From an uncultured Sphingomonadaceae bacterium (GTDB lineage: Bacteria > Pseudomonadota > Alphaproteobacteria > Sphingomonadales > Sphingomonadaceae), in assembly GCA_947501325.1 (NCBI GenBank), contig CANMVC010000002.1, positions 434,001 through 498,000 of the forward strand: DNA of 64,000 nucleotides, given 5' to 3'. Made by a program: the position numbers and the translations under genes. Every line of letters starts with the position of its first letter. Position 1 is the first letter of the stretch. Positions 1-64,000 of this stretch are shown here, in pieces. The notes beneath the pieces were generated by a model, which worked only from the letters and a program-made list of their open reading frames with translations, was not told the origin of the DNA and did no database searches.

Positions 1-274
1 CAACAGCCGATAAAAAAACATCTTCAAATTTTACGATCTCATTAACACTGCGATCCGGCGTTGAGCCTATTTCCAGGCAATCGAGAGCAAGTCCGATAAG
101 AAATAATTCTCGCCAAGAATATGCAACCATATGCCCCTTGCCTGTATTTGCTCCGGCAGGAAAGCCAAGGCGTTGAAAATGTTGCAGCCTGCCCCGAAAC
201 GCGACTACCTTATCTTTCGTTATCTTGTGTTTTATCGAAAGTATTTCCAATATCTCTGAATATGAGATCTCCAT
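1..274 (-). CDS. Partial helix-turn-helix-like regulator, 3' part beyond window edge
   Basis: An open frame runs leftward from an ATG at 274 to the window edge without a stop, giving 91 residues. A purine-rich stretch (GGGGGCAGG) just upstream can serve as ribosome-binding site and supports this start. Residues about 28-80 contain a GRLQHFQRLGFP segment, then a GANTGKG turn and an amphipathic helix around SWRELFLIGLALDCLE. This pattern resembles small DNA-binding proteins often seen in sphingomonad accessory regions. That resemblance is from memory of the family style, not a search. The gene is incomplete here, so neither function nor full domain content can be stated. It reads in the same direction as the Lrp-type gene upstream, with a strong palindrome between them. 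Confidence 0.6.
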   Translation of the reverse strand, partial: MEISYSEILEILSIKHKITKDKVVAFRGRLQHFQRLGFPAGANTGKGHMVAYSWRELFLIGLALDCLEIGSTPDRSVNEIVKFEDVFLSAV

Positions 275-323
275 CGCCTGCCCCCGAATTTGTTATCATT
301 ATTCCACACACCAGTTGCACAAC

Positions 324-369
324 ACGCCCAGCTTATGAACAATATTGTTATTGTTCATAAGCTGGGCGT
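324..369. repeat. 21-bp perfect inverted repeat with 4-nt loop
   Basis: Arms at 324-344 and 349-369 are exact reverse complements, separated by TTGT. The arm core is CGCCCAGCTTATGAACAATA. It lies between the stop of the Lrp-type gene (434) and the start of the leftward partial regulator (274). No T-run follows on either strand, so it does not look like a standard intrinsic terminator. It could be an operator, an mRNA-processing or stability hairpin, or a remnant of a mobile palindromic element. Confidence 0.85.
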
Positions 370-433
370 TTGGGACGTATTTATCAAGCATTGTTATTAC
401 CAATTTGGGAGTGCCGCTGCGAAATATCTAGGT

Positions 434-916
434 TTATATGGTTTCAGCCAAGTCCACCTTCACAGCACGCTTCACTTCTTCCATGACGGGGAAGGTCGTT
501 GTTTGGTAGACGCCTGGCAAGTCGTTTATGCAATCGGTAAGAATCGCCCGATATTCCTCCATATTGCGACAGCGCACCTTGAGGAGATAGTCGAAGCCGC
601 CTGCCATCATATGGCATGACTGAATCGCATCCATTTTTCGAACAGCAGCATTAAATTGCTCAAGATGCCGGCGACTGGTCGCCTCCAGTTTCACCTGAAT
701 GAACACAACATAGTTTTTTCGTATCTTCCGCATATTCAGCCGCGCATGATAGCCGGTGATATAGCCTTCTTCCTCAAGGCGCTTGAGACGAATCTGACAG
801 GGAGTTTTGGATAACCCTACTTGTGCAGAAAGCGAAGAAAGAGAAAGCCGACCGTCGGCCTGAACCGCAGCCAATATTCGCCAATCAAATTTATCAAGCT
901 GTCTATCTTCTATCAT
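434..916 (-). CDS. Lrp/AsnC family transcriptional regulator, probable putA regulator
   Basis: This 160-residue protein has the standard Lrp/AsnC length and layout. An N-terminal winged helix-turn-helix covers about residues 7-65 (DWRILAAVQADGRLSLSSLS, then SKTPCQIRLKRLEEEGYI). A C-terminal RAM/AsnC ligand-binding domain follows (GGFDYLLKVRCRNMEEYRAI). It is divergently transcribed from putA across a 106-bp gap. In other alphaproteobacteria an Lrp-like protein (PutR) activates putA in response to proline, so the same role is inferred here. PutA in this window has no ribbon-helix-helix domain and cannot repress itself, which fits external control. The family and architecture are clear; the specific ligand is inferred from position. 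Confidence 0.9.
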   Translation of the reverse strand: MIEDRQLDKFDWRILAAVQADGRLSLSSLSAQVGLSKTPCQIRLKRLEEEGYITGYHARLNMRKIRKNYVVFIQVKLEATSRRHLEQFNAAVRKMDAIQSCHMMAGGFDYLLKVRCRNMEEYRAILTDCINDLPGVYQTTTFPVMEEVKRAVKVDLAETI

Positions 917-946
917 ATATCAAAACTTTCGCTCTATTAAATGGCA

Positions 947-952
947 TATAAT
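947..952 (+). promoter_or_regulatory. Candidate -10 box for putA
   Basis: A TATAAT hexamer lies 70 bp upstream of the putA start, in the AT-rich gap shared with the divergent Lrp-type gene. No good -35 hexamer sits 17 bp upstream, which would be expected of an activator-dependent promoter. This is a motif match only. Confidence 0.3.
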
Positions 953-1022
953 TAGTATTTTTTCCTACTCCTTTCCATTTTTTGGGCATTACTTACCTAA
1001 TAGAATTCGATAAATTCGCAAG

Positions 1023-4000
1023 ATGAATCAGCACAAGCCCGTCCGCACATCCGATCACAAACTTCGTACCATCATTTCTGATGCGACTTGGCATGCAGAA
1101 AAGGTTGCGCAAGCAGAAATGCTGAGAAATCTCAATTTGGACAGTGCCGCTTGGGCCAGGATATCAGCCAGCAGCAGCACCTTGATAAAAGATCTGCGCG
1201 CCCAAACAAAAAAACCGCTAATTGATCAATTCCTCACAGAATATGGCTTGTCGAGTGACGAAGGCATCCAACTGATGCGGTTGGCAGAGGCATTGTCTCG
1301 TACCACAGACCCAATAACGGCTAACGAATTGATCCGCGACAAGCTTACCGACCGCCGCTGGCTTTCGCACAGCGGGTCGGGTCATACAGTGGCAATGAGT
1401 TTGTCTGGCAGAGCTTTGCATCTGGCCGACAAATGGCTGCAATGGACCAAAGATAGCAAAAACCCGTTAGTAAAAATTGGCAATGCCAAATTTCGTTTTT
1501 TCACGCGTACCGCAATTAAGGCGTTGTCATCCCAATTTGTGTTCGCCGAGACACTCGAAAAAGCGCTCAAGCGAAGTACGGTATATGGGCGAAAAGGTTA
1601 CCTGTTTTCATTTGATATGCTGGGGGAAGCGGCCCGTACAGCCGGAGATGCAGAAAAATACTATGCTGCATATGCCAACGCCTTGGACAAAGTAGCTGAC
1701 CACGCACAATCGGATGATCCGCGTTTAAATAACGGGATTTCCGTGAAACTTTCTGCCCTGCACCCGCGCTATGAATATGCTCAGGCAGAACATGTCGTCC
1801 CGGATATAACTGCCAAGCTGTTGAAGTTGGCGGTCAAAGCACGCGAGGCCAATGTCCAGGTTACCATCGATGCAGAAGAAGCCGAGCGACTTGATATATC
1901 GATGGATGTTCTCGCGGCCCTTGTGGCTGCCCCTGAATTGAAAGGTTGGCAAGGGCTCGGCTTCGTCGTGCAAGCTTACCAAAGACGCGCCTTGCCCTTG
2001 CTTGATTGGCTGGCCCAAAAATCCCGACAGCTGGAAGCGCCCTTATTCATTCGCTTGGTGAAAGGTGCCTATTGGGACAGCGAAATTAAACGCGCTCAGG
2101 AAATGGGGCTTGAGAGCTATCCGGTATTCACCCGAAAAGAGATGACCGATCTGAGCTATTTGGCCTGCGCGAAGAAACTATTAGACAACCCAAATTGCTT
2201 TCATCCACAATTTGCGACACATAATGCATATAGCGTGGCCGCTGTGCAAGAGCTTGCCGGCGCCACCAAAACCATCGAATTCCAGCGCCTTTTTGGCATG
2301 GGCCAACAGCTGCACGATGCTATCCTGGCTCAACCCCATATAACCAGCCGGATATATGCACCTGTCGGCACACAAAAAGATCTCTTGTCCTATCTCATTC
2401 GGCGGCTACTGGAAAACGGCGCCAACAGCTCTTTCGTCCATAAACTTGCAGATCGCGATGTTGAGCTATCCGCGCTCATCCAAGACCCCGTCACCGCGCT
2501 TGCGCAATATGGATCAACGGCAAACGACAAGATTCCAGAGCCTCGAGCTTATCTCCACGGTTCTCGGGAAATCGCCGCGGGTCGGGATCTGTCCAATCCA
2601 ACTGTTCGATCTCACTTTCAAAATGGGTTAGTCCACGCTTCTGGCAAAACCTATCTTGCTACTTCGGTTGTCGCTGGCAAAGCGGCCGCCGGAAATGAGC
2701 GCGCGATAGCGAACCCGGCCATACTCAACCAGTGTATTGGCAATTTCATAGCGGCTGACGAGAAACTGGCCAAAATTGCGGTCCAAACCGCCAGCAAAGC
2801 TTTCGGACCTTGGTCTCGCCGCCCGATTGCTGAACGCGCGGCGGCCTTGGAAAATGCTGCCAATCTACTCGAGCAACGCGCCGGAATCTTTCATTTTCTT
2901 GCGATCAAAGAGGCCGGAAAAACATGGTCAGACGCTATAGATGAAGTGCGTGAAGCCGTCGACTTCTGTCGCTATTATGCACAGCAGATAAAAGCTGGGT
3001 CATTTGCAGACCGAGAGGCTTTGGGTGTCACGATATGCATTTCACCTTGGAATTTTCCGCTAGCAATATTCCTTGGTCAGATCACCGCCGCGCTTGCGGC
3101 TGGAAATACGGTCGTGGCCAAACCTGCCGAGCAGACCCCGTTAATTGCGGCTGAGGCGGTGCGGTTGCTGCATGATGCCGGAATTGATCCGGCTGCAATT
3201 AATCTCGTCCTTGGCGATGGCGCCCATATAGGCGAAGCGTTGGTCTCCCATCCCGCAGTGGCGGCAATTTGTTTTACCGGTTCAACGGCAACCGCCAAGC
3301 GCATTGCAAACCGTCTGGCAAATGATGGTCGCGCGCTTACACCGCTAATCGCAGAAACAGGCGGTATCAATGCGATGATAGTCGATTCTTCTGCCTTGTT
3401 GGAGCAGACGGTCGATGATGTTGTGTCATCCGCCTTTCAAAGCGCTGGACAACGCTGCTCGGCATTGCGCATCTTATGCGTGCAAGAAGATGTTGCTGAT
3501 GCTTTTACTGACCTGTTGAGTGGTGCGATGTACGAACTGACGATCGGCAGTCCTGATCAGATGGATTGTGATATCGGCCCCGTCATTGATGCTGCAGCGA
3601 AACAGAATATCCTCAATCATATCCAGCGATTGGAAAATATAGGAAGAAAAATTGGGGAGACACCAATAGGGAATATACAGGATGGCCATTTCATTCCACC
3701 TGTTGCCTATGAGCTAGATCATTTCTCGGATGTTGATCGAGAAATATTCGGCCCGGTACTCCATATCGTGCGATTTGCTGCCGGGGACAAAATCGAGATG
3801 ATTGATCACATAAATAATAGCGGCTTTGGTCTAACCCTTGGAATTCAAAGCAGAATTGATAGCATATGCGACACCATGTCCGCGCAGGCACATGTCGGTA
3901 ACATCTACATAAACCGCAACCAGATCGGCGCGGTTGTCGGCGTGCAACCTTTTGGTGGTCAGGGACTGTCCGGGACCGGACCAAAGGCGGGAGGCCCTCT

Positions 4001-4721
4001 CTATCTGCTACGCTTGTCGAAACAAAGATATGCCGAAGCTAGCCGGTCATCAATCGTTCTTTCAGCAACTGATGGAGATGTTGAGCACGAAAGTCTTGAA
4101 GCAGCAGTTTCAAAGGGCATCGCGGCATACCGCAAACAGGATGGTCACTTCCTACCCGATGAAGACACCACAGCTCTTGCGGATGCTGTGGGAGGGGATT
4201 TTGGCGAAATCATTCATCGAGAACTGGAATCTCGCAATCGCACTCTGATAAACGATATGGCGTTGGCCTCGCCTGCCGGAGAAACCAACTATTACTGTGT
4301 CCGGGGACGCGGTCCCATAATTGCAATGATGCAGGACACTCATGATATTCTAACCGCATGCGCGCGCGCTATCGTTACCGGCAACAGCTTCCTGCAGGTG
4401 GACCAAGACGGAACCACCGCGAACATTAAGCCGCTGTTTGCAAAGGTAAATCAGGTGATCGGAATTGACAATTTCGTTCAGCTTACAAGCGCTGGATTGG
4501 ATGATGTAGCCGACCAAATGCAAAATATAGCCGTCGGAGGCCTTATCATCGAGCCCAATAACGCGAATATTGATGCACTGGGAATTGCGATTGCGGAAAG
4601 AAAAGGAGCGATTTTATCGATTTTAACCTTGGCGGATTCACACGATCGGTTTGTCTATGAAAAAACGATAACACGCAATGTAGCTGCTGCGGGGGGCGAC
4701 GTATCGCTGTTGAACGCCTAG
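1023..4721 (+). CDS. putA: Bifunctional proline dehydrogenase / P5C dehydrogenase PutA
   Basis: This 1232-residue enzyme oxidises proline to glutamate in two steps: FAD-dependent proline dehydrogenase, then NAD-dependent delta-1-pyrroline-5-carboxylate dehydrogenase. The PRODH barrel occupies roughly residues 185-490, with VTIDAEEAERLD and RLVKGAYWDSEIK. The aldehyde dehydrogenase domain spans about 560-1010, with the general-base Glu in AETGGINAM and the catalytic Cys in SAGQRCSALR. A C-terminal domain of about 200 residues follows, as in long PutA proteins. There is no N-terminal ribbon-helix-helix DNA-binding domain, so this is the non-autoregulatory type. The Lrp-type gene immediately upstream and divergent is the likely regulator. 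The ribosome-binding site is weak (GCAAG just before the ATG), but no better in-frame start is evident. Confidence 0.97.
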   Translation: MNQHKPVRTSDHKLRTIISDATWHAEKVAQAEMLRNLNLDSAAWARISASSSTLIKDLRAQTKKPLIDQFLTEYGLSSDEGIQLMRLAEALSRTTDPITANELIRDKLTDRRWLSHSGSGHTVAMSLSGRALHLADKWLQWTKDSKNPLVKIGNAKFRFFTRTAIKALSSQFVFAETLEKALKRSTVYGRKGYLFSFDMLGEAARTAGDAEKYYAAYANALDKVADHAQSDDPRLNNGISVKLSALHPRYEYAQAEHVVPDITAKLLKLAVKAREANVQVTIDAEEAERLDISMDVLAALVAAPELKGWQGLGFVVQAYQRRALPLLDWLAQKSRQLEAPLFIRLVKGAYWDSEIKRAQEMGLESYPVFTRKEMTDLSYLACAKKLLDNPNCFHPQFATHNAYSVAAVQELAGATKTIEFQRLFGMGQQLHDAILAQPHITSRIYAPVGTQKDLLSYLIRRLLENGANSSFVHKLADRDVELSALIQDPVTALAQYGSTANDKIPEPRAYLHGSREIAAGRDLSNPTVRSHFQNGLVHASGKTYLATSVVAGKAAAGNERAIANPAILNQCIGNFIAADEKLAKIAVQTASKAFGPWSRRPIAERAAALENAANLLEQRAGIFHFLAIKEAGKTWSDAIDEVREAVDFCRYYAQQIKAGSFADREALGVTICISPWNFPLAIFLGQITAALAAGNTVVAKPAEQTPLIAAEAVRLLHDAGIDPAAINLVLGDGAHIGEALVSHPAVAAICFTGSTATAKRIANRLANDGRALTPLIAETGGINAMIVDSSALLEQTVDDVVSSAFQSAGQRCSALRILCVQEDVADAFTDLLSGAMYELTIGSPDQMDCDIGPVIDAAAKQNILNHIQRLENIGRKIGETPIGNIQDGHFIPPVAYELDHFSDVDREIFGPVLHIVRFAAGDKIEMIDHINNSGFGLTLGIQSRIDSICDTMSAQAHVGNIYINRNQIGAVVGVQPFGGQGLSGTGPKAGGPLYLLRLSKQRYAEASRSSIVLSATDGDVEHESLEAAVSKGIAAYRKQDGHFLPDEDTTALADAVGGDFGEIIHRELESRNRTLINDMALASPAGETNYYCVRGRGPIIAMMQDTHDILTACARAIVTGNSFLQVDQDGTTANIKPLFAKVNQVIGIDNFVQLTSAGLDDVADQMQNIAVGGLIIEPNNANIDALGIAIAERKGAILSILTLADSHDRFVYEKTITRNVAAAGGDVSLLNA

Positions 4722-4820
4722 AATAGCCCATTCTTTGGGAATTGACCGTTTAATAACAGGGATGCACAATACCAATGAAACGTTAACCTTATTTTGATTA
4801 TCGCTGCGTAGGGCAGTGAT

Positions 4821-6977
4821 ATGACAACGCGCGTTCTCATTGTTGATGACCGGCCAACAAATCTCAGGATTTATGCCCAGTTTGTGACCATCATGGGGGA
4901 GAAATACTCCTCCGTGACATTTGCCGATCCCGTTGAAGCATTGGAATGGCTTGGGAATAACGGTGCGGAACTGCTTGTTGTTGACTATCGCATGCCGCAG
5001 ATGAACGGCGCTGAATTTATCAGAAAAGTCCGTAAAATGGCCAGCTGCAGTGATGTCCCTGCAATCGTCATTACAGCCCATCAGGATCGCGAATGTCGTC
5101 TTTCTGCTCTTGATGCCGGAGCGACCGACTTTCTTCAGAGTCCGGTATCCCATGTAGAGTTTTGCAAGCGCGCCATGTCACTTCTGACGAAAAGCGAGAA
5201 AAGCGTCAATTTGCGGAAGCGGGCATCGGAGATCGAGCGGAAACACGCAGCGCTGTCTGACGCCGTCGATAAAGATACGCCAGCAAGCAAAAGCATGCTG
5301 GAACAAATCATCGATACCATACCGATCATGATCAACGCCACAGATCGTTCAGGTCGGTGTCTTTTCACCAATGCCTATCAATCCGCCCTGTTTGACAAGA
5401 CACCTGACCAGATGGTCGGCAAAGATTTTGGTGAATTGCTTGGGCCGGAACTCGCGCAAAATTCGGAACGCAGAAATAAGAGCGTGCTCAAATCAGAGCA
5501 ACCCATTCCTCACTATGAAGAGAAGTTCGTCAGTGACGGCGTCGAGCTCATTTTCCATTGCAACAAGTCTCCATTATTGAATCATAACGGTGAGACTATT
5601 GGCGTATTGACGACCGCAGTTGATATTACCGCGCGTAAATTTGCGGAAGAGCACCGGACGCATCTTGCTTTGCATGATATGTTAACGGGGTTGCCCAATC
5701 GCGCATTATTGGCTGAAAAAGTCCGTAAAGCTATCGACACGTGCTCAAAAACGGGTCAGGAAGCGGCCTTATTGCTACTTGATCTGGATCGTTTCAAAGT
5801 AATCAATGATACCCGCGGGCATCATAGCGGCGACACATTGTTGAGAGAAGTCGCCGATCGTCTCGTCGAGATGATCGGACCGGACGATTTTGCAGCCCGT
5901 ATCGGTGGTGATGAATTTGCCATCATATTGGGCAAAGTGGATGGTTCGGATGCCATCAACTCACGCTGCACCAAATTACTCAAAGCAATAAATCAGCCCT
6001 ATTCGATCAGCGGCATAGAGCAGGTCATCGGTGCCAGCATCGGGGTAAGCTTGATACCAACCGACGGCACGGAATATGAGGAGCTACTCCGCCTCGCCGA
6101 TCTCGCAATGTATGATGCGAAGGCCAATGGCCGCAATTGCCATCGCTTCTTCTCAGAAGGTATGAACCAGATCGCGCAGGCTGATGCTGCGCTGGAGATA
6201 GAGTTACGCAACGCGCTGGCGCAGAACGAGTTTGCTCTAGAATATCAGCCTATCGTGAATGCGAAGACCCTGAATTATGTCGGGCTGGAAGCATTGATCC
6301 GTTGGGACCACCCTACCCGTGGACGGCTCTTGCCGGTACAATTTATCAGGGTAGCCGACGACACCGGTATTATGGACAACTTGGGCAAATGGGTGATTGC
6401 CGAGGTCTGTAGACAAATCCGGCAACTTGCCGATGAGGGCGTGGATTTGCCTCGCGTGGCTATCAACATATCTCCACGCCAATTCCAGAACCAGAATGTT
6501 TGCGAAGAGATATTGAAAAATATCGAGAAGAACGGAATTGATCCTTCCAAAATTGTTGTCGAGATTACAGAAGAGTTGCTGCTGGATAATAATGATCACA
6601 TCCGCCAGACATTAAACCGCCTGCGGGATACCGGTGTAGGCATCTCTATCGATGATTTTGGCACCGGTTATTCTTCATTGCAATATCTTCGCGACCTACC
6701 AGCCAATTGCCTGAAAATTGACCGTACATTCATATCTCGGATCGAACACTCATCCGCTGATCGCGCTATTATTGGCACCATCTCGCATCTCGCCCACGCG
6801 CTTGACATGCGGGTCATTGCCGAGGGCGTTGAAAATGATGCGCAGCTTGAATTGTTACAGGTATCAGGAGTTGACGAAATTCAAGGGTTTAAAATCGCCC
6901 GTCCTCAGCGCGCAGAGGATTTGCCAAAGCTTTTCCGTGCGCAATCAGCGCAAGCCTCCAGTGCAGCCGAAGGATAG
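4821..6977 (+). CDS. REC-PAS-GGDEF-EAL response regulator, likely c-di-GMP output of the DSF system
   Basis: The 718-residue protein has four domains in order. A receiver (1-120) has acidic residues D9/D10 and phosphoacceptor D55 in VVDYRMP. A PAS domain (about 160-275) follows, then a GGDEF domain with intact GGDEF at 362-366, then an EAL domain with EAL at 490-492. The EAL catalytic set looks complete: NISPRQF, VEITEELL, IDDFGTGYSSL, LKIDR, AEGVEN and IQGF. The product may therefore both make and degrade cyclic di-GMP. No RxxD inhibitory site precedes GGDEF. The receiver lacks the usual switch Lys: the KP motif reads SP at 107-108. The stop lies 4 nt before the ATG of the RpfC-like kinase, so the two are translationally close and probably partners. 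The PAS-GGDEF-EAL order matches RpfR, the DSF-binding protein of Burkholderia; signal binding here is inference. Confidence 0.93.
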   Translation: MTTRVLIVDDRPTNLRIYAQFVTIMGEKYSSVTFADPVEALEWLGNNGAELLVVDYRMPQMNGAEFIRKVRKMASCSDVPAIVITAHQDRECRLSALDAGATDFLQSPVSHVEFCKRAMSLLTKSEKSVNLRKRASEIERKHAALSDAVDKDTPASKSMLEQIIDTIPIMINATDRSGRCLFTNAYQSALFDKTPDQMVGKDFGELLGPELAQNSERRNKSVLKSEQPIPHYEEKFVSDGVELIFHCNKSPLLNHNGETIGVLTTAVDITARKFAEEHRTHLALHDMLTGLPNRALLAEKVRKAIDTCSKTGQEAALLLLDLDRFKVINDTRGHHSGDTLLREVADRLVEMIGPDDFAARIGGDEFAIILGKVDGSDAINSRCTKLLKAINQPYSISGIEQVIGASIGVSLIPTDGTEYEELLRLADLAMYDAKANGRNCHRFFSEGMNQIAQADAALEIELRNALAQNEFALEYQPIVNAKTLNYVGLEALIRWDHPTRGRLLPVQFIRVADDTGIMDNLGKWVIAEVCRQIRQLADEGVDLPRVAINISPRQFQNQNVCEEILKNIEKNGIDPSKIVVEITEELLLDNNDHIRQTLNRLRDTGVGISIDDFGTGYSSLQYLRDLPANCLKIDRTFISRIEHSSADRAIIGTISHLAHALDMRVIAEGVENDAQLELLQVSGVDEIQGFKIARPQRAEDLPKLFRAQSAQASSAAEG

Positions 6978-6981
6978 CAGG

Positions 6982-9570
6982 ATGATATCATTCCGCTCGC
7001 AATCGCGGCGCAAAAAACACAAACAGAGCAAGTCTCACCACCACCACCACCACCATCACATGCATAATCGCCATGGTGTCGCCGCTCGCGGTCGCAACCG
7101 GGAACGCGAAATGATCATAAACCGGCTGGTTTTGATCTTGATAACCCTTGCGATCTCGATATTTCTCGACGCCGGACCGGAACTCATCTTCGGCTTTCAG
7201 CTCCACTTGATGGCAAGCTTGGCAATTTTCGTCGTCTATCGCTTAAACCCCCTGCGCAGCAAGGCGCGACTGTTTGCCGGATTGATAACTGATTTTGGGG
7301 TATCGACGTATCTTTTTGAAATCGGCGGCGGCGCTGTAGCAGCGCTTTATCCGTTATATTTGTGGGTCATATTGGGCTACGGCTTCCGCTTCGGGATTAA
7401 ATGGCTGGCAATCGCCGCTGCTATGGGCACGACGGCATTTGGCTGGACGGTCTACAGCGTTCCCTTCTGGCACCAAAACTATTCCCTCTCTTTGGGCTTA
7501 TTAGCAGGATTGGTCGTTGTTCCCGCCTATTGCTCCACGCTGATCATCAAAATTTCCAAGGCCACCAAGGAAGCAGAAGAAGCGAATAAAGCCAAAAGCC
7601 TATTCCTGGCGAGTATCAGTCACGAATTGCGCACACCGCTCAATGCCATTATCGGATATGGCACGCACCTGCTCGATATGAAGCTGCCGGAAGCGCAACA
7701 ACAAATGGTGAGCACGAGCGTTTCTGCTGGTCAACATCTCCTCCACCTCATCAACCAGTTGTTGAGTTTTGCGCGATCCGATACCCAGGAAGAACTGCCA
7801 GAGCCAAAAACATTCAGCATCGTCGACGTGCTCACGGAAGTACGCGACATCATGCAGTTAGCGGCGAGTGAAAAAGACCTGACCATCAATCTGCAGGCCG
7901 AAGCGATGAGTGATCAGCTTGTTGACGGGCAACTGGAAAATATTCGCAACATACTAATCAATCTCACGAGCAATGCGATCAAATTCACCGAAACCGGCGC
8001 TATAACCTTGAAATGTGGTATCGATACTGATGCTGATATTCCCCTGCTATGGTGTTCGGTCACCGATACTGGAACGGGCATCGCGCCCGATGCTCATGAG
8101 AAGATTTTCGAAGTTTTCCAGCAAGCCGATGACAGCATTATCGACAATTTTGGAGGAACCGGCCTCGGATTGGCGATATGTCAAAAACTGGCCATACAGA
8201 TGGACGGCCTCGTCACTCTTGACAGCGCGCTGGGAGAAGGCAGCACCTTCACCCTGTCTTGCCCGATCAGTATTACAGAGGACGTTCAAAGCGAGCCTGC
8301 GGGAGATGATCTGCGCATTCTATCTCTCGGTTTTGGGTCAGATGGTCCTGAGATAAGCGGCCAAGGGGCGGCTGGAGCAAAAGTCGATCACATACAATGT
8401 TCGCCTACTGACAGGCTGGAAACAATCCTCAAACACCACCCGCTTCATTCCTATGACCTTGCGTTACTCGACAAAGCAATAGCGGAAAAACACAATGATG
8501 ATGATGAATTCTGGAGTGTTTTTCGAGAAGCAGATCTGCCTCCAGTTCTGTTATCCGATGATAGCGACAAGAGCCTGGATGACATCAAGTTGCGCGCAGC
8601 ATTTGCCTCAGTCTTGCCGGCTTCACCCAATTTTGACGCTGTGCGCAGCGTTGTTCAAATCGGTTGTTCATTCAACCGAACCGGTAAAAAGGCAGAGGAA
8701 GATCCTGATAGGATAGTTCGTACCGACGTATCCCTCAATATATTGATCGCCGATGATAATCGCACCAACCAGATGGTTCTACAAACCATCTTGGTCAATG
8801 CCGGGCATAAGGTTGTTGCCGTTTCAGACGGTGAACAAGCTTTGGATGAACTCGAAAAATATACTTTTGATATCGTGTTTCTGGATGTCAACATGCCGAA
8901 TATCGGAGGCATCGAATGCTGTAAATTATGGCGCCAGATCGAAGGCCCGCGCAATCATGTGCCGATTATCGGACTAACCGCGGACTCCACACCGGAAACA
9001 GAGCAGAAATGTCTGGATGCAGGGATGGACCTTCGCCTCACCAAACCTATTGAAGCTGGCGTCTTGCTGGATACAGTCGCAGAACAAACGGGTAATTTCT
9101 TGGAGCCCGACACAGCACAAGCAATTAGCAAGAACGATGATCCATTTAATGTGGTCCGAAGCATCGGAGGCAAAATGACCGATCAACCGGAGCCGCCGAT
9201 TGACGGCGTTCAAATGGATTATCTCAAATCCATTGGCGACGAGACTTTCATCCAATCGATCATCAGTGCGTATGTAGAAGATACGGTTGAGATAATGACC
9301 GCTTTTGAGCAGTCTGTCGAACAGATGAATGTTGATGACTTTCGTTTTCAGGCCCATGCATTTAAAAGCGGCGCCAATAATATCGGCGCAAAGAAGCTGT
9401 CAAAAATGTGTGCTCATCTCGAAGTCATAACAGAAGCCGAATTTCTCGAAAAACGGCTTAACTATCTGGAAGAAATGAAAATAGAAGTTAATCGGATCAC
9501 ACATTATTTCAGTAATCAGCAAAGCGATCAAACCCCTGATATGGATGATAGTTTCAGCGCTGCGAGCTAA
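6982..9570 (+). CDS. RpfC-like hybrid sensor histidine kinase (TM-HisKA-HATPase-REC-HPt)
   Basis: The ATG at 6982 is chosen because AGGA lies just upstream and it begins 4 nt after the preceding stop; this gives 862 residues. Order: a basic N-terminus with eight consecutive His (19-26); hydrophobic segments between about 45 and 190; HisKA with H214 in SISHELRTPL; HATPase with NAIKF (331-335), DTGTGIAP and GGTGLGLAI. Next comes a divergent receiver-like stretch (about 440-560) without an Asp motif, a true receiver with D635 in FLDVNMP and K688 in LTKP, and an HPt domain with H792 in AHAFKSG. This follows the layout of RpfC, the DSF sensor of Xanthomonas, with an added pseudo-receiver. It is convergent with an RpfF-like synthase (4-nt overlap) and downstream of a c-di-GMP response regulator. 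The RpfC role is inferred from architecture and neighbours. Confidence 0.85.
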   Translation: MISFRSQSRRKKHKQSKSHHHHHHHHMHNRHGVAARGRNREREMIINRLVLILITLAISIFLDAGPELIFGFQLHLMASLAIFVVYRLNPLRSKARLFAGLITDFGVSTYLFEIGGGAVAALYPLYLWVILGYGFRFGIKWLAIAAAMGTTAFGWTVYSVPFWHQNYSLSLGLLAGLVVVPAYCSTLIIKISKATKEAEEANKAKSLFLASISHELRTPLNAIIGYGTHLLDMKLPEAQQQMVSTSVSAGQHLLHLINQLLSFARSDTQEELPEPKTFSIVDVLTEVRDIMQLAASEKDLTINLQAEAMSDQLVDGQLENIRNILINLTSNAIKFTETGAITLKCGIDTDADIPLLWCSVTDTGTGIAPDAHEKIFEVFQQADDSIIDNFGGTGLGLAICQKLAIQMDGLVTLDSALGEGSTFTLSCPISITEDVQSEPAGDDLRILSLGFGSDGPEISGQGAAGAKVDHIQCSPTDRLETILKHHPLHSYDLALLDKAIAEKHNDDDEFWSVFREADLPPVLLSDDSDKSLDDIKLRAAFASVLPASPNFDAVRSVVQIGCSFNRTGKKAEEDPDRIVRTDVSLNILIADDNRTNQMVLQTILVNAGHKVVAVSDGEQALDELEKYTFDIVFLDVNMPNIGGIECCKLWRQIEGPRNHVPIIGLTADSTPETEQKCLDAGMDLRLTKPIEAGVLLDTVAEQTGNFLEPDTAQAISKNDDPFNVVRSIGGKMTDQPEPPIDGVQMDYLKSIGDETFIQSIISAYVEDTVEIMTAFEQSVEQMNVDDFRFQAHAFKSGANNIGAKKLSKMCAHLEVITEAEFLEKRLNYLEEMKIEVNRITHYFSNQQSDQTPDMDDSFSAAS

Positions 9571-10520
9571 ACACTCTGAAGTGAGCGCTCAATTCTGCGT
9601 TGCTGCGCTGCTGCCAGGCGTTCCATTTTGCGAACATCGACTTCTTCAAGATGAAGCGCTGTTTCCGCCCACATATCCGTAATTTCTAACAACTCATCTA
9701 TCGTGACCGGGTTTGATAGACGTCTGGCTTTATAAACGGCCCGTTCGGCATGAAAGCGTTTGCGGTTTTGTTGGGTATATTCGACAATTGCTTGTTCGCC
9801 TTTCCCATCCTCGGCAAGGATATCGACAACGCCCATGTCGTAGAGTTCCTCCGCTGTGAACAATTTGCCTTCCAATATAAACCGTTCCGTATCGCGGCGG
9901 CTGAGCCGCTGCCTCAGATAGCTATAGGCGCCCATACCCGGGAAAAGATTAAACAAAATCTCGGGCAGCCCCAATCTTGCGCTTTTTTCTGCTACCAGAA
10001 GGTCAAAAGCCAGAGCATGTTCAAACCCGCCACCCAAAGCGTCGCCCTGCACCAATGCCATAGTTATAATCGGCGCACCAAATCCCGTGCTGTTGGCATG
10101 CTGCATGTGAACGCAGGTGCGTGCATATTTTTTCAGTGCGCCCAAATCGCGCCGCCTGATGCAGTCGGCAAAATGTTTGAGATCTCCACCAAGATTATAG
10201 ATACCAGGAGTATGAGATCCGCAAACAAAATATCTCAGTGGATCAGCGGCTGCATTGGCATTCGTACCGTAGTTGGTTTGAACCCAATCTTGCACCAGCT
10301 GGATTTCATCACCTAGCTCATAGGTATAGCTTGGACGTGACTTCTGATTCATATAGCACCAGAAAATCTCGTCTGACTTATCGAACCGCAAATCAATTTC
10401 ATTAAATTTCTGTTTGAGTATGTCTTGACCAAAACCATGCTGCTCAATGATCAAGGATTCCGTTTCATCAAGGATCAAATCGCCCTCAACATCATTTACG
10501 GCTTGGCTTCTCAAATCCAT
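9567..10520 (-). CDS. rpfF: RpfF-like DSF synthase (crotonase fold)
   Basis: The ATG at 10520 has GGAG 7 nt upstream and gives 317 residues. The upstream in-frame start at 10619 lacks this and would add an unrelated extension. The protein is a crotonase-superfamily enzyme with RpfF signatures: IYNLGGDL, VQGDALGGGFEHAL, and GLPEILFNLFPGMGAYSY. E167 and E187 sit at the positions of the two catalytic glutamates of Xanthomonas RpfF, with the same 20-residue spacing. RpfF dehydrates 3-hydroxyacyl-ACP and hydrolyses the thioester to release cis-2-unsaturated fatty acids used as quorum signals. The gene is tail-to-tail with the RpfC-like kinase and lies in the same direction as the gpsA-lipid cluster, 355 bp downstream of it. 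The fatty acid product here cannot be told from the sequence. Confidence 0.9.
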   Translation of the reverse strand: MDLRSQAVNDVEGDLILDETESLIIEQHGFGQDILKQKFNEIDLRFDKSDEIFWCYMNQKSRPSYTYELGDEIQLVQDWVQTNYGTNANAAADPLRYFVCGSHTPGIYNLGGDLKHFADCIRRRDLGALKKYARTCVHMQHANSTGFGAPIITMALVQGDALGGGFEHALAFDLLVAEKSARLGLPEILFNLFPGMGAYSYLRQRLSRRDTERFILEGKLFTAEELYDMGVVDILAEDGKGEQAIVEYTQQNRKRFHAERAVYKARRLSNPVTIDELLEITDMWAETALHLEEVDVRKMERLAAAQQRRIERSLQSV

Positions 10521-10875
10521 ACATACTCTCCACAAAAACGGTGCCACGTCGATACTCAAACGTAACAATTCCCGTTGTGCTTGGTAGATATTTTTATGGC
10601 ACGACCCAAAAAGAAGCAAGTAAAAGGAACATTATTAAAAAGCGTCCAAAATGGAGCATTTAATTTCTTCATCTTTGGCGTGACTTAATAGCAGGTATCC
10701 TGTTGTAAAATCTGGTAAATTGAAGTTTGATGGACCTGAACAAGCAATTCTTGTGCGTCTTTTGGAGATCCGCTGCAATATTCGTGGGCTTTTTCATCCA
10801 AAAATAATCAGCAATCAAGCCCGATTAACAACCGCAAATTGGTCAATTGTATCGCCGAACGCCAGTGCTCTGTGT
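10521..10875. other. 355-bp gap between gpsA and rpfF, probable rpfF promoter/leader region
   Basis: No convincing coding frame was found. The stretch is AT-rich compared with its neighbours, consistent with a promoter or leader for the leftward rpfF gene. I could not assign clear -35/-10 boxes or a terminator. Confidence 0.4.
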
Positions 10876-11877
10876 TCAGCCCGCGTCAGCTTCAGAACCA
10901 GCAGATGCGCTAATCAATCCCCGGTAAGCGCGTGTTGCAGACCGCGTGCCTTTGGTAACTTCAAATACATCTTCTGCAATCGGCATTGCGACATTATATT
11001 TTTTTGCCAATGCCATAACCGTGGGCGCACTTTTCACGCCCTCAGCGACCATCAACATATCTTCGATAATATCATCAATTTTACGGCCTTTTCCGAGTTC
11101 TACGCCCACATGCCGGTTGCGGCTGAGGGGGCTGGTACATGTCGCAATCATATCGCCCATGCCCGTCAGTCCCGAGAACGTCTCCGCGCGTCCGCCCATG
11201 GCGACACCTAAACGGGTAATTTCAGCCAACCCGCGTGTAATTAATGCTGAGCGCGTATTGTCCCCTGCCCCAAGGCCGTCGCCCATGCCGACCGCAATGG
11301 CGATAATATTCTTCAGCACACCCCCAAGCTCACAGCCGAGCAAATCGGTGTTGGTGTAGACCCGGAACAATCCGGAATGGAATAGTTGTTGGAGCTGCTT
11401 GACGATAATCTCGTCTTCCATGGAAATTACGCTAGCGGCAGCCTGGCCAGCCATGATTTCGCGGGCCAGATTGGGGCCAGTCAAAACGCCGACCGGATGC
11501 CCCGGCAACACGTCTTCGATAACCTCAGTCATCCGTTTGCCGGTGGAAAGCTCGAGGCCTTTGGTCAAGCTGATCACTGGGACCCACGGTCTTAAATAGG
11601 GCTTGGCCTCTTCCAACACATCGCGAAAGTTACTGGAAGGAATTCCCATGACGAGCACGTCAGCGTCCGAGACAGCTTCACCGATATCGCCAGTCGCCTC
11701 CAATGCATCGGGCAATTCGGCATCGGGTAGATATTTGCTGTTCCGATGGTTCTTGTTGATGTCGTCAACGGTATCGCTATCTCTTGCCCAAATCTTGATG
11801 GGTGCATTGCGCGAAACCAACGAGGCTACTGTTGTTCCCCAGGACCCGCCGCCCAATAGTCCAACGCGCAATTTCAT
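10876..11877 (-). CDS. gpsA: NAD(P)-dependent glycerol-3-phosphate dehydrogenase GpsA
   Basis: The 333-residue protein begins with a dinucleotide-binding motif (GLLGGGSWGTTVAS) and has the GpsA signatures GPNLAREI and the GVLKNIIAIAVGMGDGLG segment near the active-site lysine. It reduces dihydroxyacetone phosphate to sn-glycerol 3-phosphate, the backbone for phospholipids and triacylglycerol. It is the most downstream member of a leftward series whose other members acylate that same product (plsB, HAD-plsC, WS/DGAT), so its location makes metabolic sense. It starts 67 nt after the stop of the upstream hydrolase gene. Confidence 0.96.
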   Translation of the reverse strand: MKLRVGLLGGGSWGTTVASLVSRNAPIKIWARDSDTVDDINKNHRNSKYLPDAELPDALEATGDIGEAVSDADVLVMGIPSSNFRDVLEEAKPYLRPWVPVISLTKGLELSTGKRMTEVIEDVLPGHPVGVLTGPNLAREIMAGQAAASVISMEDEIIVKQLQQLFHSGLFRVYTNTDLLGCELGGVLKNIIAIAVGMGDGLGAGDNTRSALITRGLAEITRLGVAMGGRAETFSGLTGMGDMIATCTSPLSRNRHVGVELGKGRKIDDIIEDMLMVAEGVKSAPTVMALAKKYNVAMPIAEDVFEVTKGTRSATRAYRGLISASAGSEADAG

Positions 11878-11944
11878 AATTTTTCCCCATTTTTCCGCGA
11901 CTCCTCTTTTTGAGAAGTTCTATGCGATCAAACTGGCTGCAATT

Positions 11945-12874
11945 TTAATGTTTTGCAAGAAATGCAAGGTGGGCAGCAGCGGTTTCTTTGGGCTTTTCTA
12001 TCATCGGAATATGCCCGGTCTCTTCAAAGATCACCGCTTCACTGTTGCTAATACCTTCTTCTAGCACCTTAACGCAGCTGACATCGATCAACCGGTCATA
12101 GCGACCCCAGATGATCAAACTGGGTGCCGTCACTTCACCGAGGCGGTCATTAAGCGGGTGATTTATCCCGGCGCCAGCGATTTGCCAGAATATCTTGTCA
12201 AGGACCTCTCGATGCGCCTCCGCCTCTGCAAAGAAGATTTTCTTGAAGTTTTTGGGCATAGGTACTGGTTTGTAAGAAACGAAAGCCATCAGACGGTCGA
12301 CATCCGAGACATCCTTCAAGGCCAAGGTATTCTCGCCCTTTTCTGCAGCAACGGCCAACTCACTTTTTTCGTCACCAACCACGCCGGCATTGTTGAACAG
12401 GGTAAGTGAGGCAACTTTATCAGGATATTCCATCGCAAATTGCAAGGCGATGAATCCGCCCATACTATTGCCGCCAAGATGGCATTTGGTAATAGCCATC
12501 GCGTCCAAGAATGCATTTAATCGATGCACCTGTGATGAAATGTCATAATCGCGATCCAGAGATCGGTTATTTTCACCAAATCCAGGCAGATCAGGTGCGA
12601 TCAATCGATGGTGTTTGGTGATATGGGGGGCGTAGATGGACCAGTTATCCTTGTCACCGCCGAAACCGTGCAGCAAAACGACCGGTACTCCGTCGACCCG
12701 ACCGCTTTCGAGATAGGGCCATACATTATCGCCCACCTTGACTGATTTCTGTCGCATACCCCCGCGCAACCGCAGCAGAGCTGTCATCATGCCGTAGAGC
12801 GCTTTGGGGAAGACGAAATAACCGATCAAAAAAGCGAGAGTTACTGCACCCAAAAAGTATAGAATGATCATCAT
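11945..12874 (-). CDS. Membrane-anchored alpha/beta hydrolase
   Basis: The 309-residue protein has an N-terminal hydrophobic segment (residues 3-23) that could anchor it in the inner membrane, followed by an alpha/beta hydrolase domain. Visible elements are the oxyanion-region HGFGG, the nucleophile elbow GNSMGG with S137, an acid in WGRYDRLID, and the catalytic His in TGHIPMIEKP. The substrate is unknown. Its place in a run of lipid genes suggests a lipase or esterase acting on acylglycerols or related esters. It follows another hydrolase gene by 31 nt and precedes gpsA by 67 nt. Confidence 0.85.
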   Translation of the reverse strand: MMIILYFLGAVTLAFLIGYFVFPKALYGMMTALLRLRGGMRQKSVKVGDNVWPYLESGRVDGVPVVLLHGFGGDKDNWSIYAPHITKHHRLIAPDLPGFGENNRSLDRDYDISSQVHRLNAFLDAMAITKCHLGGNSMGGFIALQFAMEYPDKVASLTLFNNAGVVGDEKSELAVAAEKGENTLALKDVSDVDRLMAFVSYKPVPMPKNFKKIFFAEAEAHREVLDKIFWQIAGAGINHPLNDRLGEVTAPSLIIWGRYDRLIDVSCVKVLEEGISNSEAVIFEETGHIPMIEKPKETAAAHLAFLAKH

Positions 12875-12905
12875 TACACAGTCCCCCGAATTCGCACCTT
12901 CGTGC

Positions 12906-13760
12906 CTATTTTTCTAATATGTGTTCGATCCAGTCAGTCATATCGGTCAACACGGTATCTTTTTCCGGCTCGTTAAAAATCTCATGAAACAAGCCTGGAT
13001 AGATTTTAAGCGCCTTTTCCTCTGAACTGATATTATCATTCAGGAAAACGGATCCCTCGGGCGCCGTGAGACTATCATCCGCGCCATGTAGCAACAGCAT
13101 GGGAAGCGTAATGCGAGCTGCCTGATCTTGCACCATTTCCATGTTTTCCATCATCTCTGCCGCTAACCGGGCACTAATCTTGGCGCCCGATACGAGTGGA
13201 TCGGCAAGATAGGCAGCTACAACTTTGGGATCACGACTCACACCGTTCGCATCCAAGCCCAATACGCCCATTTTGGGAGCCGCCTTGGATAAAAAACGAC
13301 TGAGCCCCTTCATAAAGGAAGACGGCTCCTCGGTTGCCTTGATCGCGGGTCCAGACAACACAGCTGCAGCAAAACGGGATTGATTTTCAAGCAAGTAGGA
13401 AGCGCTAATTAAGCCGCCCAGGCTATGCCCCACTAATATCCACGGCAATGCCTGCTGGTCTGCGGGTATCTGGTCGAGAAGCGTGTCCAAACCATCATGA
13501 TAGACTGAAAATTCTGGAACAAAGCCATTTATGCCGTCCGATTTTCCATGCCCCCAATGATCTAGAGTATGCACGGCAAATCCGTGCTTTACACAATGCT
13601 CCGCAAAATAGGCGTAGCGGCTACTATGTTCATCATAGCCGTGCACCAATATGATGATGCCCTTCGGAGCGTCAGCTGGTGACCAGCTTTGGCAATAAAG
13701 CTTCGCACCCGCCGCAGCTGACGAAGCCGCCAGAGCCAAGCTTGCTTCTATATGGTTCAA
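12906..13760 (-). CDS. Monoacylglycerol lipase-like alpha/beta hydrolase
   Basis: The 284-residue protein belongs to the serine aminopeptidase/monoacylglycerol-lipase branch of alpha/beta hydrolases (Hydrolase_4). It shows LVHGYDEHSSRYAYFAEH near residue 40, the nucleophile elbow GHSLGG with S113, an acid in LLLHGADDSLTAPEG, and the terminal His in YPGLFHEIFNEPEK. All are typical of monoglyceride lipases. Its start overlaps the stop of the patatin gene by 4 nt (ATGA), so translation is coupled. A role in finishing triacylglycerol breakdown is inferred from family and context. Confidence 0.88.
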   Translation of the reverse strand: MNHIEASLALAASSAAAGAKLYCQSWSPADAPKGIIILVHGYDEHSSRYAYFAEHCVKHGFAVHTLDHWGHGKSDGINGFVPEFSVYHDGLDTLLDQIPADQQALPWILVGHSLGGLISASYLLENQSRFAAAVLSGPAIKATEEPSSFMKGLSRFLSKAAPKMGVLGLDANGVSRDPKVVAAYLADPLVSGAKISARLAAEMMENMEMVQDQAARITLPMLLLHGADDSLTAPEGSVFLNDNISSEEKALKIYPGLFHEIFNEPEKDTVLTDMTDWIEHILEK

Positions 13761-15235
13761 GCGATTTTTCTTTTCATTGCAGCAGAATGGTCATGCGCCA
13801 ATTCATTTTCATATTCGAATAATATCCGGTCCAATGTTTGGCTAATTTTTGTCTGCGTGCGGACCATTTCAATCTTAGGCCAAGTCGTGCGTTCGCCCAA
13901 TTGGATGAGCTCTCTAATATCTTCCAATGACAGATCACTGAGCAGCTTACTGGGACTCCAAAACATGCTGGGGCGAATGATATTGATATCGCCTGTATAG
14001 TCCTGGTTGATCACAGACAGGGTCATATTAGCCATCGTGTTCAACCGCGGGAAATAAGAAAGCGGCTTTTGCATGATTTCTACATTGGCGTTGAGCCAAG
14101 CCTTCATTGTAGACGTCGTCGCGTTTCTGATCGCCCCGATGGGACTTTTCTGTTGCTTCACATCGGTCGCAAATGGCGTGATCAGCGGATTGGCCTGACT
14201 TACGATATGGTGGTTCACACCATAAAGTCGGCCCAGCCGCTTGGCAGGAAGATCATGGGTAACGGACCCATCGACCCACTTGCGATTAGGCAGATAGGGT
14301 TTGCGCTGCCCTGTGTGATCCTTGGCGGCCAACGTGACTGGTGGATAAATCCCCGGAACGGCGCAAGAAGCCATAACGGCTTCACGGACATAGACATTAG
14401 GCGAAGCGATCGCATTGAGCAGTCGCGACGTCTGATGTTTTTCCGCAGGCGCAATCGAGACGTTCAAATGCCTGCCGGTTAACTCATAGGCTTCCTGAAA
14501 TGTCAGATCGGGAATCATATTGCTGATGCGTTCCCGAATTTCGTCAATTTTCAGTCGCTTCGTGCCACCAAATATTCCAAAGCCGGTTTGGTTCGCGAGC
14601 TCTTCACGCCCCTGGGTGACCAGGTTTTCGGGTTCAAAAAACGGGGGAATTTCGTCATCAACATGCGTACTCACCAGAGCACCAACGACCGAACCGCCAC
14701 TCGATCCGGATAAAATATGCGGCAACAGGCCTTCTGACCATAATGACTTCACCACACCCATATGAAAATACAGAAACGCACCGGAACCACTCATCAAGAA
14801 TGCGGAACGACCATAGCAATGTTGCGCACGGCGAAAGAAGTCGAGCTTCTCTTCGAACGGGATATCGGTGACCTTGTCACTGGCTAAATATTCCAGTGAA
14901 TTGACAATCGCATCGACATAATCCTGGATCAACTGCTTGGTACCGAATTTTGCTTTCTGATGCAGCCGGTCGTTACCCATACCATCCATATTGCCGTGAA
15001 TACCTTCATTCAGAGCATAAAGCAGTCCAGCATTGTCTTGTGCCTTCCAGAGTTTCGACAGCCGCTTTAACCGTCGACGGATGGACTTGTGATCAAAATG
15101 CTTGCTTTCGTCATTCGACTTCCAGACATCCACGCCGGTCGCTCGATCATGTGCTGCTGCCGCATCAGACCAGTCGGAATAATTTTCCGCCTGGGCCATG
15201 GCTTTTTCAAGTTTCAAACTGGTATTCAAAATCAT
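13757..15235 (-). CDS. Patatin-like triacylglycerol lipase with DUF3336 N-terminus
   Basis: The 492-residue protein has an N-terminal DUF3336-like region (about 15-140, with the RRLKRLSKLWKAQD helix) followed by a patatin domain. The patatin part shows an oxyanion segment MSGSGAFLYFHMGVV, the nucleophile motif GSSGGS, and the dyad Asp in WVDGSVTHDLP. The DUF3336-patatin combination is the one found in eukaryotic triacylglycerol lipases such as yeast Tgl3/4/5. Hydrolysis of stored triacylglycerol is therefore the best guess. It lies 85 nt after the wax ester synthase/DGAT gene and overlaps the monoacylglycerol lipase-like gene by 4 nt. Confidence 0.88.
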   Translation of the reverse strand: MILNTSLKLEKAMAQAENYSDWSDAAAAHDRATGVDVWKSNDESKHFDHKSIRRRLKRLSKLWKAQDNAGLLYALNEGIHGNMDGMGNDRLHQKAKFGTKQLIQDYVDAIVNSLEYLASDKVTDIPFEEKLDFFRRAQHCYGRSAFLMSGSGAFLYFHMGVVKSLWSEGLLPHILSGSSGGSVVGALVSTHVDDEIPPFFEPENLVTQGREELANQTGFGIFGGTKRLKIDEIRERISNMIPDLTFQEAYELTGRHLNVSIAPAEKHQTSRLLNAIASPNVYVREAVMASCAVPGIYPPVTLAAKDHTGQRKPYLPNRKWVDGSVTHDLPAKRLGRLYGVNHHIVSQANPLITPFATDVKQQKSPIGAIRNATTSTMKAWLNANVEIMQKPLSYFPRLNTMANMTLSVINQDYTGDINIIRPSMFWSPSKLLSDLSLEDIRELIQLGERTTWPKIEMVRTQTKISQTLDRILFEYENELAHDHSAAMKRKIA

Positions 15236-15320
15236 AAATTACTCGCTTACTGCATGATCAAATAGCGACATCGATCAGAAAAGGCACCCTCATTGAAGAT
15301 AGCCCACGATATTTTCTCTC

Positions 15321-16874
15321 CTATTCAGTCTTACTCGGCTTTGTTGTTCGCGGATTTTTTGAAACCCGTCGATACATAACCGATCCATCTTGCGGCTTGG
15401 CCTCGGATTTAGTCGGGCTTCGCTTTGCCTTCTTAGCTCCCTTGGCCGGTTTCGCGTCGCGAAGCTGTGCGAACGCTGTTTGAAGGCATTCTCGGAAAAA
15501 CTCAATGTCTGGCATTATTTTTCGGTCAGAAATGATGCTGAACGAAATAGTCCCGTGATAGCTGGGTGTGGCTATAAATAGCCCCATCCCGTTACCCAGC
15601 GGTCCCAAACCATATTGATGCGTCAATTTGGCGCCGTTCATATAAAGCTGAACCTGTGGCCCAGGCACGTTAGATACGAACAGATTGCTCACCTTCTGAG
15701 AAAAGCGCTCGCTATTCAAAACGCGGGCCACACCCGATAGGGTCGCTCCTGGAATATGCTTGGTAAGATCTGTCATAACCCTCGCACTAAGACCAGATTT
15801 TGCCGCCTTGGTCTCACGTGTGGTGTCTCTTATCGCTTCCAGACGCTCCAGCGGATCTGCAATATTTGACCAGATTTTGACCGTCATGGCCGATATATTC
15901 GTGCCGGGATTAGCTTCCTCGCCCGTTCGGCTCCGTGCATTGATCGGTGCGACCGCAACTAGAGATTCATCCGGTAGTTCTTTATGTTTGGTGAGATATT
16001 TCCGCAACGCACCACTACAGATAGCTAGCACCACATCGTTGATTGTCGCGCCATCAACCTTCAGGCGCATGGCCTTCAAGTCATCAAGCGGGAATGTAAC
16101 AGCCTCAAACATTTTGTGCGGAGAAACCGCACCATTAAATCGGGTTTCCGGAACCTTGCCCTCTCCACCTTCACCTCCACTAGCAATATTTTTCTGCGCA
16201 TTTTTTAAAATTGCCGGGGTCAGTTTTAACAGCGCTTGCGTCAACTTAACGGGCGATGTCACTGTGCTGTTGACGGCACGGCTCAGTATCTCCGCCGGCT
16301 CTGGAAGCGGTGCCATCTCCGATTCTTTCTTGGGCAGCGGAATCGCGGGCGTGCCTTTTGTATCAATATCAGAGATCGAGGCGAAGAAATGAGCTCCCGA
16401 AGTACCATCAATTGTAGAATGATGTATCCGGGTCATAATCGCATAGCTGCCCTTGGCAATGCCTTCGATATTGTCCAGGCCTTCAACGACATACATGTCC
16501 CAGAGAGGACGGTTCATATCCAAAGGTTTGCTATGATGACGCGCGACATGGATACAGAACTGACGCCAATCGCCTGGCTCCGGCAACCTGCTGTGAGAGA
16601 TATGCGCTTCCAGATCGAAATGTTCGTCTTCAACCCAATAGGGATGATCAATGTCTAGCGGAAGCCGGTAGAGCTTCCTTTTAAACATGGGCGAAACGAT
16701 CATCCGCTTTCGCATATGTTCAATAATGTCTTTGAACCTTACCTTGCCCCCCGGTGCTGAGGAAGGATCATAGATATAAACCGCCATGACGTGGGTTAAG
16801 TTATCTGGCGTCTGCATATAGACAAACTGCGCATCCTGCGCACTTAACTGATGGGGCTGCGGCTTGTCTGTCAT
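15321..16874 (-). CDS. Wax ester synthase / diacylglycerol acyltransferase (WS/DGAT)
   Basis: The ATG at 16874 is preferred because AAAGGA lies 7 nt upstream. An ATG at 16904 would overlap the plsB stop by 4 nt but has no visible ribosome-binding site. The 517-residue product carries the acyltransferase motif HHSTIDG (HHxxxDG, residues 151-157), the PLW motif at about 123, and the NDVVLA segment of bacterial WS/DGAT enzymes. It transfers an acyl group from acyl-CoA to diacylglycerol or a fatty alcohol. The C-terminus is basic and rich in Lys/Pro/Ser. Its neighbours supply acylated glycerol, so triacylglycerol is a likely product; wax ester formation would need a fatty acyl-CoA reductase not seen here. 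Confidence 0.94.
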   Translation of the reverse strand: MTDKPQPHQLSAQDAQFVYMQTPDNLTHVMAVYIYDPSSAPGGKVRFKDIIEHMRKRMIVSPMFKRKLYRLPLDIDHPYWVEDEHFDLEAHISHSRLPEPGDWRQFCIHVARHHSKPLDMNRPLWDMYVVEGLDNIEGIAKGSYAIMTRIHHSTIDGTSGAHFFASISDIDTKGTPAIPLPKKESEMAPLPEPAEILSRAVNSTVTSPVKLTQALLKLTPAILKNAQKNIASGGEGGEGKVPETRFNGAVSPHKMFEAVTFPLDDLKAMRLKVDGATINDVVLAICSGALRKYLTKHKELPDESLVAVAPINARSRTGEEANPGTNISAMTVKIWSNIADPLERLEAIRDTTRETKAAKSGLSARVMTDLTKHIPGATLSGVARVLNSERFSQKVSNLFVSNVPGPQVQLYMNGAKLTHQYGLGPLGNGMGLFIATPSYHGTISFSIISDRKIMPDIEFFRECLQTAFAQLRDAKPAKGAKKAKRSPTKSEAKPQDGSVMYRRVSKNPRTTKPSKTE

Positions 16875-16900
16875 AGGTGAGTCCTTTCCAATAGGCTCAT

Positions 16901-19246
16901 TCATTCAAAAATTTTGTCAGCGAGACTCAACACTTCCAAACGAGATTTTTCCATTCGCCGTGACAACGCTCGAAATTTGCGGAGCAATGCCCTACGCTTA
17001 ACGATTGTTTCTTCCGTGGTTTCACCAGTCAGACCCTGACTAGCCGCCATTTTAAAACCATTTTCAAACAAAATTTTACCGATGGAGGCTTCACTCGTAA
17101 TCCGCCTCAGCAGATAGGCTTGGCGTCCTTCTTTAAGAGCCTCTTCTACGCATGTTTTCTTGTCGATAGCCTGTCCTGGCTCAAGCCGAGATAATATATC
17201 CAGCACAACCGTGTAGGATTCAACGAACGGAAGAAAAACAGCGTGCCCGATGAGAGGTTGAAAGCGGTTTGTTAAACTTTTTAGCAATACCCCACCCTTT
17301 TCCAGCTTCATCTCCCAGTCCGGACATGAGCGGGTCAACTCGGCTTTAAGGTTCTTGCGATACTCTTTTTTGGGAGGGTAGAAAAATTCAAATTTGAACA
17401 GATCGCGCAAGCGTTCGGTTTCAGCCCAGAACACATCCTTGGGAACATCATCCTTGTTTTCCCTAGCCTTTAGCAAAGAAAGTTCAATGATGGCCTTATC
17501 AAGGAAATGGTGGATGATGGAATTACGATAGTAGCTCGCCAAGGGATGCTTTTCCGGCTGGATCGCATAGACTGTACTCGATCCTTGATCATAACGCACG
17601 AACAGGCCGCTATTGACCAGTGTATCAACAACTTTTTGAATACCCTCTAGGTTTTGAGTGGTCAGATCATCGCTGAACCTGATTTTGCGCTCTTGCGCCC
17701 ACTCAACAAAGAAATTGATGACAGCGCGCAACTCGTCGGCGGTCATGGCCCGCGGCGCAGTTCCCAGTAGGCTCAGGCACATTAAAGATGTCAGTGTGAG
17801 AGGTGTCGCACGATTGGCCTCAACCGCGACTTCGAATGCAATTTTGGAAAGTCCAATCCTGTCATCTGGCTCAGGCGCTTTTTCGACAATAACCGGCTTG
17901 CCAAAATCGACATAGACCTTACCCATCGGTTCACGCAGGCTGCGAAGGTAACCGATAAACCAGCTTAACGATTCCGCTTTCTTGGCTCGCCCCGTTTGCT
18001 CACTAGCATATTCCTCGACGTCGCGAATTAGATCAAAGCTGGTCACGACCGGAATGATGTGGACATTTTTTATGTCATTCACATTTGCGCTATCCATGAC
18101 ATATTTCAGCAAACCATAGCGTGGTGGCATAAGCTTTCCGAGCCGCGAGCGTGTGCCTTCGAAAGCCCAGGTCATAGGAAAACGCTTTTCCAGTAAATAA
18201 CTGACATAGTGTCGCAAAACGAGCTTGTAGACTGGGTTGTTTTCAAAACTACGGCGAATAAAAATCGTTCCAGCCCGGCGCAAAACAAAGCCCAAGCCAA
18301 AAAAGTCGAGATTGATACCACCAAAAACGTGCACCATCGGAAGATCGTTTTGATACGCCAGATCTGTCGGCGTCACACCATCGATATAGGTTTTATGGGT
18401 AAACAGCAGCAATGTTGGATGATCTCGCATTGTCTTGCGCAATCGAGCTAACTCGCTTTTCTTAAACACCACCTCATCTTCATAACCTTGAGACAGCATG
18501 AAACGATCAAGCTTTGCTTTCATATCAATGAAGAACGCACTCGGTCGAGCGATCAATTCCTTCATATATTTGCTGGCTTCTTCGTATAATGCCGCCTCTG
18601 GCTTATCGAGATCAGTTGCCAGCTCCGTCATTGCAGCCCGGAATTTCGGGCTTGTCCGCAACCCGTCAGCAACAAAACGCGGGACTTTGTAACGGCGTCC
18701 GCGAAGACCGCGTTCTTCGATATCGAGAACAAGGCCGGCTTGACGCACAACAAAACCAGCAAATTCGTGCTCATCATCGCTTTGAACTTGAACTGCATTT
18801 TGCTGCTCAAAACGCTGCCTCAGGTCGTTGATTGTTGCGGGTTGCCCCGTCAGGCAGTGCGCGCGGCGTTTATTGCGAAGCAAGATCGTACGCGCCCTAA
18901 AGCTGCCCGGTGTTCGCGGATCACCGAACAAAGCATGTCGCTTTTTGAGCGCACGGCTCTTTTCAAAATTGGGAATTCGCCAAGCGATGCGGACAGGTAT
19001 TACGAGAGTTTCTGGCTCAGCGTCGAGTTTTTGAATGAGCTCTTTCAATCGCAAACGCGCGCGTTCATCGGATATCGGAAGGCTGACCCAGTTGATTTGC
19101 CTTCCGGGACCTCCTTCGGCCAATGAGGTATGCAGCCAATCCAGCAGATAGCGGCGCTCAACACGATTACGCGCATCAATGACAAATAGCTTGGGCCCCT
19201 GTGTCAGCAGAGGAACCGCTTTCGCTATCGCCGCTGATTCATCCAT
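16901..19246 (-). CDS. plsB: Glycerol-3-phosphate 1-O-acyltransferase PlsB-like
   Basis: The 781-residue protein has PlsB length and the four acyltransferase blocks: HKTYID (the HX4D motif, H284-D289), LRRAGTIFIRRSF, FEGTRSRLGKLMPPRYG, and VHIIPVV. It puts the first acyl chain on glycerol 3-phosphate at the inner membrane, making lysophosphatidate. It starts 9 nt after the HAD-plsC stop and its stop overlaps an alternative upstream start of the WS/DGAT gene, so the three are almost certainly cotranscribed. The N-terminal 250 residues and the C-terminal 280 residues are the usual PlsB flanks. Confidence 0.94.
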   Translation of the reverse strand: MDESAAIAKAVPLLTQGPKLFVIDARNRVERRYLLDWLHTSLAEGGPGRQINWVSLPISDERARLRLKELIQKLDAEPETLVIPVRIAWRIPNFEKSRALKKRHALFGDPRTPGSFRARTILLRNKRRAHCLTGQPATINDLRQRFEQQNAVQVQSDDEHEFAGFVVRQAGLVLDIEERGLRGRRYKVPRFVADGLRTSPKFRAAMTELATDLDKPEAALYEEASKYMKELIARPSAFFIDMKAKLDRFMLSQGYEDEVVFKKSELARLRKTMRDHPTLLLFTHKTYIDGVTPTDLAYQNDLPMVHVFGGINLDFFGLGFVLRRAGTIFIRRSFENNPVYKLVLRHYVSYLLEKRFPMTWAFEGTRSRLGKLMPPRYGLLKYVMDSANVNDIKNVHIIPVVTSFDLIRDVEEYASEQTGRAKKAESLSWFIGYLRSLREPMGKVYVDFGKPVIVEKAPEPDDRIGLSKIAFEVAVEANRATPLTLTSLMCLSLLGTAPRAMTADELRAVINFFVEWAQERKIRFSDDLTTQNLEGIQKVVDTLVNSGLFVRYDQGSSTVYAIQPEKHPLASYYRNSIIHHFLDKAIIELSLLKARENKDDVPKDVFWAETERLRDLFKFEFFYPPKKEYRKNLKAELTRSCPDWEMKLEKGGVLLKSLTNRFQPLIGHAVFLPFVESYTVVLDILSRLEPGQAIDKKTCVEEALKEGRQAYLLRRITSEASIGKILFENGFKMAASQGLTGETTEETIVKRRALLRKFRALSRRMEKSRLEVLSLADKIFE

Positions 19247-19255
19247 TCTGCCTCA

Positions 19256-21043
19256 CTATTTTTCCGACACTGCTGGTTTCTTTAGCGGTGCCTTCCGAGA
19301 TATTGTTTTTTTTGCCGCCGGTTTTTTTGTGGCTGATGCTTTGGATGCAGCAGGCTTCCGTGCAGGCTTTTTCGCAGCAGCAGAACGGCTGCTTGCCTTC
19401 GCCGCAGTCGCGGTTTTTGCGACGACAGGCTTTTTCCGTGGCGTGGTCTTCTTGGTGGCGGGAGTAGCCTTCTTGGTGGCTGGAGCCGTCTTTTTCGCAG
19501 CAACTTTGGTCGCGGTTTTCCCAGCTTTTGCTCTTACTGGAGTGGTTTGCTTCACATTAGCCTGCCGCGGCGACTTGGCCACCGCTTCGGCCACTTCGGC
19601 CATGGCAGCATCTTCATCACTCTGCCCCAGTGCTTTGAGGAACATCCCTCGAACCTCGGCCACATGCTCGTTCAAAGTTGCTTTTTTCCATTTACTCGTA
19701 TCGACGGGCGGCAAGATATCGACCTTCACGGTAGCTGATCGCATCACAAATTCATTTTTCGGCGCCACGTCGCCCGCATTATGAATAACCACCGGAACCA
19801 TAGGCACTCCTGCCTGCATGGCGAGGTGGAATGCACCTTTCTTGAACGGACCTATTCTGGGTGACAGAGTACGCGTGCCTTCGGGGGCAATACAGATCGA
19901 CTTTCTGTCAATTTGTATTGCATCTACAAGCGGTTCCATCGCTTTGATCGCATTACGTCCATCGGCCCTGTCAACAAACACGGTCCCGGCCATCTCCATG
20001 ACCTTACCGATTATCGGGGTATCCTTAACTTCTTTCTTTGCGATCCCGCCCACGTCTTTACGCACCAGTTTTGCCATAATCATGACATCGGCTTTGCTCT
20101 GATGATTAAAGACAAAAATGCAGGGTCTGTTCACCCACAAGTTTTCTTCTCCGCTCACATCCAGCTCAACGCCGGTCAGGGCGGTGGCAATATCGCCAAA
20201 CAGACCGGTTGAGAAATTAGTTGCCTCACGCTGCGAACCAGTTAGCGCCCAGATAGGGAGCCCTGCAACAAAAGAGGTGACCAGCGATCCGGTTGCGTAA
20301 ATGGTCCGCAGATAATCAACCGGCTTACCCTGCCCGCGGCTATCAAATTTCTGCAGCGGCCAGCCGCGTTCTTTCGCAACTTCTGTAAGCTTATTATTGG
20401 GATTGAGCGGACGCGGGTTGCCGACCCGTTCCAGTAATTCGATGTCATCGTAGCTATCCGAATAAAAATAGCTCTTTTTGAGATCTAGATCATATTCATT
20501 TGCCAGCTTTTCGGCAGCAATGACTTTGCCTTCGCCAAAACAAAGGGGACGAATGATATTCCCTGTAAACTCACCATTCTCAACCTCATATTGAGAACAT
20601 AGCACATGCTCGATGTTCAAATCACGTGCGGTGGGCTCAATCTGGTAAATCGTCGCCGACGAGACAATCGCGACTGTATGACCTTTTGCCATATGCGCCT
20701 CAATCAGGTCTCGTGATTCTGGATATACTTTTCGCGCTATATGCTTTTGATACAGCTCTTCTCCAAATTCAAAATAGCTATCTTCGGTGACACCTTTCAT
20801 GAATTTGGATGCCGCCATCATCAGGCCAGAAAAGCCCATGCTACCCATGCTATATTGTGCCATGACATTGGCCGTCTCGACCAATTCTTCCGCGGTCATT
20901 TCGCGGCGCTTAATCTTTTCCCACAACATCGCAGTCGCTGAATAACCGGCTATGATCGTGCCATCAAAATCAAACAGCGCAGCAATATGCGGCCCTTCAG
21001 GCGCGCTCAGAACATCCTGTAGATGCGAATCCCGATCAGCCAT
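19256..21043 (-). CDS. HAD phosphatase-PlsC acyltransferase fusion with histone-like basic tail
   Basis: The start at 21043 follows GAGGGA by about 5 nt; an open frame upstream to 21277 looks like leader. The 595-residue product begins with a SerB-type HAD domain (D25 and D27 in LFDFDGTII, then IVSSAT and FYSDSYDDIELL). A 1-acyl-glycerol-3-phosphate acyltransferase domain follows, with NHQSKAD (H314, D319), the VFVDRADG segment and PEGTRT (388-392). From about 490 the tail is Lys/Ala/Pro/Thr-rich with repeated KKP/AKK units, like histone H1. PlsC makes phosphatidate; the HAD part might dephosphorylate a lipid phosphate, giving diacylglycerol for the DGAT. HAD-PlsC fusions are known in mycobacteria; the tail is the odd part here. 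It heads the lipid gene series. Confidence 0.9.
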   Translation of the reverse strand: MADRDSHLQDVLSAPEGPHIAALFDFDGTIIAGYSATAMLWEKIKRREMTAEELVETANVMAQYSMGSMGFSGLMMAASKFMKGVTEDSYFEFGEELYQKHIARKVYPESRDLIEAHMAKGHTVAIVSSATIYQIEPTARDLNIEHVLCSQYEVENGEFTGNIIRPLCFGEGKVIAAEKLANEYDLDLKKSYFYSDSYDDIELLERVGNPRPLNPNNKLTEVAKERGWPLQKFDSRGQGKPVDYLRTIYATGSLVTSFVAGLPIWALTGSQREATNFSTGLFGDIATALTGVELDVSGEENLWVNRPCIFVFNHQSKADVMIMAKLVRKDVGGIAKKEVKDTPIIGKVMEMAGTVFVDRADGRNAIKAMEPLVDAIQIDRKSICIAPEGTRTLSPRIGPFKKGAFHLAMQAGVPMVPVVIHNAGDVAPKNEFVMRSATVKVDILPPVDTSKWKKATLNEHVAEVRGMFLKALGQSDEDAAMAEVAEAVAKSPRQANVKQTTPVRAKAGKTATKVAAKKTAPATKKATPATKKTTPRKKPVVAKTATAAKASSRSAAAKKPARKPAASKASATKKPAAKKTISRKAPLKKPAVSEK

Positions 21044-21396
21044 ACTATCCCTCAAATCATCTTGGCCCCCGTGGCCAAAAGCTATCCTGCCAAAAAAACG
21101 TAGTGTTTCACAGTCTTTATTGGTTCCAAGCCACATAAAGCCACTATTAAAAGCCTCATGTCCAGATTTGAACCAATGGCTGCTCATAGGATTCCTGCTC
21201 AGAATGTTAGAAAAAACGAAGAAAATCTTATGAAATCTGCTTGTTAGAAGCTCGCTAGACGGGTCATCTGAAAACAAATTGGCCAGAAATCTGCCCGCTT
21301 TTTTGGTTACATTGTTATTAATCCATCTTTTTGCGCGCTGGTTAACAAACGCTCCCTATTTCATTCATCATAAGTTCGTGGGTGAACGGGGAACAA
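21044..21396. other. 353-bp divergent intergenic region
   Basis: This separates the leftward HAD-plsC gene from the rightward subtilase gene. It is AT-rich and contains a partial open frame that merely extends the HAD-plsC frame to 21277, without a supporting ribosome-binding site. It presumably holds both promoters; I cannot place boxes with confidence. Confidence 0.4.
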
Positions 21397-24300
21397 ATGA
21401 AACGACCATCTAACTATCGCTCTAGCAAATTAGCTATTGCAACGATAATGTTCGGGACGGCAATGCCTACCTTGGCGCAGACCATCGACCCTGCCGAGGA
21501 AGCACCGATCGCTGGGGCAATCGGGCAGACGGAAGCTTCTGTTCAATCGGCAGATCGCGATTTACGGCCTATTGTTCCCATGGGCGGCAGCATCGATCCT
21601 TTCTCAGGTACCATCGACCCCTTCTCGGGTTCGCTCGATCCCTTTAGCGGTTCAATTGATCCTTTCGCTGGTAATATAAATCCCTTCGAAGGCAATATCG
21701 ATCCGTTCTCGGGCAATCTAAATCCATTTCATGGCGAAATCCGTGCTCTATGGGGCGCTATTGACCCATTTGGCGGGAATCTTGACCCCTTTGCTGGGAA
21801 TGTGGACCCATTTGCTGGCAATGTTGATCCTTTTTACGGGAATCTTGATCCATTTGAGGGCCAGATCGATCCACTTTCAGGCGCGGTTCTGCCCAGCTAT
21901 ATAGAAACAAACAACTTCTGGCACAGCTTTGGTGCGACTTGGAGAGAAACCAATTTGCAGCTGAACGATATTGCTCAAAATGGTAATACGGACAACAAAA
22001 GGAATGCTCTCGAAAGCGAGATTAACAGCTTGATCAATCAGTCCAAAAGCGTCTGGGGCACCGCTGTTGAGAACCGCACCGGACAATCTTTTGAAACCGG
22101 TTTTCTGAATCCACTGCTGGCAAAATTTGGTATCGGCGGGAACCGTGTTTGGGGTTTCCGATCGCTAAGCCAAGCGCAGCGCGCGCAACTGGTTAGCGAA
22201 TGGTATGATGGATTGATGGAATTCAACGGCCGTGACCATGTTGATCATTGGATGAAAACCATCAACTGGACGCCCGAGCTGACAAAGATTCAGGGCAGCG
22301 GAGCGGACAGCGTGATCGGTATTTTGGATTCTTCCATAGTCAATGACCCGGATCTAGAGGGCAATGTCTTCCATTCGGGTGGTTATCAAGCCCATGTTGG
22401 CGGACACGGAACCGGCGTCGCCAGTCTCTTGATCGCCGATCATGATGGCCGCGGCGTAATGGGTATTGCGCCTAATGCCTCGGTAGCGACGTATAATCCT
22501 TTTGATGCAACAGGTAGCGCTTCGTGGGATGATATCCGCACGGGCATCGTTTCCCTTAAAAGCGCAAACGCCAGTGTCATCAACATGTCGTTAGGCGTGT
22601 CTGGTTGGACACTGCACCCAGAATGGAATAGTGTTTTCAATGACGTGGCAGGAAGCACCAAGAATACTGTTTTCGTCATCGCAGCTGGCAATGATGGGCT
22701 AACCCAAACGCAGGATATTGAGTGGAAAGCCGTCAAAGATACGGGGTTAATCGTCGTTGGTTCGATTGATCCGATAGGCAATATCTCTGGCATATCAAAC
22801 CGCCCAGGTTCGACCTGCCTACTAGAAAACGGTGTTTGCGGAAACAATAGGCATCTGCGTAATCGATTCATCGTAGCGCCAGGCGAGCTTATCTTGCTGG
22901 CCGATGGCGAAGGCGGCGTCACACGCCGGTCCGGAACATCATTCGCGGCTCCATTGGTGTCGGGCTCCATCACATTGTTACATGATCGCTGGCCTTGGCT
23001 TGCTGAGCATCCTGAAGAAACGGTTCGTATAATCCTGGATTCTGCTAAAGATTTAGGCGCTCCTGGCACTGATGATGTCTATGGTGTCGGTTTGTTGGAC
23101 GTGGAAGCATCGCAATCACCGCTCGATTTCAATTCACTAGAATTTTACGAATATCGCGCTGGCAAGAAATTGAAACACAACGCTATTGATCTGCAAAAAA
23201 GCGGGATCGGCTCAACATGGAATGCCGAAGGCGTTTTCCTGACCATGTTTGAGAAAGTTGGTGACACGCACCGCGACTTTGTTGTGCCTTTTTCAAATCA
23301 ACTCATCGGCCAAAAATCTAGTGTCACGGGATCCAGCGAATATTTCCAGTCCTATATAACCGATCGGTTTGTTGACTGGTCGACTAACGGCCTGACATCA
23401 ACACCGGCAGCCGGCGGGTTTACCGACATTGCGAGCTATGCCAGCCCGAAACGGGACGGCTGGAATTTCGCTATCTCATCGAGCAATCCGACCCGTTATC
23501 TAACCAACGGCCGTCAGGGAGAAGTACCGCATAGCGCCGTAAAATTTGGCGATTCTGCTGGAAGATTTTCATTGAATGCAGGCTATGGCCAAGGGGCCAT
23601 TGCATTGCTCGGCCAGCAATCTTTTGGTCTGACATCTGATTATGATACGGCGACTGGTGGCCTAAACCCTGTACTGGGATTAGCTTCAGGCGGCAGTTTT
23701 CTCGACGCAGAATTTGCAATTGCCAAGAATACGACCGTTGCATTCGGCTTGACCAACCATCGCCTGGATCATTCCGAAAATCGGGCACTTACAGAGGCTG
23801 AACGCGCGCAATTGAGGGGTGCAAAAGACTATCGAGCCAGCGCTTTCAACCTGCGGATGACTCATAAGCCTTTAAAAGCCGCAACGATAAGTGTCAGCTT
23901 TGCTTCTTTGCACGAAAAGGACGGCCTATTGGGTGTTCAGTCCGCCCTGGAAAAAGATCTACGGCACGGTTCGAACAGCCGGACAATGACGCTTGGCGCC
24001 AGCTTTGATTTGCCACATGGTATAAACATCGCTGCATCGGCCACGGCTGCAATGACCAAATCAAACGGCGGTATTGACCAGAATCTGCGAACCAACGGGA
24101 ATGTTAGAAGTTCCGCTTATGCATTCTCGATCGGCAAGCAGGGACTCATGCGTAAAAATGATCGTTTGCGGTTATCCTTTACCCAGCCACTGCACGTCGA
24201 AAATGGCACCTTGGAATATAGCGCTGTTGAAGTGATTAATCGGTCTACAGGTGAGATCGGTTCGGTCATGCGGGACTTTAGCATAGCAGATAAAAACCGA

Positions 24301-24444
24301 CGGTTCACCGGAGAATTCCTCTATGCTACGCCAGTAATGGAAAGCGGAGAACTATCCTTCTTTGGACGCGCGCAATATGATGCCTCTCCACGGAAAAACG
24401 TTAACGAAATAATAGCAGGTGGCATGCTAAGTATCCCATTCTAA
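21397..24444 (+). CDS. Secreted S8 (subtilisin-like) serine protease with heptad repeats and autotransporter-like C-terminus
   Basis: The start at 21397 has GGGGA about 5 nt upstream and exposes a signal peptide (residues 1-28, cleavage likely after TLAQ). Residues 64-161 are 14 tandem heptapeptides of the form G-N/S-I/L/V-D-P-F-x. The subtilase domain follows with D311 in GILDSSI, H337 in GGHGTGVAS, the oxyanion Asn in AAGNDG, and S515 in RSGTSFAAP. The Asp motif has Ser where Gly is usual. The last 300 or so residues alternate polar and hydrophobic residues and end in a terminal Phe, as in autotransporter barrels. An outer-membrane-anchored or self-secreted protease is inferred. The gene is 1015 codons long and stands apart from its neighbours. 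Confidence 0.9.
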   Translation: MKRPSNYRSSKLAIATIMFGTAMPTLAQTIDPAEEAPIAGAIGQTEASVQSADRDLRPIVPMGGSIDPFSGTIDPFSGSLDPFSGSIDPFAGNINPFEGNIDPFSGNLNPFHGEIRALWGAIDPFGGNLDPFAGNVDPFAGNVDPFYGNLDPFEGQIDPLSGAVLPSYIETNNFWHSFGATWRETNLQLNDIAQNGNTDNKRNALESEINSLINQSKSVWGTAVENRTGQSFETGFLNPLLAKFGIGGNRVWGFRSLSQAQRAQLVSEWYDGLMEFNGRDHVDHWMKTINWTPELTKIQGSGADSVIGILDSSIVNDPDLEGNVFHSGGYQAHVGGHGTGVASLLIADHDGRGVMGIAPNASVATYNPFDATGSASWDDIRTGIVSLKSANASVINMSLGVSGWTLHPEWNSVFNDVAGSTKNTVFVIAAGNDGLTQTQDIEWKAVKDTGLIVVGSIDPIGNISGISNRPGSTCLLENGVCGNNRHLRNRFIVAPGELILLADGEGGVTRRSGTSFAAPLVSGSITLLHDRWPWLAEHPEETVRIILDSAKDLGAPGTDDVYGVGLLDVEASQSPLDFNSLEFYEYRAGKKLKHNAIDLQKSGIGSTWNAEGVFLTMFEKVGDTHRDFVVPFSNQLIGQKSSVTGSSEYFQSYITDRFVDWSTNGLTSTPAAGGFTDIASYASPKRDGWNFAISSSNPTRYLTNGRQGEVPHSAVKFGDSAGRFSLNAGYGQGAIALLGQQSFGLTSDYDTATGGLNPVLGLASGGSFLDAEFAIAKNTTVAFGLTNHRLDHSENRALTEAERAQLRGAKDYRASAFNLRMTHKPLKAATISVSFASLHEKDGLLGVQSALEKDLRHGSNSRTMTLGASFDLPHGINIAASATAAMTKSNGGIDQNLRTNGNVRSSAYAFSIGKQGLMRKNDRLRLSFTQPLHVENGTLEYSAVEVINRSTGEIGSVMRDFSIADKNRRFTGEFLYATPVMESGELSFFGRAQYDASPRKNVNEIIAGGMLSIPF
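21586..21879 (+). repeat. 14 tandem 21-bp units encoding DPF heptapeptides
   Basis: Each 21-bp unit encodes one heptapeptide of the type GNIDPFS. Thirteen units keep the pattern, with Asp/Asn-Pro-Phe/Leu, and one (around 21739-21759) reads EIRALW instead. The DNA units differ at many synonymous positions, so the repeat is old and held at protein level rather than a recent expansion. Confidence 0.9.
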
Positions 24445-24513
24445 ATGGTTTATCGGGGATTGAATACATGACCATATTCATTCCTGACTGGCCAATATGC
24501 GCAGGTGGGGCTT

Positions 24514-27132
24514 ATGGTGGGACAAAGGATAATCGCAGCATTGCTGTTGAGCACAGCTCTTCATATGCCTGTTGTTTCTGCGAAAGCCGAAACCAAAACA
24601 TCTGCGTTTGAAACACAAATCGCGGACACGAAATCTTCGATGATGTCAGATCCTGGCAGCGCTTTAAAATCAGCCCATAAGGCAGCCACCATTGCCAATG
24701 CCATGCCCGAAAAGGAAAGCGCATTGGCTATCGCAACAAGCCAATGGCTTGAAGGAGAAGCGCTTACGCGGTTGAACAAGCCCAAAGAGGCTACACCCGT
24801 CATTGCCAGTGCATTGAAGACTGTAAAACGCGTAGCACCCAATACAAAATTAAATGGCGATTTACTAAAGTCCTCGGCAGCTATTGCCATTCAGACCGGT
24901 CGGGTTGAGCAGGCTCTACCAATGCTGTATGACGCCTACCGTATTTACGGAAAGCTGGATCAAAAACGCAGCCAGGCAATGATATTGCACAATATCGGCT
25001 CCATTTATTACGAAGCGCGCGATTATCCAAGAGTTCTGGACTATTATGATCAAGCAAAGTCGGTCTATTCCGACGATCCGGCGCTTAATCTATCGTCTCA
25101 CAATAATCGCGGCAATGCGTTGAGAGACATGGGAAAATTTGGCGAAGCTGAAATTGAATATGCCCAAGCCCTCGCCATCGCAAAAGAAATGGACAGCCCC
25201 CTTCTCCAAACACGGATATTAACTAATCTGGCGTTCGCTCAATTCGCCCAAGGCGATCTCAAACGAGCAGAGAAGACGACATTGGCCGGCCTCAATATAG
25301 CACAGTCTGGAGCGACTGATTGGGAGCCGTTCCTTTGGGGAACGCGGGCTCAGATTGCATTGGCCGGGAACCGGCTTGCAGAAGCGGAAAATTTTGTAGG
25401 AAAAGCCTTTAAAGACGTCGACCTGCAGAGTTCAACCATGTCCTATCGGGACTATCATTCAACCGCTTATCAAGTGTTCAGCGCACTAGGACGCTATAAA
25501 GACGCGCTGCAGCATCTTGGCGCATTCAAGCGGCTGGATGATAATGGTCGTGAGCTGGCTGCTTCTACCAACTCGGCATTGTTGGCGGCACAATTTGACG
25601 ATGCAAATCGCGAACTTGAAATCTCCAAACTCGAAGCAAAGCAGGCACAGCGTGAGCTCGCCCTAAGCCAGTCACGCACCATCCTTCGCTATACCAGCTT
25701 ACTGCTGGTAGTGGCGTTGGCTGTTATTGGAGCGCTGTTTTTTGCCGTAGTGTCGGTCCGGCGCCGGCGAAAAGCCATCAGCGCGGCAAACGCCAAATTG
25801 TCACATGCCGCTCGTCACGATTTGTTGACTGGCTTGGCAAATCGACGGTATTTTAGAACCTTGTTATCGGACGCTATGGTTGACGCCCATCGAGACGGAC
25901 ATCGTTGCGCTATTATGCTTATCGATCTTGACCGCTTCAAAACCGTAAACGATACATTAGGCCATAATATCGGCGACCAACTGTTGTGCCATATTGCAGA
26001 GCATCTGAAACGAGCTGCCGGAAACACAATGCGCCCCGTGCGCCTCGGTGGAGACGAGTTTGCGTTTGTCATCCCCCATGTCGAAAGCGACGCACAAATT
26101 GAAAGACTTGGTAAAAAGATCATCGATGATCTTTGCGGCACACATTCGATTGATGGAACGTCGGTTAATATTGGTGCCACCATTGGCGTGGCGGTTGGAC
26201 CACAAGATAGTGACGATGTGCAAACATTGACGCGCTGTGCTGACCTGGCGCTCTATCATGGGAAGGAAAGTGGTCGCGGTCAGTGTGTTCGCTATCAGAA
26301 ATTCATGCAGATCGAAGCCGACGAGCGGCACATTTTGGAAAATGATCTACGTGGCGCCCTGGAAAATGGCGATTTATCGGTTGCCTATCAGTCGATAGTG
26401 GACGCAAATAGCGAAGAAGTTATCAGCTACGAGGCCTTGTTGCGGTGGAACCATCCCACGCGCGGAGAAATATCTCCCAATATCTTCATTCCGATCGCCG
26501 AAGAAGCCCGACTAATTGGCGGTATTGGGAATTGGGTATTGCGAACAGCTTGCGCTCAGGCAAAAAATTGGCCTGATCATGTAAGGCTTTCGGTCAATGT
26601 TTCAGCACTTCAGGTTGAAGGCGGCGGCCTAGCCAACAGCATAATCGGTGCTCTTGCCGCAAGTGGCCTCGGTCCAGAGCGCCTCGAGCTAGAGGTTACG
26701 GAAAGCGTGTTTCTCGACAACCATGAAAAAACTGACGCTACGCTAGAAAATCTGCGCTCGCTGGGCATCAATCTCGTGTTGGACGATTTCGGCACGGGCT
26801 ATTCGTCCCTCGGCTATCTCCGTCGCGCCAGCTTCTCCACCATCAAGATTGATCGAAGCTTTGTCAAATCCGCTACGCGGGGGTCTACTGAGAGCCTGGC
26901 GATTATCCGAGCCATTGTTTCGATGGCTGAAGAGCTGGGCATGAAAACAACGGCTGAAGGCATTGAAAATATTAGAGAAATGGATGTGATGCGCGAGCTT
27001 GGATGCACACAATTGCAAGGCTATCTGTTTTCTCGACCAACGCAATCGGTATTAAGGCAGACTGGCAGCGCCAATATGAATCCAGCTCCGATCCCCCCGT
27101 TGCAGTCGCAGTTAAAGCGTAAAGCTGGTTAA
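24514..27132 (+). CDS. TPR sensor diguanylate cyclase/phosphodiesterase (GGDEF-EAL)
   Basis: The ATG at 24514 is preceded by AGGTGGGG; a GTG at 24505 is an in-frame alternative. The 872-residue product has a signal peptide (about 1-25), periplasmic tetratricopeptide repeats (about 80-330), a short coiled coil, one membrane helix (about 393-415), then a cytoplasmic GGDEF domain (RLGGDEFAF) and an EAL domain (YEALLRWNHP, DDFGTGYSSLGYL, AEGIEN, QGYLFSRP). Both active-site motifs are intact, so it may both make and degrade cyclic di-GMP. No RxxD inhibitory site is visible before GGDEF. The TPR region probably senses a periplasmic protein or peptide. It stands alone, downstream of the protease gene by 69 nt in the same direction. 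Confidence 0.92.
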   Translation: MVGQRIIAALLLSTALHMPVVSAKAETKTSAFETQIADTKSSMMSDPGSALKSAHKAATIANAMPEKESALAIATSQWLEGEALTRLNKPKEATPVIASALKTVKRVAPNTKLNGDLLKSSAAIAIQTGRVEQALPMLYDAYRIYGKLDQKRSQAMILHNIGSIYYEARDYPRVLDYYDQAKSVYSDDPALNLSSHNNRGNALRDMGKFGEAEIEYAQALAIAKEMDSPLLQTRILTNLAFAQFAQGDLKRAEKTTLAGLNIAQSGATDWEPFLWGTRAQIALAGNRLAEAENFVGKAFKDVDLQSSTMSYRDYHSTAYQVFSALGRYKDALQHLGAFKRLDDNGRELAASTNSALLAAQFDDANRELEISKLEAKQAQRELALSQSRTILRYTSLLLVVALAVIGALFFAVVSVRRRRKAISAANAKLSHAARHDLLTGLANRRYFRTLLSDAMVDAHRDGHRCAIMLIDLDRFKTVNDTLGHNIGDQLLCHIAEHLKRAAGNTMRPVRLGGDEFAFVIPHVESDAQIERLGKKIIDDLCGTHSIDGTSVNIGATIGVAVGPQDSDDVQTLTRCADLALYHGKESGRGQCVRYQKFMQIEADERHILENDLRGALENGDLSVAYQSIVDANSEEVISYEALLRWNHPTRGEISPNIFIPIAEEARLIGGIGNWVLRTACAQAKNWPDHVRLSVNVSALQVEGGGLANSIIGALAASGLGPERLELEVTESVFLDNHEKTDATLENLRSLGINLVLDDFGTGYSSLGYLRRASFSTIKIDRSFVKSATRGSTESLAIIRAIVSMAEELGMKTTAEGIENIREMDVMRELGCTQLQGYLFSRPTQSVLRQTGSANMNPAPIPPLQSQLKRKAG

Positions 27133-27167
27133 ATCATAACCTTTTAAGAGCTGCAATAATCCCGCCG

Positions 27168-28505
27168 CTAACGGTCCATCCAATCTTCCAGCGTTTCATG
27201 AAAATACCGCATTCTGCTCTCTTGGCCTGCAAGATAATCACGCTTGTATCCTCTGGAATGGAGACCACGCTGCTGCAACGGCCAAATCTCAAGATCCTCA
27301 TCAATAGCTGGCCCAGCCGAAATCTCCCCAGCCTTGCCTTGAACATGCTCGACAGGTGTATCTATTCCAACAAATTCCCGCATCACCCAGGAATAATATT
27401 CTGTCTCCCCTTTGGGAAAGAGCGTCATATACCACATGTCGAAATAGCATTTCTCGGGATCCGTTTCATGCGGGCGCGCGCGAAGCCAGATATTGCCATC
27501 CGGTTTCAAACTAAACGACAGGTTGGGAAATATCGTATAATGCCAATTATCGGTGAGCTGGTCGTCATGATAGGTTGAAAAATCATACCCTTTTGATTCA
27601 CCGAGTTTTCTTTTCTGGCGTTGTAAATCTTTGCGAATATTACGCGTCTTGCCGCCACGATAGTCATCTGGATCGAGCTCCCAGCGCCGTAATTCTTCGC
27701 TCAGCGAAGCGAGCGTTTCCTTTTCGCCTCCTTTGATCGATTCCGCTGGCCCAGCGCCAGGCATGAACATCCGGCAATGGCCTTCGGGATAGTGATCAAA
27801 CTGGCAGTGGTGATGGCTATATTCTATCACGAATTTGGAACTGGGATGAACGAACGGCACATGGTAAGATTCACTGAAATTGTCTTGCACCAACTTCCAG
27901 TTGAAATCCCCTTCAATGGTGACCCAATGCGTGCGCCGCATTTCTTCCATCGGATATGAGTCTATCTGATCGGCAATCGGCCCCAGAAACTCTTTCAGTA
28001 GCACACAGTTTTCATCCATATTATACCAGACAAACCCCGCCCAGCTTTCACATGGAATTTCTACAAGATTTAGCTTTCCGCACGGACTGCCTTGCGGATA
28101 ATCTGCTTCGTCGGGCACAGCCTTCAATTCCCCGGATAGATCATATGCCCAGCCATGATAGGGGCAAGTGAATCGCCGGGTGTTGCCAGAAGGTTCAGAC
28201 ATGAGTTGCAGTCCACGATGTTGGCAAACATTGTAGAATGCGCGGATTTTTCCATCATCTCCGCGTGTGCACAGGATACGCTCTTTACCCAGTGACGTCG
28301 TGATATAGTCGCCCTTCTCAACCAGCTCACGCTCGAGTCCGGCTATTTGCCAGGTACGCGTCCAAACGGTTTCCCATTCCCGCTCCATAAAATTCTTGGA
28401 AAAATAGCGGTCCGGTGTAATCGGCGTGCCGCGCAACGCTGGTTCTGGCTGTTTGGAAACATCTGCGAGCCTAGGGTCTAACTCGCCTGAATCATAATCC
28501 GCCAT
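27168..28505 (-). CDS. Rieske non-heme iron oxygenase, large (alpha) subunit
   Basis: The 445-residue protein has a Rieske [2Fe-2S] motif with exact ligand spacing: C94-x-H96, 17 residues, C114-x-x-H117 (in CQHRG and CPYHGWAYDL). The catalytic domain has DNFSESYHVPFVH with H215 and H220 as mononuclear iron ligands. Such subunits hydroxylate aromatic rings or demethylate quaternary amines; the substrate cannot be read from sequence. A SnoaL-like gene lies 37 nt upstream in the same direction, often seen where small-subunit-like folds accompany Rieske oxygenases. No ferredoxin or reductase gene is near, so electrons must come from elsewhere. Confidence 0.92.
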   Translation of the reverse strand: MADYDSGELDPRLADVSKQPEPALRGTPITPDRYFSKNFMEREWETVWTRTWQIAGLERELVEKGDYITTSLGKERILCTRGDDGKIRAFYNVCQHRGLQLMSEPSGNTRRFTCPYHGWAYDLSGELKAVPDEADYPQGSPCGKLNLVEIPCESWAGFVWYNMDENCVLLKEFLGPIADQIDSYPMEEMRRTHWVTIEGDFNWKLVQDNFSESYHVPFVHPSSKFVIEYSHHHCQFDHYPEGHCRMFMPGAGPAESIKGGEKETLASLSEELRRWELDPDDYRGGKTRNIRKDLQRQKRKLGESKGYDFSTYHDDQLTDNWHYTIFPNLSFSLKPDGNIWLRARPHETDPEKCYFDMWYMTLFPKGETEYYSWVMREFVGIDTPVEHVQGKAGEISAGPAIDEDLEIWPLQQRGLHSRGYKRDYLAGQESRMRYFHETLEDWMDR

Positions 28506-28542
28506 AGTCGATTTCCTTCATATCTCTGTTGTTCGCCAAAGC

Positions 28543-29067
28543 TTAGACCGCTGGAACACCGCGCCCGGCAAGGTGCGCATATGATGCATCGTCCTTGCCA
28601 CGCATTCCGAAAGTCATTGGCCCTGGGTCGGCACGGTCATATTTGTCGGTCAACGCCGTTTCGCTGCTCCAGTCATATACAGCCTGGCGATGAGAAATTT
28701 TCCAAACGCCGTCTCTACGCTCAAAACGATCCAGATAACGCCCCGCCGCTATCATAAAAACATCACCAGCAGGGCCCTTCATAGCATGATGCGCTATGAA
28801 ATAGCTTTCACCCGCGGCATGATCTCCCTCAATCTCAATCAGCACCTGTCCGATAATATGCTGTGTGCGTTTCATCCCCGCGAGTACGGGCATAACCCAG
28901 TCAATAAATTCTTCAGCTGATCCGGCAAAAATTCCATGATCATCTGTAGCATCAGGATGAAAAAGCGTTTGCAACAACTCGGCATCACAGCGATCAATTG
29001 CGCGGGCAACACGGGTCACCAGTTCGATGCATTCTAGCTTGTCGGCAGCAATGACCAGACGATCCAT
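28543..29067 (-). CDS. SnoaL-like / nuclear transport factor 2 family protein
   Basis: The ATG at 29067 has AAGGAG a few nucleotides upstream; an upstream ATG at 29124 is less well supported. The 174-residue protein has the SnoaL_4 pattern: ARAIDRCDAELLQTLFHPDA near the start, YFIAHHAMKG and AAGRYLDRFERRDGVWKISH. This cone fold is shared with the small beta subunits of ring-hydroxylating dioxygenases and with steroid isomerases. Directly upstream of the Rieske alpha-subunit gene, it may be a beta-subunit-like partner or a separate pathway enzyme. The function is not assignable further. Confidence 0.85.
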   Translation of the reverse strand: MDRLVIAADKLECIELVTRVARAIDRCDAELLQTLFHPDATDDHGIFAGSAEEFIDWVMPVLAGMKRTQHIIGQVLIEIEGDHAAGESYFIAHHAMKGPAGDVFMIAAGRYLDRFERRDGVWKISHRQAVYDWSSETALTDKYDRADPGPMTFGMRGKDDASYAHLAGRGVPAV

Positions 29068-29181
29068 CTCCACTCCTTCATCGTGGCTAAGCCCAATTGT
29101 CGTCAGTCCTAGCGGATCAATCAACTGTCTTTTTGGATCATATCTTCGTATCTCGGCCGACTACGATGATACTATATTGGC

Positions 29182-29271
29182 TGGCGGAGAGACAGGGATT
29201 CGAACCCTGGGTACGATCGCTCGCACAACGGTTTTCGAGACCGCCCCATTCGACCACTCTGGCACCTCTCC
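29182..29271 (-). tRNA. tRNA-Ser (anticodon CGA)
   Basis: The minus strand folds as a class II tRNA. It has a 7-bp acceptor stem starting GGAGAGG, a long variable arm, the T-arm GGTTCGAATCC, and an encoded CCA at 29184-29182. The anticodon loop CUCGAAA gives CGA at 29237-29235, which reads the Ser codon UCG. No integrase or att duplication is seen beside it. Confidence 0.96.
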
Positions 29272-29427
29272 GCACGTCAGCAAATAGCTCAGGAAACCAC
29301 GGCCTTGGCGGCCATATGTGTCGAACGTGCGGCGCGCTTAGACCATGTCCGGTAATTTGCCAAGCGGGAAACTATATGTCTGCCCAATATCGCGCGCGCT
29401 TGCATCTTCCGGGCAAGTGACTAGATT

Positions 29428-29814
29428 ATGACTATGGCTCAAACCAAACACCTAACCTCGACCAATCCGTTACCGAAGGGCACTCCTTCCGTGCTTGATG
29501 CCAACTTTACCATTGGTGATGTTGTGAAACACCGACTGTTCGATTTTCGCGGTGTCATTTATGATATTGATCCGGTTTTTGCCAATAGTGAAGAATGGTA
29601 CGAAGCCATTCCAAAAGATTTGCAGCCCGCAAAAAATCAACCCTTTTACCACCTTCTCGCGGAAAATGCCGATAGCAGCTATGTCGCTTATGTCAGCCAG
29701 CAGAACCTGCTGGTCGATGACAGCGGAGAGCCCGTCATGCACCCGGAAGTGGGACGGATGTTTAAATCCGTCGATGGCGGAAAATATAAGTTGCACCGCA
29801 TCCACCGGCACTAA
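29428..29814 (+). CDS. hspQ: Heat shock protein HspQ
   Basis: The 128-residue protein matches the YccV/HspQ family: FTIGDVVKHRLFDFRGVIYDIDP, then EEWYEAIP, QPFYHLLAE and YVSQQNLL. In enterobacteria HspQ binds hemimethylated DNA and is a specificity factor for Lon protease. It is slightly longer than the roughly 105-residue E. coli protein because of an N-terminal extension. A second ATG two codons in (29434) is an equally possible start. It is a single-gene unit, convergent with the ABC permease. Confidence 0.92.
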   Translation: MTMAQTKHLTSTNPLPKGTPSVLDANFTIGDVVKHRLFDFRGVIYDIDPVFANSEEWYEAIPKDLQPAKNQPFYHLLAENADSSYVAYVSQQNLLVDDSGEPVMHPEVGRMFKSVDGGKYKLHRIHRH

Positions 29815-29824
29815 ACCCATTTTG

Positions 29825-30682
29825 CTATGATTTAATCTTCCAGCCCTTTTTGAGCAAGATGTAGCAAATCGCCGTCAAAACAATATTGATACACAAAAGG
29901 ACGATAGATCCCACCATTACCGGCGAATCCGCCTCACCGAGAAATCCGTATCGAAACCCCGATATCGCATAGAAAAACGGGTTAAAATGGCTCACGGCCT
30001 GAAATGTCGGAGCCAATCGGTCGATAGAATAAAAAGTACCGGACAAGAGCGCGGCCGGCGCCACCACAAAATTGGTAACTGCCGCTGCGTGATCGAATTT
30101 CTCAGCCCATATTGACGTCAAGACGCCCAAGAGTGCGAGCATCGCCGAACCCATAAACCCAAACCAGATGACCGCCCACCAATGCGTGACACTCACGCTA
30201 ACGCCAGGCCACAGAGCCATTGCCAGCCAAACTGCAAAGCCAACCAAAACCGCACGGGTTATCGCAGCACTGACCAAACCAGCCAGCAATTCGCCAACCG
30301 ACAGGGGCGGCATCAGATAATCGACAATCGTTCCCTGAATTTTACCGACCAGCAGCGAAAAGCTCGTATTCGCAAACGCATTTTGAATCATCCCCATGCA
30401 GATCAGGCCAGGCGCGATAAAATCAGCAAAAGGTACACCCAAAACGGTGCGATCCCCCCTGCCTAATGCGACAGTAAAAATTACAAGAAATAGCAGGGTG
30501 GTAATCGACGGAGCCCAAACGGTTTGCAGCTGAACTTTGAAAAATCGCCGCACTTCTTTCCAATAAAGCGCAAAAAAGCCGCCCCAATTTATGCCCCGAA
30601 TGACCGCCACGCCTGGCTCTGCATAAGTTTGTGCAATAAATTCGGGTTGCTTAGATTCACTATTTTTGGGCTGGTCTAACAT
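29825..30682 (-). CDS. ABC-2 type transporter permease
   Basis: The protein has six hydrophobic segments and the ABC-2 membrane pattern, with WKEVRRFFKVQLQTVWAPSI before the first helix and PLSVGELLAGLVSAAITRA in the middle. The chosen ATG at 30682 gives 285 residues; in-frame ATGs at 30736 and 30808 are possible, and 30808 would overlap gcrA. No ATPase gene lies next to it, although such permeases need one. The family exports polysaccharides, lipids or drugs; the substrate is unknown. The start codon is partly inside a small hairpin (30681-30697). Confidence 0.85.
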   Translation of the reverse strand: MLDQPKNSESKQPEFIAQTYAEPGVAVIRGINWGGFFALYWKEVRRFFKVQLQTVWAPSITTLLFLVIFTVALGRGDRTVLGVPFADFIAPGLICMGMIQNAFANTSFSLLVGKIQGTIVDYLMPPLSVGELLAGLVSAAITRAVLVGFAVWLAMALWPGVSVSVTHWWAVIWFGFMGSAMLALLGVLTSIWAEKFDHAAAVTNFVVAPAALLSGTFYSIDRLAPTFQAVSHFNPFFYAISGFRYGFLGEADSPVMVGSIVLLCINIVLTAICYILLKKGWKIKS

Positions 30683-30697
30683 AGGCTTTTCGCCTAT
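30681..30697 (-). promoter_or_regulatory. 6-bp hairpin covering the ABC permease start codon
   Basis: On the minus strand ATAGGC, loop GAAAA, and GCCTAT form a perfect 6-bp stem. The last two stem bases are the first two bases of the ATG at 30682, and the AGG in the left arm is the only ribosome-binding-like sequence nearby. It could limit translation initiation. The stem is short and may be chance. Confidence 0.35.
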
Positions 30698-30806
30698 CGG
30701 CTCCGGAGAGCAATCACAACCAATATTTGCGACCATATTATGCTTGATTGAATATCCGGCTAGATGGCTTATATTGACCATGAACTTTGAGTAACTAGGA
30801 TTTTGC

Positions 30807-31481
30807 ATGGCTTGGACCGACGAACGTATCGATCATTTGAAACAGATGTGGGAAAAAGGCCTGACAGCGAGTCAGATCGCCGAAGAACTTGGCGGCGTCA
30901 GTCGCAATGCGGTTATCGGGAAGGCCCATCGGCTCGGCCTGAAATCGCGCCCCTCTCCGGTAAAAGCAAAAGCAAAAACCGCCAAAGGCGCCAAACCGGC
31001 TGCCAAGCCGAAAAAGGCTGCGGTGAAGGCAACCAAAAAACCGAAGCAAAAAGAAGAACATGTGGCGCGTCGCGCGATGCCACCGCCAACGCCCGCAGCG
31101 CGAACGCACGCGGCACAGCAATCCAAAATGCCAAAGCCGGATGGTCCCAAAATCGTATCTGTCGGACCCGGCGGCTTTTTACGTCAAGGGCCCGGTGATC
31201 AACAGGCACCCATTCCGCCGGCTCCGCCGCGTCGCCTGGTTCCTGCCAAACCTAGTGATGAAATTGCTGACAAAACCAGTCTTCTCGATCTAAACGACAG
31301 AATCTGTCGCTGGCCGATGAATCACCCTGGCGAACCGGATTTCCACTTCTGTGGTGAAGAGGTCAACCCAGGCTTTCCATATTGCGTAGAGCATTGCGGC
31401 CGGGCGTTTCAGGCTCAACTGCCGCGCGGTGCGCGTCGGGCGCCTCCGCCACTGCCCTTTGGCGGCCCAAGAGTCCGCTAA
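30807..31481 (+). CDS. gcrA: GcrA cell cycle regulator
   Basis: The 224-residue protein starts with the GcrA DNA-binding domain (MAWTDERIDHLKQMWEKGL, SRNAVIGKAHRLGL). A Lys/Ala/Pro-rich linker (about 50-130) follows, then the C-terminal domain that contacts sigma-70 (ICRWPMNHPGEPDFHFCG, PYCVEHCGRAFQ). GcrA activates promoters carrying GANTC sites methylated by CcrM and is confined to alphaproteobacteria. It is divergent from the ABC permease and upstream of parE. It is a strong marker of the host lineage. Confidence 0.96.
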   Translation: MAWTDERIDHLKQMWEKGLTASQIAEELGGVSRNAVIGKAHRLGLKSRPSPVKAKAKTAKGAKPAAKPKKAAVKATKKPKQKEEHVARRAMPPPTPAARTHAAQQSKMPKPDGPKIVSVGPGGFLRQGPGDQQAPIPPAPPRRLVPAKPSDEIADKTSLLDLNDRICRWPMNHPGEPDFHFCGEEVNPGFPYCVEHCGRAFQAQLPRGARRAPPPLPFGGPRVR

Positions 31482-31518
31482 TACAGCCAACAAGGCAATA
31501 TTTTGCAGACCATTTGGT

Positions 31519-31539
31519 AAGAGGCCCAACAAGCCTCTT
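31519..31539. repeat. Hairpin after gcrA
   Basis: AAGAGGC and GCCTCTT flank a 7-nt loop in the gap between gcrA and parE. No T-run follows, so it is at best a weak or factor-dependent terminator. Confidence 0.4.
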
Positions 31540-31543
31540 GCCA

Positions 31544-34871
<3,328 letters not shown>

Positions 34872-35411
34872 ATCGTTGCCCGGCGTTCTGCCAATCATCA
34901 TGCAGCAATCCAAAAATCAAACTGTCTCGGATTCCGATATGCGTTTCCGATTCCTGTCGCAAATGCGCTTCCTGTTGAAAGCCAAGAATTTTAAGCAGTT
35001 TGATTGAAGACAGATTGTCAGGATCAACATCGGCGCAGATTCGTCGGAGACCGAGTTCTTCAAAGCCATATTGGATCACCCGGCCAACGGACTCTCGCGC
35101 CATTCCTGCGCCCCAAGCGGAACGGTTCAGAATATAACCAATTTCTCTGACATTCGGACGATCTTCGGACTTGATGAGGACAACCCAACCAAGCGCCGTA
35201 TCGTCCTGGACTGTGGTGATCGCCCAGGTTTGCCAGCGCGTGCCTTCGCAATTTTGGGCCACATAGTCCCGCGTTTCCGTAACTGTTTTATGCGGCCCGC
35301 TAGACCACCAGCGCATTAAACCCTCATCTGCAAAAGCAGGACGAAGGGCCTCCGCATCATCGACACGCAATGGGCGCAAACGCAAACGTTCCGTCGATAA
35401 AATGGGGAAGG

Positions 35412-36206
35412 TCATGCCGTTAGTGCGGCAACCAATGCCTTGACCTTTTTCTGCCGCCATTGCGGCAGCGGAGCAACTAACCAGTACCCACGGGAGGATT
35501 TGCTGTCCTCACCGATAACTTCAACGCGGCCTGCCGCAATATCTTGTTGCACCAACATCTTCGGAACCCAGGCATAACCAAAGCCATTGGCAGCAGCCTC
35601 GATTGCCAGGCCGCCATCGGCAACCCGCATTAGAGTCTCTTCACCTTCCGAAATGGGGCACCCCGGCCAGTCAATTTTCTGGCCCGGCTTGCCGCCCGGC
35701 GCAGCCACTTTGACGAACATGGTGTCACCGATAATCACCCCTTCATTCTCGCCGGGGCCATCTGTCAACCCGATCGCCAGGTCGAGATTCGCTTCGGTAA
35801 AGTCTGCACCGCCTTCAGAAGCAACAATCGCAAAGCTGACATCCCTGTTGTCTTGCGAATATTTTGCGAGCCGTTCATTCAGCCATTTAGCGGTCAAATC
35901 GCGCGGCGCGGCTATCGTCAGTTTATGCGATGATTGCCCTGCCTGCATCGCCCGTACCGCGTCTTCGAATTCCAGGAAACCGGATCGCAACGCGTCCAGA
36001 CCAGCAGCCGCTTCATCTGTCAGCTCCAGACCCTTTGGTGTGCGCCGGAACATCACGACACCCAGCATATCTTCAAGCGCACGGATCTGCTGTCCAACAG
36101 CAGCTGGCGTTACAGCCAGTTCATCCGCAGCGCGCGTGAAGCTGAGATGCCGTGCTGCGGCATCGAGCACGCGAAGCCCGTTGAGCGGCAAATGGGTCCG
36201 CTTCAT
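35412..36206 (-). CDS. LysR family transcriptional regulator, GcvA-like, short form
   Basis: The 264-residue protein has a GcvA-type N-terminal helix-turn-helix (LNGLRVLDAAARHLSFTRAA, TPAAVGQQIRALEDMLG) and a substrate-binding domain. It is about 35-40 residues shorter than typical LysR proteins (about 300), the loss being in the effector domain. It overlaps apaG by 4 nt upstream and the acetyltransferase by 4 nt downstream. Its targets are unknown. LysR genes are usually divergent from targets; here it sits inside an operon, so it may act elsewhere. Confidence 0.9.
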   Translation of the reverse strand: MKRTHLPLNGLRVLDAAARHLSFTRAADELAVTPAAVGQQIRALEDMLGVVMFRRTPKGLELTDEAAAGLDALRSGFLEFEDAVRAMQAGQSSHKLTIAAPRDLTAKWLNERLAKYSQDNRDVSFAIVASEGGADFTEANLDLAIGLTDGPGENEGVIIGDTMFVKVAAPGGKPGQKIDWPGCPISEGEETLMRVADGGLAIEAAANGFGYAWVPKMLVQQDIAAGRVEVIGEDSKSSRGYWLVAPLPQWRQKKVKALVAALTA

Positions 36207-36607
36207 TGTTCTACGGTTGGCGCAGAAAGAGGAAAATGAGGAATGCGGACTTCAAAGGCGTCCGGCGCAGAACCCACAAACATGAAATGCCCGGCCATCG
36301 CTCCGCTCGGGGTATTGAGCGGACAACCTGAAACATAGTCATGAGATTTTCCGGGCTGGATAATCGGCTGTTCCCCAATCACACCGTCACCATCCACCCG
36401 GTGCAGGGCCCCACGGGCATCAGAAATGCGCCAATGCCGGGTTAGCAACTGGACCGCTGTATCGCGCTCATTTTCGATTCGGATGTGATAGGCCCAAAAC
36501 CAACGCAGCCCGTCGATATCCGATTGCTCGGGCAGAAAGGTTACGGACACACGTACGGTTACCCCGTCGGTGGTTTCTGAAAATGGAAAGAACGCCTGCA
36601 TCATCAA
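36203..36607 (-). CDS. apaG: ApaG domain protein
   Basis: The 134-residue protein is a complete ApaG (DUF525) fold: VTVRVSVTFLPEQSDIDG, WAYHIRIEN, LTRHWRISDARG, VIGEQPIIQPGKSHDYVSG, and a C-terminal GHFMF segment. ApaG is linked to cobalt and magnesium homeostasis in enterobacteria, but the mechanism is unclear. It starts 12 nt after metZ in the same direction and overlaps the LysR gene by 4 nt. Confidence 0.94.
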   Translation of the reverse strand: MMMQAFFPFSETTDGVTVRVSVTFLPEQSDIDGLRWFWAYHIRIENERDTAVQLLTRHWRISDARGALHRVDGDGVIGEQPIIQPGKSHDYVSGCPLNTPSGAMAGHFMFVGSAPDAFEVRIPHFPLSAPTVEQ

Positions 36608-36619
36608 CTTATAATAGCG

Positions 36620-37828
36620 TCAAAGACCGACAGACGAAAGGGCTTGATCTAAATCTTCGATCAAGTCGATCGGGTCTTCGAGGCCGACATTGATCCTGAG
36701 CATATCTTCGGTAATCCCGATTTCCAATCGCGCTTCCTCACCCAACCCATGATGCGTGGTCGATGCCGGATGGCACATGAGTGAACGACTATCGCCGATA
36801 TTGTTTGAAATATCTATAAGGTTCAATGCGTTAAGCAGTCCATGAGCCTGCTTGCGACCACCTCCAACATAGAGCGAAAAGATCGGCCCTGCCGCCTCCA
36901 TCTGGCTAATCGCAAGATTATGTTGCGGGTGACTTGGCAGACCCGGGTACAATAATTTCTCTACCCGCTGCTCTAAAAACTTTCCGACCTCGATGGCATT
37001 GTTACTCTGTTTGCGGATGCGCAGATCGAGCGTTTCGAGTCCCTTTAAAACCACCCATGCATTAAATGCACTCAGAGTCGGCCCCGTATTTCGCGTAAAG
37101 GCAAGCAAAGTTTCCTCGATAAACTCTTCCGTGCCACAAACAGCGCCGGCCAATACACGGCCCTGCCCATCCATCATTTTAGTCGCGCTATAGGCGACAA
37201 CGTCAGCGCCAAATTCCATCGGGCGTTGCAGGACATTCGTGGCAAAAGCATTATCAACGACACTGGTAATGCCTTTCGATCGCGCCAGATCGCATACGGA
37301 CCGCAGATCGATTACGTCCATTGTTGGGTTGGCAGGCGTTTCAAAGAAAAACACCTTGGTTTTCGGCGTGATTGCCTGTTCCCAATTTTCGATCTCGCGG
37401 CCGTCGATGACGGTCGTTTCGATCCCGAATTTCGGTAACAAGCTATCGGTCAGCCAGCGACAGGAACCAAATAGCGCACGGCTTGCGACCACATGATCGC
37501 CAGCCTCCAATTGACACAATAAGGCGGCGGTCATCGCAGCCATGCCTGAAGCTGTCGCGCGACAGGCGTCGGCCCCTTCCATCACTGCAATTCGCTCTTC
37601 CAGCATCTGTACTGTCGGATTTTGCAAGCGGCTGTAGGTCATACCGGCTTGTTCGCCATTAAAGCGTGCAGCGGCATCTTCGGCACAGTCATACGTGTAG
37701 CCAGAAGTCAGGAACAAGGCTTCTGACGTCTCTCCAAATTCGCTGCGCAGGGTACCGCTACGAATAGCCTTGGTTGCTGGGCGCCATTTTTTGGTAATCT
37801 CGCGATTTTGACCGGTATCTCTTTTCAT
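36620..37828 (-). CDS. metZ: O-succinylhomoserine sulfhydrylase
   Basis: The 402-residue PLP enzyme belongs to the Cys/Met metabolism transsulfuration family. The PLP lysine lies in YSATKMMDGQGRVLAG, with SGMAAMTAALL near the cofactor phosphate site. Length and the SATKMMDGQGR signature point to MetZ, which makes homocysteine from O-succinylhomoserine and sulfide in methionine synthesis. Cystathionine gamma-synthase is the main alternative in this family. It follows leuB by 24 nt. Confidence 0.9.
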   Translation of the reverse strand: MKRDTGQNREITKKWRPATKAIRSGTLRSEFGETSEALFLTSGYTYDCAEDAAARFNGEQAGMTYSRLQNPTVQMLEERIAVMEGADACRATASGMAAMTAALLCQLEAGDHVVASRALFGSCRWLTDSLLPKFGIETTVIDGREIENWEQAITPKTKVFFFETPANPTMDVIDLRSVCDLARSKGITSVVDNAFATNVLQRPMEFGADVVAYSATKMMDGQGRVLAGAVCGTEEFIEETLLAFTRNTGPTLSAFNAWVVLKGLETLDLRIRKQSNNAIEVGKFLEQRVEKLLYPGLPSHPQHNLAISQMEAAGPIFSLYVGGGRKQAHGLLNALNLIDISNNIGDSRSLMCHPASTTHHGLGEEARLEIGITEDMLRINVGLEDPIDLIEDLDQALSSVGL

Positions 37829-37852
37829 ATCTTTTCCTAAGCCGATCAGTGG

Positions 37853-38902
37853 CTAACTGGCAAGCCGCGCGACAACCGCGTCGCCAATTTCTCGGGTCGA
37901 CGCGCTGCCACCCAGATCACGGCCCAATATCCCTTGCTCCAGAACACCAGCGACAGCCCGTTCGATCCGCAAGGCTTCATCCTCCATTCCAAAGCTGTGT
38001 CGCAGCATCATTGCAGCGGACAATATCATGGCAGAAGGATTGGCAATCCCCTGCCCCGCGATATCCGGCGCGCTGCCGTGAATAGGCTCGTATAGCCCGC
38101 GGGTTCCGGTACCCAGAGAGGCGGAAGCAAGCAGCCCAATCGATCCTACACACATGCTGGCCTGATCGGACAATATGTCGCCAAAAATGTTGCCCGTCAG
38201 CATGACATCAAATTGCCCCGGATTACGCACCAGCTGCATCGCGGCATTATCCACATACATGTGATTCAGTTCGACATCCGGATAGTCCACAGCCACCTCA
38301 TTTACGACGGCACGCCACAGGACCGATGTTTGCAGCACATTGGCCTTGTCTACCGAGCAAAGCTTTTTCCGGCGACCCTGTGCTGCCCTGAACGCGACAT
38401 GCGCGATGCGGCTGATTTCCTGTTCATTATAGGCCATGATGTCATAGCCTTCACGCAAACCTGCATCAGTCGTCCGCTGACCTTTTTCACCGAAATAAAT
38501 ATCGCCAGTCAATTCGCGCAAAATGAGCAGATCAATGGCACCCGCCACATCGGGTTTCAGGGCCGAGAGGTTTTCCAACCCGGCGAAAGCTTTGGCAGGG
38601 CGCAAATTGGCAAAAGTCTGCATTTCCTTGCGCAACCCCAGCACGGCTTGTTCGGGACGCAAATGCCGTTCCAGGTCATCGCATTCTGGATCACCCACAG
38701 CGCCAAATAGCACCGCATCGGATGCCATGACCAGTTCCAGAGTCGCTGGCGGCAAAGGATGACCGTGGTTCTTATAGGCCACGCCACCGACATCCGCATG
38801 ATTCAACCGCAAATCCGGGAGTCCCAAAGCCTCCAATACGCGCAGGGCTTCGACCATGATTTCCTGACCAATGCCGTCACCGGCGAGCACTGCAATATGC
38901 AT
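37853..38902 (-). CDS. leuB: 3-isopropylmalate dehydrogenase
   Basis: The 349-residue protein shows LeuB features: [13 protein letters not shown] at the start, the arginine-bearing [13 protein letters not shown] segment, and the family signature [21 protein letters not shown] near the C-terminus. It catalyses oxidative decarboxylation of 3-isopropylmalate in leucine synthesis. It sits in a leftward run with recO upstream and metZ downstream; the leuCD genes are not in the window. Confidence 0.96.
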
Positions 38903-38949
38903 TTCTTTTCCTTAGAAGTTTGCGCGCCGTCCTGCCGCGCAAACGGCGA

Positions 38950-39684
38950 TTAGGCAACCACCCTTTTTAGACGATCCACCAAAACCGAGCGTGCTGCCAT
39001 GACGTCATTACGGCGATCCTCGAAGAAATGACGCTTCAGGAAAAATCCAGTGACTTTCAAACCATCGAAAATATCATCCCATTCGGGACGGCCCGGATCT
39101 TTCAGAAAGGTTGGCAATGGCAAGAGCTTGTCCTTGTATAATTGCCCTGCCCCTTTGCTCACTGCAGATGCGCTTTTGGGGCTGATGTAAACAAGATCTT
39201 CAGTACCGCCGGTCACAGCGCATTTATCAAGCGACAATCCAAAGCCCAGTTCCGACAAGAGAAGCAACTCATAGCGCACCAGTGCCACCACCCAGCCCTT
39301 GGCCGAAGGCGCGCCGCATATCGCGTCCAGCAAAGCCGACAACGCGCTATGGAGCTTCGGATAGCTATGCTCTTCCGGCAGAATCGCGGCTGTCAACGCC
39401 GTCACCCAATCCAGTGCAGAACTGGCCAGAGGTTCACCGAGATAAGGTCCCCGGCTCTGTTGTAGCTCGGCAGTCATGGAAGCCAGCTGATCTTCTGTTC
39501 GCGCCCGATAATCGGCTTGCACGATATTGGAAGGGATAAGGACCGGCCGCATCGTCCGTGATCGCGCTCCGCGCACATAGCCTGCCATCAATCCATTGTC
39601 AGGCGTTAGGGATCGCACAACCGCGCCATGCTCTCCGTGCTGACGTACGGAGCAGATAATGGCCGAGGTCCGCAGATTAGCCAT
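38950..39684 (-). CDS. recO: DNA repair protein RecO
   Basis: The 244-residue protein has the RecO N-terminal OB fold (ICSVRQHGEHGAVVRSLTPD, GYVRGARSR) and a helical C-terminal part. RecO helps RecR load RecA onto SSB-coated gaps in the RecFOR pathway. A conserved zinc-binding Cys set is not obvious. Its start overlaps the uvrC stop by 8 nt, linking two DNA-repair genes on one transcript. Confidence 0.93.
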   Translation of the reverse strand: MANLRTSAIICSVRQHGEHGAVVRSLTPDNGLMAGYVRGARSRTMRPVLIPSNIVQADYRARTEDQLASMTAELQQSRGPYLGEPLASSALDWVTALTAAILPEEHSYPKLHSALSALLDAICGAPSAKGWVVALVRYELLLLSELGFGLSLDKCAVTGGTEDLVYISPKSASAVSKGAGQLYKDKLLPLPTFLKDPGRPEWDDIFDGLKVTGFFLKRHFFEDRRNDVMAARSVLVDRLKRVVA

Positions 39685-41593
39685 GAAAATAGTCGTAAAC
39701 TTTTTGCGCTACGGTCGCGGAAACTCCGGGAGCGCCCTGAAGGTCTTCCAGCGACGCGTTCTTGACAGCCCGCGCAGTCCCGAAATGCAGCAACATCGCC
39801 TTTTTACGAGCTGGGCCGATTCCCGGCACATTATCAAGCGAGCTATGCCCGACCGATTTGGCGCGTTTCTGACGATGCGCGCCAATGGCAAAGCGATGCG
39901 CTTCATCCCGCAGGCGCTGTAGGTAGAACAACACCGGGCTGTTGATCGGTAAGTTCAGTTCCCGGCCATCCAGAAAATGAAACGTCTCACGCCCGGCGTT
40001 GCGATCCGGCCCTTTGGACACGCCAATCATATTGACGTCTTCAACTCCGATTTCCGCGAGGGCTTCCTTGGCGGCGGACATCTGGCCTTTGCCGCCGTCG
40101 ATGAGCACCAGGTCAGGCCATTCGCCTTTTTCACGGTCGGGGTCTTCTTTCTGGGCGCGGGCAAAGCGACGTTCGAGCACTTCGCGCATCATCGCAAAAT
40201 CATCGCCAGGGGCGGTGTCAGGATTTTTGATGTTGAATTTGCGATACGCATTCTTGCGAAAACCTTCCGGCCCGGCGACCACCATCCCGCCGACCATATT
40301 GGTGCCCTGAATATGACTGTTATCGTATATTTCTATCCGATCCGGCACCGCGTCCAGTTCCAGCAGATCGACCATTTCCCGCATGATTTTCGCCTGGGTA
40401 GAGGATTCCGCCAAACGTCGATCCAAAGCTTCTTCTGCGTTACGGCTTGCTTGTTTGAGTAATTTCACACGATCGCCGCGCTGCGGCTTCGACACGCTGA
40501 CTTTATAGTCAGCGCGCGTACCCAGTGCCTCGGACAATAAGTCAGCATCCGGCAATTCACGGTCCAGCAAGACCAGTTTTGGCGGGGGCATCCGATCGTA
40601 AAATTGCATCAGAAAGCTGGAGAAGACCTCTTCAATCTCCACATTGGTTGTATGGGCTGGAAAGAAGCTGCGATGCCCCCAATTTTGCCCGCCACGAATG
40701 AAAAAGGCCTGTATGCACACCGTCGAACCCTTTGCCGCCAACGCGAAAATATCAGCATCTGGCAGGCCTGCAGCATTGACGGCCTGATTGCCCTGAATGA
40801 AGGTAAGCGCCTTCAGTCTATCGCGGTGAAGCGCGGCCATTTCGAAATCGAGTTCCTCCGCCGCCTTTTCCATTTGCACGCCGAGCTTTTGTTGCACATC
40901 GGTCGACTTTCCGGATAGGAAGTTTCGCGAATCTTCCACCAGCTCCGCATATTCTTCCTTGCTAATCCGATCCACACAGGGCGCCGAACAACGCTTGATT
41001 TGATAGAGTAAACAAGGGCGCGAACGGTTGTTAAAAAAGCTGTCGGTGCAGGAACGGAGCAGAAATAGCTTCTGCAATGCGTTGAGTGTTTGATTGACGG
41101 AGCCAGCGCTGGCAAAAGGTCCGAAATATTTACCTTTGGCCTTCTGCGCCCCGCGATGTTTCTGAATACGCGGAAAATCATGATCCTCGCGTAACAGAAT
41201 GAACGGGAAGCTCTTATCATCCCGTAGCAGCACATTGTAGGCGGGCCGGAATTTCTTGATCAGTTGCGCTTCGAGCAACAACGCCTCTGCCTCGCTACCC
41301 GTTGTGACAATCGTCATCGAGCGGGTTTGCGCGACCATCCGTAACAAGCGATGCGGCAAACGGTTCATTTGTACGTAGGATCCCACACGGTTTTTTAGCG
41401 ATCGGGCCTTGCCAACATAAAGCACATCACCGCGACTATCCTGCATCCGGTAGACGCCAGGCCGTGTGGGCAATGTATTCAATGTTTCGCGGATGGCCGC
41501 CATACCCGTTTCGAGGTCAGGCGTTTCATTGCCGCGCACCGCATAGGTCGCGTTGTCTTCGTTAAAACGGTCTGGAGATTGTGGGCCGGACAT
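39677..41593 (-). CDS. uvrC: Excinuclease ABC subunit UvrC
   Basis: The 638-residue protein begins, after a short extension, with a GIY-YIG nuclease domain (RPGVYRMQDSRGDVLYVGKA). A Cys-rich segment (SRPCLLYQIKRCSAPCVD), a UVR motif, an RNase H-like C-terminal nuclease with IEIYDNSHIQGTNMVGGMVV, and helix-hairpin-helix motifs (NVPGIGPARKKAML) follow. It makes both incisions around bulky DNA lesions in nucleotide excision repair. It lies 63 nt downstream of atpF in the same direction and overlaps recO by 8 nt. Confidence 0.97.
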   Translation of the reverse strand: MSGPQSPDRFNEDNATYAVRGNETPDLETGMAAIRETLNTLPTRPGVYRMQDSRGDVLYVGKARSLKNRVGSYVQMNRLPHRLLRMVAQTRSMTIVTTGSEAEALLLEAQLIKKFRPAYNVLLRDDKSFPFILLREDHDFPRIQKHRGAQKAKGKYFGPFASAGSVNQTLNALQKLFLLRSCTDSFFNNRSRPCLLYQIKRCSAPCVDRISKEEYAELVEDSRNFLSGKSTDVQQKLGVQMEKAAEELDFEMAALHRDRLKALTFIQGNQAVNAAGLPDADIFALAAKGSTVCIQAFFIRGGQNWGHRSFFPAHTTNVEIEEVFSSFLMQFYDRMPPPKLVLLDRELPDADLLSEALGTRADYKVSVSKPQRGDRVKLLKQASRNAEEALDRRLAESSTQAKIMREMVDLLELDAVPDRIEIYDNSHIQGTNMVGGMVVAGPEGFRKNAYRKFNIKNPDTAPGDDFAMMREVLERRFARAQKEDPDREKGEWPDLVLIDGGKGQMSAAKEALAEIGVEDVNMIGVSKGPDRNAGRETFHFLDGRELNLPINSPVLFYLQRLRDEAHRFAIGAHRQKRAKSVGHSSLDNVPGIGPARKKAMLLHFGTARAVKNASLEDLQGAPGVSATVAQKVYDYFHG

Positions 41594-41656
41594 AGCTTAT
41601 ATCTAAGCTCCGACGCCGATCATTACCAGCGCCTATCCGCAGTAATAAGCGATAGA

Positions 41657-42235
41657 CTAGTTAAGCTTCGTGCCTAAGTCGTTGATCGTTTTGTCGATCA
41701 GGCCTTTATCCGCCGCAGCGTCATGATTGGCAGCGATTAAGTTTTGAGCCGCAATCGTAGCTGCGCCAGCTGCTTTTGCACGAACTTCAGCGATAGCGGC
41801 GCGTTCGGCGGCGCTGATTTTATCTTCAGCCATTTTCTTACGGCGCGCGATCAGATCGGTCGTCGCTTTCTTGGCATCGGCAACCACCAATTCGGCTTCA
41901 CTCTCTGCTTGCGCGAGGATTTCAGCGGCTTCGTCGTCCGCAGCCCGCAGACGCGATTCATATTTCGCCCGCAATTCTTCGGATTCTTCACGTAACTTCT
42001 TGGCTTCGTCCAATTGTTCGCGAATATCCGCAATCTTTTTATCGAGTGATGCACTAATGGCAGCAGGTACTTTTTTCCAGAGCACCAAACCAATAACGAC
42101 CAGCATTGAAAGCGACACGAACACTGTCGCGTTGAATACACCGAATACAGCAGGCGTAACATGTTCCTCGGCAGAGCCCGAGGCCAGCATTGCGACGTCA
42201 GCCGCTGCGGTTGCCAGATTTACAAAATCAACCAT
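41657..42235 (-). CDS. atpF: ATP synthase F0 subunit b
   Basis: The 192-residue protein has one membrane helix near residues 30-55 (TVFVSLSMLVVIGLVLWKKV) followed by a long charged coiled coil rich in Ala, Glu and Lys, as in subunit b of the peripheral stalk. It overlaps the b' gene by 8 nt. The F0 order here is I-a-c-b'-b, as in alphaproteobacteria, and the F1 genes are elsewhere. Confidence 0.94.
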   Translation of the reverse strand: MVDFVNLATAAADVAMLASGSAEEHVTPAVFGVFNATVFVSLSMLVVIGLVLWKKVPAAISASLDKKIADIREQLDEAKKLREESEELRAKYESRLRAADDEAAEILAQAESEAELVVADAKKATTDLIARRKKMAEDKISAAERAAIAEVRAKAAGAATIAAQNLIAANHDAAADKGLIDKTINDLGTKLN

Positions 42236-42722
42236 GTTTCAACGCTGCCTTTGCTTCTTTCAATGCTGCCGCCTTGGTCACTTTCGCGCCAGAGATTTTT
42301 GCAACCATGTCCTGCGCAACTTCGGCGGAGACAGTTTCAATTTCTTTCAAAGCCTCGCCCGCTCGTGCTTTGATGTCCGCTTCAGCCGCGGCCACTTTCG
42401 CAGCAATATCGGCGTTGGCTTTATTTTTGCGCTTCTCGGCAGCAGCATTAGCTTTTGCTTTACTTGCTTCTACCAGAGCCTGCGCTTCGCTGCGGTCATT
42501 TTCCATTTTGACGCGATAGCTCTCTTCCAGTTCATCTGCCGTCACATTGGCAGTACGCGCCGCTTCGAGATCGTCGGCGATCCGCTTATCCCGAGCATCA
42601 ACCGTGCCCTGGATTTTCGGAAACATACCTAAACCGATGACAAAAAATGTAATCCCGAAAGTCAGCAAAAGCCAAAAAATCTGGGATCCATAGGTTGCGG
42701 CGATTTGATCAATTTGTGGCAT
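42228..42722 (-). CDS. ATP synthase F0 subunit b'
   Basis: The 164-residue protein has a membrane helix (about 12-32) and a coiled coil, starting MPQIDQIAATYGSQIFWLLL as in alphaproteobacterial b' subunits. It pairs with subunit b to make a heterodimeric peripheral stalk, as in photosynthetic bacteria and chloroplasts. It follows the subunit c gene by 69 nt and overlaps atpF by 8 nt. Confidence 0.93.
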   Translation of the reverse strand: MPQIDQIAATYGSQIFWLLLTFGITFFVIGLGMFPKIQGTVDARDKRIADDLEAARTANVTADELEESYRVKMENDRSEAQALVEASKAKANAAAEKRKNKANADIAAKVAAAEADIKARAGEALKEIETVSAEVAQDMVAKISGAKVTKAAALKEAKAALKHG

Positions 42723-42791
42723 TGAACCAGAGGCTCCAATATTTTGAAACAGCGGAGCGGCCCAGCCGCCCCGCTTGTCTCACATCAGTTA

Positions 42792-43019
42792 TTAGGCAAC
42801 GAAAATCAGGATCATTGCGACAACAAATGCCAGCAGACCCAAAAGCTCGGCTGCGGCAAAGCCGATAAACAAACGGCCCTGTTGGCCGTCAGCAGCTGAT
42901 GGATTACGCAGCGCGCTTTCCAAGAAGCTTCCGAATACGTTACCCACACCTACGGCGGCGACACCAGCACCAATTGCTGCCAGACCTGCGCCCAATAATT
43001 TTGCTGCTTCTGCGTCCAT
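42792..43019 (-). CDS. atpE: ATP synthase F0 subunit c
   Basis: The 75-residue hairpin protein has two membrane helices, a polar loop (ALRNPSAADGQQGR) and the proton-binding Glu58 in GFAAAELLGL. It forms the rotor ring. The carboxylate is Glu rather than the Asp of E. coli, and no sodium-binding signature is evident, so proton coupling is expected. It lies 52 nt downstream of atpB. Confidence 0.96.
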   Translation of the reverse strand: MDAEAAKLLGAGLAAIGAGVAAVGVGNVFGSFLESALRNPSAADGQQGRLFIGFAAAELLGLLAFVVAMILIFVA

Positions 43020-43071
43020 TGTAGTTACTCCTGTTCAAAAATATCGTTTGGAAATTAAGTCTTGTTTCAAA

Positions 43072-43854
43072 TCAATGCAGGTTCTCTGCATCATTGATGT
43101 AAAGCGATGTCAGCAATGCAAACACATAGGCTTGCACAACCGCCACCAGCAATTCGAGCGCGCTGATACCGATCATCAGAGCAAAACTGGGTATGCCAAC
43201 GAGCACACCATAGCCGGCGCCCGCGTTAGAACTGTTTATGACAAAGCCCGCCAGAACCTTCAGCAAAATGTGGCCCGCCGTCATAGCGACGAAAAGACGC
43301 AAGGCGAGGCTGAAAGGACGGACCAGAAAGGATAATAGCTCAACGATGAAAATAAACGGGATCATCGGTAGCGGCGTACCATGCGGCACGAACAGCGAGA
43401 AAAAATGCAGCTTATGTTTTGCAAAGCCAACAATCAAAACAATCGAGAAGCTCAAGATCGCCAATACGCCGGTAACCGTCAAATGGCTGGTTACGGTAAA
43501 AGGATGCAGTCCTAAAACGCCGACGGGCAAAAGACCCAAAACGTTGGAGAACAGGATGAACATGAACAGCGAGAATACAAAAGGTGCGTATTTGCGACCA
43601 GCAGGTCCGATATTTGCGTCCATCATATTGTCGATAAAGCCGGTAAAACCCTCGACCATCATCTGCCAGCGTCCAGGCACCAGCTCCCGTTTCATGCCGC
43701 CAAGCATGAACGCCCATAAAGCGATAACCGAGACCATCATCCAAACCGCGCTATTGGTTAGCGCGATCTGTTGACCCCCTAGGGAAAAGCCTTCAAAAAT
43801 CGTCTGTACCTCAAATTGGTACATTGGATCGATTTTACCTTCTTCAGTCGCCAC
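43072..43854 (-). CDS. atpB: ATP synthase F0 subunit a
   Basis: The 260-residue membrane protein has the conserved helix SLALRLFVAMTAGHILL carrying the essential Arg of the proton channel. PLGVLGLHPFTVTSHLT-like segments are typical of alphaproteobacterial AtpB (the sequence here reads PVGVLGLHPFTVTSHL). It forms the stator half-channels against the c ring. It follows atpI by 35 nt. Confidence 0.96.
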   Translation of the reverse strand: MATEEGKIDPMYQFEVQTIFEGFSLGGQQIALTNSAVWMMVSVIALWAFMLGGMKRELVPGRWQMMVEGFTGFIDNMMDANIGPAGRKYAPFVFSLFMFILFSNVLGLLPVGVLGLHPFTVTSHLTVTGVLAILSFSIVLIVGFAKHKLHFFSLFVPHGTPLPMIPFIFIVELLSFLVRPFSLALRLFVAMTAGHILLKVLAGFVINSSNAGAGYGVLVGIPSFALMIGISALELLVAVVQAYVFALLTSLYINDAENLH

Positions 43855-43889
43855 GCAAGGGACCCCTGTTTTTCAAACGGTGCGCAAAA

Positions 43890-44204
43890 TCACTTATGTT
43901 TCTTTGCGCTCTCGTTTGAGAGTTTAATAATGTTCCTGAACGCCACGATGATACCCAGAAACAGGAATATCAAAAGAAGCCAAGGTCCGGTTCCGATAAA
44001 ATAGTCCAGCACCCAGCCGACCAATGCACCGCCACCAATACCCGCAATCAAATCTGCCAAAACCCGGTTTCCGAGCCGATAATTATCATCGACCCCTTTT
44101 TGGGTTTTGCCTGATCTGACCGCTTCTTCTGATGCAGCCTGATCGATCCGCTTTTTCAGCGCCTCTATCTTAGCATCATCGTCCATCAGATTTACCAGGT
44201 CCAT
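43890..44204 (-). CDS. atpI: ATP synthase protein I
   Basis: The ATG at 44204 gives 104 residues; 44186 and an upstream 44330 are in-frame alternatives with no clear ribosome-binding site. The protein has two membrane helices (LIAGIGGGALVGWVLDYF and WLLLIFLFLGIIVAFRNI) and the charged N-terminus usual for alphaproteobacterial AtpI. AtpI assists c-ring assembly or magnesium supply. It opens the F0 operon. Confidence 0.88.
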   Translation of the reverse strand: MDLVNLMDDDAKIEALKKRIDQAASEEAVRSGKTQKGVDDNYRLGNRVLADLIAGIGGGALVGWVLDYFIGTGPWLLLIFLFLGIIVAFRNIIKLSNESAKKHK

Positions 44205-44381
44205 TCTCTGTCGTGATTCTTTATAAAATCGCAGAAAATCAGCGGAAAAGCCGATTAACTTGGTTCTACTCACGACAGCGAGTAGCCCCGCTAACCGCGC
44301 CCGTTTAGAAAAGCGGGTGCGCCAAGTCAACAGCGATGCTGCACTGCAGAATTTTCGACAAAAATTCAGCTATTTGAATCG

Positions 44382-44412
44382 AAAAGGGCGCGCCGATATT
44401 CTCGACGCGCCC
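44382..44412 (-). terminator. Intrinsic terminator after ydbL
   Basis: On the minus strand GGGCGCG pairs with CGCGCCC, extended inward to an 11-bp stem with a GAATA loop, and is followed by TTTTC. It lies 28 bp after the ydbL stop and would end the ydbH-ynbE-ydbL transcript before atpI. Confidence 0.85.
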
Positions 44413-44440
44413 AATGTCTGAAAATTCATCTATATTGGCG

Positions 44441-44836
44441 TTAAGGGCAGCGTGCGTCCCGTATAGGGGCCGCCGATGTTCTCGTCTGCCAACTGCCATC
44501 GGGTGCCTGATATTTCTCACCAGGAGTAGTGCGCATGATCAGGTTGCAACCCGAGGTAAAAGCAAATTGCTCCACCGTTGAGTTGGTTTCCTGCGCCTTG
44601 CGGGTATAAGCGGCCTTGCGCTTGATATTCAAATCTTCAACCATGGCTTTTACAGACGCTGACGGAGACGTCACATAGCCGAGATATCCGTCCGATTTCT
44701 CACCAATCACGCCAGAAGAACGCGCGGCGGCATAAGCCGGATCGCGCTGAGCCAAAACTGGCGTTGCAACTATTGCGGTCAAAGCCAAGCTGCCAATCAT
44801 GGCAACCGCCTTATTTTTCCGTATAAACTCAAACAT
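44441..44836 (-). CDS. ydbL: YdbL family periplasmic protein (DUF1318)
   Basis: The 131-residue protein has a signal peptide (1-29, cleavage after VLA) and the DUF1318 pattern: ARSSGVIGEKSDGYLGYV, VKAMVEDLNIKRKAAYTRKAQ, and TPGEKYQAPDGSW near the end. In E. coli YdbL acts with YdbH and YnbE and is thought to chaperone them. Its start overlaps the ynbE stop by 1 nt, so the three genes are coupled. The C-terminus extends about 20 residues past the family core and contains a Cys pair (C96 region and C130). Confidence 0.9.
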   Translation of the reverse strand: MFEFIRKNKAVAMIGSLALTAIVATPVLAQRDPAYAAARSSGVIGEKSDGYLGYVTSPSASVKAMVEDLNIKRKAAYTRKAQETNSTVEQFAFTSGCNLIMRTTPGEKYQAPDGSWQTRTSAAPIRDARCP

Positions 44837-45090
44837 CAGAAAATCTCCGCTTCACTGTTAATCAAATCTTTGGCGTCACCATCCAATCGATAGACGACTT
44901 CCTGTTTTATATTGATATTCAGGTTAATCACGATGGGTTTATCTGGCGCAGAAACCTGCACACATCCTGCCAGAACGGCACTTAGCCCCAAGGCGACACC
45001 CGATATCAGGCCGGTTGCCTTCCTATTCTTCATAACTGAACGAATCGCATTTCCAGACGGATCCGTCAATTGACTTGTCTTATGGTTCAT
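44836..45090 (-). CDS. ynbE: YnbE family outer-membrane lipoprotein
   Basis: The mature part matches YnbE: a lipobox LAGC, then DKPIVINLNINIKQEVVYRLDGDAKDLI-type residues (the sequence keeps INLNINIK and VVYRLD). The start at 45090 has GGGAAAG upstream and overlaps ydbH by 11 nt, but it makes a long n-region. An ATG at 45033 gives a 65-residue product closer to family length but without a visible ribosome-binding site. In E. coli, YnbE multimers complete the bridge from YdbH to the outer membrane. Confidence 0.88.
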   Translation of the reverse strand: MNHKTSQLTDPSGNAIRSVMKNRKATGLISGVALGLSAVLAGCVQVSAPDKPIVINLNINIKQEVVYRLDGDAKDLINSEAEIF

Positions 45091-48000
45091 TATCGCTTTC
45101 CCGTGGCTGAACAGTTGATTCAGAATTGTCTTTTAAAGCTTTTGCGGCTTCCAAAGCCCGCTCTTCCTGCGCTCTTAGCAGGGCTGGTAGATTCTGGCCG
45201 ACCAATATTTCCGGTTCATAAAATGCCTTCGCGCTGCTCATGAGCTGCATGAAAGGCGCCTGAATACGGACGTTAAACTCTAACGGGATTTTGGCCAACT
45301 GCTTGGTTATGAAGTTTTTGCTAGCTTTATCGCCTTGCTGCAGTCCGGAAAATTTGACCTCGGTGATGATTTCCCCGTCAATCGAACCATCCATACCGAT
45401 GGTCAGCTGCTCATACTTGAGCGATTTTAGGGCATTAAAGGCGAAGTTTGCGAAGGTTCCCATATCTTCATAGGTTAGTTCGCCAATATAGGCGAGCGAG
45501 CCGCCGCCTTTTCTCGCGACCAGATAACCACCCGCAATGCGGCCACCATCCTGATCGAAAATCATCGGTAATTTGCCATCGAATACGCCGGTTGCGGTAA
45601 GGTTTTCAAAATCAAATTGGGTCAGAAACTGCGCTGCATCGACACCTACGACCGTAAATTCCAGTCTTCTCTCCGCATCTTCCCCCAAATCGAGAATAGT
45701 CGGTTCAAGATAAAGCATGCCGCCAGCAAAGGGCCATTGGCCGCCCTCGACCTGCATTTTATAGTCTGGCAACAGCCGATAGAAAAGTTGTCCGTTAAAT
45801 GCTGCGACACCAGGATTGACCTCGGCCATGCGCACCAATTGGCCTGGCTCAGTCTCTAACCCCAGCAGATCAGAAAATTTTATCTCCCCGGACAGCCCGG
45901 TAACCGGACCGAAGGCCGCGGCCAAATTCATGGAGTCGGTGCGGAATGTGCCGGTGCTCTGGACACCGTCCTTAGCTGCATCCCAATTAATTCTGCCGAT
46001 ACCTGTTACCGTGCCTTTGACATTGGCTATCACCCCAAGCGTTAATGGCGTGAGCAATTCCGGTTGTAGCTCGTCGTCAAATGTCAGTCCCGAGACATCG
46101 ATAACGGCTTCGCCTGTGCTGGAATCGAGTTTATGCTGTATCATGACGGTCGCCACTGCGCGCTGGGTCGTGGGTTCCCGCAACAAGCCATCCGCTGTAA
46201 TGAGTCCGTCCGCAAATTTCAGTTGCACATCATTGCTGATCAGTGGCCGATAGCGTTCGACTTGTTTCTCGTCGCGCACCCGAAGCTGGGCGTCCGCCAA
46301 AAAGGCCCCATCAACTAAACGCCAGTCGCCATTCACCTCATCCATTAACAGCGGAATATCAGCTATCTGCCCTTCAGCGCCGACCACTGTACCATTAATT
46401 GTGCGCCCGAAAGCGGCACTGACCAAGGCCATGTCAAATTTCGTCATGCTGTCTGCCGCACCCATACGAATAGAGACATTTTCGGCCGTTATGCCCTTGC
46501 TACCCGAAAAGCCAAGGCGGCCACTGGACAGAACAAGTGGTGTGCCGCCAACCGAGCCATTTAGGTCAAACGACGGCACATTCGCCGCGATATTGACGCC
46601 ATTTCCGTTACTGGAAACTATGCCAGCGTTGCTCGCTGGGCATAATTTGGTCCGTGTCGGGCCAGCAACAAAGGCAGCCGTTCGAAGGCTCGCAAATCGC
46701 AAGTCAACGCATTCACGATAAAAAGAAAATCCGCCATAGCTGTCAACAATCCCGTTAATCGGTATCTGTAGCCCGGTTACCTGCCCATCCGGTAATGGCC
46801 CTGAAAGTATAACGCGACCATCAAGCATTGTGCCACCACCGCGCGCGGGCGAAAAATTGAGATTAGGGACATTGAGTTTTGCCGTCCCTGCCTGATAAGC
46901 GGCCATTTGCAGACTGCCGGAAAAGCCGCGCGACAAGCTGCCATCATTCAAATCTATGCTGGCGTCGGGGAACCCGCCACCGTTGAGGAGAAGGTTGCCT
47001 TCAGCCAACATCTTCACATCATTGTTCGCAAATGTCAGCAAAATGGCGTTATCGAGCGCAATTTCTGCGCCCGAACGGGAAGTTCCGTTCAGCGCGTTGA
47101 TCGCCAATTTGGTCCCCGCCGCTCCCATATCAAAACGCACATCACTGGTAAAATCGAAGGCATTGCCAGCATTGCCGATGGCGGTGACCAGCTTTTTGAC
47201 AATGGGGCCAATCGGCGTTCCATCGGTCGATTTTGCGAATCCACCAGTTTGCCCCAACAGCTTTTTGGAAATCTGTGCAGACCTGATCTCCGGAGCCCCT
47301 TCGAACCGCGCTGTAACCGGATCATCGCCGTAACCAATTTGGAATGGTCCGCTAACCCTCGCAATATCCGCGCGCCCGTAAGGTGATTGGATGCTATTTG
47401 TCGTGAGATCGATTTTCCCGCTGCTACGTTCCATATCGCCGGTAAACGAGATATTAGATTTGACGGTCTTGACCCTGTAATCGTCATATACCAATGCTCC
47501 GCTCGATATGCCCGCATCGCCAGACCAGCTGGCAAAATCCTGTCCCAGTTCGACTGACAGCGCCATACCGATATTCTTTGCGTTCAAGTCAAGGTCAGCA
47601 CAATTCACTTCTGACAAACGTAAAGGGCCGTTCAATTGAGGCTTGCGTTTTACAATGGCGATTTCGCCAAAATAACTCGGATTAGATAGAGCGCAGCCGC
47701 CCAGTGTGAGCCGCTCGCTCAATGCGGCTAGCTCACCTGCAAATCCGTCGTGCAAGTTACCAGATCCGTTCAGAGCCAATCCAATAGGACCAAAGTCACT
47801 ATCAATCCGTAATTGTGCCTTTTCCAACGTCAAGGATATATCCGGTAGCGCCAATGGGCTGTCATCCTCGGGGTCGGAAAATTTATCAAGCGCGCCGAAC
47901 GATAATTTCCCGTCTTTCAGGCGGCCAAAGGCCTTGACCCCGCTTGCTCTGACCCAGTTTATCCCGGCACCTTCCGTGCCCAGGCTATTGCCTATTTCCA

Positions 48001-48265
48001 CCAGATCAGCCGTCAGGTCTGGCTTGTCGGGATCCCCTATGACCAGATTGCGAATGATCTGTTTGCGAAAACCAATATCTTCGATTTCGTAACTGGCTTC
48101 CACGCCCCGCTTATCTAGCTCACCACGAACGAAATTGTCGGCAATCGTGATCCGGCTGAACCACAAAATTATGAAAGCGACCAGCAATAGAAAAAGAATC
48201 ACATAGACAAATAGTCGCGGCCGTAATCGGCGCCCTATAGGGCTTGGATCTATTTCTTCCTCCAT
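45080..48265 (-). CDS. ydbH: YdbH family AsmA-like intermembrane transport protein
   Basis: The ATG at 48265 gives 1061 residues; a TTG at 48301 is an in-frame alternative. One membrane helix near residues 18-38 (LFVYVILFLLLVAFIILWF) is followed by a very long periplasmic part of beta-strand repeats, as in AsmA-like bridges. The C-terminal portion carries the YdbH signatures around VEGGQWPFAGGMLYLEP and GGSLAYIGELTYEDMG. In E. coli, YdbH and YnbE form an intermembrane bridge that moves phospholipids to the outer membrane, redundantly with TamB and YhdP. The operon order ydbH-ynbE-ydbL is the same here. It is divergent from radC. Confidence 0.92.
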   Translation of the reverse strand: MEEEIDPSPIGRRLRPRLFVYVILFLLLVAFIILWFSRITIADNFVRGELDKRGVEASYEIEDIGFRKQIIRNLVIGDPDKPDLTADLVEIGNSLGTEGAGINWVRASGVKAFGRLKDGKLSFGALDKFSDPEDDSPLALPDISLTLEKAQLRIDSDFGPIGLALNGSGNLHDGFAGELAALSERLTLGGCALSNPSYFGEIAIVKRKPQLNGPLRLSEVNCADLDLNAKNIGMALSVELGQDFASWSGDAGISSGALVYDDYRVKTVKSNISFTGDMERSSGKIDLTTNSIQSPYGRADIARVSGPFQIGYGDDPVTARFEGAPEIRSAQISKKLLGQTGGFAKSTDGTPIGPIVKKLVTAIGNAGNAFDFTSDVRFDMGAAGTKLAINALNGTSRSGAEIALDNAILLTFANNDVKMLAEGNLLLNGGGFPDASIDLNDGSLSRGFSGSLQMAAYQAGTAKLNVPNLNFSPARGGGTMLDGRVILSGPLPDGQVTGLQIPINGIVDSYGGFSFYRECVDLRFASLRTAAFVAGPTRTKLCPASNAGIVSSNGNGVNIAANVPSFDLNGSVGGTPLVLSSGRLGFSGSKGITAENVSIRMGAADSMTKFDMALVSAAFGRTINGTVVGAEGQIADIPLLMDEVNGDWRLVDGAFLADAQLRVRDEKQVERYRPLISNDVQLKFADGLITADGLLREPTTQRAVATVMIQHKLDSSTGEAVIDVSGLTFDDELQPELLTPLTLGVIANVKGTVTGIGRINWDAAKDGVQSTGTFRTDSMNLAAAFGPVTGLSGEIKFSDLLGLETEPGQLVRMAEVNPGVAAFNGQLFYRLLPDYKMQVEGGQWPFAGGMLYLEPTILDLGEDAERRLEFTVVGVDAAQFLTQFDFENLTATGVFDGKLPMIFDQDGGRIAGGYLVARKGGGSLAYIGELTYEDMGTFANFAFNALKSLKYEQLTIGMDGSIDGEIITEVKFSGLQQGDKASKNFITKQLAKIPLEFNVRIQAPFMQLMSSAKAFYEPEILVGQNLPALLRAQEERALEAAKALKDNSESTVQPRESDNEP

Positions 48266-48426
48266 CCGAGGTGAAATGCAGAACTCTAGCTTAAGTTGCA
48301 ATGTACAAGTGGGCCGGCAGGTGAGTTTTTGCGCTATTTTATATGGAATTAAACATATTCGGCCAATACTTGCTGTTATTGGGCTTTAGCTATGCCCTTT
48401 TCGGACAATCGGGCTATGATGCCGAC

Positions 48427-49143
48427 ATGCCCGCATTGGACAATTCCCGAAAATCCAAGCCGAAATCACTAAGCCACCATGGCGAAGGCCATCGCGCCCG
48501 TTTAAGGGAGCGCCTTTTGGAAGGAAGCGGCGACGCGCTTTTGGATCACGAGCTTATCGAATTTATACTTACTCTGGCAATCCCCCGGCGAGACATGAAA
48601 CCAATCGCCAAAGATCTGATCAATACATTTGGAAGTCTGTCCGCGCTGCTTACAGCCGACGGAGATTCGATCAAACAAGTGCCCGGCATGGGGGAAACCA
48701 GTGCTGCCGCCATCAAGATTGTTCAAGCGGCTGCATTGCGACTCATTTCCGAGCCCATCCGCGAGCAGCCAATCCTGACCAGCTGGCAGGCTCTGCTAGA
48801 CTATCTCCGTGCCGATATGGCGCATCTAGTCCACGAGCGGGTCCGGGTGCTGCATCTCAATAGCAAAAACCGGCTGATCCGCGACGAGTCGGTCAGCGAA
48901 GGATCCATTGATCAGGCCGCCATTTATACCCGCGAGGTTATCAAACGCGCCTTGGAGTTAGGGTCGGCGGCTATCATATTAGTGCATAATCATCCCAGCG
49001 GGGACAGTACGCCGAGCCGCCAGGACATCGCAGTCACCAAAGATATTTGCGACGCCGGAAGAAAGCTCGGCATTGCCGTCCATGATCATATCATCATCGG
49101 CAAGGACGGTCATACATCCTTCCGTTCCAAGGGCTTGATCTAG
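48427..49143 (+). CDS. radC: RadC family JAB1/MPN domain protein
   Basis: The start at 48427 gives 238 residues; 48343 is an in-frame alternative, and neither has a good ribosome-binding site. A helix-hairpin-helix region (GSLSALLTADGDSIKQVPGM) leads to the JAB metalloprotease-like domain with the metal motif HNHPSGDSTPSRQD. RadC proteins were long linked to repair, but their function is unsettled. It is convergent with the DoxX-NDH-2 gene, 7 nt apart. Confidence 0.93.
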   Translation: MPALDNSRKSKPKSLSHHGEGHRARLRERLLEGSGDALLDHELIEFILTLAIPRRDMKPIAKDLINTFGSLSALLTADGDSIKQVPGMGETSAAAIKIVQAAALRLISEPIREQPILTSWQALLDYLRADMAHLVHERVRVLHLNSKNRLIRDESVSEGSIDQAAIYTREVIKRALELGSAAIILVHNHPSGDSTPSRQDIAVTKDICDAGRKLGIAVHDHIIIGKDGHTSFRSKGLI

Positions 49144-49150
49144 AAACGCC

Positions 49151-51313
49151 TTAAGCGCCGCTATCCTTACCGGTGATAAGTCTGATGCCCAGTTGCAGCG
49201 TGAAATAGGACCATATCCAGTTCACCAGCACCGATATCCGGTTCCGCATCCCGGAGAGGAAACCGACATGCACTGCACCCCATAACCACCAAGCCAGCGC
49301 GCCATGCAATTTCATAAAACCAAAATCCGCGACAGCGCTTTTTCGACCGATGGTCGCCAGGCTGCCCTGATGCTTATATCGGAAGGGTGCGATTTGCTTG
49401 TCATCCAAAAGCTGTTTTTGAATATAGTTTGCCACATAAACACCGGCCTGTTTGGCCGCAGGGGCCAGTCCGGGAACAGGGTTGCCGTCCCACGCATTGC
49501 TGCCAGCGGTATCACCAATCGCAAAGACATTTTTGTGTCCGGCAACGCGCATATGGTCATCGACCGCGACACGGCCCGCGCGATCGGTATCGGCATCCAG
49601 CCATTGACCGGCCGGAGAGGCAATAACACCGGCGGCCCAAAGCACAGTTTCGGTGTCGATTTCGATATCATCACCAATTTTTACGCGATCGGCAGCAATA
49701 TCTGTCACGCGTGATTTTAAACGGATATCGACGCCCAAATTGCCCAGCGAGGCCGCCGCGTGCGCAGAGAGATTTTCAGGAAAGGCGGGCAATATCCGAT
49801 CACCCGATTGCACTAGAATGATTTGAGCTTGCGCAGGATTGATCCGGCTGAATTCGTCCTTTAGCCCGTGATGGGCCAATTCGGCAATCGCTCCGGCCAG
49901 TTCGACGCCTGTCGGTCCTGCACCAACAATAACGAATGTGAGCAGACGTTTAACCCGTTCCGGGTCATTGGACGACTCCGCCCGTTCAAAAGCGCGGAGA
50001 ACATGGCCGCGAACGGATACACCGTCTTCGATTGTTTTCAAGCCGGGCGCAAATGGGGCCCATTCATCCTTGCCGAAATAACTATGTGACGCGCCTGTTG
50101 CTAACACCAGGTGATCATAATCCAAGCTGTTCTGGCCATAAGTCAGTGTTTGCGCCGCGCTATCGACGCTGCCCACCTCGCCCATTAAAACGTGCACGTT
50201 ACCGTCGTTGCGGAACAGACCCCGAATTGGGGTTGCCACATCGGCCGGCGATAGCGCAGCCGTTGCGATTTGATAGAGAAGTGGCTGAAACAGATGATAA
50301 TTATGCCGGTCGATAAGTGTGATACGAACAGGTAGGTTCTTGAGCTTGTTCACGCAGGCCAGCCCGCCAAAACCAGCGCCCACAACTACGATGTGCGGCC
50401 AATGTTCTGGAACATCCTCATATTTTCGGTCGAACAGGATATTGGATTCCAGCCAGCCCGAGATCATCCGGTCGACCGACAGATAACCGCTGCCAAAAAT
50501 GATCATCAATCCAAACAGCAACATCGGATAAAGCGTCAAATCGGGGTGCAGGCCCATCACTGCCAGCGTGCTGAGGACAATTATCAGCGCCAAACCCGTC
50601 AACGGAATGATCATCCCGGCAATCAGAAAAACCGCGAAACCGATAGCTACAACAGAACTCATGCCGGCGAAGCTTTTGACAGGGAAAAACATATCTGACT
50701 CAGTCACATCGAGCAATCCAGCGACCATGAACAAGGCCACCGCCAACCATATCCGAACCGCTAGCAACCATGCCGGCGCGACTTTGGCCGTCAAAAATTG
50801 GAAAAAGCGCATGACTGGCCGAGCAAATGGCAGAGCACTTCCGCCCAGTCCGCCTGCCACTGCGCGATCAAAGGAGAACCCGCCAGCCCCGCGTAAAACA
50901 TACCAGCCCAAGATCGCAATCAACCAAAGATTGAGGTCAATAAGGACATATTCGATCTGACTCACCGCCAGCAACGTCAATATCGCCAAAGCCGCGCCGC
51001 GCGTAAAGAATCCGAACAACAGCAATATCGGCGCGACAATTTCTATCATTACCCCAACCAGTGCAGCCGTTTCGGGAGCCATCCAGGAAACAGGATATTC
51101 AAAACGCGCCAGGCTTAAGGCAGTGTCCCAGTCAGAGAGCTTTACGGCGCCTGACCGGAATATTGCTTGTGCAACAAACAACCGGACCAGAAAATCAAAA
51201 AATGGACTGATCAAGGAAATGATCGAACGATAAGTCTTGACCCATATTCGGAGTGTGACGCGTAAAAATGGCGATAAACGCTCTTCTTGCAAAACTGCTT
51301 GTTCGCTGGTCAT
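49151..51313 (-). CDS. DoxX-type membrane region fused to type II NADH dehydrogenase
   Basis: The 720-residue protein has an N-terminal membrane part (about 40-285) with two DoxX-like units, starting LVRLFVAQAIFRSGAVKLSDWD. A complete NDH-2-type flavoprotein follows, with GAGFGGL (312-318) for FAD, VIVGAGPTGVELAGAIAEL for NADH, and FAIGDTA near the end. The C-terminal helix WWLWGAVHVGFLSGMRNRIS is usual for membrane-bound NDH-2. It probably oxidises NADH and reduces quinone without pumping protons. DoxX membrane domains are usually separate proteins, so the fusion suggests the membrane part channels electrons or tethers the enzyme. Confidence 0.9.
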   Translation of the reverse strand: MTSEQAVLQEERLSPFLRVTLRIWVKTYRSIISLISPFFDFLVRLFVAQAIFRSGAVKLSDWDTALSLARFEYPVSWMAPETAALVGVMIEIVAPILLLFGFFTRGAALAILTLLAVSQIEYVLIDLNLWLIAILGWYVLRGAGGFSFDRAVAGGLGGSALPFARPVMRFFQFLTAKVAPAWLLAVRIWLAVALFMVAGLLDVTESDMFFPVKSFAGMSSVVAIGFAVFLIAGMIIPLTGLALIIVLSTLAVMGLHPDLTLYPMLLFGLMIIFGSGYLSVDRMISGWLESNILFDRKYEDVPEHWPHIVVVGAGFGGLACVNKLKNLPVRITLIDRHNYHLFQPLLYQIATAALSPADVATPIRGLFRNDGNVHVLMGEVGSVDSAAQTLTYGQNSLDYDHLVLATGASHSYFGKDEWAPFAPGLKTIEDGVSVRGHVLRAFERAESSNDPERVKRLLTFVIVGAGPTGVELAGAIAELAHHGLKDEFSRINPAQAQIILVQSGDRILPAFPENLSAHAAASLGNLGVDIRLKSRVTDIAADRVKIGDDIEIDTETVLWAAGVIASPAGQWLDADTDRAGRVAVDDHMRVAGHKNVFAIGDTAGSNAWDGNPVPGLAPAAKQAGVYVANYIQKQLLDDKQIAPFRYKHQGSLATIGRKSAVADFGFMKLHGALAWWLWGAVHVGFLSGMRNRISVLVNWIWSYFTLQLGIRLITGKDSGA

Positions 51314-51377
51314 TTCGTGATCCCCTCATCACCCTATTCGCCGCAACGGCTCAATAGTTACAGCCGTCCCCATGCGC

Positions 51378-52478
51378 TCAATAAAGAAACATCGGCATAC
51401 CTTCTATTTGCACCAGATTAGCGCGATATTGTCGCGCGTCATATAGACCCGAAACGTTCACGCCCTTGGTGCCTTCCAGCAAAGTGCCAATGGGTACGAC
51501 ACCATAATTGCCGTCTTCCAGACAAACCATATTAGAGGTACGGCCTTCCTCGATCAATTGTACGGCCAGCGCGCCAAATGCAAAGCCTACCATGCGGTCC
51601 ATCGCATCTGGCTCCCCAGCGCGCATCAGATAGGCCAGTTCCTGCACGATGGTGCGCTCCGGCGACCGCGCTTCTATTTCCCTAGCCAACTGTGTGCCTA
51701 TATTCACGCCGATACGATTGGTATTGGATTTGCTGATCTCGCCGTCATCAGCATCGTGGCCAGCCAGCTTTGCGCCTTCTGATACCAAACAGATGGCGTA
51801 ACTTTCCGGATTATTCTCTTTGTCTGCAAGTAATAGCGGTAGCAGCGCGTCCATATCCGCCGGAACCTCGGCAATGACAGTGCGATCAGATTGCGACAGA
51901 AAGCCTGATAATAGCGCGGTCTCGCCGGATCGTCGGCCAAATAGCTCAATGACCGCTATCCGCTCATGACTCGCGACCGTGGTTCGCAATGCGTTTATCG
52001 CTTCGACCGACCGGGTCACAGCAGTTGAAAATCCAATGCAGTAATCCGTACCGAAAACATCATTATCCATCGTCTTCGGGATGGAAATTACATTGCGACC
52101 CAGACTGGCGAGATGGGCTGAAAACCGCAATGTACCATCGCCACCCATGGTAATCAGCGCATCGACTTTCAGCGCGTCCAATATGTCGAGTACCTTTTGT
52201 GTTTGGTCCCCTTTACTGGTGTTGCGGGGGTCGCAGCGCGAGCTGTGCAATATGGTTCCGCCTTGACGGTCAATGCCACGGACCGCGTCCTTATCGAGCA
52301 CCATGGCACAGTTTTCGAGTGACCATGGGTCGGTGGGATCAGTTTCCAACACCCCTTCCCATCCCCGCCGCAACCCGATGACATCCCAGCCGCGTTGCCA
52401 GGCCGACATTGCAATTGAACGGATGCACGGGTTGAGCCCCGGAACATCGCCGCCGCCGGTTAGTACTGCCAGACGCAT
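51378..52478 (-). CDS. 6-phosphofructokinase, probably ATP-dependent with PPi-type motif
   Basis: The 366-residue protein has the PFK fold: LTGGGDVPGLNPCIR at the start, GGDGT at 112-116, and PKTMDND at 134-140. In this family Gly after GGD marks ATP use and Asp marks pyrophosphate use, while Lys in PKT is usual for pyrophosphate enzymes and for the plant/trypanosome ATP-dependent group. The Gly/Lys combination here suggests an ATP enzyme of that latter group. It is divergent from purB. Many sphingomonads rely on the Entner-Doudoroff route, so the phosphoryl donor and direction merit notice. Confidence 0.93.
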   Translation of the reverse strand: MRLAVLTGGGDVPGLNPCIRSIAMSAWQRGWDVIGLRRGWEGVLETDPTDPWSLENCAMVLDKDAVRGIDRQGGTILHSSRCDPRNTSKGDQTQKVLDILDALKVDALITMGGDGTLRFSAHLASLGRNVISIPKTMDNDVFGTDYCIGFSTAVTRSVEAINALRTTVASHERIAVIELFGRRSGETALLSGFLSQSDRTVIAEVPADMDALLPLLLADKENNPESYAICLVSEGAKLAGHDADDGEISKSNTNRIGVNIGTQLAREIEARSPERTIVQELAYLMRAGEPDAMDRMVGFAFGALAVQLIEEGRTSNMVCLEDGNYGVVPIGTLLEGTKGVNVSGLYDARQYRANLVQIEGMPMFLY

Positions 52479-52599
52479 ATTCTTCTCCCCAATGATCCAC
52501 CCGTTGCCGACTCATAATGTAGCTGCTAGCGGGTCGGCAAATCTCTGATCATGCTATGGCCAGATTAAACCAGCTTTTACAGATTCAAGGAAAGAAAAA

Positions 52600-53901
52600 A
52601 TGGTACCTCGCTATTCCCGCCCCGAAATGGTTGCCATTTGGGAGCCCGAATCCAAATTCCAGATCTGGTTCGAGATAGAGGCACATGCCACCGATGCCTT
52701 GGCAGAACTGGGCGTTGTCCCCAAAGAAGCGGCAGAAGCCATTTGGGCAAAAGGGAAATTTGATGTCGCGCGGATCGACGAGATTGAACGCGAAGTAAAA
52801 CATGATGTCATCGCCTTCCTGACCAATGTTGCCGAAAATGTCGGCGAAGAAGCGCGTTTCATGCACCAAGGCATGACATCAAGCGATGTGCTCGACACCT
52901 GCGTCGCTGTTCAACTTGCCCGTGCGAGCGACATATTGCTCGACGATTTGGATAAGCTGCTCGCGGCGATCAAAACTCGTGCTTATGAGCATAAATTTAC
53001 CCCGACCATCGGTCGCAGCCACGGTATCCACGGCGAACCGGTGACATTCGGTATGAAACTGGCGCAGGCCTATGCCGAATTTAAACGCAATCGCGCCCGC
53101 CTCGTCCTGGCACGCGAGGAAATCGCAACCTGCGCAATATCCGGCGCTGTCGGAACATTCGCGAATATCGATCCTAAGGTCGAAGCGCATGTGGCAGAAA
53201 AAATGGGACTGGAAATTGAGCCCGTTTCGACACAGGTCATTCCGCGGGATCGCCATGCGCAATATTTTGCTACTCTGGCTGTGATCGCTTCGTCGGTCGA
53301 AAGGTTGGCTGTGGAGATTCGCCATTTGCAGCGCACAGAAGTGCTCGAGGCCGAGGAATATTTCTCTCCCGGTCAAAAGGGTTCGAGCGCAATGCCGCAC
53401 AAGCGCAACCCGATCCTGACCGAAAATCTGACCGGCCTTGCCCGCATGGTGCGCAGCTATGCGCTACCTGCCATGGAGAATGTCGCTCTGTGGCACGAGC
53501 GGGATATTTCCCACAGTTCGGTAGAACGGATGATAGGCCCGGACGCTACGATCACGTTGGACTTTGCCCTTGCCCGTTTGACCGGCGTGATTGAAAAACT
53601 TCTCATCTACCCGGAACGGATGCAGAAAAATCTCGACCGGATGGGTGGGCTTGTGCACTCTCAACGCGTGCTGCTGGCACTAACCCAAGCTGGTATTAGC
53701 CGCGAAGATAGCTATCGGATCGTGCAACGCAATGCGATGAAGGTGTGGGAATCGGATGGCGAGATTGCTTTGCTCGATCTGCTCAAGGCTGACCCCGATG
53801 TCACCGCCAAGTTGTCTGACGAAGAGCTGGAAGAGCGATTTAACCTCGATTATCACTTCAAGCATATCGACACGATTTTTGAGCGCGTATTTGGTGAATG
53901 A
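52600..53901 (+). CDS. purB: Adenylosuccinate lyase
   Basis: The 433-residue protein carries the superfamily signature GSSAMPHKRNPIL, with the catalytic Ser loop, plus TSSDVLDTCVAVQLARA and GRSHGIHGEPVTFG. It splits adenylosuccinate to AMP and also acts earlier in purine synthesis on SAICAR. AAGGAA lies upstream of the ATG. It is transcribed alone, divergent from the phosphofructokinase gene and 88 nt before lapA. Confidence 0.97.
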   Translation: MVPRYSRPEMVAIWEPESKFQIWFEIEAHATDALAELGVVPKEAAEAIWAKGKFDVARIDEIEREVKHDVIAFLTNVAENVGEEARFMHQGMTSSDVLDTCVAVQLARASDILLDDLDKLLAAIKTRAYEHKFTPTIGRSHGIHGEPVTFGMKLAQAYAEFKRNRARLVLAREEIATCAISGAVGTFANIDPKVEAHVAEKMGLEIEPVSTQVIPRDRHAQYFATLAVIASSVERLAVEIRHLQRTEVLEAEEYFSPGQKGSSAMPHKRNPILTENLTGLARMVRSYALPAMENVALWHERDISHSSVERMIGPDATITLDFALARLTGVIEKLLIYPERMQKNLDRMGGLVHSQRVLLALTQAGISREDSYRIVQRNAMKVWESDGEIALLDLLKADPDVTAKLSDEELEERFNLDYHFKHIDTIFERVFGE

Positions 53902-53989
53902 GCTTCCTGCTGAACGCAAAATAGTAACAGCTCTGGTCAGTGATCGAATTTACGCGTAATATATAAAAAAATGCAAATAAGGGCTTTAT

Positions 53990-54397
53990 ATGCAGTTCAT
54001 CAAAACGCTTTTCTGGGTCATTTTGGCAATCATTTTGGTCGTGTTTGCAGTCAATAACTGGTCGCCAACATCGGTATTGATCTGGGAAGATGTCCGCATC
54101 GATACCAAATTGCCAGTTCTGGTGATCGGCGCATTCATTCTGGGCTTCCTGCCTTTATGGCTCATCCACCGTGCATCGAAATGGCGTTTAAATCGTCGGA
54201 TCAAGACATTGGAAGCGGCGGTCCGCCCCATAGTAACGCCCGCTTCCACAGCTACAACAGCCTCCAAAACGCCGCCCACTTCTGCGCCACAAGCCAAACC
54301 TGCTGCAGCGCCGCTGGATCTGGGCAAAGAGCAAATTGCGGAACCTACGCCAGCGGTTTCATCGATCACGGGCGACGATAAGGCAGCGAGGACATGA
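53990..54397 (+). CDS. lapA: LapA domain (DUF1049) membrane protein
   Basis: The 135-residue protein has two membrane helices (about 5-24 and 42-62; TLFWVILAIILVVFAVNNW and LPVLVIGAFILGFLPLWL) in the LapA pattern, then a cytoplasmic Ala/Pro/Thr-rich tail. In E. coli LapA works with LapB in controlling LpxC and lipopolysaccharide synthesis; no lapB is next to it here. Its stop overlaps the pyrF start by 4 nt. Confidence 0.85.
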   Translation: MQFIKTLFWVILAIILVVFAVNNWSPTSVLIWEDVRIDTKLPVLVIGAFILGFLPLWLIHRASKWRLNRRIKTLEAAVRPIVTPASTATTASKTPPTSAPQAKPAAAPLDLGKEQIAEPTPAVSSITGDDKAART

Positions 54398-55068
54398 GCA
54401 ACCCGATATTTGTTGCCGTCGACACACCCATATTGGATAATGCGATTGCGCTGGCCCAGTCTGTGAAAGGCCATGTCGGTGGCTTGAAGCTCGGTCTTGA
54501 ATTTTTCTGTGCCAATGGTCATCATGGCGTCCATGAAATCCAGAAAATCGGCCTCCCCATTTTCCTCGATCTGAAGCTCCACGACATTCCCAATACGGTC
54601 GCAAAAGCGATGCAGGCGATTAATGTCCTCGAGCCAGCAATTGTAACAATTCATGCTTCCGGCGGACGGGCCATGATGGAGGATGCCAAGGCCGCCGCTG
54701 GCAGCCACACAAAGGTTGTCGGCGTGACGCTGCTAACCTCACTGGACCAGCGCGATATGGACAAAATCGGCTATAGCGGAAGTCCGCATGATCAGGTCGA
54801 ACGGCTGGCCAATCTCTCCGCAGAAGCGGGCCTCGACGGCATCGTCTGTTCCGGCAATGAAGTGGGCGCGGCCCATAAAATCTGGAAAGACGGCTATTTC
54901 GTCGTGCCTGGCCTGCGCCCAGCCAATGGCAAAGCCGGCGATCAAAAACGCACGGTTACGCCTCGCGCAGCGCGCGACGACGGCGCCAGCGTTCTGGTCA
55001 TTGGCCGCCCGATTACAGCAGCGGGAGATCCCAACGCAGCGGCGCGGTCGATAGAAGCCACGCTTTAA
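54394..55068 (+). CDS. pyrF: Orotidine 5'-phosphate decarboxylase
   Basis: The 224-residue barrel enzyme carries the catalytic motif FLDLKLHDIPNTV (Asp-x-Lys-x-x-Asp) and the phosphate-loop RPITAAGDPNAAA near the C-terminus. It decarboxylates OMP to UMP. It overlaps lapA by 4 nt and precedes trpF by 9 nt, which is the usual sphingomonad order. Confidence 0.97.
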   Translation: MSNPIFVAVDTPILDNAIALAQSVKGHVGGLKLGLEFFCANGHHGVHEIQKIGLPIFLDLKLHDIPNTVAKAMQAINVLEPAIVTIHASGGRAMMEDAKAAAGSHTKVVGVTLLTSLDQRDMDKIGYSGSPHDQVERLANLSAEAGLDGIVCSGNEVGAAHKIWKDGYFVVPGLRPANGKAGDQKRTVTPRAARDDGASVLVIGRPITAAGDPNAAARSIEATL

Positions 55069-55077
55069 AGCAAGATT

Positions 55078-55722
55078 ATGAAAACCCAGATCAAAATATG
55101 CGGCCTGTCTAATGTCGCGACCGTGGAAGCCGCTGCCGAGACGGGAGCCGATTATATTGGCCTTGTGCATTTCGAGAAGAGCCCGCGCCATGTGTCGCTG
55201 GACCAAGCGGCGAAACTGCGTGATGCCGCTCCAGAATCTCTGAAAATTGTCCTGCTACTAGTCAACGCAGACCCCAAGCTCACCGGACAGGCCATCAACA
55301 TAGTGCGCCCCGATGTCGTACAATTCCATGGCAGTGAAACGCCTGAATGGATCAAATTGGTGCGCGATCAAAGCAACGTCCAAGTCTGGAAAGCCCTCGG
55401 GCTGAGAGACAAAGCAACATTGGCAAAGAGCGTTCGTTTTGAAGGTGCTGCAGACAGGCTGCTATTCGACGCGCCGGCGAAAGCGCTTCCGGGCGGGACG
55501 GGCACAAGTTTTGACTGGTCCGTTTTAACCGGACATGACCATAAAGTGCCATGGGGACTGGCCGGTGGGTTGGATTCGGGCAATGTGGTGCAGGCCATGG
55601 AAGCCACAAGCCCGCCGCTTGTCGATGTTTCATCAGGTGTTGAATCAGCACCGGGCGTCAAAGATGTGGACAGAATCGCTGCCTTTTGCCAAGCGGTTCG
55701 CACATATGACCAAACAAGATAA
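55078..55722 (+). CDS. trpF: Phosphoribosylanthranilate isomerase
   Basis: The 214-residue barrel enzyme starts [17 protein letters not shown], where the Cys is the catalytic base, and shows [11 protein letters not shown] and [15 protein letters not shown]. It catalyses the third step of tryptophan synthesis from anthranilate. Its 3' end overlaps the trpB start by 17 nt. Confidence 0.96.
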
Positions 55723-56947
55723 ACTCTCGAACAGCTTTCGCAATCAACCCGACGAACGCGGCCATTTCGGCCAATTTGGCGGGCGTTATGTGGCCGAGAC
55801 GCTGATGCCGCTGATCCTCGATCTGGAAAAGCACTATCGCGCGGCGCAGGCCGACCCTGCTTTCGCGGAAGAATTTGATGATCTGCTCGAACATTATGTC
55901 GGCCGTCCCAGCCCGCTCTATTTTGCCGAACGCCTGACCGAGCATGTCCGGAAAGACGCGCCAGAAGGCAAAGGCGCGCAAATCTGGTTCAAGCGCGATG
56001 AGCTGAACCATACCGGCGCGCACAAAATCAACAATTGCATCGGTCAGATTTTGCTCGCCAAGCGTATGGGCAAGACCCGGATCATCGCCGAAACTGGCGC
56101 GGGTCAGCATGGTGTGGCGACAGCGACTGTCTGCGCCCGCTTCGGCCTGCCCTGCGTGATCTATATGGGCGCGACCGATATTGAGCGTCAGAAACCGAAT
56201 ATTTTCCGGATGCGGTTGCTAGGCGCAGAGGTCGTGCCCGTGACCAGTGGCTCGGCGACGCTCAAGGACGCCATGAATGACGCGTTGCGCGACTGGGTCG
56301 CCAATGTGCATGACACATTTTATATTATCGGAACGGCCGCTGGCCCCCATCCCTATCCCGAACTGGTACGCGATTTCCAAAGTGTCATTGGCCGCGAAGC
56401 GCGCGAACAGATGCTGGCGCGCACCGGCCGTCTGCCCGACATGCTGGTCGCGGCCATTGGCGGCGGTTCCAACGCTATAGGCCTGTTCCATCCGTTTCTG
56501 GATGATCCCGATGTCGAAATGTTGGGCATTGAGGCGGCGGGCCATGGTCTGGAAAAAGAACATGCCGCATCGCTGGCAGGCGGTAAGCCCGGCATCTTGC
56601 ACGGCAACAAAACATATCTATTGCAGGACGAAGACGGGCAGATTGACGAAGCCCATTCGATCAGCGCAGGCCTTGACTATCCCGGCATTGGTCCGGAACA
56701 TAGCTGGCTGAAAGAATCCGGCCGGGTGCGCTATGACAGCGTGACCGATACCGAGGCGCTGGAAGGCTTTCAGCTCTTGTGCAGTACCGAAGGGATTATT
56801 CCGGCACTGGAACCTTCTCACGCTATCGCAGCGGTTGCACGCGAAGCCGTGAAGATGGACCGAGATCAGATCATTCTCGCCAATCTCTGCGGTCGCGGGG
56901 ACAAGGATATCTTCACGGTTGCCGAGGCTTTGGGGACAGAGATTTGA
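55706..56947 (+). CDS. trpB: Tryptophan synthase beta chain
   Basis: The start at 55706 gives the standard 413-residue TrpB beginning [19 protein letters not shown]; an upstream frame to 55535 lies inside trpF and is not used. The PLP lysine is in [14 protein letters not shown], with [14 protein letters not shown] and GGGSNAIG binding the cofactor. It condenses indole with serine. It overlaps trpF by 17 nt. Normally trpA would follow at once, but a repeat-bounded nuclease gene intervenes. Confidence 0.97.
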
Positions 56948-56952
56948 AACTC

Positions 56953-56993
56953 AATAGCCCTCTCCCCTTCAGGGGAGAGGGTTGGGAGAGGGG
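56953..56993. repeat. Left arm of 41-bp inverted repeat around DUF559 gene (REP-like palindrome)
   Basis: This segment is the exact reverse complement of 57348-57388. Inside it CCCTCTCCCC, loop TTCA, and GGGGAGAGGG form a 10-bp hairpin (56958-56981), followed by TTGGGAGAGGGG. Its right edge, with the extra G and GAAG beside it, lies just before the DUF559 start and supplies a purine-rich ribosome-binding site. Confidence 0.95.
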
Positions 56994-57001
56994 GAAGTCA
57001 A

Positions 57002-57442
57002 ATGCGTGATCCCAGATTAGTCGAATATGCAAAACAGATGCGCCGGGAAATGACGGAACCAGAGATGAAATTATGGCTTGAGTTACGCGCCAAGCGATTT
57101 CACAATATTAAATTCAGAAAGCAAAAAGTCATCGGATCATATATTGCCGACTTCGCCGCTCGTGAACCAAAGCTGGTAATTGAGTTAGATGGTGATACGC
57201 ATTCCAAGCATGAAATATATGACGCAAAAAGAACAGCATATCTGCAAGGGCAAGGCTATCAAGTGATACGATTTTCAAACAGGGACGTGATGAAAAATTT
57301 GAGCGGTGTTTTGGAACGGCTAGATGCAGTGATTGATCAGATGACTGCCCCTCTCCCAACCCTCTCCCCTGAAGGGGAGAGGGCTATTCTATCTCCCTCC
57401 CCTTCAGGGGAGGGATTAAGGGAGGGGGAGTCTCTTAAATGA
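57002..57442 (+). CDS. DUF559 endonuclease-like protein inserted between trpB and trpA
   Basis: The 146-residue protein matches DUF559, a family related to very-short-patch-repair and PD-(D/E)XK nucleases: EMKLWLELRAKRFHNIKFRK, then IADFAAREPKLVIELDGDTH with D50, E61, D63 and H67 as likely metal and catalytic residues, and QVIRFSNRDVMKN. The family core ends near residue 115. The remaining tail (SPEGERAIL, SPSPSGEGLREG) is encoded by the right inverted repeat and a variant copy. The gene is visibly more AT-rich than trpB and trpA. Its stop overlaps the trpA ATG by 4 nt. The biological role of DUF559 proteins is unknown; a link to repeat mobility or repair is inference. Confidence 0.92.
   Translation: MRDPRLVEYAKQMRREMTEPEMKLWLELRAKRFHNIKFRKQKVIGSYIADFAAREPKLVIELDGDTHSKHEIYDAKRTAYLQGQGYQVIRFSNRDVMKNLSGVLERLDAVIDQMTAPLPTLSPEGERAILSPSPSGEGLREGESLK
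57348..57388. repeat. Right arm of 41-bp inverted repeat around DUF559 gene
   Basis: It is a perfect reverse complement of 56953-56993, so the DUF559 core (about 355 bp between arms) is bounded by 41-bp terminal inverted repeats. The arm is translated as residues about 116-129 of the DUF559 protein. It contains the CCCTCTCCCC / GGGGAGAGGG hairpin in the opposite orientation, loop TGAA. Confidence 0.95.
57394..57428. repeat. Variant REP-like palindrome before trpA
   Basis: CCCTCCCC, loop TTCA, and GGGGAGGG form an 8-bp hairpin, then ATTAAGGGAGGGGG, echoing the layout of the left arm with two bases missing per stem. The GGGAGGGGGAG at its right end is 8 nt before the trpA ATG and is its apparent ribosome-binding site. 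Confidence 0.85.
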
Positions 57443-58227
57443 CACGTCTCTCAAACGCTTTCCCAACGGACCGCGCAGCCCTTGTCGCCTTCGTCACCGG
57501 CGGTGACCCGACCGCCGCAGATACCGGCGCCATCCTTGACGCTCTCGTCGAAGGCGGAGCGGATATCATCGAACTCGGCATGCCCTTCACCGACCCGATG
57601 GCCGACGGTCCCGCCATTCAGGCCGCAAATATTCGCAGCCTAAGCACGGGCACAAAAACCGCCGACATATTAAACATTGCGAATGCTTTCCGGGAACGCC
57701 ATCCCACCGTACCGCTCGTCCTGATGGGCTATGCCAATCCGATGACGATCCGCGGCGCCGACTGGTTTGCCGATGCTTGCGTAAAGGCAGGCGTCGACGG
57801 CGTGATTTGCGTCGATATTCCGGTTGAGGAAGATGATAGCTTGGGCGATAGTCTGCGGGCCAAAGATGTTGCCGTGATCCGTCTCGCTACACCAACGACC
57901 GATGCCGAACGCTTACCTGAAATCCTGAACAACGCCTCTGGCTTTCTCTATTATGTTTCTGTGGCGGGCATAACCGGACTGCAACAGGCAGCGCAGGCCA
58001 GCATCGAGGAAGCAGTTGCGCGACTGAAAGCCGGGACAGACCTGCCCGTCGCCGTGGGCTTCGGGGTTCGGACGCCGGAACAAGCCGCTGATATCGCGCG
58101 CGTTGCCGATGGCGTTGTCGTTGGCTCAGCGATTGTCGAGATCATCGCGGAACATGGCGCTGCTGCTGCGCCGCATGTCAAAGACTATGTAAAATCACTT
58201 TCTGATGCTATCAGAAGCGCACGATAA
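57439..58227 (+). CDS. trpA: Tryptophan synthase alpha chain
   Basis: The 262-residue barrel enzyme has the catalytic Glu45 and Asp56 (ELGMPFTDPMADGP), matching E. coli Glu49 and Asp60 in spacing, and the phosphate-binding VGFGVRTPEQ. It splits indole-3-glycerol phosphate and passes indole to TrpB. Its ATG overlaps the DUF559 stop by 4 nt, and its ribosome-binding site lies in a REP-like repeat. It precedes accD by 19 nt. Confidence 0.97.
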   Translation: MTRLSNAFPTDRAALVAFVTGGDPTAADTGAILDALVEGGADIIELGMPFTDPMADGPAIQAANIRSLSTGTKTADILNIANAFRERHPTVPLVLMGYANPMTIRGADWFADACVKAGVDGVICVDIPVEEDDSLGDSLRAKDVAVIRLATPTTDAERLPEILNNASGFLYYVSVAGITGLQQAAQASIEEAVARLKAGTDLPVAVGFGVRTPEQAADIARVADGVVVGSAIVEIIAEHGAAAAPHVKDYVKSLSDAIRSAR

Positions 58228-58246
58228 AAATCTGGGGAATTGACGC

Positions 58247-59101
58247 ATGTCTTGGCTTAGCAATGTCCGTAACAAGATCGCTTCGATCACCAAAAAGGAA
58301 ACGCCGGATAACCTCTGGCACAAATGCAAGAAATGCGAAGCAATGGTGTTCCTCAAGGAATTTGAGGACAATATGCATATCTGCCCGAAATGCGAGCATC
58401 ATGGCCGCATTGGGCCGATGACCCGCTTCGCCCAGATCATGGACGAGAATAGCTGGAAGATCATCCCCTTCACGGCGGTTCAGGAAGATCCACTCAAATT
58501 CAGAGATCAAAAGAAATATAGCGAACGCCTGAAGGCTGCTCGGGCCAAGACCGAAGAGCAGGACGCACTGATTACCGTCACGGGGACCATTGAAAATATC
58601 CCATGCGTTGTCGGTGTGCAGGATTTTGCCTTCATGGGCGGCTCTATGGGCCTCGCCGTGGGTCAAGCTTTTGTCGACGGTGCCAACCGCGCGTTGGATG
58701 AACAATGCCCCTATGTTATTTTCACCGCTGCAGGTGGCGCGCGCATGCAGGAAGGCATTTTGTCGCTCATGCAGATGCCCAAAACCACTGTGGCCATATC
58801 GATGCTGCGGGAAGCGGGACTGCCGTTTATTGTCGTGCTGACCGATCCGACAACCGGTGGCGTCACCGCCAGCTACGCGATGCTTGGCGATGTCCAGATA
58901 TCAGAGCCCGGCGCGTTAATTGGTTTTGCTGGCCAGCGCGTGATCGAAAATACCATCCGGGAAAAACTGCCAGAAGGATTTCAAACCGCCGAATATCTGC
59001 TGGAACACGGCATGATTGACATGGTGGTGCACCGCAAGGAATTGCGCGCCAAATTGGCCCAAATCATGGGCTATCTCATGGCCTGGAAAACAGCTGCATG
59101 A
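58247..59101 (+). CDS. accD: Acetyl-CoA carboxylase carboxyltransferase subunit beta
   Basis: The 284-residue protein has the N-terminal four-Cys zinc ribbon (CKKCEAMVF, then CPKCEHHGR) and the carboxyltransferase crotonase-like fold with [16 protein letters not shown] and [13 protein letters not shown]. With AccA it transfers carboxyl from biotin to acetyl-CoA, the first step of fatty acid synthesis. It follows trpA and precedes folC, as is usual in alphaproteobacteria. Confidence 0.97.
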
Positions 59102-59103
59102 GT

Positions 59104-59129
59104 CCCCTCTCCCCTTCAGGGGAGAGGGG
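59104..59129. repeat. Solitary REP-like palindrome after accD
   Basis: CCCCTCTCCCC, loop TTCA, and GGGGAGAGGGG share the core of the repeats around the DUF559 gene. It starts 3 bp after the accD stop, without a T-run, and has no nuclease gene beside it. Confidence 0.9.
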
Positions 59130-59163
59130 GTTGTGCAGACCGTCTCCGATACCCCTCTCTCTG

Positions 59164-59186
59164 CGGCCCTGTCCCGTTAAGGGCCG
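59164..59186 (+). promoter_or_regulatory. Hairpin abutting the folC ribosome-binding site
   Basis: CGGCCCT and AGGGCCG form a 7-bp GC-rich stem with a 9-nt loop. The GGAG ribosome-binding site (59189-59192) follows 2 nt later. It may affect folC translation or end some accD transcripts; there is no T-run. Confidence 0.4.
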
Positions 59187-59195
59187 TCGGAGATA

Positions 59196-60518
59196 ATGGC
59201 AGACGGTGCACGATCCGACCATCCGGCGGTTCAGAAACAACTCGACCGGCTCTCGCTATTGTCACCGGGACGCGACGTTCTGGGGCTGGAGCGGATCAAC
59301 GCTGTTATGGAGCGCGTCGGCAATCCGCATCTGAAGCTGCCGCCTGTTTTCCATGTTGCCGGGACCAATGGCAAAGGGTCCACCTGCGCCTTTTTACGCG
59401 CGGCAGTGGAAGCCGAAGGCCTGAAAGCACATGTCTATACCAGCCCGCATCTGGTTCGCTTCAATGAACGGATCAGGCTCGCGGGATCGCTTATCGAGGA
59501 TGAATATCTGGCTGAGTTACTCGCTCGCGTGCTTGATGGCAGCGAAGATATAAACCCCAGTTTTTTTGAAGCGACAACTGCGGCGGCCATGATCGCATTT
59601 TCCGAAACACCTGCCGATGCCTGCATTTTGGAAGTCGGTCTGGGCGGCAGACTAGACGCCACGAATATCGTACCCCGGCCAGCCGCCACGGGGATGGCGG
59701 CACTCGGCATTGATCACAAGGAATTTTTGCTGTCTCCGGAAGCGGGGGCTCCGACCGACACAATGGTACGTATCGCATGGGAGAAAGCCGGCATTGCAAA
59801 ACCCGGCGTAGCCTTGCTCACCCAGAAGTATCGGGATGATATGGCGGAGGCCATTTCCGGCCATGCGGCAGCAATCGGCGCGCAATATCTGCCGCGCGGT
59901 GGGCAATGGGATGCCGCTGTTTACGAAGACCAGCTTCATTATCGCGATGATCAGGGAAAGTTGACGCTCCCCCTCCCCGCCTTGCCAGGCGCGCATCAGG
60001 CAGACAATGCCGCGCTCGCCATCGCGATGCTGCGTCATCAGAATAAGATCGAAATATCCGAAGCCGCGTTCCGCGCGGCCACGGGATGGGCAAAATGGCC
60101 GGCGCGCTTGCAGAAACTGTCGCCCGGGCCATTGCGTGACCTATTGTCAAAAGATACGGAATTATGGCTCGATGGCGGGCATAATGTGAACGCCGGAGAA
60201 GCATTGGCAGCGCATTTTGATGGCTATGCTAGCCAGTCGATCCATCTCATCATTGGCATGCTTGCCAACAAAGACCCCGCCGCGATCATAACGCCGCTCC
60301 AGTCAAAAATTGCGAGCATCACGGTGGTACCCATAGAGGGCCATGAGGCGCATGGAATGGATGATTTCAAAGTCACCGATATCACGATATTAAGCGCGCC
60401 AAATGTCATTGACGCGCTCAAAAAAATTGCGAAACAGAACCCGCAAACAATATTAATTACCGGAACCCTGTATCTGGCCGGATCAGTATTAAGCTCTAAT
60501 GCCCAACTGCCGGATTAG
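59196..60518 (+). CDS. folC: Bifunctional dihydrofolate synthase/folylpolyglutamate synthase
   Basis: The 440-residue protein has the Mur-ligase-type P-loop VAGTNGKGSTCAFL, YTSPHLVRFNERI, LEVGLGGRLDATN and WLDGGHNVNAGEALA. It adds glutamate to dihydropteroate and to folates. GGAG precedes the ATG. Its stop overlaps that of the convergent MFS gene by 4 nt. Confidence 0.96.
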   Translation: MADGARSDHPAVQKQLDRLSLLSPGRDVLGLERINAVMERVGNPHLKLPPVFHVAGTNGKGSTCAFLRAAVEAEGLKAHVYTSPHLVRFNERIRLAGSLIEDEYLAELLARVLDGSEDINPSFFEATTAAAMIAFSETPADACILEVGLGGRLDATNIVPRPAATGMAALGIDHKEFLLSPEAGAPTDTMVRIAWEKAGIAKPGVALLTQKYRDDMAEAISGHAAAIGAQYLPRGGQWDAAVYEDQLHYRDDQGKLTLPLPALPGAHQADNAALAIAMLRHQNKIEISEAAFRAATGWAKWPARLQKLSPGPLRDLLSKDTELWLDGGHNVNAGEALAAHFDGYASQSIHLIIGMLANKDPAAIITPLQSKIASITVVPIEGHEAHGMDDFKVTDITILSAPNVIDALKKIAKQNPQTILITGTLYLAGSVLSSNAQLPD

Positions 60519-61861
60519 GGCGCTTTCTCAGCTTCCCCGTCGCCCGCATGTTCCGTACCCGCTGTACCCAAGGATCGGTCCACCAATCCCGACCGGATCA
60601 TCAGCCAGAACATGATCACCCCGGGGAAAGCCGCCAGCGTCGTCAATAGGTAGAAATTGACATAACCCATCCACTCTATCAGCGATCCTGCGGTCGTCCC
60701 GGTCAGGAAACGTCCCAATATACTGGCCGCCGCTGACAGCAACGCAAACTGGGTCGCCGTGAAGCTCAAATTACAAAGTGCCGAGAGATATGCCACCACA
60801 GCCACACCGCCGATACCACTGGCAAAATTCTCAAAGCCGATAGCGGCTGCCATAGCCCAGTTATTATGGCCGCTTGCCGCCAACCCTGCAAATGAGAGGT
60901 TGCTGACCGCCATCAACACGAGGCTGAGCATAACAGCTTTTTTCATACCAAGCCGGGAATAGACAATGCCGCCTACAAATATGCCGACCAGAAAGGCAAC
61001 GAAGCCAAGACTGACATCATAAAAGGCGATCTCGTCATTAGTAAAACCCAGGTCTTCAAACAGCAGCCTGAAAGTCAAATTTGCCAGCGTGTCGCCAATT
61101 TTGTGGACGAGCACGAACAACAATACTACCGGAGCGCCAGAGCGTTTGAAAAACTCCATCAAGGGGCTGGCATAGGCAATTGCCGCCTGTATCGGGCCTT
61201 TGAGCGGTTTGGGTTCCTGACGCCGGCTCGGCTCGCGCATAATCAGGCCGGTAAACACGGCAAACAGCGCAAATAGCGAGCAGACATAATAAGCGATCGT
61301 CCAGTTGCTACGGGCCGCTATGACCAGCGCAACTGCGCCTGCCGTGGCGGCGCCGATGCGCCAGCCATATTGTGACATGCCGGATCCGACGCCCAATTGT
61401 TCAGGTTCCAGTAGTTCGATGCGGTAGGCGTCAATCACGACGTCAAACGTCGCCCCAGCTATGCCCACCATGATGGCGGCCACGGCCACCGCAACAATAT
61501 CCGCTCTGGGATCCAGTGTCCCCAGATAAATAATCGCTGCCATGGCCAATGCCGCGGTCAGGATCAGCCACGAAAGGCGCTGGCCCATCCGGCCGATGAT
61601 CGGCAGTTTGACTACGTCAATAATCGGTGCCCACAGCCATTTGAAATTATATGCAAGAAACGTCAGCGCAAAGGCCGTAACGGTGGATTTCTCGATCCCC
61701 GCCTGTGCCAGACGCGTTGTGAGGGTCGCCGCGATCATCGTTAGCGGCAGCGCCGACGAAATACCCAGGAAAAAAGCCGCTAACGGCGCGGCTTCACTAT
61801 AGGGTCTGACACCGGCGGGCAGTATTTTACGCCATCCGATGTCTGCTATTTGTCCACTCAC
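60515..61861 (-). CDS. AmpG-like MFS transporter
   Basis: The 448-residue protein has 12 predicted membrane helices. AmpG-like features include FFLGISSALPLTMIAATLTTRLAQAGIE in the first helix region, FKWLWAPIIDVV and DVVIDAYRIELLEPEQLG. AmpG imports anhydromuropeptides during cell wall recycling. Close relatives carry other substrates, so the exact cargo is not certain. It is convergent with folC. Confidence 0.88.
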   Translation of the reverse strand: MSGQIADIGWRKILPAGVRPYSEAAPLAAFFLGISSALPLTMIAATLTTRLAQAGIEKSTVTAFALTFLAYNFKWLWAPIIDVVKLPIIGRMGQRLSWLILTAALAMAAIIYLGTLDPRADIVAVAVAAIMVGIAGATFDVVIDAYRIELLEPEQLGVGSGMSQYGWRIGAATAGAVALVIAARSNWTIAYYVCSLFALFAVFTGLIMREPSRRQEPKPLKGPIQAAIAYASPLMEFFKRSGAPVVLLFVLVHKIGDTLANLTFRLLFEDLGFTNDEIAFYDVSLGFVAFLVGIFVGGIVYSRLGMKKAVMLSLVLMAVSNLSFAGLAASGHNNWAMAAAIGFENFASGIGGVAVVAYLSALCNLSFTATQFALLSAAASILGRFLTGTTAGSLIEWMGYVNFYLLTTLAAFPGVIMFWLMIRSGLVDRSLGTAGTEHAGDGEAEKAP

Positions 61862-61936
61862 GCCATACTCTCCCTCAAACTGAGGGAAACACTAGCGGCA
61901 AATGTTTCGAAAGCCAGTCAGATTTTTGCAGATAGC

Positions 61937-62722
61937 TTAAATATCGAGCAGCTTGGCGCCCACAATCGGACCTGAGCCCGGTCGCTGGACAATAATCGCA
62001 TATTTATCAGCGCCGGAGACGTTTAGATCCTTACTTGAAAGCTTGAGGCGCATTGATGTGCCGTCCCAGCTGCCCAGATTACGCTCGCTTTTGACAACAT
62101 TGGTATAATGCAGCTTGCGCCCGCCATTTTCGCCGCGGCCGACTTGCACGGTTTCAGAGGAACTCAAGGCCACCAGGGATACGCCAGCCATGTAGCGCGA
62201 TTGCCCCTTGATCGTGACCGTGACATCGCCATTATCATCGCGGTTGGTTTCAATGACTGGACCGGCCTCATTTTTCGCCAACCGAACCAATGATCGAATA
62301 TCGCCCTCGCGCGAGCCGACGGCGCCACCGCCGCCATTGACCACCATCTGCGGTGTGTAAACGCCGGAACCAGCCTTGCCTTTGCTGGCATATGTCCGCT
62401 GCAGCCGAGTATTTTCTTCCCGCGCCAACGTGTCTTTCCAGCCAAGCCGGTCCCAATAGGTAACAGGCCGCGAAATCACCAGCAGGGAGCTGTCTTTTGC
62501 TAGCCGGGAAGCCAGCATGTCTGCAGGGGGGCAGGATGAGCATCCCTGACTGGTGAAAAGTTCGACAACGATCGGATTGGGGGAAACCGTTTCGTCGCCA
62601 AAAGTCGTCGCGGGTGTGGTTACTTGCGCAGACGCACCACTCGATGATTGGGCGATTTGCGCGCCCATAAAGCCTGCAAATGCAGTCGCTGCGATCATTG
62701 CCGGCAATATTATATGGCGCAT
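61937..62722 (-). CDS. DUF1223 thioredoxin-like secreted protein
   Basis: The 261-residue protein has a signal peptide (1-25 or so) and the DUF1223 start VVELFTSQGCSSCPPADMLA, with a CxxC pair in a thioredoxin-like fold. Then come RPVTYWDRLGWKDTLA and YTPQMVVNGGGGAVGSRE. Function is unknown; a periplasmic redox role is plausible from the CxxC motif. It is divergent from the pseudouridine synthase gene, 87 nt apart. Confidence 0.9.
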   Translation of the reverse strand: MRHIILPAMIAATAFAGFMGAQIAQSSSGASAQVTTPATTFGDETVSPNPIVVELFTSQGCSSCPPADMLASRLAKDSSLLVISRPVTYWDRLGWKDTLAREENTRLQRTYASKGKAGSGVYTPQMVVNGGGGAVGSREGDIRSLVRLAKNEAGPVIETNRDDNGDVTVTIKGQSRYMAGVSLVALSSSETVQVGRGENGGRKLHYTNVVKSERNLGSWDGTSMRLKLSSKDLNVSGADKYAIIVQRPGSGPIVGAKLLDI

Positions 62723-62809
62723 CGTGATACCTTCCTAACAAGTAACTATATAGCCATTCGCCTGGCTCCCCCAATCGGTTACAGATTGCGGCAAAGTTTT
62801 TTTTCCGCC

Positions 62810-63649
62810 ATGCGCAAAACCATGACAGACAACGAATCAGGCAAAGAACCGGGCAAAATCTATAAAGCCAAGCCCACAAGTGGCGCAAAGCAAGAACCTG
62901 CCAAAGCTAAACCACCGGAAGCACAAGTGCGCCAAGGGCAGCGCATTGCCAAATTACTGGCCCGTGCCGGTGTCGCCTCGCGCCGCGAAATTGAACGGAT
63001 GATTGGCGAGGAACGGGTCGCCCTGAACGGCGTGACCGTGGACCATCCGTCCTTGCTGCTAAAGAACCTCACCGGAATCACGGTAGATGGCAAGCCCGTA
63101 GCCGAACCTTCACCGGCCAAGCTATTTCGTTTCCACAAGCCCAATGGCTATCTGACCGCCGAGCGGGATCCCGCCGGACGCAAAACCATCTATGATGTCC
63201 TGCCCGACGATATGGAGCGGGTCATGCCGATTGGACGGCTCGATCTGAATACCGAAGGCCTGCTGTTAATGACCACCGATGGCGAATTTAAGCGGGAAAT
63301 GGAGTTACCCAAAACCGGCGTCGAGCGAACCTATCGGGCGCGCACGTTCGGTGAGATTACGCAAAACCAGCTGGAGGAGCTTTATCGCGGCATTACCGTG
63401 GAAGGTATGCATTATGGCCCGATTGAAGCCAATCTAGAGCGCCGCACCGGGCGCAACCAGTGGATTGAAATGACGCTAACCGAAGGGAAAAACCGCGAAG
63501 TCCGCCGCGTGCTGGAACATCTCGGCCTCAAAGTCTCCCGTCTGATCCGGACGCGCTACGGTCCATTTGTCCTCGGCAATCTGGCCAAGGGCGAAATTGA
63601 AGCTGTGCGCCGCCATGATCTGGTTCAGTTCCGCAAGACTTTGAAATAA
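62810..63649 (+). CDS. RluB-type rRNA large subunit pseudouridine synthase
   Basis: The start at 62810 gives 279 residues; 62822 is also possible, and an open frame further upstream overlaps the divergent DUF1223 gene and is not used. After a basic N-terminal stretch comes an S4 RNA-binding domain (RIAKLLARAGVASRREIERM) and the RsuA/RluB catalytic domain with Asp in PIGRLDLNTEGLLLMT and EGKNREVRRVLEHLG. It isomerises uridine in rRNA, most likely in 23S. RluE or RluF are alternatives within the family. Confidence 0.9.
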   Translation: MRKTMTDNESGKEPGKIYKAKPTSGAKQEPAKAKPPEAQVRQGQRIAKLLARAGVASRREIERMIGEERVALNGVTVDHPSLLLKNLTGITVDGKPVAEPSPAKLFRFHKPNGYLTAERDPAGRKTIYDVLPDDMERVMPIGRLDLNTEGLLLMTTDGEFKREMELPKTGVERTYRARTFGEITQNQLEELYRGITVEGMHYGPIEANLERRTGRNQWIEMTLTEGKNREVRRVLEHLGLKVSRLIRTRYGPFVLGNLAKGEIEAVRRHDLVQFRKTLK

Positions 63650-63663
63650 ACGCGAGACGGCAA

Positions 63664-63990
63664 TCAATCACAGATAGGATTTTCTCCAAAAAGATCCTTA
63701 CGCTGCATCCGCCGGCTTAAGTCCTCCGACTTGGCGGCTTTTACGCCCTCGCATTTGTCTTCCGCTTCAACGATATCGGACAAATCTTCCAGCATATCCT
63801 CGACTTTCTCGAGCTTTTTAACGGTCGAAGCAGGCACACCGCGAGCCTCGATTTCCGACTCAACAATCTCCAACAAACGCTTGGCAAAATCGAGCTCTTC
63901 CGCCACGCGTTGATCGACCGGATCATCAGATTTTTTGAGCTTTGGTTTTGCGAAACTTTCCTGCAGTGCCAGCAAGTCGTTCATTCGCAT
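63664..63990 (-). CDS. Small charged protein of unknown function
   Basis: The 108-residue protein is not recognised. It is highly charged and helical, with a likely coiled coil (residues 25-75; EELDFAKRLLEIVESEIEAR). It has two Cys, one at residue 79 or 80 and one next to the C-terminal end. The start near the window edge (63990, or 63984 two codons in) may not be final, since the frame stays open to 64000. It is convergent with the pseudouridine synthase gene, 14 nt apart. Confidence 0.6.
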   Translation of the reverse strand: MRMNDLLALQESFAKPKLKKSDDPVDQRVAEELDFAKRLLEIVESEIEARGVPASTVKKLEKVEDMLEDLSDIVEAEDKCEGVKAAKSEDLSRRMQRKDLFGENPICD

Positions 63991-64000
63991 TTTACGTATT

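Follow-up and report, generated by a model that had tools for sequence, protein, structure and literature searches.

The window, as we call the 64,000-nucleotide stretch of Sphingomonadaceae DNA analysed here, probably carries an RpfF-RpfC signalling module in which a REC-PAS-GGDEF-EAL protein (hereafter OUT) has replaced RpfG, and this is the best explanation of the whole as judged from sequence comparison. The layout is that of Xanthomonas rpfG-rpfC/rpfF with the HD-GYP of RpfG replaced. An earlier reading, made from the letters alone (the sequence-only reading), had described three adjacent genes here, and their coordinates and domains all hold against Pfam profiles. OUT (718 aa, 4821..6977) and an RpfC-type hybrid histidine kinase (862 aa, 6982..9570) lie on the + strand, as do all their features given below; the RpfF-family synthase (317 aa, 9567..10520), with both catalytic Glu, lies on the - strand. 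In 52 loci, an output protein of the same architecture as OUT neighbours RpfC and RpfF.

The kinase ATG follows the OUT stop codon by 4 bases, and the two genes look like one operon. A 950-aa kinase reading frame has its start within OUT, a point that the sequence-only reading did not mention; the start is most likely at 6982, giving 862 aa. The synthase gene is convergent to the kinase gene with a 4-base overlap of their ends, stop over stop, and both its strand and its convergence were absent from the sequence-only reading.

The synthase and the kinase

The assignment of the synthase to the RpfF family is based on profiles, structural relatives, an alignment and a tree. Its Pfam match is ECH_1 (1.2e-17), and the closest solved structures are 3m6m, named RpfF protein (1.3e-55), 7zq7 (1.4e-55), a similar chain named merely crotonase family protein, 6dgn, named RpfF (4.1e-45), and 5fus (5.4e-45), the following crotonase structure being far weaker at 3.9e-12. 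We take 3m6m to be from Xanthomonas and 6dgn from Burkholderia. The catalytic residues E167 and E187, which the sequence-only reading had already recognised, are invariant in a 16-row alignment, and both Glu are found in 52/52 loci of the OUT layout. In the tree, the synthase falls within 153 RpfF-type rows, including two solved-structure anchors, as against six crotonases of its own genome (SH-aLRT 100); the phylogeny proposed earlier as a check thus places it inside the RpfF clade. It scores 222 bits with the NCBIfam RpfF equivalog model, below the 550 cut-off, and 349 bits with the broader NF006452 model, above the 177 cut-off. An ordinary enoyl-CoA hydratase is ruled out by the RpfF structural relatives and the tree.

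The kinase was likewise correctly described as RpfC-like with a terminal HPt, its Pfam order being HisKA-HATPase-REC-HPt. HisKA and HATPase_c span 7591..8268 (2.1e-18 and 1.1e-21), the receiver 8740..9078 (REC 1.8e-25; RpfC REC of 3m6m chain D 3.1e-23), and the HPt domain, with the motif HAFKSGANNIGA, 9259..9426 (8.6e-6). The input domain (7090..7536, sensor motif GRNREREMIINR) was placed with a 43-kinase alignment and column counts in 106 kinases, and is colinear with RpfC-type kinases, including those of HD-GYP loci. It keeps E19 and R26 in the alignments; Glu at aa 41 corresponds to Xcc E19, a residue conserved in 105 of the 106 kinases, with one gap. At the Xcc DSF-sensing residues R15, D17, S18 and Q22 the window kinase has R, N, R and M. 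Of the five RpfC residues that Xanthomonas requires to sense DSF, three are thus changed (D17 to N, S18 to R and Q22 to M); R15 is matched in the 106-kinase alignment and off by one column in the 43-kinase alignment. Sensor Gln22 is Met, Ile or Leu in 46 of 49 kinases of OUT-layout loci. A run of eight His codons (7036..7059) precedes the sensor motif, and a His-rich stretch is common in the genus.

Distribution of the module

The OUT layout was seen 52 times, in 49 distinct loci that come almost entirely from Alphaproteobacteria; 51 of the 52 are convergent and one (L244) is divergent as scored. They include loci in Rhizobium, Gluconacetobacter, Roseomonas, Pseudovibrio and Inquilinus as well as sphingomonads, and the layout is therefore not peculiar to the latter. 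In a sister form of the layout, the output protein is a PAS-histidine kinase.

The survey of related genomes that had been suggested showed that the three genes co-occur; as the synthase also falls inside the RpfF clade, neither of the outcomes named beforehand as refuting the earlier proposal came about. Within the genus, sampled as 20 of 29 relatives with an RpfF match, the three-gene set is present in 19 of the 20 loci, and the 20th (L078) stops at a contig edge; because the set is conserved among relatives, it is not a chance arrangement. Across 298 family genomes, a close RpfF and the RpfC input domain are found in the same 12, where "close" is a 48% identity line drawn once contexts were known, and these 12 span four genera rather than representing 12 independent events. 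The OUT receiver is found in the same 12 and, in addition, in G167 and G221, in which no RpfF match was detected at E <= 1e-15. In these two genomes, all that is left of the kinase is a REC-HPt protein, which immediately follows an intact OUT and keeps Asp and His, and this retention of REC-HPt alone beside OUT supports a relay from HPt to OUT.

Clustering of 33 loci gave no conserved extra neighbour: the largest group, a generic ABC ATPase, occurs in seven loci, and the next groups in four each, some across two genera. Neighbours in this genus look like lipid-metabolism genes.

The output protein and its relation to RpfG and RpfR

The OUT receiver (aa 5-116, 4833..5168; Response_reg 6e-22) is, as judged from the receiver tree, of RpfG type and descent. 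In this tree, which is a quick search over 126 columns with many forks without resolution, it clusters with 27 HD-GYP-slot (RpfG-slot) and 14 PAS-HK-slot receivers, and the group is separate from 27 other receivers of its own genome and 16 RpfC receivers (SH-aLRT 99). The window receiver keeps D9, D10, D55 and T85 and has S107 in place of the switch lysine. D55 and T85 are kept in 54/54 receivers of both alphaproteobacterial types and D9 and D10 in 53/54, the remaining row being cut there, and the switch lysine is absent from 40/40 REC-PAS-GGDEF-EAL and 14/14 REC-PAS-HK receivers. Since this lysine is missing, activation may depart from the usual route. Its loss in OUT-type receivers and the replacement of sensor Gln22 are new observations.

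Behind the receiver lie PAS_4 (aa 165-273, 5313..5639; 1.1e-13, the best Pfam family), GGDEF (aa 283-439, 5667..6137; 2.1e-47, motif intact) and EAL (aa 461-695, 6201..6905; 5.1e-73, catalytic motifs EAL, ExTE, DDFGTGY and EGVE). The EAL motif is present in 52/52 loci of the layout and an exact GGDEF in 48/52. The RxxD inhibitory site of GGDEF is found in 12/52 loci and is missing from the window OUT and all 19 genus loci. PAS occurs in GGDEF-EAL outputs and in most kinase outputs; PAS_4 is common, with 13 further matches in the same genome.

The resemblance to RpfR is limited. The N terminus of OUT is the receiver, not the RpfF-interaction (FI) domain of RpfR, and the window PAS keeps two of the five RpfR ligand residues (S169 and N202), while N172, Y183 and R187 differ. 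Among 41 rows, S169 is shared with RpfR by 22, N172 by 0, Y183 by 0, R187 by 2 and N202 by 16, with Glu at the R187 column in 34; four of the five columns thus differ from RpfR in most OUT orthologs. A profile comparison aligns the two PAS domains over 135 columns with probability 95, and the RpfR PAS takes the 28th row in the profile search. Starting from a predicted PAS model (mean pLDDT 86; first 17 residues below 50), the RpfR PAS was not among the 50 Foldseek matches listed, and the closest solved structures among the matches listed, by profile and Foldseek, are generic PAS domains. The GGDEF-EAL tree puts the RpfR/PdeR clade apart from the OUT body, although the AU test does not reject a joint clade (p 0.46). 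An RpfR origin of the PAS-GGDEF-EAL body may hold, but it is not supported by tree, ligand residues, profile and fold search.

These data bear on the proposal that the RpfC and RpfR schemes are merged here. One part of it is supported, in that this is a DSF-type module pairing an RpfC-type relay with a REC-PAS-GGDEF-EAL protein; the RpfR part is not supported as proposed, given an RpfG-type receiver, no FI domain, differing ligand residues and an RpfR PAS that is not the nearest match. A true merger, in which a PAS-GGDEF-EAL part descended from RpfR was fused behind an RpfG receiver, would account for the domain order and the PAS profile alignment, and a common clade of the bodies is not rejected by the AU test, but the position of the RpfR/PdeR clade, the ligand residues, the missing FI domain and the profile rank make it very improbable. 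With an RpfG-type receiver, it is simpler to see OUT as an RpfG that has acquired a new effector. Direct signal binding by the OUT PAS is possible by analogy with RpfS, a Xanthomonas PAS_4 histidine kinase said to bind DSF through its PAS_4 domain in the available text of a review (PMC4504480); the RpfS comparison follows that description rather than its sequence. RpfS also resembles in layout the sister alphaproteobacterial REC-PAS-HisKA output. That the PAS binds a fatty-acid signal or precursor in an RpfS-like rather than RpfR-like manner, with OUT integrating both inputs, agrees with its PAS_4 class, its retained S169 and N202 and the recurrence of PAS in both output types; it seems rather unlikely in view of N172, Y183 and the Glu-dominated R187 column, the generic nearest structures and the abundance of PAS_4 in the genome.

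Two further explanations concern the signal and the phosphorelay. The synthase might yield another acyl product and the kinase sense another ligand, so that the module would not be DSF signalling at all; the equivalog score, the Gln22 replacements and the neighbours in this genus that resemble lipid-metabolism genes would lead one in this direction, but the synthase has both Glu and nests among RpfF sequences, and the input domain is colinear with RpfC and keeps E19 and R26, which renders it unlikely. The OUT receiver might instead act mainly as a protein-binding unit on which RpfF or the kinase docks ("partner swapping"), with phosphorylation minor. The lack of the switch lysine in all 54 receivers compared would fit, as would a review model, in the portion of PMC4504480 available, of RpfF interacting with several REC proteins. 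We regard this as quite unlikely, because the acidic residues and T85 are conserved, and where RpfF was not found and the kinase core has been lost, REC-HPt still accompanies OUT, which fits phosphotransfer.

Proposed mechanism and known systems

In the preferred reading, an RpfF-RpfC module with RpfG replaced, RpfF would produce a cis-2 fatty acid, as its family and catalytic residues suggest, and the kinase would receive this signal at its membrane input domain. The phosphoryl group would then pass within the kinase from His to Asp (REC) to His (HPt), and on to Asp55 of OUT; the relay residues are present, and transfer between them is suggested by the two genomes with only REC-HPt and OUT. 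Phosphorylated OUT would alter c-di-GMP, most likely by turning on the EAL phosphodiesterase; high signal would then lower c-di-GMP, which is also the direction in Xanthomonas and Burkholderia. Since GGDEF and EAL both look intact, the net sign could go either way. The PAS may be a second input or a transmission and dimerisation unit. The effector behind the RpfG-type receiver would have been exchanged, probably within Alphaproteobacteria, whose sister lineages have PAS-histidine kinase outputs.

More tentatively, and with the balance somewhat against it, this could be a third, alphaproteobacterial core DSF pathway, in which an RpfC variant with Gln22 changed to Met, Ile or Leu responds to a different DSF-family signal and drives a two-input REC-PAS-GGDEF-EAL protein with a receiver that functions in the absence of the switch lysine, in a slot exchangeable among HD-GYP, PAS-GGDEF-EAL and PAS-histidine kinase. 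The module with its different output, in the genera named above, would by itself carry DSF signalling widely among Alphaproteobacteria and show the step after the RpfC relay to be exchangeable. It also makes a clean test case for the control of a GGDEF-EAL enzyme by a receiver that lacks the switch lysine. The accessible text of one review gives two core pathways, RpfC-RpfG and RpfR (PMC4504480), and that of another, published in 2022 on c-di-GMP sensing, names RpfR as the DSF receptor and describes it as widespread among Beta- and Gammaproteobacteria (PMC8846402). A KEGG-based review states, in its accessible part, that alphaproteobacteria contain "RpfC-RpfG" (PMC8895600), and alphaproteobacterial RpfC-like kinases had thus already been recorded in the form of orthology codes. 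A literature search on receivers lacking the lysine yielded nothing usable. No published RpfC beside a REC-PAS-GGDEF-EAL protein was found in a literature search, with subscription journals mostly outside its reach, or in the accessible portions of PMC4504480, PMC5391125, PMC6361424, PMC6536496, PMC8357829, PMC8846402, PMC8895600, PMC9040811 and PMC2765452.

Compared with known systems, PA1396 of Pseudomonas aeruginosa has an RpfC-type input domain, according to its published description rather than its sequence; in the part of that description available, it is a DSF-family sensor in interspecies signalling and, unlike the window kinase, is not presented as belonging to a synthase-linked module. 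Burkholderia and Cronobacter RpfF-RpfR share with the window a nearby RpfF and a PAS-GGDEF-EAL output. However, in the descriptions accessible to us, RpfR has an FI domain, no receiver and another set of PAS ligand residues, and its gene is directly convergent with rpfF without RpfC, whereas the window has an RpfC-type kinase. Xanthomonas RpfF-RpfC-RpfG matches in gene order and orientation (rpfGHC convergent with rpfF, in the accounts available) and in synthase family, kinase input domain, REC-HPt and the receiver group of the output protein; the window differs in having PAS-GGDEF-EAL rather than HD-GYP, a receiver without the switch lysine, and Met at sensor Q22.

Gene layout and distribution

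The output protein, termed here OUT (718 aa, 4821-6977, plus strand; Response_reg, PAS_4, GGDEF and EAL by Pfam), has its stop codon 4 bases from the ATG of an RpfC-type kinase (862 aa, 6982-9570, plus strand; input region at the N terminus followed by HisKA, HATPase, REC and HPt), whose 3' end overlaps by 4 bases that of an RpfF-family synthase on the opposite strand (317 aa, 10520-9567, minus strand; crotonase). This order, with output and RpfC converging on RpfF, is the xanthomonad layout, in which rpfGHC is convergent with rpfF (PMC4504480, excerpt). Downstream on the minus strand (10876-21277) lie probable lipid genes, with candidates for a glycerol-3-phosphate dehydrogenase, hydrolases, a patatin, a wax ester synthase and acyltransferases, and several of these are common to the 4 genus loci in a clustering of neighbours but not to the 29 other loci in it. 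A protein at 21382-24444 that apparently resembles subtilases and autotransporters, with numerous DPFSGN-type repeats close to the N terminus, and another GGDEF-EAL protein with a long N-terminal region ahead of GGDEF (24505-27132) are also present.

With the window protein as query, RpfF matches were found in 30/32 genomes of the genus (E <= 1e-30), 102/298 of the family (E <= 1e-15), 24/385 of the class and 63/398 of the phylum (both E <= 1e-20). One script scored the fetched neighbourhoods, which covered 20 of 29 matching genus relatives, 40 loci from the 96 other matching family genomes, 20 loci of the class (drawn from 19 of 22 matching genomes outside the family), 20 phylum loci, and the best 80 of at least 566 confirmed loci from named records. 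RpfC with REC-PAS-GGDEF-EAL was found at 19/20 genus loci, the remaining one being interrupted by a contig end, and at 6/40 other family loci, of which 14 have RpfF convergent with a GGDEF-EAL protein without RpfC and 20 have neither arrangement. One of the 20 class loci carries it; five lack an RpfC call, including L179, with the REC-HPt end of a kinase truncated by a contig end, and 14 alphaproteobacterial loci (L175-L177, L180-L190) combine RpfF and RpfC with a REC-(PAS)-histidine kinase, which takes the slot beside RpfC where RpfG sits in xanthomonads. Phylum loci with RpfC have REC-HD-GYP (7/20), REC-PAS-GGDEF-EAL (2/20) or no output (2/20); eight have GGDEF-EAL without RpfC and one has none. 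Among the best 80 named loci, 20 have HD-GYP, 36 are incomplete, other or none (18 of them near a contig end), and 24 have REC-PAS-GGDEF-EAL; named carriers include Novosphingopyxis, Ancylobacter, Inquilinus, Roseomonas, Microvirga, Methylopila, Gluconacetobacter, Pinisolibacter, Aureimonas, Agaricicola, Rhizobium and Pseudovibrio. Altogether the REC-PAS-GGDEF-EAL layout totals 52 loci, 49 of them distinct (L215, L217 and L236 repeat genomes G024, G082 and G783), and the HD-GYP layout 27, 26 distinct (L239 duplicates L200). At L281 (Ectothiorhodospiraceae), a REC-GGDEF-EAL protein has a different orientation and a body apart from the others in the tree. Two additional short, rpfH-like proteins with the RpfC input domain occur at L219 (Inquilinus limosus) and L220 (Mycobacterium sp. 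KBS0706), the latter probably a misnamed Inquilinus relative, as its locus is very similar to that of I. limosus.

Other RpfF contexts were also observed in sphingomonads. At 20 of the 40 other family loci (L100, L102-L105, L107-L118, L120-L122), an RpfF-clade synthase without RpfC, belonging to a single clade (SH-aLRT 98), adjoins or lies within a few kb of a putative exosortase/PEP-CTERM polysaccharide cluster with candidate asparagine synthase, exosortase, glycosyltransferase and deacetylase genes. The GGDEF-EAL proteins convergent with RpfF (L089-L099, L101, L106, L119), whose bodies the tree separates from RpfR, are possibly a further type of DSF receptor; six N termini that were inspected seem hydrophobic and contain a GRNAGRP-like motif, and the three proteins scanned gave no Pfam match at the N terminus.

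Synthase, kinase and co-occurrence

The synthase lies inside the RpfF clade, in agreement with the sequence-only reading: 153 RpfF-type rows separate from 6 own-genome crotonases with SH-aLRT 100 (159 rows; quick search, with 5/20 genus loci included and named contig-end loci without an output gene omitted). The window protein belongs to a 99-row group (SH-aLRT 97) comprising nearly all alphaproteobacterial rows; of the anchors, 3m6m falls among HD-GYP loci and 6dgn among RpfR-type loci. Against all solved structures, the top matches were 3m6m 'RpfF protein' (1.3e-55) and 7zq7 (1.4e-55), followed by 6dgn 'RpfF' (4.1e-45) and 5fus (5.4e-45), the following crotonase reaching only 3.9e-12. The window synthase scores above the cut-off of a broader NCBI model (349 bits, cut-off 177) and below that of the strict RpfF model (222 bits, cut-off 550), which either misses its clade or excludes it. 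RpfF-like synthases beside RpfC-type kinases at L199 and L201 have Asp at the expected second catalytic Glu (GLPD).

The kinase input domain aligns over its full length with kinases from HD-GYP loci. Among 106 kinases (duplicates and short rows omitted; Xcc numbering per PMC5391125, excerpt), E19, described as conserved across all homologs carrying an RpfC-type input domain (PMC6536496, excerpt), remains Glu in 105 and falls in a gap in the other. Q22, required for DSF sensing in Xcc, is Gln in 26/26 HD-GYP and 13/14 PAS-HK systems and Met, Ile or Leu in 46/49 PAS-GGDEF-EAL systems, a change that may reflect descent or an altered ligand. The window kinase also differs from Xcc at D17 and S18. 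Its start is His-rich, with 8 consecutive His (7036-7059), and at least 8 His precede the sensor motif in 13/19 genus kinases (L063-L082, residues as printed; the motif of L074 was not properly located); if periplasmic as in RpfC, this stretch possibly provides a metal or pH input.

The three genes co-occur in related genomes, as the sequence-only reading required: in the family, a close RpfF (at least 48% identity, a line drawn after the contexts had been inspected) and the RpfC input domain (E < 1e-20) occur in exactly the same 12/298 genomes, all of which have the OUT receiver. Weaker matches set aside were the RpfC input in G073, G252 and G282 (1e-9 to 3e-11) and the receiver of G058 (7e-25), a 292-aa REC-GGDEF protein adjoining a hybrid kinase. 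Because the 12 genomes represent four genera, a random-placement statistic overstates their independence.

The OUT receiver was found in two further genomes, G167 and G221 (L352, L353), where RpfF was unmatched in the family search (E <= 1e-15) and absent from the fetched 18 kb. Here an intact OUT adjoins a REC-HPt protein of 314 or 351 aa that retains the phospho-acceptor Asp and His motifs. Since the G221 protein has apparent remnants of the sensor motif and HisKA box, the REC-HPt protein of these genomes is apparently an RpfC with an internal deletion. Retention of REC-HPt and OUT, with the synthase, sensor and kinase core lost, is the pattern that would be expected from a functional HPt-to-OUT relay under another kinase.

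Receiver and effector of OUT

The receiver tree (131 receivers, 127 different; 126 columns; quick search) included 88 slot receivers, with PAS-GGDEF-EAL (40), PAS-HK (14), HD-GYP (27) or other (7) outputs. These 88 form one group (SH-aLRT 99), separate from 16 RpfC receivers and from the 27 own-genome receivers in the tree (this genome has 31 besides that of OUT). The 56 alphaproteobacterial slot receivers group together (SH-aLRT 99), as do 39 rows (SH-aLRT 98), 38 of them PAS-GGDEF-EAL, with PAS-GGDEF-EAL rows L193 and L247 outside. Because its receiver groups with the slot receivers, OUT is best read as an RpfG whose effector was swapped. D55 and T85 are conserved in 54/54 alphaproteobacterial-type receivers, and D9 and D10 in 53 (one row is cut). 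The receiver lysine acts as a switch residue; its position is Lys in 16/16 RpfC and 27/27 own-genome receivers, Lys (16/27) or Arg (11/27) in HD-GYP receivers, and Ser/Thr in 40/40 PAS-GGDEF-EAL and 14/14 PAS-HK receivers.

The sequence-only reading saw in OUT an apparent merger of the RpfC and RpfR schemes, with a receiver before an RpfR-like PAS-GGDEF-EAL body. The RpfR ligand residues S169, N172, Y183, R187 and N202 (PMC6361424, excerpt) occur in 22, 0, 0, 2 and 16 of 41 rows, respectively, with Glu at the R187 column in 34, and the window PAS has S169 and N202 only. The predicted PAS structure (mean pLDDT 86) matches generic PAS domains, the RpfR PAS being absent among the 50 fold-search matches listed; in a profile search, the RpfR PAS appeared at E 7.8e-5, the leading matches at 4e-13. 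In the GGDEF-EAL tree, 39/40 bodies group together, joined by a single own-genome row on a long branch (support 84, or 93 for 39 bodies without three long or odd rows), and the RpfR/PdeR clade is placed away from them; a joint clade of 39 OUT-type bodies with RpfR was not rejected (AU p 0.46).

Across the 52 loci, EAL is present in 52, DDFGTG in 49 and exact GGDEF in 48, and the GGDEF inhibitory RxxD in 12, with none in the window and 0/19 in genus loci. By sequence, OUT would be able both to make and to break c-di-GMP; under high signal, analogy with both known pathways makes phosphodiesterase activity the likelier output.

Comparison with known systems

The RpfF-RpfC-OUT set is a real, conserved module. 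It is apparently new to the open literature, in which our search found no description of RpfC beside a REC-PAS-GGDEF-EAL module. Of the proposed merger, the PAS-GGDEF-EAL behind a receiver beside RpfC stands, whereas the likeness to RpfR does not extend to the N-terminal FI domain, in place of which OUT has a receiver, or to the PAS residues, most of which differ. OUT differs from RpfG in lacking HD-GYP, and overall the module looks like RpfF-RpfC-RpfG working with a different effector.
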